A program made the position numbers and the translations under genes. Source: a virus. Taken from it: a stretch of 31,639 nucleotides of DNA. This document shows positions 1 through 31,639 of this stretch, piece by piece. The stretch lies in IMG/VR virus record IMGVR_UViG_3300042945_003213, positions 1 to 31,639 of that record; one strand, 5' to 3'. Each line of letters begins with the position of its first letter. Within the stretch, counting starts at the first letter, position 1. The notes under the pieces were generated by a model. It was given only the letters and a program-made list of their open reading frames with translations. It had not been told where the DNA came from and did no database searches.

Positions 1-222
1 CCACTTCAAGCGTGGGTTGGACAACCACCACAAATTCTTTCAGGTTGGCCAATAGTAGTTGGCGGAATTGATACACTTCAAGTTGTTGTAAAAAGAGAAG
101 CAATAGAGAAAGTAGGATGGGTTGCTGAAAAAGGATTTTATTCAGACGGATATACATATGAAGCTCTTTCAAAAGAATTTAGACATATTCGAGTTGAAAA
201 AATTCTTGGAGTTCATATCTAA
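1..222 (+). CDS. Glycosyltransferase family 2-like protein, 3' end only
   Basis: The open frame enters at the left edge and stops at TAA 220-222, giving the last 73 residues of a protein whose start lies outside the window. The visible part contains a VVVKREAIEKVGW segment followed by GFYSDGYTYE, which resembles the acceptor-side half of GT-A fold family 2 transferases, where a conserved hydrophobic strand and an acidic/aromatic loop follow the DXD region. The DXD motif itself would be upstream. Its stop abuts the ATG of the next glycosyltransferase (223) with no spacer, so it is the first visible gene of a glycosyltransferase operon. Substrate unknown. The family call rests on a short fragment and is moderate only. 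Confidence 0.5.
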   Translation, partial: PLQAWVGQPPQILSGWPIVVGGIDTLQVVVKREAIEKVGWVAEKGFYSDGYTYEALSKEFRHIRVEKILGVHI

Positions 223-951
223 ATGAGTAAAAATCTTGTTTGGACTGTAAATATTAATAATCATTTTTCAGAAAATGCTCGTAAATCTTTAAGTCATGCA
301 GCAGACCGATGGAAATGTGACTTTATGGAAATACGAACAATCTTCGATGAAAGATTATATCCATCATTTGCAAAAATATGTTCCTTTGAAAAACTTGAAG
401 GATATGAAAGGTGTGCTTATTTTGATTCAGATATGCTGATTCATATAGACACACCTAATCCATTTGAGGTATTTGAAGATAAGAAAAAGTTTGTAGCGGT
501 TTTGGATATTCATCCTAAAAAGCACGACCATAATAGTGAACAATGGATTGCAGTCAAAAATAATAATCAAGATTTTTATTGGCATATTTTAGAAAATCAA
601 TTTGGTTGGGGTGTGCCAAGAGAAAGATTCCTTGATAATTTTTTTAATTCAGGATTTTATATGATGTCTCCTAAACATCATAAAGCAATTTTCAAAGCAA
701 TATCTCAAGCACTTCCATTAACAGATGGAAGGGAAAACTTTTGTTTCTCTGCTCATTATGAACAAGCTCTTTTTAATTATATTGTTCAAGCATATAGAAA
801 AGATGAACTTACATTAGTAGATGAAATTTGGAATCGTTTAGAACCACCTATTGATTTACCAAGAATGAGTGATTATGTATGGCATTTCACAGGACATAAC
901 TTTTGGAAAATCAAACACACAATTAAAGACTATGACTGGACAATTCAATGA
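223..951 (+). CDS. GT8-like glycosyltransferase (paralogue 1)
   Basis: A 242-residue protein. It begins with a beta-strand (LVWTVNINN) followed by ENARKSLSHAADRW, and has an AYFDSDMLIH strand in which D68-S69-D70 is the DXD metal/nucleotide-sugar motif of GT-A enzymes. An NSGFYMMS segment and a YEQALFNY segment follow, both typical of GT8 (glycogenin/galactinol synthase-like) transferases. No signal peptide or membrane segment is visible, so it should be cytosolic. It is a clear paralogue of the next gene, with the DXD at the same residue numbers. The start is the ATG immediately after the preceding stop; its end overlaps the next start as ATGA, indicating translational coupling. Sugar and acceptor (virion protein, DNA or host glycan) cannot be deduced. 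Confidence 0.75.
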   Translation: MSKNLVWTVNINNHFSENARKSLSHAADRWKCDFMEIRTIFDERLYPSFAKICSFEKLEGYERCAYFDSDMLIHIDTPNPFEVFEDKKKFVAVLDIHPKKHDHNSEQWIAVKNNNQDFYWHILENQFGWGVPRERFLDNFFNSGFYMMSPKHHKAIFKAISQALPLTDGRENFCFSAHYEQALFNYIVQAYRKDELTLVDEIWNRLEPPIDLPRMSDYVWHFTGHNFWKIKHTIKDYDWTIQ

Positions 952-1646
952 AAAGAGCAGTTGTAACAATAGATATAAATAATTTTCAAAGAGAAAACTC
1001 AAGAAAATCTATGGAATCTGCCGCTTCAAGATGGGGGGCAGATTTTATTGTTTCTACGCATCTTTATGTTGGAGATGCTTATGGTTTTACTTTTAATAAA
1101 GCATTTTTAGATTTTATAGCATCAGGTTATGACCAAATAGCATTTTTTGATGCTGATTGCATTATTCGTTCTGATGCTCCAACTCCATTTACATTAATTG
1201 TACCTGAAAAAATTAAAGCCGTGCAAAATGGAAATGAGAGAATTGGTAATTATCAAAATACGCTACATCAGCATACCTATAACTTATTGAGAATAAATCA
1301 ACAGCATCAAATGCTTCAAGTTATTGAACGACCTGATGTATATTTCAATACAGGTTTTATTCTTTCTGATGTATCTACATTAAGAAGATTATGCCATTTA
1401 GTGAGAACAATTATGCCTGAACTCAACTATGATAGATTTAATCCAATATATGAACAAGCATTATTTAATTATGCTTCAAGATGTATTAGCCCTAATTTGA
1501 ATAATCCTTTTTTTGAATATGCAGAAGAATGTTGGAATTATATGTATCCATCTGATTTAGTTAATCAAAGTGAATGGGTATACCATATATCTAATGATGT
1601 AGCAAATAGAAACTTTGTAATAGATAATTTACCTTGGAGACTATAA
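948..1646 (+). CDS. GT8-like glycosyltransferase (paralogue 2)
   Basis: A 232-residue protein with the same plan as its upstream neighbour: VVTIDINN at the N-terminus, ENSRKSMESAASRW, the DXD motif D68-A69-D70 in an IAFFDADCII strand, FNTGFILS, and YEQALFNYA. It therefore looks like a tandem duplicate that has diverged strongly; the region between the first helix and the DXD strand is unalike and may set the acceptor. It starts in the ATGA overlap with the previous stop and ends in a TAATG overlap with the next gene, so the cluster is translated as a chain. No secretion signal. Known for the family: retaining transfer from a nucleotide sugar. The specific substrate is unknown. Confidence 0.72.
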   Translation: MKRAVVTIDINNFQRENSRKSMESAASRWGADFIVSTHLYVGDAYGFTFNKAFLDFIASGYDQIAFFDADCIIRSDAPTPFTLIVPEKIKAVQNGNERIGNYQNTLHQHTYNLLRINQQHQMLQVIERPDVYFNTGFILSDVSTLRRLCHLVRTIMPELNYDRFNPIYEQALFNYASRCISPNLNNPFFEYAEECWNYMYPSDLVNQSEWVYHISNDVANRNFVIDNLPWRL

Positions 1647-2140
1647 TGATAGATGTTTCTGATTATATTGTTGAAAGCATAAAAAACATTTGGGGTGATG
1701 GTGAATTCTATAAAAGTGTTGATGAAGAAGGAAACAAAACCCTTGTAGTTATTTTAGAAGGTTTAGAAGAATTTGAAATAGATTTGAAAACCGCAGAAAC
1801 TGCAATTATTGACGATGGTATTAATCCTGATGATTATGCTCATAGAATTATAAGAACAATTCAATTCTACGGAGAAGATGAAGCAAATTTTGAACAAATA
1901 GCAAAATCAATGGAATTGATATTTGAGGTTCTGACAAGAATGGATGCAGATTATACAGTCGGTGATTGCGTTAAAGATGAAGAAGAAGAAAATATGTGTA
2001 TTGGACTTTGGATTAATGTAGGAATATACCCTGTTCCATTTTATTTTAAAGACACATGGGAAAATTTAGTAAGAGATGAAAGAAATGCAACCGAGTATGT
2101 AAGATATGTTATATTTAATCATACTGGAAAAAATATATGA
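1646..2140 (+). CDS. Acidic protein of unknown function within the glycosyltransferase cluster
   Basis: I do not recognise this 164-residue, strongly acidic protein (MIDVSDYIVESIKNIWG at the start, a DEEEEN stretch near residue 115). The ATG at 1646 shares its A with the TAA of the previous gene, a more convincing start than a TTG twelve bases upstream. It ends in an ATGA overlap with the following transferase. No membrane segment, signal peptide or catalytic motif is evident. Its position inside a chain of overlapping transferase genes suggests co-expression with them, but nothing in the sequence shows an enzymatic role. Confidence 0.7.
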   Translation: MIDVSDYIVESIKNIWGDGEFYKSVDEEGNKTLVVILEGLEEFEIDLKTAETAIIDDGINPDDYAHRIIRTIQFYGEDEANFEQIAKSMELIFEVLTRMDADYTVGDCVKDEEEENMCIGLWINVGIYPVPFYFKDTWENLVRDERNATEYVRYVIFNHTGKNI

Positions 2141-2862
2141 AGATGGTTTGTATAGCAATAGCTTGGAATGAAGAAGAATTATTACCTATATTTTTAAATC
2201 ACTATGAAAAATTTTGCGAAAAGATTATTATCTATGATAATGAATCTGATGATAGAACTGCTGAAATATGCGATGCGCATCCCTTGGTAGAAAGAAGAAT
2301 ATATGCAACCGATGGTCAAATTAGAGATGATGTATATTTAGAAATTAAAAATAGTGCATGGAAAGAATTTAGAGACTATGATTGGGTTTGTGTTCTTGAT
2401 TTAGATGAATTCATTTATCATGAAGATTTAGAAACATTCCTTTTATCTTGTAAAAGAAAGGGTATTAGTATTCCCCAAACAACAGGATATTCTATGTGTT
2501 CTGAAACTTTACCAAATTCAAAATCTGATATTTGGCAAGAAATTAATAAAGGAATGAGAGACACATGGTATGATAAAACTCCAATTTTTGATCCTAAACT
2601 TATAGATGACATTGGATTTAAACATGGTTGTCATGCTTGTTATCCTGCTGGAGTTATCATTTATGATAAATATTTGAGTCTTAAACTTCTACACTATAAA
2701 AATATAGGTGGATTAAAAAGACTTGAAGATAGAAGAAAATTATATGAGAAAAGATTGAGTTCTATAAATATAGAAAGAAAGTGGGGACATAATTATTTGT
2801 ATCCTTGTAGGATAAAAGAAGAATGGGATAAACATAAATTATATTCTACTGAAATATTGTAA
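2137..2862 (+). CDS. GT2/GT92-like glycosyltransferase
   Basis: A 241-residue protein with the hallmarks of the small GT-A transferases annotated as glycosyltransferase family 2 or 92: an N-terminal strand CIAIAWNEEELLP, the YDNESDD loop (about residues 33-39) that binds the nucleotide, and WVCVLDLDEFIY, where D88-L89-D90 forms the DXD motif followed by a conserved E and F. A later LLHYKN segment fits the C-terminal acceptor part. It has no membrane span. It is the last gene of the overlapping transferase chain; after its stop there are about 75 non-coding bases with a perfect 10-base palindrome (TGCACGTGCA, 2896-2905). Acceptor unknown. Confidence 0.75.
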   Translation: MKMVCIAIAWNEEELLPIFLNHYEKFCEKIIIYDNESDDRTAEICDAHPLVERRIYATDGQIRDDVYLEIKNSAWKEFRDYDWVCVLDLDEFIYHEDLETFLLSCKRKGISIPQTTGYSMCSETLPNSKSDIWQEINKGMRDTWYDKTPIFDPKLIDDIGFKHGCHACYPAGVIIYDKYLSLKLLHYKNIGGLKRLEDRRKLYEKRLSSINIERKWGHNYLYPCRIKEEWDKHKLYSTEIL

Positions 2863-2938
2863 ATAAACTTAATTCTGAAATTTTATTAAATAGAATGCAC
2901 GTGCAAATGCAATAAAAATAAATTAAAAGGAGTCCAAA

Positions 2939-3274
2939 ATGGATTTACATTCTTTTGTTTTAGGGATTGTGAGCGTGGTGGTGCTATCATTGATTAGCGT
3001 TATCGTGTACACTTTCTTTAAGGTGAATAAGTTGAACAAATATATGAAAGATCATATTAGTGTGTTTGATAATAGATTTTCATATGTTGATGAAAAAATT
3101 CGTAAAAACTTTGAACAGTTATTACAAGAAAACAAAACAATATCAAATGATATGATGGAAAGATTGCGAGATACTCATCGGAATATAGACCAGAGATTTG
3201 ATAAATTTGAAAATAGGTTAAATGTTAGTTGTTTTAAAGAAACAAAAGAAAAACAAGAACGATTATATTCATAA
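2939..3274 (+). CDS. Small single-span membrane protein with coiled coil
   Basis: A 111-residue protein with one strong hydrophobic segment at about residues 5-27 (FVLGIVSVVVLSLISVIVYTF), followed by a charged, helical, heptad-like stretch rich in K, E, N and R. With few residues ahead of the span, it is probably an N-terminal anchor with the coiled coil on one side of the inner membrane. The gene has one of the better Shine-Dalgarno sequences in the window (AAAAGGAG, about 8 bases before ATG 2939), unlike most neighbours. A strong intrinsic terminator follows directly. No family recognised; a lysis, superinfection or membrane-organising role would be a guess. Confidence 0.65.
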   Translation: MDLHSFVLGIVSVVVLSLISVIVYTFFKVNKLNKYMKDHISVFDNRFSYVDEKIRKNFEQLLQENKTISNDMMERLRDTHRNIDQRFDKFENRLNVSCFKETKEKQERLYS

Positions 3275-3281
3275 AATAATT

Positions 3282-3312
3282 AAACCCTCTGATTAATTTC
3301 AGAGGGTTTTTT
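3282..3312 (+). terminator. Intrinsic terminator after the small membrane protein gene
   Basis: A perfect 11-bp stem (AAACCCTCTGA with TCAGAGGGTTT), a 6-base loop (TTAATT) and a run of six T. It lies 8 bases after the stop at 3274. Confidence 0.9.
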
Positions 3313-3353
3313 ATTCAGAATTATGCTTTTGATAGAATCAATACTCTGAATAA
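3311..3353 (+). repeat. Nested inverted repeat in the gap before the 3382 gene
   Basis: TTATTCAGA (3311-3319) is the exact reverse complement of TCTGAATAA (3345-3353). Between them sits a second small hairpin TTGAT-aga-ATCAA (3329-3341). The structure starts where the preceding terminator's T run ends and stops about 28 bases before the next ATG. It could be a leader structure or a processing site; there is no T run after it, so it is not a standard terminator. Confidence 0.5.
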
Positions 3354-3381
3354 AATGTATAACTAAAATAACTTTCTATAA

Positions 3382-3597
3382 ATGAAATCAATATTAAATT
3401 TCTTCACAAGAAAAAAGAATCAAATGAAAAGAAAATATGAAGAGCATTATGGTATGTCAAATCTAAATCCTGATTTACAAAAAAATATAAATGCGTGGTC
3501 ATCATCAGTGGCTAAGGAAATGGAGACACAATTATTTATGCTTAGAGATTTACGAAAAAAACTTGATGAGATGAAAAAATCAAAGAATAACTGCTAA
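3382..3597 (+). CDS. Small basic protein of unknown function
   Basis: A 71-residue protein, lysine/arginine-rich at the N-terminus (FFTRKKNQMKRKYEEHYG) and helical at the C-terminus (METQLFMLRDLRKKLDEMKK). No signal peptide or membrane span. There is no Shine-Dalgarno sequence; the start is preceded by an AT-rich TTCTATAA, as at several other starts here. It is followed by about 90 non-coding bases containing a late-type promoter element for the lysozyme gene. Unrecognised; real-gene confidence rests on the intact frame, base composition and spacing. Confidence 0.5.
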   Translation: MKSILNFFTRKKNQMKRKYEEHYGMSNLNPDLQKNINAWSSSVAKEMETQLFMLRDLRKKLDEMKKSKNNC

Positions 3598-3652
3598 TTA
3601 CTTAAAATATAATTCAGTTTTGATTAAATACATATGAAAGTGATAATTAAAT

Positions 3653-3666
3653 AGATATATAGGGAA
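3653..3666 (+). promoter_or_regulatory. Putative late promoter element for the lysozyme gene
   Basis: The sequence TAGATATATAGGGA matches the recurring GATATATAG core found upstream of the head, sheath, tube and fibre genes. It lies about 23 bases ahead of the ATG at 3689. Confidence 0.5.
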
Positions 3667-3688
3667 TGATTATAAACAATAGATTATT

Positions 3689-4570
3689 ATGAGATATTTG
3701 ATATTAGAAAGTAATTCTGGAATAGAAGAAAAGATAAAATTATTTATACCATTTGGTTTATTACAAGAAATTCTAATTTCGGGATTTCCTACAATGTTTA
3801 TTGAGGCGATTTCAAGTGGTAAAATTAAAGATGGTGCTCATATTTTAAATTCTAATGATGAAGTTAGAATTACAATCAATGTTTCAACATTAAGAACAAT
3901 CAAAGGACCGCAATCAATTCAAGCTATTTCCTTTATTGAAATATCAGAAAATGTAGTTGAGAAGAAAGAAGATATACAAAAACTGAATCAACTAACTAAA
4001 GACATAGAACAAATATATCCCCATATAAAAATTTCAGTTGTTCAAAATTGGGTAAGAGAATCAGAAAAAGAACAAATACCTCAACAGATGGGTGGTGTAT
4101 TTTTACCAAAAGATAAATGGTATTTGACAGATGAAAATGTTAAACTATTAAAAAGTATTGAGGGCAGACCAAGAAATAAACCATTTTGGGATGTTAAGCA
4201 TTGGGCAATTGGTTATGGTCATATGTTAAAGAGTCAATTTGAATTGGGTGAACAGATTACTGATGAAAAAATAGAAGAACTTTTTATTGCTGATAAAAAA
4301 AGATTTGAGAATGCTATTAAAGAAACTATAAATGTCCCATTGACATTAGATATGTATGCTGCACTTGTATCATTTGCATATAATTGCGGTGCTTATGGTT
4401 TTAAAGGTTCTAAAACAGCAGAGTTAGTAAATGCTAAAAAATATAACGAAGCTGCTGAAACTCTAAAAACTGAAAAAATTAAGTTAGGGACTAAATATGA
4501 AAAGGGTTTAAGAAGAAGAAGACAAAGGGAATCTGATTTATTTTTGGGTAAAAATGATAAAAATTCATAG
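3689..4570 (+). CDS. GH24 (T4-type) lysozyme with an extra N-terminal domain
   Basis: A 293-residue protein. Residues about 150-290 are a T4-lysozyme-like peptidoglycan muramidase domain: LLKSIEG with the predicted acid E158, a D at 168, WAIGYGHML (equivalent of T4 YTIGIGHLL), PLTLDMYAALVSFAYNCG, and LRRRRQRESDLF at the C-terminus. Residues 1-140 are not recognised: no signal peptide or membrane span, mixed beta/alpha, and a start MRYLILESNSG in which ILE/S resembles a prohead-protease site. The residue aligned with T4 Thr26, part of the Glu-Asp-Thr triad, is A173. With a late promoter element and a large extra domain, it may be a virion-associated tail lysozyme (gp5-like role) rather than the free endolysin, but no gp5-type repeats are seen. 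Confidence 0.82.
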   Translation: MRYLILESNSGIEEKIKLFIPFGLLQEILISGFPTMFIEAISSGKIKDGAHILNSNDEVRITINVSTLRTIKGPQSIQAISFIEISENVVEKKEDIQKLNQLTKDIEQIYPHIKISVVQNWVRESEKEQIPQQMGGVFLPKDKWYLTDENVKLLKSIEGRPRNKPFWDVKHWAIGYGHMLKSQFELGEQITDEKIEELFIADKKRFENAIKETINVPLTLDMYAALVSFAYNCGAYGFKGSKTAELVNAKKYNEAAETLKTEKIKLGTKYEKGLRRRRQRESDLFLGKNDKNS

Positions 4571-4660
4571 AAAATGAAAAAAATGCGTAAAAAAATATGC
4601 AAAAAATCTTCAAAAACCTTCCAAAACTCAATTTTTAACAAAAAAATAGAAAAAACTATT

Positions 4661-4673
4661 CATATATAGAATA
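4661..4673 (+). promoter_or_regulatory. Putative late promoter element for the head module
   Basis: CATATATAGAATA is close to the TGATATATAGAATA element found twice elsewhere. It would drive the protease-scaffold gene and the capsid gene behind it, since only 27 bases separate those two genes. Confidence 0.55.
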
Positions 4674-4677
4674 AAAT

Positions 4678-4721
4678 AAGAGGATAATTATACAAAAAAC
4701 CTCTTTTCCCTAATTTTAGGG
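4678..4721 (+). other. Structured 5' leader ahead of the protease-scaffold gene
   Basis: Just downstream of the promoter element, AAGAGG (4678-4683) can pair with CCTCTT (4700-4705). A second compact hairpin CCCTAA-TT-TTAGGG occupies 4708-4721, ending 13 bases before the GTG at 4735 and 25 before ATG 4747. Such leaders can stabilise abundant late messages or tune initiation; the role here is inferred. Confidence 0.4.
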
Positions 4722-4734
4722 TATAAAATTATAA

Positions 4735-6744
4735 GTGAGTCATAATATGGATATGACACTCGATGGACAAAAAGTTGTCCTTATTGTTGAAAATAGTAAT
4801 CACAAACTCCAAGTTAAAGATAAGAATAATGATAGATATATCTTGGAGGGTGTTTTCTGCCAATTCGGTGTAGAAAACAATAACAGACGTATTTATGAAG
4901 AGCGTGAGTATTTACCACATTTGGATTATCTGAACGAGAAAATCAAATTAGGTAATCTCACAGGACAACTTGATCATCCTCAAGACTTTGAAGTTCGCTT
5001 ATCACAAGCATCACATCTTATTGAGAATCTTGAATATGATCAAAACAGCCGTCAAGTTGTTGGTAAAGTTCGTTTGCTTTCAACAAGATCAGGTAAAGAT
5101 GCAAGAGCACTTATTGATGATGGAGTTCAACTTTCAATTTCATCAAGAGCAGCTGGTGTTGTAGAATCAGACAAATCTGTTAAAATTAAAAGAATTTTCA
5201 CTTATGATTTGGTTGCTGACCCTGGTTTTGCTAATGCACAATTAACAAGATTAAATGAATCATTAGGTTTTACAAATAATGATTCTGTTAATATTTATGA
5301 TATGAGTTCAAAGTATGCGAGTGTAGAAGATGCAATTGAAGTTCTCGACCCGCAAATTAAAAATCAACCCTCTAAAATGGACCATTATGTGACGGAGGAA
5401 GTCTTAAATGACTACTCAAAAGAAATTCGCAAAGAGTTTGAGCGTTTTTCAAAGCGTCTTGATGAAATGAGGTCAGAAAACTCTTCTACGAGCGGTTCGA
5501 CAACTTTCATCAACGAATTTGAGCGCATGGCTAAATATGTAAATTATTTGGCTGAAAAACTCGATCAAGTTATTGAATATTCAAATTATCTTGCTGAAAA
5601 CACACAATCAATTCGTGATTATAGTAGTTATATCGCAGAGAATTTGAATAATTCAATTAACTATTCAGAGCATATCGCTGAACATGTTGAGAAAACACAG
5701 CACTATACTAATTATCTCGCTGAAAACCTTGATAAAGGTATTCAATATACAGAGCATGTTGGTGAAGAAGTTGAAAACCAAGCAAAGAAAATCAATGAAG
5801 CAATTAAATATTCTGAATATATTGCTGAGAATCTTGACAAAGGTATTCAATACTCAAATTATTTAGCAGAGAATGTAAATAAATCACAAGTATACGCAGA
5901 TTATCTTGCTGAGAATCTTGACAAGAATATTTGCTATTCTAATTACATTGCTGAAAAATTGGACACTGGATTACAATATGCAGATTACATTGCTGAAAAT
6001 GTAAATAATACACAAAAGTACACTAACTATTTGGCAGAAACTCTTGACCAAAGTATTCAACACAATGATTATTTGTCAGAGCATTTGGATAACACAATTC
6101 GTTATACCGAATATATTGCTGAAAATGTAAGTGGTAATGGTTCAAATACTTTAGTAAATGAATCATTAAATGAAAGTCAATCTATTTTGTCATCATATAA
6201 TGAAAATACACCTATAAGCCAAAAAATTGATTCTATTTTGGAATCTATCAGAAAACAAAAGATAGATACAGTTACCAAAAAGAACAATTATCAGTTTATG
6301 GGTATCTTGAGTGAATCAAAACAAAATGAATTCCTCGCACTTGATGAGACTGCAAAACAAAAAGTCGTAAAGGCGTTGAATGAAAGTGTTTGGTTCGGAG
6401 AAAGTGATATTGTTAGAATTTGGAACAATGCTCTTTCAAAGTATGACTCTTCTGCACCTAAGTGGATTAGAGAAATGCCTGTAGAATATTCTCAAATTTG
6501 GGAATCAATGAATACAGATGAAAAGAATCGTATTGTTGCTCAATCTAAGATGTATCGCTTGGATACATCATATCAAATAAAGAATTTCTGGTCAACGAGA
6601 GGTCTTGAAAATGCGAAAAAATCAGACAATCTCAATGAATCAAAATCAGTATTTAATATGAGTGTTGCACAAAACGATTTGGGATATGATACTAATTATG
6701 TTAATAATATCGCAGATCAACTAGCGAGTCGTTTTAATCGCTAA
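4735..6744 (+). CDS. Prohead protease fused to scaffold/core protein (T4 gp21 + gp22-like polyprotein)
   Basis: A 669-residue protein counting from GTG 4735; an in-frame ATG at 4747 is an equally good start. Residues about 1-172 form a T4 gp21-like serine protease: GQLDHP with catalytic His81, and LSISSRAAG (133-141) with the nucleophile Ser. A linker follows, then about 200 residues (268-470) of fourteen tandem repeats averaging 14 residues, of the form YSNYLAENLDKxIQ, a long regular helical scaffold. The C-terminal 190 residues are a separate, tryptophan-containing region. LNE/S-type motifs, matching the T4 prohead protease rule (L/I-x-E then a small residue), lie at E175, E476, E480, E527, E550 and E635, mostly at domain borders. 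T4 encodes protease and scaffold separately; here they are one chain. Followed 27 bases later by the capsid gene. Confidence 0.88.
   Translation: MSHNMDMTLDGQKVVLIVENSNHKLQVKDKNNDRYILEGVFCQFGVENNNRRIYEEREYLPHLDYLNEKIKLGNLTGQLDHPQDFEVRLSQASHLIENLEYDQNSRQVVGKVRLLSTRSGKDARALIDDGVQLSISSRAAGVVESDKSVKIKRIFTYDLVADPGFANAQLTRLNESLGFTNNDSVNIYDMSSKYASVEDAIEVLDPQIKNQPSKMDHYVTEEVLNDYSKEIRKEFERFSKRLDEMRSENSSTSGSTTFINEFERMAKYVNYLAEKLDQVIEYSNYLAENTQSIRDYSSYIAENLNNSINYSEHIAEHVEKTQHYTNYLAENLDKGIQYTEHVGEEVENQAKKINEAIKYSEYIAENLDKGIQYSNYLAENVNKSQVYADYLAENLDKNICYSNYIAEKLDTGLQYADYIAENVNNTQKYTNYLAETLDQSIQHNDYLSEHLDNTIRYTEYIAENVSGNGSNTLVNESLNESQSILSSYNENTPISQKIDSILESIRKQKIDTVTKKNNYQFMGILSESKQNEFLALDETAKQKVVKALNESVWFGESDIVRIWNNALSKYDSSAPKWIREMPVEYSQIWESMNTDEKNRIVAQSKMYRLDTSYQIKNFWSTRGLENAKKSDNLNESKSVFNMSVAQNDLGYDTNYVNNIADQLASRFNR
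5536..6144 (+). repeat. Fourteen coding repeats of about 42 bp in the scaffold region
   Basis: Each unit encodes roughly YSxYLAENLDKxIQ; the sixth is 21 residues long because of one extra heptad, and the thirteenth starts HNDYLSEHLD. Tyr at positions 1 and 4, Ala-Glu-Asn/His at 6-8 and Leu/Val at 9 are the most constant. DNA copies are diverged (mixed codons), so this is an old, selected repeat and not a recent slippage product. Confidence 0.9.
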
Positions 6745-6771
6745 AAATTGAAAAAATAAAAAAATCGTAAT

Positions 6772-8517
6772 ATGCAAATTTTAAATGAAGCAAAAATCCA
6801 CGAAACCTGGTCACCGATTATTGAATCACAGACAGGTATTAAAGATCGTGAAAAACTTAATTGGCTTTCCAAGTATTGCCATTATCACACATTGAACGAA
6901 TCATCAGCATACCAAACACTCGGTGGTACTCCTGGTATGGGTGGTGTTTCTACAGGTAACACACTTGGTTCAGGTGCATCTGGTTTCTATACAGGTACAA
7001 CTGGTTCAGGTGATAAGTTTCCATCACTTCTTCCTTTGGCAATCCAAGTTGCTGCTAAGACAGTAGGTTTTGACATTGTTAATGTTGTTCCTATGTCTGG
7101 TCCTGCTGGTGTTCTTACATATCTTGATTATGTATATGCTGGTGGTAAAATCAATAGTTCAGTTAAGCCTGAAATTATCACAATCAATGCTGGTCTTACA
7201 GGTAATCCTGATGCTGCATATGTAGTTGGTACTACATATTGGGGCTTAGACCTTCCAGGTGATGGTACAGATTTAGATGCGGGTCATGCAGTTAAATTGA
7301 CCTATGTAGGTAAGTCACGCATTACAGGTTATCCTATCTTCCGTGTTATTGGTACTTATGTAACAACAGGAACAGGTGCAGGTGTCACAGCAGATGATAC
7401 AGTAACTATTTCTGATGTATTCAGCCCAACAACAGCAGTTATTACAACTAATAATACTGGTGTAACACCTAATGTTCCTAATCTTGCATTAAACTTGCAA
7501 GCAGCATGTACAGGTAATGCAGAATTGGTAAATGCTCTTGAAAACCATGTTCATGGTTTTTCAGGTGCAGGTGCAACTGATGGAGATGATTGGCAAGGTG
7601 ATTTGATTACACCAACTAAAAACTATGAGCCAATGTCTCGTGGTACTGGTGAATCTACATACTATCGTGTTATGGGATTGAAGGCTTATACAAAGTTCGT
7701 AGAAGCAACAACTTACCAAGTTGCAGCATCTATCACAACTGAGCAAATTCAAGACTTGAATCGTCAGTATGGTATTGATGTTGTCGCTATGGTTGAAAAT
7801 GCACTTGTTAATGAGATTTCACAATCTATCAACAAGCACATCTTGAGCCGTGCATTTGCTCTTGGTTGGTCAAATAACTATGAGTTCTATCAAGTTATGG
7901 GCGAAACTCTTAACTTCCGTATTGATAGTACATCTGCTACAACATCTGCAGCATATTTGTTGAAAGATGGAACAACAACAACATTGGATATCAATGGTTT
8001 TGATCTTGCAGGTGCAGCTTCTACATTGTTTGAGAACTTATCAACAGTTCAACGTCGTGTAGTATCTAAGATTCTTGCAGCAGGTAATATCATTACTTCA
8101 AGAGGACGTCGTGGTCCAGCTAACTTTGTTGTAACAAATGCACAAGTTGCTACAGCACTTGCAGATGTTGCACAATTTACATTTGCTCCTATGGCAAATA
8201 CAATTAACCAAAACAATGGTTCTTTGTATCCTGTTGGAACACTTGCTGGTATGACTGTATATGTTGATCCTAACATGGAATGGACAGATACACGAGTTCT
8301 CGTTGGTCGCAAAGGTTCAGACGAAGAACCAGGTTTGAAATTCATGCCTTATTTGATGGCAGAACCAATTCAGACAATTTCTGAAGGTACAATGTCACCA
8401 AAGATTGCAGTTAAGAGCCGTTATGCTCTTGTTGAAGCAGGTCAGCTTCCACAAACAATGTACTATACATTTGTAGTATATCTTGGAGCAGCAGGTTCAA
8501 CAAAGTCTTTGGTTTAA
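6772..8517 (+). CDS. Major capsid protein, T4 gp23-like
   Basis: A 581-residue protein. After a polar N-terminus comes the family signature LLPLAIQVAAKTVGFDIVNVVPMSGP and LTYLDYVYAGGK (about residues 85-127), the segment that marks gp23-type HK97-fold capsid proteins. LNRQYGIDVVAMVENALVNE and the C-terminal KSRYALVEAG region complete the fold. Two possible prohead-protease sites are near the start, ILNE6/A7 and TLNE43/S44; cleavage at 43 would parallel removal of the T4 gp23 propeptide. Residues about 137-252 are an inserted domain that recurs in the tail sheath of this phage. The gene follows the protease-scaffold gene by 27 bases, without its own promoter, and is closed by a strong terminator. 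Confidence 0.93.
   Translation: MQILNEAKIHETWSPIIESQTGIKDREKLNWLSKYCHYHTLNESSAYQTLGGTPGMGGVSTGNTLGSGASGFYTGTTGSGDKFPSLLPLAIQVAAKTVGFDIVNVVPMSGPAGVLTYLDYVYAGGKINSSVKPEIITINAGLTGNPDAAYVVGTTYWGLDLPGDGTDLDAGHAVKLTYVGKSRITGYPIFRVIGTYVTTGTGAGVTADDTVTISDVFSPTTAVITTNNTGVTPNVPNLALNLQAACTGNAELVNALENHVHGFSGAGATDGDDWQGDLITPTKNYEPMSRGTGESTYYRVMGLKAYTKFVEATTYQVAASITTEQIQDLNRQYGIDVVAMVENALVNEISQSINKHILSRAFALGWSNNYEFYQVMGETLNFRIDSTSATTSAAYLLKDGTTTTLDINGFDLAGAASTLFENLSTVQRRVVSKILAAGNIITSRGRRGPANFVVTNAQVATALADVAQFTFAPMANTINQNNGSLYPVGTLAGMTVYVDPNMEWTDTRVLVGRKGSDEEPGLKFMPYLMAEPIQTISEGTMSPKIAVKSRYALVEAGQLPQTMYYTFVVYLGAAGSTKSLV
7180..7527 (+). repeat. Capsid copy of a domain shared with the tail sheath
   Basis: Encodes capsid residues 137-252: NAGLTGNPDAAYVVG, GDGTDLDAGHA, a YVG strand, VIGTYVTTGTGAGV, TISDVF, VITT, ALNLQ and TGN. 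The same order with about 60% identity by eye is found at 19141-19467 in the sheath gene. DNA is also visibly similar, e.g. ACAGGTAATCCTGATGC in both. Confidence 0.9.
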
Positions 8518-8540
8518 TCTTAGGATTATTCACAGAAATA

Positions 8541-8567
8541 AAGAGGGGGCTTTTAGCCCCCTTTTTT
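8541..8567 (+). terminator. Strong intrinsic terminator after the capsid gene
   Basis: GGGGGC (8545-8550) pairs with GCCCCC (8556-8561) around a TTTTA loop, with flanking A/T pairs extending the stem, followed by a T run. It sits between convergent genes ending at 8517 (+) and 8586 (-), so it may partly serve both strands. Confidence 0.92.
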
Positions 8568-8585
8568 ATTTTATAAACTATTATA

Positions 8586-9350
8586 TCAAAATAATGCGTT
8601 CTGAAATCCATCATTATTACTGATGGATTTAGTTTTGTTTTGCCTAATAGGAATGTTTGTCATTGATATACTGCGATCAAAATTAAAAAGAGGTTTTACA
8701 CTACTAATAACCTTTTTATTATCTTGCTTATTTTTACGAGTATATTTTTTTCTTGCTATATCAACGAAATCAGATACATTTGTTTCAATTCCATCTTGTT
8801 CTTTAAGAATATACTCTATTTGATTATTTATAGAAATCTTTTTGGCGAGTTTTTTAGGAACATTAAATTTATTCAAAAGTAAAAATTGCAATTGCTTTTT
8901 CGGATGCATTTCTTGTAATTCTTCTTTAGTATAAATTCTTTTGAAATCTGGTTTAGGTAATCTAGCATATTTTTTGTTTACATCAATTTCATTATTTGTA
9001 TATGAAACATATGTAGGTTTAGGTAAGGTATTAGTGGTAAAGAAACTAAAAGATGTTATATTTTTACTCTCAAAATTAAGTAGTTCAAATAAAAAGAATT
9101 TATGAACACCATTTCTGAACTCATATTCTCCAACAAATTTCAAGTCTTGGGTGCTATAATCAAATGAATTATTATCTTCAATAATAAGAAAACTTTTTGA
9201 AATAGGACTACTATCAAGATTTTCTAAAATGTAGAGTTCTGGATCAGATTTATCATTTTCAAGACGAACATGAAGAATTTGAGAATCTTCATAAGTCATA
9301 ATAGTTTCTATATCTCTGCAACCAAGTAGATACTTTGTTATAGACAACAT
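8586..9350 (-). CDS. Protein of unknown function
   Basis: I do not recognise this 254-residue protein. The first 150 residues look like a beta-rich domain (DSQILHVRLEND, SKSFLIIEDN, HKFFLFELLNFES), followed by a basic, probably helical and partly disordered C-terminus (KKLAKKISINNQ, IARKKYTRKNKQDNKK). No membrane span. Its start is well supported: TGAGGTAAAT immediately precedes the ATG, and a host-type promoter lies upstream with a predicted leader of about 33 bases. It is the last gene of the leftward block and may be transcribed separately from the genes above it. Confidence 0.65.
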   Translation of the reverse strand: MLSITKYLLGCRDIETIMTYEDSQILHVRLENDKSDPELYILENLDSSPISKSFLIIEDNNSFDYSTQDLKFVGEYEFRNGVHKFFLFELLNFESKNITSFSFFTTNTLPKPTYVSYTNNEIDVNKKYARLPKPDFKRIYTKEELQEMHPKKQLQFLLLNKFNVPKKLAKKISINNQIEYILKEQDGIETNVSDFVDIARKKYTRKNKQDNKKVISSVKPLFNFDRSISMTNIPIRQNKTKSISNNDGFQNALF

Positions 9351-9381
9351 ATTTACCTCATAAAGGTATAGAGAATTGTTA

Positions 9382-9419
9382 ATTATACAAATATAATTAT
9401 TATTTGTATAATACAGAAA
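9382..9419 (-). promoter_or_regulatory. Host-type (Bacteroidetes-like) promoter within a 12-bp inverted repeat
   Basis: On the minus strand, TATATTTG (rc of 9388-9395) fits the Bacteroidetes -7 box TAnnTTTG, with TTTCTG (rc of 9414-9419) 18 bases upstream as a weak -33 box. The -7 box is embedded in a perfect inverted repeat ATTATACAAATA / TATTTGTATAAT (9382-9393 and 9401-9412, 7-base spacer), which could be an operator. Predicted leader to ATG 9350 is about 33 bases and contains GAGG (9356-9359). Confidence 0.45.
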
Positions 9420-9424
9420 TTATT

Positions 9425-9967
9425 TTATGCTAAATCTTCTTCTTTTGGATTTTCGTCAAACCCTTCCGCATCTAAATAATCATCATTTTCTGTAGTAGTT
9501 TGACCTGTTCTGTCAAAATTTTCAGCTACTATAACTTGAGGAGTTTCATTACCTTTCCAAAGTTTTATACCTTTTTCTACTCCACGAGATGTAATATAAC
9601 CACCAACCGCAACAGTTAAAAGTGTCCACATTTCAGGTGGTAGATTTTTTAATTTTATACTAGGCCAAGTAAATTCAATAATAGGGTTAATAATATAATA
9701 TTGACCAATGATATACATAAATAAGTACATCATAACTGGTCTCCAACTTTCTAAAATATAAGTCCATAATTTAGACTTATTTGTTTGTGGAGTGTTTTTT
9801 GATTTTGCATTTAGATAGAAATTGAATTCTTTTTTTATTATATCTTCATTTCTTTTAATTAGTTTTGAAACTAAATTCCTATTACTATCTTTTTTAAGAT
9901 TTTTAGTTAAAAGATTTTCTAATCTATAAACAAAAAATTCTCCAAAATTATCGCACTCTTTAGACAT
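9425..9967 (-). CDS. Putative holin, 3TM-holin-like
   Basis: A 180-residue protein with a charged cytoplasmic-looking N-terminus (1-70), then WRPVMMYLFMYIIGQYYIIN (about 75-95) as a first hydrophobic segment. PPEMWTLLTVAVGGYITSRG (about 110-129) is next, followed by EKGIKLW and an acidic tail. The combination WRP, then a P-E-x-W-x-L-L segment leading to GGY-x-x-x-R-x-x-EK, is characteristic of the 3TM phage holin group (DUF3154-like). The first segment may be a helical hairpin. Role: pore formation in the inner membrane to time lysis. Its neighbour 10 bases upstream is another membrane-anchored protein. The N-terminal extension is longer than in small holins, so a different membrane role remains possible. 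Confidence 0.6.
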   Translation of the reverse strand: MSKECDNFGEFFVYRLENLLTKNLKKDSNRNLVSKLIKRNEDIIKKEFNFYLNAKSKNTPQTNKSKLWTYILESWRPVMMYLFMYIIGQYYIINPIIEFTWPSIKLKNLPPEMWTLLTVAVGGYITSRGVEKGIKLWKGNETPQVIVAENFDRTGQTTTENDDYLDAEGFDENPKEEDLA

Positions 9968-9976
9968 AGTTATTTA

Positions 9977-10807
9977 TTATTTTTTATTATCGCAGCAAAT
10001 CATACCTTTATACATAGCACCTTCTAATTCACCATTGAGTTCTTCAACTAATGATTCTGCTTCAAATACTATAACTTCATATAATGCTGTTACTAAATTG
10101 AGTATGACACCAACCCTATTACTATTAGATTCAAATCTATCAGAATTACAAATAGAAGAAATACATATATAAAGTATTTTTTCGGTTGTTCCATTCCAAT
10201 CTTCAGAAATCTTATCTAAAAATACATCTGGTATTCCTAAATCTTTACATTCTTGCTCTACGAGAGTATTTTTACGATGTAATACTTTTACAACTTTAGA
10301 ATATAATTCCATAGTTGATAATTCTTCAATATTGGGCAGAATTTCATCTATCAGTTCTTCCCATACATGTTTTCCTGTTCTTAAAAATATACGAACATAG
10401 TCCATAAAAATCATATGTCTGAATTTATCTCTTATCGGAAATAATTCAACTCTTGTTATCCAATATTCACATGCTTGAAAGAATGGATGTAACCTTAATT
10501 TAGATGCTTCTTTTATAGCATCAATTTTTTCTTCATTAAGAATATCTTTTATTTGTAATTCATAATGTAATTCTTTATTAGTCAATTCTTTCTTTAAAAA
10601 GTCTATTGTATCTTTGGCTTTCTTTAAGTCATCTTCGGTTTGCTTTTCCTTTTGTTTTAGTCGGAAATTGAGATACTTATATCCGCCAAGAATTGTGAAA
10701 ATAAGAAAGATAATAGTTATTCCACCAAAACCACCAAAAGTAGTAAAGAATGAAATAACCTTATCAATAGTTGATTGTACTTCTTTTAATTCATTAGCTT
10801 GTAGCAT
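9977..10807 (-). CDS. N-terminally membrane-anchored coiled-coil protein, unknown function
   Basis: A 276-residue protein. One hydrophobic segment at about residues 17-47 (VISFFTTFGGFGGITIIFLIFTILGGYKYL) follows a short helical N-terminus. A long charged coiled coil (about 50-105, KQKEKQTEDDLKKAKDTIDFLKK) comes next, then a globular helical domain with WITRVELFP and several Cys. The topology resembles inner-membrane accessory lysis proteins (spanin- or lysis-inhibition-like), but there is no sequence motif to assign it. It lies directly upstream of the holin candidate and directly downstream of phoH in a leftward block, so it is probably co-transcribed with both. Confidence 0.6.
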   Translation of the reverse strand: MLQANELKEVQSTIDKVISFFTTFGGFGGITIIFLIFTILGGYKYLNFRLKQKEKQTEDDLKKAKDTIDFLKKELTNKELHYELQIKDILNEEKIDAIKEASKLRLHPFFQACEYWITRVELFPIRDKFRHMIFMDYVRIFLRTGKHVWEELIDEILPNIEELSTMELYSKVVKVLHRKNTLVEQECKDLGIPDVFLDKISEDWNGTTEKILYICISSICNSDRFESNSNRVGVILNLVTALYEVIVFEAESLVEELNGELEGAMYKGMICCDNKK

Positions 10808-10842
10808 GATTATTAGTTAAATTATAACCTATATATTCTCAA

Positions 10843-11541
10843 TTATATCTTATTGTTTTTTAGTTTCCATTTATTGTAACTATCAGTTAGTTCAATAAGT
10901 ATTTTTGAGCGAACAATATCTTCTCTTTCAAAATTAAATTGTGTAGCACCTTTAATACCATTCAATATTTTTATGAAATCATTCAGTCCAGATTGATTTT
11001 TAGCAATATCATATTGTTCAACATCTCCACAGATAATAACTTTAGAAGTTTCGCCCATACGAGTAACAAATAATATAAGTTGTCTTAAATCGCAATTTTG
11101 AGCTTCATCTAAAACCATAATAGAACGATCAAATGTAGAACCTCTCATATATGCTAAAGGTCTTGCTTCTATAAAACCTTTATCTACCATAGTCTTAGTT
11201 TCAAGTTTTCCTATCATTTTTTCAAGTGTAATTAAAAAGGATTCCATATATGGAGCAATCTTTTCATCTATATCTCCTGGTAAAAATCCTAATTTTTCAC
11301 CCGATTCTTGAGCTGGTTTAGTTGTTATAATTTTATCAAATTCTCTTCTTGAAATGAGTTTTAGAGATGTGTACATAGTAACAAAAGTTTTTGCTGTTCC
11401 AGCAGGTCCTGTACAAACAACAATTTGATTTTGTTCTATTGCTTCTGCGAATTTCCTTTGATTAGGTGTTAATTGTATAGATTTATGTAAATCATTTGAT
11501 GATGATTTGGTAGGTCGTTGCTTACGACTTTTTGCATTCAT
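10843..11541 (-). CDS. phoH: PhoH-like ATPase
   Basis: A 232-residue P-loop protein with the full PhoH signature. LTPNQRKFAEAI precedes Walker A GPAGTAKT (45-52). ITTKPAQESGEKLGFLPGD (72-90) is the conserved PhoH segment. YMRGSTFDRSIMVLDEAQN follows, with Walker B LDEAQ (144-148), and then ICGDVEQYD. PhoH proteins are ATPases widely carried by large myophages; their role in infection is unsettled (phosphate-stress or RNA-related). The single-domain length is typical for phage copies, without the PIN domain of PhoH2. It sits 16 bases after the fibronectin-III gene and before the membrane protein gene. Confidence 0.92.
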   Translation of the reverse strand: MNAKSRKQRPTKSSSNDLHKSIQLTPNQRKFAEAIEQNQIVVCTGPAGTAKTFVTMYTSLKLISRREFDKIITTKPAQESGEKLGFLPGDIDEKIAPYMESFLITLEKMIGKLETKTMVDKGFIEARPLAYMRGSTFDRSIMVLDEAQNCDLRQLILFVTRMGETSKVIICGDVEQYDIAKNQSGLNDFIKILNGIKGATQFNFEREDIVRSKILIELTDSYNKWKLKNNKI

Positions 11542-11557
11542 AAAGATTGTTTTAATT

Positions 11558-12274
11558 TTAAGGTTGAGTTTCGAACGTTTGTATCGGTGAGTAAAAATTG
11601 TGTTTTGTTAATTCACAACTTGTACAAATTTGCCAATCATATGTTGTATTTGATAATAATCCATTTATATTGATAAATTTATTAGAACCTGGTACAGCAT
11701 ATATTGTCCACTTTTCTATATCTCTGGGTTTTATACGGATATAGTTTATTTCGGCATTATAACCAGAAATCCAAGTAAGTGTAACACTATTTCTTGTTAT
11801 AAAAGAAGATTTCAAATTAGTTGCTTCGGGACATTCATTTAGATTAAAACTATAATCTAATCCACATGATAATATCAATATCCAATCATTCCAAGAATTA
11901 TTATTTTCAATTTTTGTTATTGATGAATCAGAAGTTTTTATTACTATTGTAGTAGTATCATCTGCTAATGAATAAGATGAATTGATAATTAAAGTATTGA
12001 ATGATTTCTTTGTTATTTTATTAAATAAAATAGAATCATTTCCTTTAGAAGTGAAATTCCCACCTGGAGAATTTTCAAATTCTGAACTATATCCTAATAC
12101 ATCAGTATAGTTACCTGATACTATAATTTCTACAAATGTAAATCTTTTGGAATCTCTTGGTCTGCTATAATCGGAAGAATTGATAATAATATCAATAATT
12201 GGAATTATTTGTATTTCAGAATTATGAAGAGCCGATTGACCTATAAATTCTGGGGGTCTTTGTAAAAAATCCAT
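11558..12274 (-). CDS. Fibronectin type III domain protein, putative virion surface protein
   Basis: A 238-residue protein. Residues about 148-236 form one fibronectin type III domain: CPEATNLKSSFITRNSVTLTW, then YIRIKPRDIEKWTIY, INGLLSNTTYDWQICTSC and PIQTFETQP. The order strand-W, tyrosine-corner-like NTTYDWQI and a closing FET strand is typical. The N-terminal 140 residues are beta-rich and unrecognised, with no signal peptide. FnIII domains in phages usually sit on tail or capsid surface proteins and bind carbohydrates or proteins weakly. A late-type promoter element lies 20 bases before the ATG on this strand, which supports a late structural role. It heads the leftward block. Confidence 0.7.
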   Translation of the reverse strand: MDFLQRPPEFIGQSALHNSEIQIIPIIDIIINSSDYSRPRDSKRFTFVEIIVSGNYTDVLGYSSEFENSPGGNFTSKGNDSILFNKITKKSFNTLIINSSYSLADDTTTIVIKTSDSSITKIENNNSWNDWILILSCGLDYSFNLNECPEATNLKSSFITRNSVTLTWISGYNAEINYIRIKPRDIEKWTIYAVPGSNKFININGLLSNTTYDWQICTSCELTKHNFYSPIQTFETQP

Positions 12275-12293
12275 TCAAACAAGAATCATTTTG

Positions 12294-12306
12294 TTGTATA
12301 TATCAA
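12294..12306 (-). promoter_or_regulatory. Putative late promoter element, leftward
   Basis: On the minus strand the sequence is TTGATATATACAA, sharing TTGATATATA with the elements before the sheath, tube and 27244 genes. It lies about 20 bases ahead of the start at 12274. Confidence 0.5.
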
Positions 12307-12357
12307 AACATAAAATATTTAGACTTAAAAATCAGAGTTAGAAAACAATTTTGTTTA

Positions 12358-12371
12358 AGATATATAAAAAG
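12358..12371 (+). promoter_or_regulatory. Putative late promoter element, rightward
   Basis: AGATATATAAAAAG carries the GATATATA core but lacks the following G. It is divergent from the element at 12294-12306 and about 27 bases before ATG 12398, which has a fair Shine-Dalgarno (AAAGGTG). Confidence 0.4.
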
Positions 12372-12397
12372 TATAACAATTATTTAAAGGTGAATTT

Positions 12398-12667
12398 ATG
12401 TCGGAAAATGAATTTATGGGATATGATGATTTAGTTGAGTTCATATCTGAATTTATTATGGTATATGAAGCAGCGAGAATCACTCCTCATATTTATATCC
12501 AATGGTATAATAATCTTTCAGATGAACAGAAATGTTTTTTAATGGATGTTAGAGCTAAACAATTAGAAATAACCATGAAGATTGCATCTTTAGAAGAAGA
12601 AGCAAAAAAGTTTGAACAATCAATTCTTGATGAAGTTAATAAACTCATAAAAGGAAATGAAAAATAA
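12398..12667 (+). CDS. Small acidic protein of unknown function
   Basis: An 89-residue acidic, mostly helical protein (FMGYDDLVEFISEFIMVYEAAR at the start, EMTMKIASLEEEAKKFEQ-like helix at the end). No membrane span or known motif. It has a recognisable Shine-Dalgarno (AAAGGTG, 9 bases before ATG) and its own promoter candidate. It overlaps or nearly abuts the next gene, so the two are probably expressed together. Confidence 0.65.
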   Translation: MSENEFMGYDDLVEFISEFIMVYEAARITPHIYIQWYNNLSDEQKCFLMDVRAKQLEITMKIASLEEEAKKFEQSILDEVNKLIKGNEK

Positions 12668-12677
12668 AATCAAAATG

Positions 12678-13316
12678 ATGAAATATTTGAAACTCTTTGA
12701 AAACTTTGAGAATGAATCTGAAAAAAATATCAGAATGAATCAACCTGAAGAAACAAAAAGATGGATGGGTGGTATTTCTGAAATAAATGAAAAAGTCAAA
12801 GAGCTTCGTGAAGTTATGGATTTAATGAAAGAAGCAGAAAGACAAGTTGAAGAATTACAGAAAAGTCTTGGTGTGTCTGATTTAATTTCAGAGCAAAATA
12901 GATTGATGGAAGACATCAAAGTAGGAATGAGTTCTATAAGTAAATCAACACATAAAGCATATGGATTGATTTTAAAGCATAGAAAAGGAACTGTAAGATG
13001 GGATCCGCCAACTAAAACTCTTATGCTTGAGATAGTTGCTTTAGCGGTAGATGGTGCAAAGGATTTTATTGAAAGGATGAAAACTGAATCAGAATTTAAG
13101 AATCCTGTAAAAGTGAAGCCATCACTTAAAGTTGAATATGATGATGAAAATGTGACAGAAGCAGAAATGATGGAGAAGAATCCTTGGTATAAAAGGATGT
13201 GGGATAAACTTACGAATTGGCTAACTTCTTTCAGAAGAAAAGTTATAGATGTATCTAATGAATTAGATTCAAAGGTAAAAGAACTTGAAATGAGATTAGA
13301 AGAACAAAGTATGTAA
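12678..13316 (+). CDS. Coiled-coil protein of unknown function with MKYLKLFE start
   Basis: A 212-residue protein from ATG 12678; in-frame ATGs at 12675 and 12657 (the latter overlapping the previous stop) are alternatives. I chose 12678 because MKYLKLFENF is a start seen in several proteins of large T4-like phages, as I recall it. Residues about 25-90 are charged coiled coil (EINEKVKELREVMDLMKEAERQVEELQ). A compact middle follows (HRKGTVRWDPPTKTLMLEIVALAVDGAKDFIERMK), and the C-terminus has WYKRMWDKLTNWLTSFRRK, an amphipathic tryptophan-rich helix that could touch membrane or protein surfaces. No known family. Closed by a terminator shared with the convergent peptidase gene. Confidence 0.65.
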   Translation: MKYLKLFENFENESEKNIRMNQPEETKRWMGGISEINEKVKELREVMDLMKEAERQVEELQKSLGVSDLISEQNRLMEDIKVGMSSISKSTHKAYGLILKHRKGTVRWDPPTKTLMLEIVALAVDGAKDFIERMKTESEFKNPVKVKPSLKVEYDDENVTEAEMMEKNPWYKRMWDKLTNWLTSFRRKVIDVSNELDSKVKELEMRLEEQSM

Positions 13317-13347
13317 TAAAAAACTCCATTGAAATAAATGGAGTTTT
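13316..13347. terminator. Bidirectional intrinsic terminator between convergent genes
   Basis: AAACTCCAT (13321-13329) pairs perfectly with ATGGAGTTT (13338-13346) around GAAATAA-type loop bases. An A run before and a T run after the stem give a U tract on either strand, fitting the genes that converge here (stop 13316 plus, stop 13352 minus). Confidence 0.88.
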
Positions 13348-13351
13348 TAAT

Positions 13352-14068
13352 TTATAGAGAATCCCAATCAATTTTACATGATGCTTTTGAAAGTAATTCT
13401 AAAAATCCTAAATCTTGCTTTTCTGAATGAGAATGATGATTAAAATATCCAACAGATATGTTAGTACAATTTTCAATTCTCTTATAATCTACAAAACTAA
13501 ATGAATCGGTATTTACACCTTTATTATCTAAATTCATTTTCAAGCCTTCTTTATTTAAAGCATCTTTTAGTTTTATAGCAAAATTATCACTACAAGTTCT
13601 AACATTAGATTGATGGGTTATTATAGAATCATATCCTTTTCTATCAAAACTAATAACATTTTTAATTCGTTTTCCATACTTTTTAAATTCATCGGATTCT
13701 ACTGCAAATCTTGAACCTAACCTTCCTATTTCCTCACCAACAAAAAAATAATAAAGACCTGGTATCTGATTTTCAATCATAGAAAGAAGAATAGTTACAC
13801 CTGCTTTATCATCTGCTCCTAAAATTGTTTTACCATTTGTTTTGATAAAATCTTTAGAAATCTTATGTTTGATAGTTTCTGGTTCACCTTTACTAAAAGT
13901 ATCTAAGTGTGAAGTAAATAAAACAGAAGGTAAATCATCTCCAACTTTTATAAATATATTTCCAAATGGATCTATTTCATAAGTTGGAAAAAGATGTAAT
14001 AGAGATGATTCATACCCATGAGGTATGGTCGTTCTCACTAATTCTATAAATGTATCTTTTATATTCAT
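13352..14068 (-). CDS. M20/M28-like zinc aminopeptidase or peptidase
   Basis: A 238-residue protein with the ordered metal-ligand pattern of co-catalytic zinc peptidases. H54 and D56 are in SHLDT, D86 in ILGADDKAG, and E112-E113 in FVGEEIG (base plus ligand). D142 is in SFDRKG, and a histidine cluster H211-H214 lies in FNHHSHSE. It is short compared with cellular M20/M28/M42 enzymes (usually 300 or more residues) and lacks the M20 dimerisation insert. No signal peptide, so it should act in the infected cell. It could recycle or trim peptides, or attack a host peptide factor; the substrate is not shown. It is a lone leftward gene between rightward blocks, with a host-type promoter directly abutting its start, suggesting independent, possibly early expression. 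Confidence 0.8.
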   Translation of the reverse strand: MNIKDTFIELVRTTIPHGYESSLLHLFPTYEIDPFGNIFIKVGDDLPSVLFTSHLDTFSKGEPETIKHKISKDFIKTNGKTILGADDKAGVTILLSMIENQIPGLYYFFVGEEIGRLGSRFAVESDEFKKYGKRIKNVISFDRKGYDSIITHQSNVRTCSDNFAIKLKDALNKEGLKMNLDNKGVNTDSFSFVDYKRIENCTNISVGYFNHHSHSEKQDLGFLELLSKASCKIDWDSL

Positions 14069-14072
14069 AATA

Positions 14073-14104
14073 CAAATATAGGTAAAAGATAATAAAAAAC
14101 AAAA
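14073..14104 (-). promoter_or_regulatory. Host-type (Bacteroidetes-like) promoter for the peptidase gene
   Basis: On the minus strand, TTTTG (rc of 14100-14104), 19 bases, then TATATTTG (rc of 14073-14080) match the Bacteroidetes -33 TTTG and -7 TAnnTTTG boxes with canonical spacing. The -7 box ends only 4 bases before the ATG, so a start site about 5 bases downstream would make a leaderless or near-leaderless message. Confidence 0.55.
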
Positions 14105-14144
14105 TTTTTATTTTTTCTATATTGTAAAACAACAAAAAATTTCT

Positions 14145-15155
14145 ATGAGTAAAGATTACTATAACATACTTGATGTTAGTCCTCAAGCAACTGATGAAGA
14201 AATAAAAAAAGCATTTAGGACACTATCTCTCCAATATCATCCTGATAAAAATCCAAATGGTGCTGAAAGATTTAAAGAAATAAATGAAGCATATCAAACT
14301 CTATCTAATCCTCAAAAAAAGAGAGTATATGATATGCAAAGAAATTCTGGAGGTGGATTTGGTAATTCATCTTGGAATGATATATTTACTTCAACAGAAG
14401 GTATGTTTTCTGGGTTTGGTTTTGCCGAAGATATGTTTGAAAGAAGAGAACAACCCATTCAACCTTTAGAAGTTCAGGTATTTGCTTCAATTTATGATGC
14501 TATATTCGGAGCAAAAAAACAAGTATCATATAAGAGAAGAACTTGGTGTAGTTCATGTGCTAATACTCATAGTCGTTGTAATACTTGTGGTGGAAGCGGA
14601 ATTATTGTTCAAGTCAAAGGTAATGATTATTTCAGAGTTGAAGAAAGAACTCATTGTTACACATGTAAAGGAACAGGTTCTATTAAACAAAAAACACAAA
14701 ATTGTCCCACAAATTGCCAAGATGGATTTATTTTAGAAGATACAACATTAACATTTGAAATACCTAAAGGTATAGATAAAACTGGAATGTATAGAATGAG
14801 ACATGCTGGGCATGAATCACCTTCTAAAAGAGGACAAAGAGGCGATGTTATTGTTAAAATAGTAGAACAGGCAGAAGAAAATTATGAAAGAGTTGGAAAT
14901 GATATTGTTGTTACGCAACATATTAGATACATAGATTTGGTAACAGGAACGAAAAAAACTATATCTATTTTTGATGATCCAAATCTAACATATGAATACA
15001 AAATAAATAAATGGTTTGATACTGATGAATTGATAAAAATTTGTGATGGTCCTTTCATGAGTGGTAAAACTTATGCAAGAATAAAATTATACATTCCAAA
15101 ACAAGAATTAAATGAAGAACAACTTGAAAACTTAAAAAGAATATGTGAGGACTAA
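14145..15155 (+). CDS. dnaJ: DnaJ (class A type J-domain co-chaperone)
   Basis: A 336-residue protein. Residues 1-65 are a complete J domain (DYYNILDVSPQATDEEIKKAF, the HPD motif at 32-34, then RVYDMQR). A short Gly-rich linker follows. A cysteine zinc-binding region starts at C135 (CSSC, CNTCGGSG, CYTCKGTG, then CPTNCQDGF), after which come two beta-rich substrate-binding domains (FEIPKGIDKTGMYRMRHAG, RGDVIVKI). The protein should stimulate the ATPase of host DnaK and hand over clients such as capsid or tail proteins. The zinc region is irregular: the first module is CSSC-x6-CNTC and the last is CPTNC, and the G/F linker is short, so it is a reduced class A form. Its stop is 1 base from the next ATG. 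Confidence 0.93.
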   Translation: MSKDYYNILDVSPQATDEEIKKAFRTLSLQYHPDKNPNGAERFKEINEAYQTLSNPQKKRVYDMQRNSGGGFGNSSWNDIFTSTEGMFSGFGFAEDMFERREQPIQPLEVQVFASIYDAIFGAKKQVSYKRRTWCSSCANTHSRCNTCGGSGIIVQVKGNDYFRVEERTHCYTCKGTGSIKQKTQNCPTNCQDGFILEDTTLTFEIPKGIDKTGMYRMRHAGHESPSKRGQRGDVIVKIVEQAEENYERVGNDIVVTQHIRYIDLVTGTKKTISIFDDPNLTYEYKINKWFDTDELIKICDGPFMSGKTYARIKLYIPKQELNEEQLENLKRICED

Positions 15156-15156
15156 A

Positions 15157-15651
15157 ATGATAAATAGATTAAGTGAGATTGAAATTCAACTATTAAAAAG
15201 AGTTATCGTTCCAGAAATATTTGTTATTACAAAAAAAGGTTTAGCTCAAGTAATTAGTATTGATAAAAATAGAGTTTTAACTAATAGTAAAGAATATGGT
15301 GAGACTTATTATAGTTATGATGAAATCATTCCTATAATGAAAGGATTTGAACATCTTACTTTTCTTGATTTGTTTAACATTGTAGATATTTTAACTGATA
15401 GAATAGGATATGGAAACTATAAACCCAATCATAATTTTATTCCACACTATTACGAAATAACAGAAGAAAGTATAGATTTGAAAGTTCAAATATATCACAA
15501 TTTTGATATAATTCATTGTGATAACCTAATAACTAATTTAGGTTCAGTATATCATTATTTATTATCTAAAAATTTTGATGTATATAATCTGCATAAAAAA
15601 GGAATAGTAATAATAGACCCAGAGTATTATGGAACAAATAAATTACAATAA
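15157..15651 (+). CDS. Protein of unknown function
   Basis: A 164-residue protein starting at ATG 15157, one base after the dnaJ stop; GTGAGGACTAAAATG gives a GAGG ribosome site with correct spacing, so I prefer it to the in-frame GTG at 15145. Features: VPEIFVITKKGLAQVISI (small beta domain), a GFEHLTFLDLF segment, and a C-terminus SKNFDVYNLHKKGIVIIDPEYY. No membrane segment or catalytic motif recognised. The gene overlaps the following glycosyltransferase by 23 bases, indicating coupled translation of dnaJ, this gene and the transferase. Confidence 0.65.
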   Translation: MINRLSEIEIQLLKRVIVPEIFVITKKGLAQVISIDKNRVLTNSKEYGETYYSYDEIIPIMKGFEHLTFLDLFNIVDILTDRIGYGNYKPNHNFIPHYYEITEESIDLKVQIYHNFDIIHCDNLITNLGSVYHYLLSKNFDVYNLHKKGIVIIDPEYYGTNKLQ

Positions 15652-16432
15652 AATAGGAATAGGAATTGTTACATATAATTCCCCATCAAGATTGAAAATA
15701 TGTTTAGAGACTATTCCAAGTTATATCGAAAATGTTGTAATTGTAAATGATGGTACACCATACGACTTTACAATATATGGCAATCAACATGATGTAATTC
15801 AACATACAAAAAATAAAGGAGTAGCTGGAGCAAAAAATTCTGCTTTACGATATTTGGTTGGTAAAGGTTGTGAACATTTATTTTTATTAGAAGATGATAT
15901 TATTATAAAAGATGATAAAATATTTGAAAAATATATTGAAGCATCTTTGAAATCAGGTATAAAACATTTTAATTATGCTTTACAAGGATATGGAAATTCA
16001 AAAAGAAAGAGTGATGGTACAATAGATCATCCAACACCTGTATATTGTGTTCATTATGATGAAACGCATATTTGTTTCTATCATTGGTGTTCAGGTCCTT
16101 TTATGTATATCCATAAAGATTGTATAGATGCAGTAGGATATATGGATGAAAATTTTTACAATATACATGAGCATGTTGATTATACGAATAGAATTATAAA
16201 CGCTGAATTACATCCGCCATTTTGGTATTTTGCCGATATAGCAAATGCACATCATTATATTAATGATAGTCCTGAATTTAGAAATACAACAATTGAAAAA
16301 AATGATTACTATAATCAAAGATTAATAGGTGCTGATATTTATTTTGAACAAAAGCACGGACATAAACCTCTTAATATTCCACATAAATCAATAGAAGACT
16401 TACTTCTATTTTTACTAAAAATTAAACCTTAA
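15629..16432 (+). CDS. Family 2-like glycosyltransferase
   Basis: A 267-residue GT-A protein. It opens with IGIGIVTYNSPSRLKICLETIP and VVIVNDGTP, the nucleotide-binding strand and loop of GT2 enzymes. KGVAGAKNSALRY follows, then LFLLEDDIIIKDD, where E88-D89-D90 occupies the DXD position. FHWC/YHWCSGPFMYIHKDC and the C-terminal FEQKHGHKP fit acceptor and nucleotide contacts. The EDD form, rather than DXD, is common in GT2 relatives that act on proteins or lipids. No membrane span. The start overlaps the preceding gene by 23 bases. Its product could glycosylate virion proteins or cell-surface glycans; not determined. Confidence 0.78.
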   Translation: MEQINYNKIGIGIVTYNSPSRLKICLETIPSYIENVVIVNDGTPYDFTIYGNQHDVIQHTKNKGVAGAKNSALRYLVGKGCEHLFLLEDDIIIKDDKIFEKYIEASLKSGIKHFNYALQGYGNSKRKSDGTIDHPTPVYCVHYDETHICFYHWCSGPFMYIHKDCIDAVGYMDENFYNIHEHVDYTNRIINAELHPPFWYFADIANAHHYINDSPEFRNTTIEKNDYYNQRLIGADIYFEQKHGHKPLNIPHKSIEDLLLFLLKIKP

Positions 16433-16464
16433 TTTGCATATGTCAAATATTTTTATTATTTTTG
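16433..16464 (+). promoter_or_regulatory. Host-type (Bacteroidetes-like) promoter for the 16501 gene
   Basis: TTTG (16433-16436), 20 bases, then TATTTTTG (16457-16464) match the -33 and -7 boxes of Bacteroidetes promoters. The predicted start near 16469 leaves a leader of about 32 bases that contains TTGAGGTAG just before the ATG, nearly the same leader as that of the 9350 minus-strand gene. Confidence 0.5.
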
Positions 16465-16500
16465 TATTGCAATAGTTTTTTCAAATATGTTGAGGTAGTT

Positions 16501-16851
16501 ATGTCTTATACAAATGATGTATCGGTTATTGTTGAGGACAATTGTGTTAAAGTTGTTGGATATGATGGAGAGATTGATACCATTGTGTTCTTAAAATCAG
16601 ATGGTGATAAACTCGGTAAATCAAAAATTGTAGATAATAGAAATTATAATAGTCCACAAAATGACACTATAATTTTCAAAGATGAAACTTATATTGAAAG
16701 AATGTATGAAATGGCGGTAAAAGAAATTGAACAGATGGATAAAAGAATTGTCGCAGAATCATTTAGAAAAGATGTTTATCTTGATAAAATTAAGGGATAT
16801 ACATTCTCTGAATTTTTTAAGGATAACTTTCGGAAATCAAAAAAAGATTGA
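16501..16851 (+). CDS. Small protein of unknown function
   Basis: A 116-residue protein starting at ATG 16501 behind a good ribosome site (GAGG, 7 bases upstream). An open frame reaching upstream to 16462 would have to start with TTG inside the promoter and is not credible. Residues 1-55 are beta-rich (VSVIVEDNCVKVVGYDGEIDTIVF) and the rest helical and charged (RMYEMAVKEIEQMDKRIVAESF). No membrane segment. An independent promoter and a following terminator make it a single-gene unit. Confidence 0.68.
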   Translation: MSYTNDVSVIVEDNCVKVVGYDGEIDTIVFLKSDGDKLGKSKIVDNRNYNSPQNDTIIFKDETYIERMYEMAVKEIEQMDKRIVAESFRKDVYLDKIKGYTFSEFFKDNFRKSKKD

Positions 16852-16876
16852 AATTAAAATATAATCTTTGATGAAT

Positions 16877-16907
16877 AAGCCCTATTAGAAAATAATAGGG
16901 CTTTTTT
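16877..16907 (+). terminator. Intrinsic terminator after the 16501 gene
   Basis: AAGCCCTATTA (16877-16887) pairs with TAATAGGGCTT (16893-16903) around a 5-base loop, followed by a T run. Confidence 0.92.
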
Positions 16908-16989
16908 ATTAAAAACTGAGGATAATTAAATAATTAAGGTAAAATGTAAATATAAAATTCAATTTTTAAGTAAATTTCATTTTTACTTT

Positions 16990-17004
16990 TGATATATAGT
17001 ATTA
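16990..17004 (+). promoter_or_regulatory. Putative late promoter element for the tail sheath gene
   Basis: TGATATATAGTATTA differs in one base from the TGATATATAGAATA elements at 21443 and 27196. It is about 40 bases before the sheath ATG. Confidence 0.6.
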
Positions 17005-17030
17005 GTAAAACCCTCATTAGAGGAAAAAAA

Positions 17031-17051
17031 ATGCTTCTTAAATATGGCTAA
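17031..17051 (+). other. Possible six-codon leader ORF overlapping the sheath start
   Basis: ATG 17031 follows the purine-rich GAGGAAAAAAA and encodes MLLKYG before a TAA at 17049-17051, which overlaps the sheath ATG (17044) in another frame. The only Shine-Dalgarno-like sequence here serves this ATG and not the sheath ATG, so it could couple or tune sheath translation. Weak but specific. Confidence 0.3.
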
Positions 17052-20000
17052 AATTAAACTGGACCTGACTCAGTTCAAAGCATCTGGAGTATACACATTA
17101 GAATTTGACGCATCTGAAAGTATTATTCTTAATACACAGACAGTTCGTTTAGTTGTAGGTTTCTCAAGAAAAGGACCTTTCAATTCACCTGTATATTTGC
17201 CTGATGTTAAAACTGCAAGACGAATATTTGGAGAAATCGATCCTTTCTTGGAATCAAGAGGTAGTTTTTTCCATAGATCGTTATTTACTTGTTTAGATAT
17301 AGGACCTGTTTTTGGTCTTAATCTATTGCCGTTAAATAACCAACCTATTTCTCAAGGTGGAGATGCCACAGAGTACCGATCATTCTCAGTAGATACTGCT
17401 GAAACCAATGGTAGTGTAACAAAGGCTCTTTATTCTAATTTCTATAATACTCAAAGATTTTGGTATCCTGATGAAACAAATTTGGTTGCTATTGCAAATG
17501 CAAATGCTTCAAACACTGGAAAATTACTTCATATTGTAAATTTGAGCCAAGGACCACTTTCTGTTATCATCCGTAAAACAGTTGTTAATGGATTTGATAT
17601 TACAGCAAGAGATTGGTATGGTCAATCTGGTGAAGAAAAACCAGCATATATTGAAGACTTTGATTATATCGCAGATTACTTTGTAGAAGTTATTATTGTT
17701 CAAGGAAATTGGACAAACTATAAGAAACTTTCTACTGATCCAATATTCTCAAAATATTTCAACGAAAGAGGTATTCTTAAATCACAATTAAATGCATTTC
17801 TTTCATCAGAAGAAATCAATACTGTTGCAAGATTTAATGGATGCTTGATACCTGATTTTGTTGATGGTAATGGTGTAAATCATTCACTTGATACTATTGT
17901 TAATAATAGTGTTGCTACAACAGGTGTATTTTTAGCTTTTAATAAAGAAGCATTAGCTGATTATGAAACATCTACATCAAAATATGATGTAATTGGTCAT
18001 CATTTGGCTGATCCAGCATATAATGTAGATTATTTGGATATGTTGTCATATAAGACTAATGTTAAAGAAGAATTTACCTATACTGAAAACACAGGAAGTT
18101 TTACATCAACAACTTATGATGCAGAAACATCTGGAGATTATTATACAGAATCATATAAAGGTAGAGGTTCTCAAGGTGCATTCAAGAATGTTTTGGTTCT
18201 AAAAAGACCTGCATCAACATCTGTAGTAAAATATGCAGAATACCAATTTATCGTAAGTAATTTGATAGTAGGTGGTTCTGTAATTCAAATGGATAGTGGT
18301 GATTGGGCAAGAGTTGAATCAAAACAAGAAACATTAGATTCAAGTGGGAATACGATTTTGAAAATTACATTCTCACATCCTGATAAAGCTGATGAATTAA
18401 CAATGACACCCGTTAATGTTTTAGCGGCTACATTCCAAACATCACAGACAGTAACATTAACAAGTGGTTCAGATACATTTACAGTATCATCTGCTACTAA
18501 CATTCGTGAAAATCAGCCTATCACAGGAACAGGTATTCCTTCGGGTACATACATAACTGATATTACTGGAACAACTATTACAATGTCTGCAAATGCGACT
18601 GCAAGTGGTAGTGTTTTAGTAACATTTGGTGGTTCTATTGTTTTGAGTGGTGATCAAACAGGTGATATTGCAGATGGTGATGAAGTTCTTATTAAAAATT
18701 CTCAAGACACAACTACATTTTATGTAGATGTTAATGATTCACCAATTCTTAATGGTTCTTCAAATACAATCGTACCATTAGTGAATGTATTAAACTTGCA
18801 GGATATGACATATAACCCAAGTTATTACACATCAACATTTGGTGCTTTACAATTCCCTGATTTATCAGGCGACCAAATTACTATAGCTTACACTCCTGAT
18901 TTGTTTTATTTTGATACAACAGGAGCAGTTAATAAGTTTATTGCTTATCCATATTCACAAATCTATAAAGATTATGACTCTGGTTTCTTAACAAATGGTG
19001 ATAAATACTATTATGGTTCTACTGATTTTTATTATTTGAAATATGGTAAATCAGCAGATGCAGATGGTATTCCAGTTCTTGAAATTAGAGCATATGAAGA
19101 TAGTGCATTGAATACTGTTATTTCAGAATCAACAACATATATTGAAGTTAATGCAGCATTAACAGGTAATCCTGATGCAGCTTATGTTGTAGGTGGAACT
19201 TATTGGGCATTAAATGCACCTGGTGACGGAACAGATTTGGATGCAGGTTATGCTGCCGAACTTGAATATGTTGGAGCATCAACAAACACATCAAATGAAA
19301 TTTTCAAAGTTATTGGTTATTACACAACAACTGGAACAGGTGGTGCTGTAGTTGCTGATGCAACTGTTGAAATTACTGATGTATTTGATGGTTCAAGCGT
19401 AATTACAACTGATGATTCAGGAGAACCATTCACAGCATTGAACTTACAAGGTGCTGTAACTGGAACATATACACAAATCGGTTCATTTATTGATATTTTG
19501 AATTATGTTAAAGATGGTGCAATTAATTCATCAGGAACTATAAACATTTATCCATTTGCAGATTCTTTCTCTGAAACATTTGTTGTACAAGCATGGAATG
19601 CTACAAAAACAGAGGTTGATGTAAATGTAGCAGATGCAACTGGATTAGATGTAGGTCAATATCTTGTATCATATACAACTGATGATGAAGGTGCTGATGT
19701 TTATAGACTTACAAAGATTATTAGAAAGAGAAAGATTTTTGATGAAACAACTTCTCTTTTCAAATTCCGTTATACTGTAAATCAACCAATTCAAATTCTT
19801 AATGAATATGGTACAGGCGATAAAACTATCACAAGATATAAGTCAATAGACGATTTTGTTACTACTTATGAATTCTCAGGTATGAGTGGTTTCAAATTAA
19901 CATCATTCCACTTGCCAGGTGATAGAACTAATAAGCAATCTCAAATGGAGAAGATTTATGAAGTTCTTGAAACTACTAATCTTTTTGAAGCATTAACAAG

Positions 20001-20946
20001 TCGTGATGTTATCCAATTCCGTTATATTGTTGATACATTTGATGGTGGATTACAACCAAATAATTATCCAAAGAGCATTCTTTCTAAATTAGCTAAAGAA
20101 CGCTTGAAGTGTTTGGCTCTGCTTAATCCTCCTTCTGCAAAACAATTTGAAGCATCTACAGATCCTAGATTTACAGATGAACCAGATCCAGCAGGAGGTA
20201 ATCCAAGACCATTGTTGAATACATCTTATATTGCAACAGGTGGAAATCAATCTCTTGGACCAAGTTTCTCATATTCATTACCAGATGAAGAAAATGGAGC
20301 AAAACATGCAGCATTTTTCTTCCCTTACATAATTTTGAGAGATGGAACAAAGAATATAATAGTACCACCAGCAGCTCATGTTTCAAACAATTTTGTTTTG
20401 AAATTCATTAATGGTTTCCCTTACTCAATTGTTGCAGGACCTAGAAGAGGTATATTGTCAGATAGTCGTTTGGTTGGTCCTGAAATTGATTTGTCAGATA
20501 ACGATAGAGAATCACTTGAACCATTTGGTTTGAATCCTATTGTTAAGAGAGCGAGACTTGGTACAATGATTTATGGAAATCAAACTGCATACCAAAAAGT
20601 ACCATCTGCAATGAACAATGTTCATGTTCGTGATTTGCTGATCACTATTGAAGAAGGTGTTGAAGATATTTTAGCAAGATACATCTTTGAATTTAATGAT
20701 GCAACAACACGATTGGAAATTAAGTCTATTGTAGATACATTCTTAGATGGTGTTAGATCAGCAGGTGGAATATACAATTTCTTCACACAAATGGATGATA
20801 CAAACAATCCTCCTGAAATCATTGACCAAAACAAAGCTATTATTGATATTGCAGTAGAACCAGCAAGAGGTATTCAAGTTGCAATTTCAAGAATTACAGT
20901 TACGAAGACAGGTGGAGCAAACGCATCAGCGTTTCAGTTTGTTTAA
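17044..20946 (+). CDS. Tail sheath protein, T4 gp18-like, greatly enlarged
   Basis: A 1300-residue protein, about twice the length of T4 gp18. The N-terminus (LTQFKASGVYTLEFDASESI, VRLVVGFSRKGPFNSPVY) and the C-terminus (LNPIVKRARLGTMIYGNQTAY, VRDLLITIEEGVEDILARYIFEFND, RTVT-like last strand) are those of contractile-tail sheath subunits; the C-terminal part makes the inter-ring mesh. The extra length lies in the middle, where outward-facing domains are tolerated. It includes residues about 463-536, a Thr/Ser-rich beta domain (TLTSGSDTFTVSSATNI, GTYITDITGTTITMS), and 700-808, a copy of the domain found in the capsid protein. It has its own late promoter element and is followed by a long hairpin. 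Confidence 0.9.
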   Translation: MAKIKLDLTQFKASGVYTLEFDASESIILNTQTVRLVVGFSRKGPFNSPVYLPDVKTARRIFGEIDPFLESRGSFFHRSLFTCLDIGPVFGLNLLPLNNQPISQGGDATEYRSFSVDTAETNGSVTKALYSNFYNTQRFWYPDETNLVAIANANASNTGKLLHIVNLSQGPLSVIIRKTVVNGFDITARDWYGQSGEEKPAYIEDFDYIADYFVEVIIVQGNWTNYKKLSTDPIFSKYFNERGILKSQLNAFLSSEEINTVARFNGCLIPDFVDGNGVNHSLDTIVNNSVATTGVFLAFNKEALADYETSTSKYDVIGHHLADPAYNVDYLDMLSYKTNVKEEFTYTENTGSFTSTTYDAETSGDYYTESYKGRGSQGAFKNVLVLKRPASTSVVKYAEYQFIVSNLIVGGSVIQMDSGDWARVESKQETLDSSGNTILKITFSHPDKADELTMTPVNVLAATFQTSQTVTLTSGSDTFTVSSATNIRENQPITGTGIPSGTYITDITGTTITMSANATASGSVLVTFGGSIVLSGDQTGDIADGDEVLIKNSQDTTTFYVDVNDSPILNGSSNTIVPLVNVLNLQDMTYNPSYYTSTFGALQFPDLSGDQITIAYTPDLFYFDTTGAVNKFIAYPYSQIYKDYDSGFLTNGDKYYYGSTDFYYLKYGKSADADGIPVLEIRAYEDSALNTVISESTTYIEVNAALTGNPDAAYVVGGTYWALNAPGDGTDLDAGYAAELEYVGASTNTSNEIFKVIGYYTTTGTGGAVVADATVEITDVFDGSSVITTDDSGEPFTALNLQGAVTGTYTQIGSFIDILNYVKDGAINSSGTINIYPFADSFSETFVVQAWNATKTEVDVNVADATGLDVGQYLVSYTTDDEGADVYRLTKIIRKRKIFDETTSLFKFRYTVNQPIQILNEYGTGDKTITRYKSIDDFVTTYEFSGMSGFKLTSFHLPGDRTNKQSQMEKIYEVLETTNLFEALTSRDVIQFRYIVDTFDGGLQPNNYPKSILSKLAKERLKCLALLNPPSAKQFEASTDPRFTDEPDPAGGNPRPLLNTSYIATGGNQSLGPSFSYSLPDEENGAKHAAFFFPYIILRDGTKNIIVPPAAHVSNNFVLKFINGFPYSIVAGPRRGILSDSRLVGPEIDLSDNDRESLEPFGLNPIVKRARLGTMIYGNQTAYQKVPSAMNNVHVRDLLITIEEGVEDILARYIFEFNDATTRLEIKSIVDTFLDGVRSAGGIYNFFTQMDDTNNPPEIIDQNKAIIDIAVEPARGIQVAISRITVTKTGGANASAFQFV
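18430..18651 (+). other. Thr/Ser-rich beta domain inserted in the sheath
   Basis: Encodes sheath residues 463-536, with pattern VTLTSGSDTFTVSSATNI, QPITGTGIPSGTYI, ITGTTITMSANATASG and VTF. The same wording is familiar from repeat modules of phage tail and bacterial surface proteins (from memory, no search made). Only one copy is in this window, so it looks like an acquired module. Confidence 0.55.
19141..19467 (+). repeat. Sheath copy of a domain shared with the major capsid protein
   Basis: Encodes sheath residues 700-808: NAALTGNPDAAYVVG, TYWALN, GDGTDLDAGYA, EYVGAS, KVIGYYTTTGTGGAV, EITDVF, VITT, TALNLQ and TGT. It aligns along its whole length with capsid residues 137-252, with short gaps only near the end. 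Confidence 0.9.
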
Positions 20947-20952
20947 TTGAAT

Positions 20953-21004
20953 GGTGGTTAAAATGTCCAGTTTTCATAATAAGAAACTGGACATTTACCC
21001 CACC
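20953..21004 (+). terminator. Long hairpin after the sheath gene, probable terminator
   Basis: A perfect 13-bp stem AAATGTCCAGTTT / AAACTGGACATTT (20961-20973 and 20984-20996) with a 10-base loop is extended by an outer GGTGG/CCACC pairing (20953-20957, 21000-21004) across a small internal loop. A T-rich run follows about 5-10 bases later (ATAATTTTTTG). The T run is offset, so RNA 3'-end protection is an alternative. Confidence 0.6.
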
Positions 21005-21021
21005 TATAATTTTTTGATTTT

Positions 21022-21375
21022 ATGATAATATCAACTTATTCAAAGTTTTTGCAACAGCAAAAGCATCAATTTGAATCTCAAAACATTATGGCTCAAAACT
21101 TGAGCCAAAATATTGTAGAGGAAAGGGATAAACTAGTAAAAAAGATAAGTTATATTGTTAGTTCTGCATCAGAAGCAGGTGTTCAAATCCAAATAGATTC
21201 TGATGATGTTGATTTTGGAAAGCCAAGAGTAAAAGTTTTAATTAATGGAAATGAATATACATTCACTCTTGAAGGAAAGATGATACAAATTCAGAGTTCT
21301 GATGGTGGCGTTCTTGACAATTTCAAAGGAACTTCAAAGCAAATAGTAGATAAAATAATTAGTCATAATTTTTGA
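21022..21375 (+). CDS. Small protein of unknown function between sheath and tube genes
   Basis: A 117-residue protein: residues 1-50 are helical and Gln-rich (YSKFLQQQKHQFESQNIMAQNLSQ), the remainder a small beta domain (VQIQIDSDDVDFGKPRVKVLINGNEYTFTLEG, IQIQSSDGG). No membrane span. In T4 the sheath and tube genes are adjacent; here this gene and a new late promoter separate them. It may be a tail-assembly factor, by position only. There is no clear Shine-Dalgarno; a later ATG (21088, MAQNLSQ) could also serve as start. Confidence 0.55.
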   Translation: MIISTYSKFLQQQKHQFESQNIMAQNLSQNIVEERDKLVKKISYIVSSASEAGVQIQIDSDDVDFGKPRVKVLINGNEYTFTLEGKMIQIQSSDGGVLDNFKGTSKQIVDKIISHNF

Positions 21376-21442
21376 TTAGTTTGATAAAATGTCAAAAAAA
21401 AGTTCTAAAATATAAAAGAAAATAAATTTTTAGAAAAAACTT

Positions 21443-21456
21443 TGATATATAGAATA
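21443..21456 (+). promoter_or_regulatory. Putative late promoter element for the tail tube gene
   Basis: TGATATATAGAATA, identical over 14 bases to the element at 27196-27209. It lies 43 bases before ATG 21500. A small hairpin AGATGT-caa-ACATCT (21459-21473) follows, probably at the very 5' end of the transcript. Confidence 0.65.
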
Positions 21457-21499
21457 TAAGATGTCAAACATCTAAGATAAAAATAAGAACCCGAAACAA

Positions 21500-22072
21500 A
21501 TGGGACTTTTACCACACTATAAAAACTCAAAAGCAGGTATGGAGCAATTCGAACCTGTGTATATGAATCTTTTTCAAGTATCTTTAATTCCACCACCAGG
21601 TGTTACTGTATGGGACAAAGAACTTATTATTGAAAATGTTATTTCGGTTAAAGGAATGGCAGTTGATCAAAATCCAGATCAGCAAGTTATACAAACATTC
21701 AAAGGTCATAAGAGATCATATGCAGGATCATTGGTAACAAATACATATGTTGATGTAGCATTGAGTTTTGAAGTAAATATCAATAATGATAATTCAATGT
21801 ATGTTTATAAAGCACTACGCAGATGGTGTGATTTAGTTCGTGATCCATTAACTGGAGCAATGACACCTAAATTGTCTTATGCATCAAAACAATCTTTGAT
21901 GACTATCCATTTGTATAAAAAGAATGGTGATATTGTTCGTACTTGGATTTACCCAAGTGTTTTCCCCATTAGTCCCCTTCCTGTTATGGATTTGGATTAT
22001 ACTCAACAGACAAACTATAAGATTGATGGTTTTAAATTTAGAGCAGACTACTGGGAAGATATTACGCTATAA
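21500..22072 (+). CDS. Tail tube protein, T4 gp19-like
   Basis: A 190-residue protein, close to the T4 gp19 length (163). Features: YMNLFQVSLIPP near the N-terminus, KGMAVDQNPDQQVIQTFKGHKRSYAG, VDVALSFEVNINNDNSMYVYKALRRWCDLVRDP, then MTIHLYKKNGDIVRTWIYPSVFP and KIDGFKFRADYWED. These are the conserved elements of the tube subunit that stacks as hexameric rings inside the sheath. It is preceded by a late promoter element and followed by a strong terminator, so it can be expressed as a single-gene unit at high level. Confidence 0.88.
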   Translation: MGLLPHYKNSKAGMEQFEPVYMNLFQVSLIPPPGVTVWDKELIIENVISVKGMAVDQNPDQQVIQTFKGHKRSYAGSLVTNTYVDVALSFEVNINNDNSMYVYKALRRWCDLVRDPLTGAMTPKLSYASKQSLMTIHLYKKNGDIVRTWIYPSVFPISPLPVMDLDYTQQTNYKIDGFKFRADYWEDITL

Positions 22073-22120
22073 TTGGTTATTTATTATTTGGGTGTGTTCA
22101 TTTAGTTTTATGTATTTCAG

Positions 22121-22149
22121 AAGAGGGATTTTATATCCCTCTTTTTTTT
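22121..22149 (+). terminator. Intrinsic terminator after the tail tube gene
   Basis: AAGAGGGAT (22121-22129) pairs with ATCCCTCTT (22135-22143) around TTTAT, followed by a run of about nine T. Confidence 0.93.
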
Positions 22150-22164
22150 TATCTATCAACTTTT

Positions 22165-22172
22165 TATATTTG
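22165..22172 (+). promoter_or_regulatory. Possible host-type -7 box for the topoisomerase operon
   Basis: TATATTTG matches TAnnTTTG and lies between the tube terminator and ATG 22214, giving a leader of about 37 bases. No good TTTG is seen at the -33 position, so support is weak. Confidence 0.3.
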
Positions 22173-22213
22173 TTTGATATAATCAATAGTATTTCAATTT
22201 ATTCTAAATAATA

Positions 22214-24037
22214 ATGGCAAAATCTGAAAGAGATATAGTAGCATTTGAGGATCATGAACATGTCCTTAAAAGACCTGCCCTATATGTAGGTTCAATAACG
22301 AAATCTGATGAAAAAATACCTATTTATAAAGATGGATATTTTATAACTGAACTTCGCTCTATTTCAGTAGCATATTGGAAAATTATAGATGAAGTTATTG
22401 ATAACGCTTTAGATGAAGCAAAAAGATGTGCTCGTGAGAAGAAACCTATGGATTCTATATTTATTAGGTTTGATTCAAATACAGGCGTAATAGAGGTAGA
22501 AGATACAGGTAGAGGATTTAAGGATGGAGAAAGGAAAAATAGTAAGACTGGCTTAACAAATATTGAAACTGCATTAACAAAATTAAGAAGTGGTAGTAAT
22601 TTTTACAATGAAGAAAATGGTTCAACCGTAGTTGGTATGAATGGAATGGGTGTATCATTATGCACTATTCTTTCAGATTGGCTTGAAATAGAAACTAACA
22701 ATGGTTCTATAATATACAAGCAAAAATGGGTGAACTTTACTAAAATTGAATATAAAGAGATTAAGAAAACCACAAAGAAAACAAAAACAGGAACAATTAT
22801 AAGATTTAAGCCAAGACAAAATATCTTTGTTGATTGCTTACCTGAATATGATATTGTGCTTACTAAAATGATTTTGAGAAATTTGTTGATAAAGAACTCA
22901 AAGGATATTAGTAATCTGAATTTTCATGTATATTTTGATGGAAAGAAAATTGATTTAGATGTCCAAACAATACCTCCTGATTCTTTGCATATAAAGGGAG
23001 ACTTGGGAAATATATGGATATTTAAGTCATTTGAAGATTCTTGTTCATTAGGTTTTATCAATGGTGCTCTTTGTACAGGTTCACATATTAATATCATCAG
23101 AGATAACATTAATGAAATATTTGATAGTTCAACTGCACATCATTTTTATGAAATGATTGCTATTTTTGATTTACCAGCCCAGCATGTTCGTTTTGGAGAT
23201 CAAAATAAGACTAAATTCGTAACTCCTCGTTCAGAAATGGAGGAAGTTTTTTCCAAACAGATAATTACTCGTGTAAGAAAAGAAATATCAAGGTGGAAAT
23301 ATTTCAAAGAAATAAAAAAACTTATACAAGAGAAAAGCGATGCTGAAAGTTTAAGAAAAGTTCGTTCGGCTAAAAGACAATCAAAAGTTCAAATAAGTGA
23401 TAAATACACACCTCCTGCAAAAAAGCAAGTAAACCTTTTTATATGTGAAGGTCATTCAGCAGCAGGTGGTTTGTGTCAAGGCAGAAATCCTCAAACAGAT
23501 GGAGTATATGCCCTTAAAGGAAAAGTAAAAAATGTAAGAACTGTAAAAGATTTAGCAACTAATAAAGAAGTTTTAGATTTAATTCATATAATGGGATTAG
23601 AACCAGGTAAAGAAGATAATTTAAAGTGGGAAAAAATAATAATTGCAGCTGATGCAGATCCTGATGGACATCATATTTCATCTTTGATAATTAACTTTAT
23701 TTGGAAATGGTTTCCTAATGTTATCAGAAATGGAAAATTAATGATTCTAAAATCCCCACTTGTTCGTATTGGTCAAGGTACAAAAAGAAAGTATTTTTAT
23801 TCTAAAGATGAATTCAATAAGTCTGTAAAAAATAAAAAATCTGAAGATGTAAGATATTTGAAAGGTTTAGGTTCTATGAATTCTCAAGATTGGGAATGGG
23901 TTTATAGAAATATGAATCTCATAAAGATTGTTGCTGATAAAAAAGCAAACAAATCATTGCAAATGGCTATGGGTGAAAATGCAGAAGAAAGAAAATTATG
24001 GTTATCAACATCTATAAACAAAGATTCAAATGGCTAA
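22214..24037 (+). CDS. DNA topoisomerase II large (ATPase/TOPRIM) subunit, T4 gp39/gp60-like
   Basis: A 607-residue GyrB/ParE-type subunit. The GHKL ATPase has IIDEVIDNALDEA (E60, N64), VEDTGRGF (D97) and GMNGMGVSLC (141-150). The TOPRIM domain has FICEGHSAAGG with E412, and IIAADADPDGHH with D480, D482 and D484. With the gp52-like protein encoded two genes downstream it would form a T4-type topoisomerase that relaxes DNA during replication. Unlike T4, where the TOPRIM part is a separate gene 60 with a 50-nucleotide bypass, the chain here is uninterrupted. The usual EGDSA is EGHSA. The end overlaps the next gene by 8 bases. Confidence 0.92.
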   Translation: MAKSERDIVAFEDHEHVLKRPALYVGSITKSDEKIPIYKDGYFITELRSISVAYWKIIDEVIDNALDEAKRCAREKKPMDSIFIRFDSNTGVIEVEDTGRGFKDGERKNSKTGLTNIETALTKLRSGSNFYNEENGSTVVGMNGMGVSLCTILSDWLEIETNNGSIIYKQKWVNFTKIEYKEIKKTTKKTKTGTIIRFKPRQNIFVDCLPEYDIVLTKMILRNLLIKNSKDISNLNFHVYFDGKKIDLDVQTIPPDSLHIKGDLGNIWIFKSFEDSCSLGFINGALCTGSHINIIRDNINEIFDSSTAHHFYEMIAIFDLPAQHVRFGDQNKTKFVTPRSEMEEVFSKQIITRVRKEISRWKYFKEIKKLIQEKSDAESLRKVRSAKRQSKVQISDKYTPPAKKQVNLFICEGHSAAGGLCQGRNPQTDGVYALKGKVKNVRTVKDLATNKEVLDLIHIMGLEPGKEDNLKWEKIIIAADADPDGHHISSLIINFIWKWFPNVIRNGKLMILKSPLVRIGQGTKRKYFYSKDEFNKSVKNKKSEDVRYLKGLGSMNSQDWEWVYRNMNLIKIVADKKANKSLQMAMGENAEERKLWLSTSINKDSNG

Positions 24038-25094
24038 ACTACTAAGTATAATATATCCTACTAATAATAGAAATATAGGATTTATTCTTGATTCTTTAAG
24101 TACCATACTTTATCAAAGTTATCAAAGTTGGGAACTTATAGTAGTTAAAGATTCGTCATTTGATTTTGAAGATAAATGTGGTTTTCTTATTAATGATTAT
24201 AGATATAAAATTAAATTTATAGATGCACCTGATAATTGTGGTGTTGGAAAGGCAAGAGATATTGGATTAAAAAACGCAAGGGGTTCTTATATCGCATATT
24301 TGGATGACGATGATTTATGGAGTCAAGATTATCTTCAGAATCAAATTGATATTTTAGAAAAAAGCAATGCAGATGTTGTTTATTGTAATTATCATTTAAG
24401 GACTCAAATTTATAATGATATAGAAAAAAAGTATGTGCAACATTTTATATCTATACCATATAATGTAAATCCATTCGATAGAAATGTTTTATTAACCGAA
24501 TCATTTATACATCCTTCTTCAGTAGTTCATACTAAGAATGTTACAGAATTAATTGAATTCCCTAATCTTCGTTCTTTTAGTGAATGGGATTTTTTCCTTA
24601 AAATATCCAAATTATTCAGATTTCAAGCCAATTCTAATGTTTTAGCCACTATACAAAGAAGGTTAGATAATACAAATAGTAGAACAGAATTAAATAACGA
24701 ATCTATACATATTCAAAAAAGAATTATTCAAGAATATGATTCTGACATAAAGGATGAAGATATTAGAAAAATTAGAGATATGGTATTTAATGCATATGTT
24801 CAAGAATATGAAATTAAAGGAAACAGAGAAGCAAAAAAACTTGAAACTCTACTTCAAAACAGAGGTGTTGAATTTGCTTTTGCATATTTAAAGATGCTAT
24901 TAGATAGAAATGAAATTAATGCAAGTATTTGTAAAGTAGCATATGATATATCACTATTAAAAAATAATAAAGATTTGGCTGAAGATTTTCAATTTCTTAC
25001 ATTGTGGTATAGTGGACAGATTACTGAAAACTATTCTACATATATTCCCAAGTATTTTGAGAGAAACAACGAACAATGGAACGCATTACTATAA
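24030..25094 (+). CDS. Family 2 glycosyltransferase inside the topoisomerase operon
   Basis: A 354-residue protein with a classical GT2 N-terminal domain: LLSIIYPTNNRNIGFILDSLSTIL, SWELIVVKDSS, NCGVGKARDIGLKNARGSYIAYLDDDDLW (D92-D95 giving the DXD), and ADVVYCNY. The HPSSVVHTKN and SEWDFFLKIS segments correspond to the acceptor site. The C-terminal 130 residues are helical and unassigned. No membrane segment. It overlaps the topoisomerase large-subunit gene by 8 bases and the medium-subunit gene by 19, so all three are translationally coupled. The location suggests either gene insertion into the operon or a function linked to DNA, but nothing in the sequence shows DNA as the acceptor. Confidence 0.82.
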   Translation: MAKLLSIIYPTNNRNIGFILDSLSTILYQSYQSWELIVVKDSSFDFEDKCGFLINDYRYKIKFIDAPDNCGVGKARDIGLKNARGSYIAYLDDDDLWSQDYLQNQIDILEKSNADVVYCNYHLRTQIYNDIEKKYVQHFISIPYNVNPFDRNVLLTESFIHPSSVVHTKNVTELIEFPNLRSFSEWDFFLKISKLFRFQANSNVLATIQRRLDNTNSRTELNNESIHIQKRIIQEYDSDIKDEDIRKIRDMVFNAYVQEYEIKGNREAKKLETLLQNRGVEFAFAYLKMLLDRNEINASICKVAYDISLLKNNKDLAEDFQFLTLWYSGQITENYSTYIPKYFERNNEQWNALL

Positions 25095-26452
25095 CTGAAC
25101 ACATTGATACAAATTTTCGTGAATATGCTTTTTATACATTAGAACATAGAGGTATTCCAGACTGGCATGATAGTTTAACTAATGTTCAGAGAATGATTTT
25201 ACATTGTGCCCCAAAAACATTTCAAAAAACAAATAGTTTAATTGGTAGTGTAACAGAATCTGGCTATTCTCATGGAGATGCTTCCCTTGCTAATGCTATT
25301 GCAAGATTGGCAAAGCCACATTCAGTAGCAGAAAGTCTATTAGAAGGTGATGGTAATTTTGGAACTCCTTTCAAAGATCATCCTGCTGCTCCAAGATATA
25401 CTTCAGTAAAATTAAGTAAGAATACATTAGACATAATTTCAGAAATGTCCTTTCTAAATAAAGGTGATATATCTGAAATTAGTTATCTAAAGGTTGGATT
25501 ACCGATTGGTTTGATGATAGGTGTTATGGGAATAGCAGTAGGATATAAGTCTGTTATTTTACCTCGTTCTTCTTCATCTATTCGTGATTATATTTCGGGT
25601 AAGACGAAATCATTAAAACCAAGTTATAAAGGTTTTCAAGGTAAAGTTACTAAAGTAAAGGGAATGGATTCCTCTTGGCTTCTTGAATCAAATTTAGAGA
25701 TAGATGAATTTCGTAAATCTATTAGAATCAAAGGATTACCTCCTGTTATTAAGTATGAAAGATTTATAGACAGAGTTCGTGATTTATCTGAATACTATGA
25801 TTTTGATTTTGTAAATGAATCGCAAGAAGATATAGATGTTTTATTCAAATTGTCTAAAAATTCTGATAAAGAATCTTGGGAATCATTCAAGCAAACCATA
25901 GAAAAAATAACGAGAATTGTAGTAAAGGAATCTATTGTTTTTATTAAAGATAAAACAGTAGTAGAATATGATACTATTGAAGATTATCTTGATGAATTTA
26001 GAGATTATCTTCAAATTCTAAAGTTAGAAGTGTTGATGTATAGGAGAGATAAATCTTCTTATGAATTGGAATTTTTGAGAGCTAAACTTGAATATTTAAA
26101 GTTTATGCTTGATAAAAAAAGAAATCGTGAGGAGGTATTAAATTTCCTAAAGAAATATCCAAATAATATTTCAGATAGATTAGATGTTATTAGACTTTCA
26201 GCTCTTAATGCAGAAACTATTAAAGAAACCGAAATTGCAATCAAAGAAGAAACTCAAAGACTTAAAACATTAAATCAAGAAGTTAGATTGCAAGAGAAAG
26301 TTTTGAAATCTCTCAAATTTACAAATAAAGCAAAGGTGAAAGTTGCAAATTCACTCTTTGAAGAATTTAGACAACCAAAAGAACTTAATGGAATCAATGT
26401 ATGGGAAGGTCCAGAAGATGAAATTGAAGAAACAGAAGAGGAGATTGAATAA
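25076..26452 (+). CDS. DNA topoisomerase II medium (cleavage) subunit, T4 gp52-like
   Basis: A 458-residue GyrA/ParC-type subunit, similar in size to T4 gp52 (442). HRGIPDWHDSLTNVQRMIL corresponds to RALPDVRDGLKPVQRRIL of GyrA. GYSHGDASLANAIARLA is the next conserved block. The catalytic tyrosine is Y108 in APRYTSVKLS, which forms the covalent DNA link. VGLPIGLMIGVMGIAVGYKS follows the tower start. The C-terminal part is coiled coil (about 330-430) ending in an acidic tail; the GyrA beta-pinwheel is absent, so no negative supercoiling is expected, as in T4. The next gene starts in a TAATG overlap. Confidence 0.92.
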   Translation: MERITITEHIDTNFREYAFYTLEHRGIPDWHDSLTNVQRMILHCAPKTFQKTNSLIGSVTESGYSHGDASLANAIARLAKPHSVAESLLEGDGNFGTPFKDHPAAPRYTSVKLSKNTLDIISEMSFLNKGDISEISYLKVGLPIGLMIGVMGIAVGYKSVILPRSSSSIRDYISGKTKSLKPSYKGFQGKVTKVKGMDSSWLLESNLEIDEFRKSIRIKGLPPVIKYERFIDRVRDLSEYYDFDFVNESQEDIDVLFKLSKNSDKESWESFKQTIEKITRIVVKESIVFIKDKTVVEYDTIEDYLDEFRDYLQILKLEVLMYRRDKSSYELEFLRAKLEYLKFMLDKKRNREEVLNFLKKYPNNISDRLDVIRLSALNAETIKETEIAIKEETQRLKTLNQEVRLQEKVLKSLKFTNKAKVKVANSLFEEFRQPKELNGINVWEGPEDEIEETEEEIE

Positions 26453-27168
26453 TGATTTTTATAGGTGATATACACGGACGATTCAACACTTTACTCAAAA
26501 AGTTTCAGACTTCTGAAATTAAAAATGAAATCTTTATACAAGTGGGAGATTTAGGTGTAGGATTTTATACTATTGAATCTGAATTTGATAATCTTAATTC
26601 TATAAATTCTTGGTTAAAGGAAAATAATAATTTCCTATATGCTATTCGTGGTAATCATGATAATCCTGATTATTTTGTAAATTCTCCATTTGAGTTTAGC
26701 CATATAAAATTTTTGAAAGATTTTGAAATCATTCAAATTGAAAATCAAAATGTATTTTTTGTAGGTGGTGCAATTTCAATAGATAGACTTTTAAGAAAAG
26801 AAGGTGTTGATTATTGGAAGGATGAAGAATTGCCACTTATTATACCTGATATAAAACAAATTTTTGATGGTACATCAATTGATATTGTATGTACTCATAA
26901 TTGTCCAAGTTTTGTTTGGCCTATTGATATAAGTCCAATCGTTAAAGAATTTGCAAAAAATGATAATACATTACTTTCTGATTTAATGAAAGAAAGAAAA
27001 AGACTTGATTTATTATATCAAAAAGTTCAAAATTTTAATGGTTATGCTCCAAAACACTGGGTTTATGGACATATGCACAAAACTATACATACAGACTATA
27101 ATGGAACTAAATTCCAATGTTGTGGTATAAATGATTTCTATGAAATAAAAACTAAGCATCAATTCTGA
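26452..27168 (+). CDS. Calcineurin-like metallophosphoesterase
   Basis: A 238-residue protein with the complete metallophosphoesterase motif series: MIFIGDIHGR (D6, H8), VGDLGVGF (D33), IRGNHDNPDY (N68, H69), VCTHNCPS (H149) and VYGHMHKT (H207, H209). It hydrolyses phosphomono- or diesters in the cytosol with two metal ions. No signal peptide. Phage relatives include serine/threonine phosphatase-like (lambda NinI-type) and nuclease-type enzymes; the short length and lack of extra domains do not decide between them. It is the last gene of the topoisomerase operon, starting in a TAATG overlap, and its stop lies inside the terminator stem. Confidence 0.88.
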   Translation: MIFIGDIHGRFNTLLKKFQTSEIKNEIFIQVGDLGVGFYTIESEFDNLNSINSWLKENNNFLYAIRGNHDNPDYFVNSPFEFSHIKFLKDFEIIQIENQNVFFVGGAISIDRLLRKEGVDYWKDEELPLIIPDIKQIFDGTSIDIVCTHNCPSFVWPIDISPIVKEFAKNDNTLLSDLMKERKRLDLLYQKVQNFNGYAPKHWVYGHMHKTIHTDYNGTKFQCCGINDFYEIKTKHQF

Positions 27169-27178
27169 TGCTTTTTTT
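27154..27178 (+). terminator. Intrinsic terminator overlapping the phosphoesterase stop codon
   Basis: AGCATCA (27155-27161), loop ATTC, TGATGCT (27166-27172), then a T run. The TGA stop (27166-27168) is part of the stem, so a ribosome reaching the stop would cover the hairpin. Confidence 0.82.
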
Positions 27179-27195
27179 ATGTTTTATATTTTTTT

Positions 27196-27209
27196 TGATA
27201 TATAGAATA
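27196..27209 (+). promoter_or_regulatory. Putative late promoter element for the 27244 virion gene
   Basis: TGATATATAGAATA, the same 14 bases as at 21443-21456. It lies 35 bases before ATG 27244, directly after a terminator. Confidence 0.65.
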
Positions 27210-27243
27210 TCTACATATACAAACTACTTAAAATAAAAAAATT

Positions 27244-29406
27244 ATGGCAGTAACTCCATTTATTAAACCGATTAAGACGCAAGGTGGAACATTCTATATT
27301 ATGCCATCAACAGCAGAAGATATGTCATTTGCTTATGGTGATGATTCAAGAGTTATGCGTTTTAGCAAATATGTTTTATTAAATATTCCACAAATATTGA
27401 ATAATACAGCAGATAATAATACAATTCAATTAGATACAATACCTGGTGCTTATTTACAAGTTACAGGTAGTGATTGGAACAAATACTTATCTGAATCATT
27501 TCAAAATTACTTATTGAATTTAGAAACCCTTTTGACATCTAAAGAAGATTATAATCAAGCATCAAACCGAACTGTATCTGAAAGGTTATTTTGGAAATGG
27601 ATGAAAGAAATAGGTGCTTTGAGATTTAGAGAAGCTAATACAACAGAAGTATCAAATTTAGCAGTTGGGCAGCGTTTTGTTGAAGAAGATACTTCAGATG
27701 GGACAACAACAGGAGGTATAGAATATAATAGAATAGTTAAATATATTGGTGAAATAGATGTAGTAAATTCAGTAAGACATGTTGCAAATACTTTTACAGA
27801 ATTTTTCTGTCATATACCTACAAAAGATGGTAATTCTCCAGTTGTTTTATTTAAATCTGTTTCTGATGAGAATTACTATCCAGATATGTATATTCAAAAT
27901 ACTCCAACAGATCCATTAAAAAATGAATATATCGTAGGTAGAGGACCAAGTGATACTCACCCATACGGATTAAACTTTTTAGGATATTTTGATTCGGATA
28001 CAGGTTCTTATAGTAATACTGATTATACATTAGAAAAGTATAATGATACTACTGATACATGGGACGCTGGTTATTGGTATCCGAGTCCACAAGCAAATAG
28101 TTATTTTAGTGAACCTGTTAGATTTGACGATTGGAGAAATGATAAATTAAGAATCACAGGTGTGAATATAGAAACTGGGAAATTTACACCCGTTACATAT
28201 CTCAGATCAAGATTAGATGGAATCATGCTTGATTTTAATCTTAATTCATATTTAGCCGCAGTTCAAGATTCAAGAGTAAATTCATGGCATCAATTTAATG
28301 CAACAGAAGCGTCAAGTTCATTTGAATTTAATGCTGTGCTAATTTATTATGATACATTCCCAAAAGGTTTTCCTGAACAAGCAGAAACAAATTTATTCGG
28401 TGTTCTATTTCTTGATAATGTTGATCCTACTGATGATGGTGGTGGTAAAATACCTACATTAACTAAAATCAAACCTGATTCAATATTAGGAATTAATGGA
28501 ACGTCATTTAATATAGCAGTTCGTCTTCGTTTTGATGTGAATACTGAAGATGCTGCTATCGAAACTTCTGTTAATGATTATTCTACATTTTCATTAGAAG
28601 TGTATGTTGGAGCAATGAACGAAATGGTAAGAGCATCTCGTACATTGCAATCTTCTGTTATGGAATTAGGAAATCTAAAATCAAGAGTTGAAGATTTAGA
28701 GCAATCTTTAATTAATAGTACAATTGAAGAAGAAATATTAGCAAGATTATCGGCAGTTGAAAATTCTTTACAATCTTCAGATGCTTTACTTCGTGATACT
28801 GGAAGCATTATAGAATTGATTGATAGAAATTATCAACAAATACAAGATTTAGTAAATAATAATACATCTATAAATGTTTCTTATAATGCTGATGTTCTTT
28901 ATAGTGAACCAAGAATAGATGGTATAGAGATAGATAAATCTGTTGTTAATCGTGTTCGTCTTAAAAATACATTTGGTTCTTATAATCTCACAAGTAAGCC
29001 AATTACAAGTATAGAACAAGATTGGCAAAAAGGAACAGATTCTTGGAATTATACTTATAGCTTAGAACCTGGTAATAATTATTTAAGAATAGAGACGAAT
29101 AATATTCTCAATTCAGATAGGAATATTGTTTTATTTGTTGATGATACAATAAATAAATGGAAATTAGGTCAAAGTATGAAAGTATCTTTTGGTGGTGCAG
29201 GAATTGATGTAGATAATTCATTTGGTATTTTCAGATTCTTTGTTTTAACTGATGCTCAAAATGTAATGAAATTACCACTTCCATATTCTGTTCAAGCCGC
29301 CATAGTTACATCTGGTGAATTTGAGGATGCAAGTGGAAAACCTATGTTTGAAATTATTTGTGTTTCTACTAATCCATTACAATTTGCAGTAGAGAGGTTA
29401 CGATGA
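27244..29406 (+). CDS. Large virion structural protein, probably tail/baseplate-associated
   Basis: A 720-residue protein with no family I can name confidently. The N-terminus (VTPFIKPIKTQGGTFYIMPS, SFAYGDDSRVMRFSKYVLLNIP) has the style of T4-like baseplate or tail-completion proteins. The middle is beta-rich with many Tyr/Asp. Residues about 455-540 form a coiled coil (VMELGNLKSRVEDLEQSL, EEEILARLSAVENSLQ), suggesting an oligomeric stalk. The C-terminal 170 residues are again beta-rich. It has its own late promoter element and lies directly before the collagen-like fibre gene, so a baseplate or fibre-anchoring role is the best guess. Its stop overlaps the next small gene as ATGA. Confidence 0.65.
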   Translation: MAVTPFIKPIKTQGGTFYIMPSTAEDMSFAYGDDSRVMRFSKYVLLNIPQILNNTADNNTIQLDTIPGAYLQVTGSDWNKYLSESFQNYLLNLETLLTSKEDYNQASNRTVSERLFWKWMKEIGALRFREANTTEVSNLAVGQRFVEEDTSDGTTTGGIEYNRIVKYIGEIDVVNSVRHVANTFTEFFCHIPTKDGNSPVVLFKSVSDENYYPDMYIQNTPTDPLKNEYIVGRGPSDTHPYGLNFLGYFDSDTGSYSNTDYTLEKYNDTTDTWDAGYWYPSPQANSYFSEPVRFDDWRNDKLRITGVNIETGKFTPVTYLRSRLDGIMLDFNLNSYLAAVQDSRVNSWHQFNATEASSSFEFNAVLIYYDTFPKGFPEQAETNLFGVLFLDNVDPTDDGGGKIPTLTKIKPDSILGINGTSFNIAVRLRFDVNTEDAAIETSVNDYSTFSLEVYVGAMNEMVRASRTLQSSVMELGNLKSRVEDLEQSLINSTIEEEILARLSAVENSLQSSDALLRDTGSIIELIDRNYQQIQDLVNNNTSINVSYNADVLYSEPRIDGIEIDKSVVNRVRLKNTFGSYNLTSKPITSIEQDWQKGTDSWNYTYSLEPGNNYLRIETNNILNSDRNIVLFVDDTINKWKLGQSMKVSFGGAGIDVDNSFGIFRFFVLTDAQNVMKLPLPYSVQAAIVTSGEFEDASGKPMFEIICVSTNPLQFAVERLR

Positions 29407-29552
29407 AAATAGAATCTCCATGTAAAAAGATTTGCAAACTTTCTAATTCTATTTGTATTGGTTGTGGGAGAAATATAGAAGATATAAAAAATTGGAGTAA
29501 ATATACAGATGAAACAAAGAAAATTATTTTAGAAAAAATAGAGAAATACTAA
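29403..29552 (+). CDS. Small DUF1289-like cysteine protein
   Basis: A 49-residue protein in an ATGA overlap with the preceding gene. MKIESPCKKICKL, ICIGCGRNIEDIKNW and a charged C-terminal helix reproduce the DUF1289 pattern SPC-x3-C, C-x-GC-x-R-x3-E-I-x-x-W. The four cysteines (C7, C11, C19, C22) suggest a small metal or Fe-S site. Cellular members are of unknown function. Here it is coupled to a virion protein gene and followed by the collagen-like gene. The frame, overlap and motif make it credible despite its size. Confidence 0.75.
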   Translation: MKIESPCKKICKLSNSICIGCGRNIEDIKNWSKYTDETKKIILEKIEKY

Positions 29553-29597
29553 TTTTTTTAAAAATAAAATAGTCAATTATTGTATTTTCATATTTAT

Positions 29598-29646
29598 GGG
29601 ACTTTGTTTGGGATATATACCAACGGAGTTCCATATTTTTTTATGG
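29598..29646 (+). promoter_or_regulatory. Putative late promoter element and hairpins before the collagen-like gene
   Basis: GGGATATATACCAA (29610-29622) contains the GATATATA core about 50 bases before ATG 29671. It sits at the centre of an imperfect inverted repeat (GGGACT...TTGG gatatata CCAA...AGTTCC, about 29598-29632). A second CCAT-A/T8-ATGG hairpin occupies 29631-29646. Promoter call is weaker than for the TGATATATAGAATA sites. Confidence 0.4.
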
Positions 29647-29670
29647 AGAAGATAAAGATTACCCTATAAA

Positions 29671-31639
29671 ATGCCTATAATTTATAATATAATTCTTGAC
29701 GATACTAATGGTATATTAGGTTTTCAAGGAATTCAAGGTCTTCAAGGTATAGGAGACCAAGGTGTACAAGGACTTCAAGGTGTTCAAGGTCCTCAAGGAC
29801 AAGGAACGCAAGGTAATCAAGGGATACAAGGATTAAGAGGTATTCAAGGTATTCAAGGTCCAGTTGGGAATGAAGGAAAACAAGGAAATATAGGTATTCA
29901 GGGGATTCAAGGGAATCAAGGTCCTACTGGAATCGGTGTTCAAGGTTCTATTGGTCCACAGCAGTCTGGATTAGGAGATCAAGGACCGCAAGGGAGACAA
30001 GGTGCTATTGGTCCACAACAATCTGGATTAGGTGAAAGAGGTTATCAAGGCATTCAAGGACCTCTTGGATTTCAGGGTAATCAAGGTGCTATTGGTCCGC
30101 AACAATCTGGATTAGGAGACCAAGGACCACAGGGTAATCAAGGTGCTATTGGTCCACAGCAGTCTGGATTAGGAGAACAAGGTTCATTTGGTCCTCAAGG
30201 ATTTCAAGGTGTTCAGGGTAGAGGTACACAAGGTATTCAAGGTGTACAAGGATTGAGAGGTATTCAAGGTATTCAAGGTCCAACTGGTTCACAAGGTTTT
30301 CAAGGTATTGGTACTCAAGGTTTAAAGGGAGATCAAGGACCTATTGGTATTAGTATTCAGGGAGAACAAGGTGAAAAGGGAGACCAAGGTTATCAAGGTA
30401 TTACTGGATTTCAAGGAACTCAAGGTGTTCAAGGTAAAGATGGATTTCTTGGTGGTCAAGGATTTCAGGGTATAGATGGAACTCAAGGAAACCAAGGTAA
30501 TCAAGGAGCACAAGGAGAACAAGGTGTTCAAGGTGACCAAGGAACTCAGGGTAATCAAGGAACACAAGGTAATCAAGGTAATCAAGGAACTCAAGGCACA
30601 CAGGGTAATCAAGGCAATCAGGGAACTCAAGGCGACCAAGGCACACAGGGTAATCAAGGCAATCAGGGAACTCAAGGCGACCAGGGTGTGCAGGGAACTC
30701 AGGGAACTCAAGGCGACCAAGGCACACAGGGTAATCAAGGCAATCAGGGAACTCAAGGCGACCAGGGTGTGCAGGGAACTCAGGGAACTCAAGGCGACCA
30801 AGGCACACAGGGTAATCAAGGCAATCAGGGAACTCAAGGCGACCAGGGTGTGCAGGGAACTCAGGGTAATCAAGGAACACAAGGTAATCAGGGTAATCAG
30901 GGTAATCAAGGCAATCAGGGAACTCAAGGCGACCAGGGTGTGCAGGGAACTCAGGGAACTCAAGGCGACCAAGGTAATCAGGGTAATCAGGGTAATCAGG
31001 GAACTCAAGGCGAACAGGGTGTGCAGGGAACTCAGGGTAATCAAGGAACACAAGGCGATCAAGGTGTTCAAGGCACACAAGGTACACAGGGAACACAAGG
31101 TGTTCAAGGTACACAAGGCACACAGGGTAATCAAGGAACTCAAGGCAATCAGGGAACTCAAGGCGACCAAGGTGTTCAAGGCACACAAGGCACACAGGGA
31201 ACACAAGGTGTTCAAGGCAATCAGGGAACTCAAGGTGACCAAGGTGTGCAAGGAACGCAGGGCGACCAAGGTGTTCAAGGTACACAGGGTAATCAGGGCA
31301 ATCAAGGCACACAGGGCAATCAAGGCACACAGGGTAATCAAGGCACACAAGGTAATCAAGGTGCGCAGGGAACTCAGGGTAATCAAGGCACACAAGGTAA
31401 TCAGGGAACTCAAGGTAGTCAGGGAACTCAAGGTGACCAAGGTGTGCAAGGAACACAAGGCACACAGGGAACTCAGGGTAATCAAGGCACACAAGGCACA
31501 CAGGGTAATCAAGGCAATCAGGGAACTCAAGGCGACCAAGGTGTGCAAGGCACACAAGGTGTTCAAGGCACACAAGGCACACAGGGTAATCAAGGCAATC
31601 AGGGAACTCAAGGCGACCAAGGTGTGCAAGGCACACAGG
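29671..31639 (+). CDS. Collagen-like Gly-X-Gln repeat protein, probable tail fibre, 3' end outside window
   Basis: An open frame of 656 codons without a stop before the right edge. After a short N-terminus (MPIIYNIILDDTNGILGF, residues 1-18) the whole chain is Gly-X-Y triplets in which Y is almost always Gln: FQGIQGLQG early, then TQGNQGDQGVQG. Proline is rare, unlike typical collagens. Four interruptions of the form IGPQQSGLG break the triplet phase at about residues 91-168. Such repeats form triple helices or packed polyglycine-type rods in phage fibres and whiskers. Start: ATG 29671, no Shine-Dalgarno, preceded by CCCTATAAA. Codon use shifts from about 30594 (Gly GGC becomes common, G+C rises), indicating recent repeat expansion. 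A C-terminal receptor domain may lie beyond the window. Confidence 0.85.
   Translation, partial: MPIIYNIILDDTNGILGFQGIQGLQGIGDQGVQGLQGVQGPQGQGTQGNQGIQGLRGIQGIQGPVGNEGKQGNIGIQGIQGNQGPTGIGVQGSIGPQQSGLGDQGPQGRQGAIGPQQSGLGERGYQGIQGPLGFQGNQGAIGPQQSGLGDQGPQGNQGAIGPQQSGLGEQGSFGPQGFQGVQGRGTQGIQGVQGLRGIQGIQGPTGSQGFQGIGTQGLKGDQGPIGISIQGEQGEKGDQGYQGITGFQGTQGVQGKDGFLGGQGFQGIDGTQGNQGNQGAQGEQGVQGDQGTQGNQGTQGNQGNQGTQGTQGNQGNQGTQGDQGTQGNQGNQGTQGDQGVQGTQGTQGDQGTQGNQGNQGTQGDQGVQGTQGTQGDQGTQGNQGNQGTQGDQGVQGTQGNQGTQGNQGNQGNQGNQGTQGDQGVQGTQGTQGDQGNQGNQGNQGTQGEQGVQGTQGNQGTQGDQGVQGTQGTQGTQGVQGTQGTQGNQGTQGNQGTQGDQGVQGTQGTQGTQGVQGNQGTQGDQGVQGTQGDQGVQGTQGNQGNQGTQGNQGTQGNQGTQGNQGAQGTQGNQGTQGNQGTQGSQGTQGDQGVQGTQGTQGTQGNQGTQGTQGNQGNQGTQGDQGVQGTQGVQGTQGTQGNQGNQGTQGDQGVQGTQ
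29944..30174 (+). repeat. Four copies of a 33-bp PQQSGLG-encoding element
   Basis: Copies at 29944, 30001, 30085 and 30142 encode GSIGPQQSGLG once and GAIGPQQSGLG three times, with spacings 57, 84 and 57 bases. Each interrupts the Gly-X-Y register. DNA copies differ at only a few positions (CAGCAG/CAACAA, TCT/GCT). Confidence 0.85.
30631..30873 (+). repeat. 81-bp tandem repeat, three copies, in the collagen-like gene
   Basis: Copies start at 30631, 30712 and 30793. The first two are identical by eye and the third differs only in its last few bases. Each encodes 27 residues, GDQGTQGNQGNQG followed by TQGDQGVQGTQGTQ. The flanking sequence to the right edge is made of shuffled 9-base units of the same kind. 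Confidence 0.88.

Follow-up and report, generated by a model that had tools for sequence, protein, structure and literature searches.

The window analysed here, a stretch of 31,639 nucleotides from a virus, contains on its plus strand a frame (4735-6744) that is open over 669 codons and is followed directly 3' by a gp23-type major capsid gene (6772-8517, plus strand; Pfam Gp23). The opposite strand of 4735-6744 carries many stops, and no long frame was found on it. Translation probably begins at ATG 4747 (residue 5) and not at GTG 4735, because the close relatives begin MDMTLDG; the start-context scores of the two codons are 3.37 and 0.69, respectively. From ATG 4747 the gene (4747-6744, plus strand) encodes 665 amino acids. 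Residues are numbered with GTG 4735 as residue 1, as in an earlier, sequence-only reading of this DNA, which had placed a prohead protease and a scaffold together in the frame 4735-6744. The frame is indeed a single ORF, and H81, SISSRAAG and the motifs ending at E175, E476, E480, E527, E550 and E635 all lie at the residues that had been named. The domain order is gp21-type protease, variable linker, 14-residue repeats, disordered linker, helical FWxTR domain, disordered linker and terminal helix, and the fusion is kept in 53 non-redundant relatives. The predicted model of the full-length protein is of modest confidence (pLDDT 63).

Residues 136-248 of the major capsid protein and residues 700-807 of the tail sheath protein (gene at 17044-20946) have in common a 113-residue insert (62% identity, E 6e-29), parts of which recur in the major capsid proteins of relatives; the insert may be a surface or decoration domain that the two proteins share. 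A lysozyme (3689-4570; MRYLILE-SNS) and the product of an ORF at 12657-13316 (MMKYLKLFE-NFE) begin with a short N-terminal stretch ending in an h-x-E-like motif (h being L, I or V), resembling T4 capsid-targeting propeptides, and could be packaged head proteins. Glycosyltransferase-like genes (223-2862, 15629-16432 and 24030-25094) are found among the structural genes, and a long low-complexity protein with collagen-like QGxQG repeats (29671-31638) runs off the end of the window.

Domains of the fused gene and its distribution

The N-terminal part matches Pfam PF03420 (Peptidase_S77) with 45.4 bits against a curated cut-off of 27, and PHROG 207 with E 3e-37. The T4 gp21 structure (5jbl) is matched by sequence as well as by predicted fold (Foldseek E 1.4e-9; TM-score 0.74 by target length). 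The gp21-type serine protease domain spans residues 20-175 (4792-5259, plus strand), and its triad H81, S136 and D158, which lines up with T4 H85, S140 and D168, is invariant in 50 relatives. Family, fold and triad agree with the proposal of a gp21-like protease domain, which is joined in one frame to a coiled-coil C-terminal part. The domain is preceded by a propeptide (4747-4791, plus strand) ending in IVE19|N, with h-x-E in 50/50 relatives. This is the counterpart of LIE9, the self-cleavage site of T4 gp21 (PMC9026906, PMC9958956), whose N-terminus blocks the active site until it is cut (PMC9958956). Viral fold matches of the whole model were mainly other prohead proteases, and a search of the PDB gave no fold match beyond the protease.

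About 14 units of a 14-residue repeat (5536-6123, plus strand) follow the variable linker and are predicted to form a long helix or coiled coil. The repeats had been noticed before, and they are real and in frame; nearly every unit carries an L/I-x-E motif, about one per 14 residues (14 against 3.8 expected). Pfam matches of the repeats (PSCyt2, FERM and others) were below cut-off, typical of coiled coil, and were discarded. In the predicted model a helical C-terminal domain with an FWxTR signature (6214-6594, plus strand), homologous to the tails of the pT24 and PTm1 proteins, holds ILE503, LSE527 and LNE550, and a C-terminal helix (6691-6735, plus strand) ends the protein. A fold search with the tail domain returned two matches below E 0.001, one of which is an annotated fused prohead protease, and weaker matches to pT24 and PTm1. 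Homology of the C-terminal part to gp22 was not found by hhalign (probability about 1% or less, with gp22 profiles of only 3-4 sequences, with which a weak relationship may escape), nor did it match a gp22 PHROG. An ASRF C-terminus common to T4 gp22 and the window protein is a look-alike and was given no weight. The C-terminal part occupies the place of gene 22 in relatives, between protease and major capsid gene, with no other gene there. From this gene position, the coiled coil and the sites, we infer that the C-terminal part is a scaffold.

By tblastn, full-length relatives turned up in the genomes (462-735 kb) of five different uncultured phages, one genome having been deposited twice, and a profile scan of IMG/VR identified more than 560 relatives of the protease. 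Among the best 80 IMG/VR loci, every complete gene is fused (544-677 aa), with the exception of L060, whose repeats contain an in-frame TAA (L060:5030-5032) where the near-identical L063 has CAA, either an error or a real interruption. The 53 relatives are those that remain distinct below 85% identity, deposited genomes included. A Lak phage (584 aa) carries the fusion, as do the isolates pT24 (527 aa), PTm1 (564 aa), GXN1 (558 aa), MA9V-2 and MaF61. The last two, MA9V-2 (L114) and MaF61 (L018), are flavobacterial phages whose fused proteases are much larger (1207 and 1404 aa, respectively) and contain many NE-S/N-type motifs; further core proteins may have been joined in. In T4, P-SSM7, phiM7, NCTC12673, Cassandra, 121Q and GAP32 the two are separate genes lying next to each other, and they are separate in C48C1 as well, in agreement with the contrast drawn earlier between the window fusion and the separate T4 genes for protease gp21 and scaffold gp22.

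A tree of the proteases splits fused from separate forms, with two exceptions that long branches make unsure: the separate protease of PAU is placed among the fused forms, and GXN1, on a very long branch, is placed outside them. Sphingomonas phage PAU (L105, 2827-4403) encodes a separate 246-aa protease, after which the next gene begins almost at once, possibly through a gene split. The matches in genome bins were to three Bacteroidales or Muribaculaceae MAGs and one further bacterium. Together with several fused isolates that infect flavobacteria, these matches point to a probable host within Bacteroidota.

Predicted cleavage sites

L/I-x-E is the motif after which the T4 protease cleaves (PMC9026906), and predicted sites of this type are far above chance in the fused gene. 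With expected counts obtained by shuffling, the motif hNE[SA] (h = L/I/V) occurs six times in the window fusion against 0.21 expected and [LI]xE 30 times against 8.8; across the 53 relatives, 125 occurrences of hNE[SA] compare with 9.8 expected. Two further copies lie in the major capsid protein (0.05 expected), and only two of 25 other window proteins tested have one each. The pro-region of the capsid protein contains LNE6|A, IIE18|S and LNE43|S, and sites at about residues 7, 19 and 43 recur in most relatives, making this protein an independent candidate substrate with the same motif.

Conservation of the sites was scored column by column in 50 relatives. At the junction site RLNE175|S (5248-5262, plus strand), h-x-E is present in 50/50 relatives and is aligned with T4 ITE187|S as well as with h-x-E sites of 121Q, GAP32, PAU, pT24 and Lak, an alignment by which the junction looks like the old gp21 C-terminal self-cleavage site with the scaffold now attached. 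Self-cleavage at the C-terminus is documented for the phiKZ and SPN3US proteases (PMC5694885). NLNE635|S in the last disordered linker (6628-6642, plus strand) keeps h-x-E in 44/50 relatives. E175 as a processing site between the protease and the rest, and E635 as a site near the C-terminus, are thus well supported candidates, as the sequence-only reading had it. The disordered linker with VNE476|S and LNE480|S (6127-6213, plus strand) contains at least one hxE[SAGNQ] in 33/50 relatives. Elsewhere, h-x-E is found at E503 in 42, at E538 in 37, at E527 in 28 and at E550 in only 8 of the 50.

The model is of low confidence around E175, E476/E480 and E635, where the chain is probably disordered; E527 and E550 are inside the predicted folded helical domain. 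Where flanking sequence stays conserved, E175 and E635 are retained and E550 is mostly lost; the proposal of E550 as a site is thereby not supported. For E527 the motif is present, but its conservation in little more than half of the relatives and its position in the folded domain leave the proposal doubtful. E19 and the near-universal L/I-x-E of the repeats were absent from the earlier list of sites.

A conserved internal methionine

A methionine is located 5-21 residues before a conserved scaffold motif in 53/53 relatives; in the window it is M215, encoded by ATG 5377-5379 (plus strand). The linker around it is hypervariable, and S, E, D or A often follows the Met. A start profile of the 22 upstream bases was built from 202 ORF starts in the same loci, and it tells starts and 2197 internal Met codons apart with an AUC of 0.955. 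The conserved Met has a mean score of 2.9 on this profile, compared with 5.4 for starts, -5.3 for other Mets of the same proteins and -7.0 for Mets of other ORFs, and it is distinguished from the other Mets of the same proteins with an AUC of 0.92. It also scores above neighbouring linker positions, a comparison that controls for linker composition (p 9e-12; the relatives share ancestry, which makes p-values optimistic, but the clades point the same way). In 36 of 52 proteins it is the top-scoring internal Met, where 7 are expected. The score of M215 in the window is exceeded by 2% of background Mets, and the window's M522 scores above it.

The 10 codons before M215 (5347-5376, plus strand), a putative initiation region, show the highest synonymous conservation in the gene. 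They rank 1/655 in the window's clade and 17/609, 10/614, 19/557, 99/606, 12/538, 15/631 and 8/618 in the others of eight clades, which places the constraint in the top 3.4% in seven of the eight and leaves it weak in one (99/606). RNA near the conserved Met has less structure than GC-matched places in the same genes. These DNA-level signals fit an initiation site, and constraint on the protein alone predicts none of them. The Lak phage has a start-like Met, M212, at the matching place. No start-like internal Met was found in the fused isolates pT24, PTm1, GXN1 and MA9V-2, and the fusion can therefore work without one. Nevertheless, the signals at the Met lead us to infer that ATG 5377 is used as a start, which would give a scaffold-only product of 455 aa in the same frame (5377-6744, plus strand) beside the protease-scaffold protein.

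A proposed nested protease-scaffold gene and its alternatives

We favour, with a probability of about 0.7, the interpretation that both the prohead protease and the internal core or scaffold of a jumbo phage come from this one gene, as two in-frame products, a protease-scaffold and the scaffold alone. Translation from ATG 4747 would yield a pro-protease joined to scaffold, bringing the protease into the assembling core, and internal initiation at ATG 5377 would supply abundant scaffold alone, outnumbering the protease. After assembly of the shell, the protease would free itself at E19 and E175, and the freed protease would cut the scaffold and trim the major capsid protein; the predicted sites are, on this sequence evidence, presumably cut. 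In T4, 55-100 copies of gp21 stand against about 576 of gp22 (PMC5694885, PMC9958956). A plain polyprotein would give equimolar protease and scaffold, unlike the T4 ratio, and an internal start would therefore solve the stoichiometry.

The window gene shares with T4 gp21/gp22 the protease family, fold and triad, the order protease-scaffold-major capsid protein, the L/I-x-E motif and matching N- and C-terminal self-cleavage sites of gp21. It differs from the T4 arrangement of two genes in being one gene, with a scaffold not detectably homologous to gp22. The jumbo phages Asteriusvirus 121Q and Mimasvirus GAP32 have the same gp21-scaffold-gp23 order, and the window protein aligns across both of their genes, but these phages have one gene for the protease (about 210 aa) and another for the scaffold (about 370 aa). 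In phage lambda, C and Nu3 are a protease and a scaffold nested in one frame, with the scaffold made from an internal start; the protease of C is of a family other than gp21, and the nested frame is the point of likeness to the window, where the internal start is proposed only. In the herpesvirus UL26/UL26.5 system, the protease is joined to the scaffold and released by self-cleavage, and the scaffold is also made alone, from UL26.5, which, unlike the arrangement proposed for the window, has its own transcript. A relationship between the herpesvirus protease fold and the gp21 type has been suggested (PMC5694885); in our fold search the herpes proteases came next after gp21, with E 0.03-0.2, far below gp21. 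Phage P2 gpO also combines scaffold and protease in one protein (PMC6893505), but it is of a different family, and an internal start is no part of the P2 model. The Tenacibaculum phages pT24 and PTm1 have the same fusion and a homologous C-terminal domain, though without a start-like internal Met. Their label 'prohead core scaffolding protein and protease' is also given to ordinary gp21 and is therefore no sign that the fusion was noticed; in the open-access literature searched, no paper naming the fusion or the internal start was found.

A single fusion without internal start, in which all scaffold is made equimolar as protease-scaffold, like P2 gpO, and the Met is a structural element at the start of the coiled coil, is unlikely. 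The fused pT24, PTm1, GXN1 and MA9V-2, which have no start-like Met, and the joining of scaffold and protease in one P2 protein (PMC6893505) argue in its favour, but it is at odds with a start-like context that stands out even from neighbouring linker positions, with the synonymous constraint upstream of the Met and the low RNA structure, and with flanking residues that vary freely. Somewhat less probable again is a role of the C-terminal part as a minor protein of the core or interior that targets the protease to the core, with another gene encoding the main scaffold. Here the exact gene 22 place, without another gene between protease and major capsid protein, and the long coiled coil with its many protease sites weigh against the one point in support, that gp22 homology was not found with the small gp22 profiles.

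The layout put forward in the sequence-only reading, autoprocessing at six sites to free the protease, an intact repeat scaffold and small core peptides, is in this form very improbable. Its sites are present and above chance in number, conservation holds for E175 and E635, and the fusion in one frame and the junction site stand; the intact scaffold, cleavage at E550 and the equimolar output are not supported. L/I-x-E occurs in nearly every repeat, and the T4 rule predicts cutting there (PMC9026906). Because of these motifs, of which T4 gp22 likewise has many, the repeat scaffold would be expected to be shredded, more likely than released whole; T4 gp22 itself is broken down to small peptides (PMC9958956). 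E550, moreover, keeps h-x-E in just 8/50 relatives and sits in the predicted folded domain. An assembly or sequencing artefact joining two genes, to which the in-frame stop in the repeats of L060 might point, can be dismissed: about 80 complete relatives in independent contigs and several isolate genomes are fused, and most of the fused relatives group together in the protease tree.

The fusion, in contrast, is real and conserved; its protease is of a known family, and its logic is that of lambda, of herpesviruses and partly of P2. The mechanism with two in-frame products is also sharper than the six-site layout. Only a little less secure than this mechanism, and still probable, is its extension to a large clade, related to T4, of jumbo and huge phages including Lak and the 735 kb genome, which would have a nested gene, an old conserved internal start and a scaffold family not detectably related to gp22. 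For this large clade the analysis offers a concrete candidate, with cleavage sites and start codon named, and corrects the annotation of genes that are usually labelled only prohead protease; the scaffold has two useful markers, the FWxTR domain and the 14-residue repeats. If true, a T4-type head module would follow the nested logic of lambda and herpesviruses, and the scaffold of the largest phages known would be identified.

Follow-up and report, generated by a model that had tools for sequence, protein, structure and literature searches.

Introduction

The insertion domain (‘I-domain’) of gp23-type capsid proteins has been described for phages P1 and T4. In P1 this domain points outward and provides additional contacts from one capsomer to another (PMC12810830); in T4 it connects neighbours inside a single capsomer (PMC3185693). 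For the contractile tail, the portion of a published account of sheath proteins that is drawn upon here (PMC9230969) places extra sheath domains away from the tail tube, proposes stabilisation or adhesion as their use, and cites Fraser et al. 2006 for the observation that phage structural proteins have Ig-like domains in common.

The DNA analysed below (‘the window’, meaning the whole stretch of 31,639 bases that forms positions 1-31,639 of IMG/VR record IMGVR_UViG_3300042945_003213) belongs to a T4-like phage and encodes both a major capsid protein and a tail sheath protein. An earlier note on this DNA, made from its letters without database searches, had proposed that one and the same inserted domain occurs in both proteins, as an outward-facing module displayed on head and tail. 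The analysis presented here leads to an account that, taken as a whole, is considered probable: that an old capsid I-domain was copied into the sheath and has since been maintained there, likely as an exposed accessory domain.

A domain common to the capsid and sheath proteins

The identities that had been assigned to the two genes proved to be right (Table 1). The capsid protein has the gp23 fold, while the sheath protein is gp18-like and possesses both the C-terminal domain and the conserved core of contractile tail sheaths; the two recipients are otherwise unrelated. The likeness claimed between capsid residues 137-252 and sheath residues 700-808, put at about 60% by eye, was borne out when computed: BLASTP returned a single strong match between capsid residues 136-248 and sheath residues 700-807, with 62% identity and 72% positives across 113 aligned positions that include 5 gaps (E 3e-35). 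Their coding sequences are alike too (68% over 225 nt, E 1e-17), and the words LTGNPDAAYVVG, GDGTDLDAG, TTGTG, DVF, VITT and ALNLQ were confirmed in both. A protein search across the whole 31,639-base record located the domain at exactly two places. A single domain is common to two virion proteins of unrelated architecture, as the note had claimed, and its duplication inside this phage lineage is likewise supported.

Table 1. Coordinates in the window of the capsid and sheath genes and of the features within them
Feature	Position	Strand	Evidence
Major capsid protein, gp23 type, 581 aa	6772..8517	+	Pfam Gp23, E 1.7e-41; best Foldseek matches are T4 gp23
Capsid I-domain, residues 136-248, native copy of the common domain	7177..7515	+	62% identical to sheath 700-807; relatives have diverged homologues at this position
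Capsid motif GKSRITGYPIF, residues 180-190, within the I-domain	7309..7341	+	Near-invariant in capsid proteins
Tail sheath protein, gp18-like, 1300 aa	17044..20946	+	Pfam Phage_sheath_1C; T4 gp18 and other solved sheaths
Conserved N-terminal part of sheath, residues about 1-330	17044..18033	+	Aligned in all sheaths compared
Structural unit around the sheath copy, residues about 696-812	19129-19479	+	
Sheath copy of the capsid I-domain, residues 700-807	19141..19464	+	BLASTP match to capsid; missing from other sheaths; AlphaFold2 pLDDT 82.9, pTM 0.82
Degenerate motif GASTNTSNEIF, residues 744-754, in the sheath copy	19273..19305	+	Arg to Thr in both known sheath copies
Conserved C-terminal part of sheath, residues about 945-1300	19876..20943	+	Aligned in all sheaths compared; T4 gp18 match at 1146-1291

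The capsid segment

The capsid segment is the native I-domain of gp23-type capsid proteins and not a foreign insert. Its position does correspond to that of the gp23/gp24 I-domain, as had been suggested: it lies within a gp23-family protein (by Pfam Gp23, by the gp23 fold and by alignment of all relatives), and a fast-diverging segment occupies this position in every relative aligned. Capsid loci were drawn from IMG/VR scans (67, then 80, with 79 sheath loci), and the nearest annotated capsid relatives are those of an uncultured huge phage, of Lak megaphages and of T4-like phages of Tenacibaculum and Flavobacterium. The length of the segment ranges from 61 to 170 residues among 107 distinct I-domains, and at its centre stands a motif, GxSR(I/L)xG, that is near-invariant in the capsid family and is present in the window’s capsid copy. 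Its serine is found in 100% and its arginine in 99% of the 107 domains; across 39 capsid proteins S182 and R183 are invariant, and G180 and G186 are conserved in at least 90%. Searched with a domain profile, many capsid proteins of relatives proved to contain diverged members.

Because both the segment and the motif stand in all aligned relatives, the capsid segment is native and evolves rapidly around a fixed motif. Of the original proposal of an ‘inserted’ domain in both proteins, the half that concerns the sheath stands, the segment there being an insertion relative to the sheath’s kin, and the half that concerns the capsid falls, the segment there being native to the family. An extra module added to both proteins is thus not supported, given the native I-domain and the invariance of S182 and R183 in those 39 proteins.

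A second hypervariable stretch was observed in the same protein, at capsid residues of about 380-420, where identity to locus L028 (compared over window 6772-8514) is about 40-50% in surroundings of at least 90%.

The sheath copy: distribution, setting and predicted fold

Two near-identical contigs and a separate contig of 200 kb (IMGVR_UViG_3300032295_003763, here ‘G006’) hold the sheath copy at the same place. G006 is collinear with the window across the latter’s whole length, the two sheaths are 86% identical, and both carry the copy, which must therefore predate their split. The copy is restricted to this clade. A profile search of sheaths matched those of the window clade and G006 only (the sheath copy scoring 168 bits), and found the domain missing in 42 of 43 non-redundant sheaths from the scan; four distant sheaths from a genome-contig scan are also without it. 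When the 107 distinct I-domains were compared with 5,379 open frames from 327 loci, matches outside capsid proteins were confined to the window-clade and G006 sheaths, and no third copy was found among those frames (G006 being covered at 60-200 kb) or in the window. Occurrence of the domain in both proteins, when looked for in other phages by profile search, was thus seen only in the window clade and G006, and only two sheath lineages with the copy are known. The capsid copy alone matched nothing at E <= 1 among 50,697 phage records, and the sheath copy matched nothing at E <= 5 among isolated phages. The same phenomenon was sought elsewhere by comparing capsid with sheath in 18 other same-genome or closely matched pairs, which gave no convincing match; three weak capsid-sheath matches in other pairs (E 0.002-0.003, obtained without composition correction) were set aside as compositional.

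The sheath copy sits in the variable middle of the protein, between the conserved N- and C-terminal parts, and in the nearest sheaths without it the flanks align on either side of a gap, the alignment of the variable middle itself being loose. It derives from an I-domain yet is no working capsid I-domain: it is homologous to capsid I-domains by both the pairwise match and the profile score given above, and its SR motif is not intact, threonine standing in place of the motif arginine in both known sheath copies (those of the window and G006).

Other features of the variable middle were recorded along the way. Related sheaths at L163:2784-7427 (1548 aa) and L168:3980-8368 (1463 aa) hold other long inserts there, with no Pfam name. 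Residues of about 466-528 of the window’s sheath (window about 18439-18627, TGTGIPSGTYITDI...) match PHROG virion structural proteins (phrog_5838, E 1.5e-7; phrog_6005, E 5.6e-7), and perhaps represent another shared module.

The AlphaFold2 model of the sheath domain alone (Table 1) comprises one short helix and seven predicted strands, and the unit both begins and ends with a strand. Its inner elements follow the order seen in the capsid model, which had been named as a test of the shared domain; the full capsid model (pLDDT 63) recovers the gp23 fold and has most of the domain at 70-78. The two copies are thus predicted to have the same fold, with capsid rows present in the alignment from which the prediction was made. 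A search of BFVD gave the sheath copy a sole match at E <= 0.001, to the capsid protein of Tenacibaculum phage pT24 (E 2e-5, TM 0.67); this supports the origin of the copy but is not independent of it, because of those same capsid rows. No match to the sheath domain was found among PDB folds at E <= 0.001, and no Pfam family matched the domain at E <= 1. On these grounds an Ig-like domain was rejected, as was a known carbohydrate-binding domain, for which neither a family nor a fold match was found.

Maintenance of the sheath copy

The sheath copy is old and is maintained by purifying selection: dN/dS between the two sheath copies is 0.14, as compared with 0.09 for the rest of the sheath. Between the window’s own capsid and sheath copies dN/dS is 0.20 and dS is 1.72, and recent gene conversion between them was rejected because synonymous sites are near saturation.

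A variable sheath middle, in which other sheaths hold other and longer inserts, might also harbour a neutral passenger, that is, a copy in a permissive loop for which nothing is selected beyond harmless folding; and selection merely to fold could still produce a low dN/dS. Such a passenger is nonetheless unlikely, since the copy has been kept in two lineages whose synonymous sites have diverged, at the low ratio given above and with its loops conserved. Several loops outside the core (NPDA, GDGTDLDAG) are kept better in the sheath copy than a purely structural role would demand, which tells against the account preferred here.

Possible functions

As for its role, the sheath copy most probably forms an exposed accessory domain, which by analogy with described I-domains and sheaths would face outward and serve as an extra surface domain. 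Its likeliest use may be to stabilise the tail by linking adjacent sheath subunits, because capsid I-domains are outward, subunit-bridging domains; weak adhesion to the host would be the second choice.

The explanation favoured in the earlier note was a decorative module, foreign to both proteins and carried on head and tail, that binds glycans or bears glycans made by the phage. The same loops have been kept in both window copies despite near-saturated synonymous sites, and glycosyltransferase genes lie between the structural genes of the window (three above the Pfam cut-off, of family 2, and a weak fourth, of family 8), which lends the glycan idea circumstantial support. However, the capsid copy is native; glycan binding found no backing in any Pfam family or significant PDB fold match, no carbohydrate-binding family or fold having emerged; the content of serine plus threonine is only slightly raised (20-21% versus 17-18%); and the copies in G006 differ in type, the sheath copy having been kept there beside a capsid I-domain of a different type, so that head and tail need not display the same one. 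A decoration of this kind is therefore judged distinctly improbable. A related idea, in which the capsid I-domain is a common surface element of head and tail whose NPDA and GDGTDLDAG loops form the same ligand or glycosylation site on both, is likewise doubtful; if true, one enzyme or one ligand would address the whole particle through the shared loops.

Five glycosyltransferase-like genes were noted among the structural genes (223-948, 948-1643, 2137-2859, 15629-16429 and 24030-25091), all with collinear counterparts in G006; the gene at 948 is the weak family 8 match, and that at 223 resembles its neighbour only by eye. The structural cluster also contains two type II topoisomerase subunits (22214-24034 and 25076-26449), with a glycosyltransferase gene between them, and the window ends in an open-ended collagen-like protein with GxQ repeats (29671-31638; 656 aa to the contig end), the less repetitive part of which has a counterpart in G006.

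Probable direction and history of the copying

To return to the account preferred here, the sheath gene, about 10 kb downstream of the capsid gene and on the same strand, would have received a copy of the coding stretch of an ancestral capsid I-domain. This copy would have landed where the sheath is variable, in its middle, with the conserved ends that form the contractile core on either side, and a unit with its first and last strands at its two ends could fit in a loop there without disturbing that core. The copy would then have lost the capsid-specific Ser-Arg motif, while its predicted fold and several of its loops were kept under purifying selection. The donor family is that of the capsid I-domains, and a direction from capsid to sheath is indicated because both sheath copies have lost the arginine, which the reverse direction would require to be regained. 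In a tree, the sheath pair groups next to the capsid I-domains of window type (support 90/90); an alternative tree that joins the two capsid types to the exclusion of the sheath pair could not be rejected (p-AU 0.107), so the type that served as donor is uncertain.

The history of the capsid I-domain itself is discordant. Between the window and G006, identity of the capsid proteins is 87% outside the domain and 46% for the I-domains, whereas in the same comparison the window’s capsid I-domain shares 61% identity with the sheath copy of the window. Such a discordance would be accounted for if the capsid I-domain had been replaced, or had changed very fast, in one lineage; replacement in the capsid lineage of G006 is favoured, though not proven. 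Most comparisons show raised synonymous change within the domain (permutation p 0.0001 to 0.09), but some elevation is also seen within I-domain types.

These figures for identity could also be read in the opposite sense, with the domain originally belonging to the sheath and replacing the capsid I-domain in the window lineage. Such a reversal is very unlikely: the SR motif found in nearly all capsid I-domains is present in that of the window’s capsid and lacking in the sheath copies, and the domain occurs throughout the capsid family but in no other sheath. That chance resemblance or a chimeric assembly explains the match is scarcely credible, for although every sequence with the sheath copy is a metagenomic contig, the segments match at E 3e-35 and the copy lies in an open frame under purifying selection, and an assembly artefact is ruled out by its presence at the same place in the two near-identical contigs and, with the same junctions, in the diverged, separately assembled 200 kb contig.

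Comparison with known systems

Under the preferred account, the capsid’s own I-domain has moved into a contractile sheath, and thus between two unrelated proteins that form lattices of different symmetry. I-domains would then be portable units, and the sheath would possess a natural site able to accommodate about 110 additional residues. With a homologous domain in each of two settings, the role of an I-domain can also be asked about apart from capsid assembly. No earlier report of a capsid domain in a tail sheath was found in the open-licence literature with the search words chosen.

The Lak megaphages and the T4-like phages of Tenacibaculum and Flavobacterium, which are the nearest annotated relatives of both proteins, have a diverged capsid segment at the same place, and their sheaths are without the copy. 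As compared with the gp23/gp24 I-domain of T4 and P1 (PMC12810830, PMC3185693), the capsid copy described here occupies the same site, between the N-terminal and later parts of the protein, is similarly beta-rich, and is the corresponding domain of the gp23 family; searched alone, the domain gave no significant sequence or predicted-fold match to solved T4 chains. What differs from T4 and P1 is the second copy in the tail sheath.

The arrangement of that second copy recalls the multi-domain (‘type 3’) sheaths of large phages, in which, according to the portion of PMC9230969 used here, the core is built from both ends of the chain and extra beta domains lie between them, away from the tail tube; the extra domains in that portion are mostly Ig-like, and a capsid-derived one is not reported in it. 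Like the Ig-like domains, the domain described here is a compact beta domain in unrelated virion proteins and is probably exposed; unlike them, it matches no Ig family or fold, and it derives from a capsid protein within the same lineage and not from a widespread mobile domain. The reuse by a phage of a part of its own head on its tail is thus real and unusual. Ig-like domains offer a precedent in principle for such sharing, and here both donor and recipient are new.
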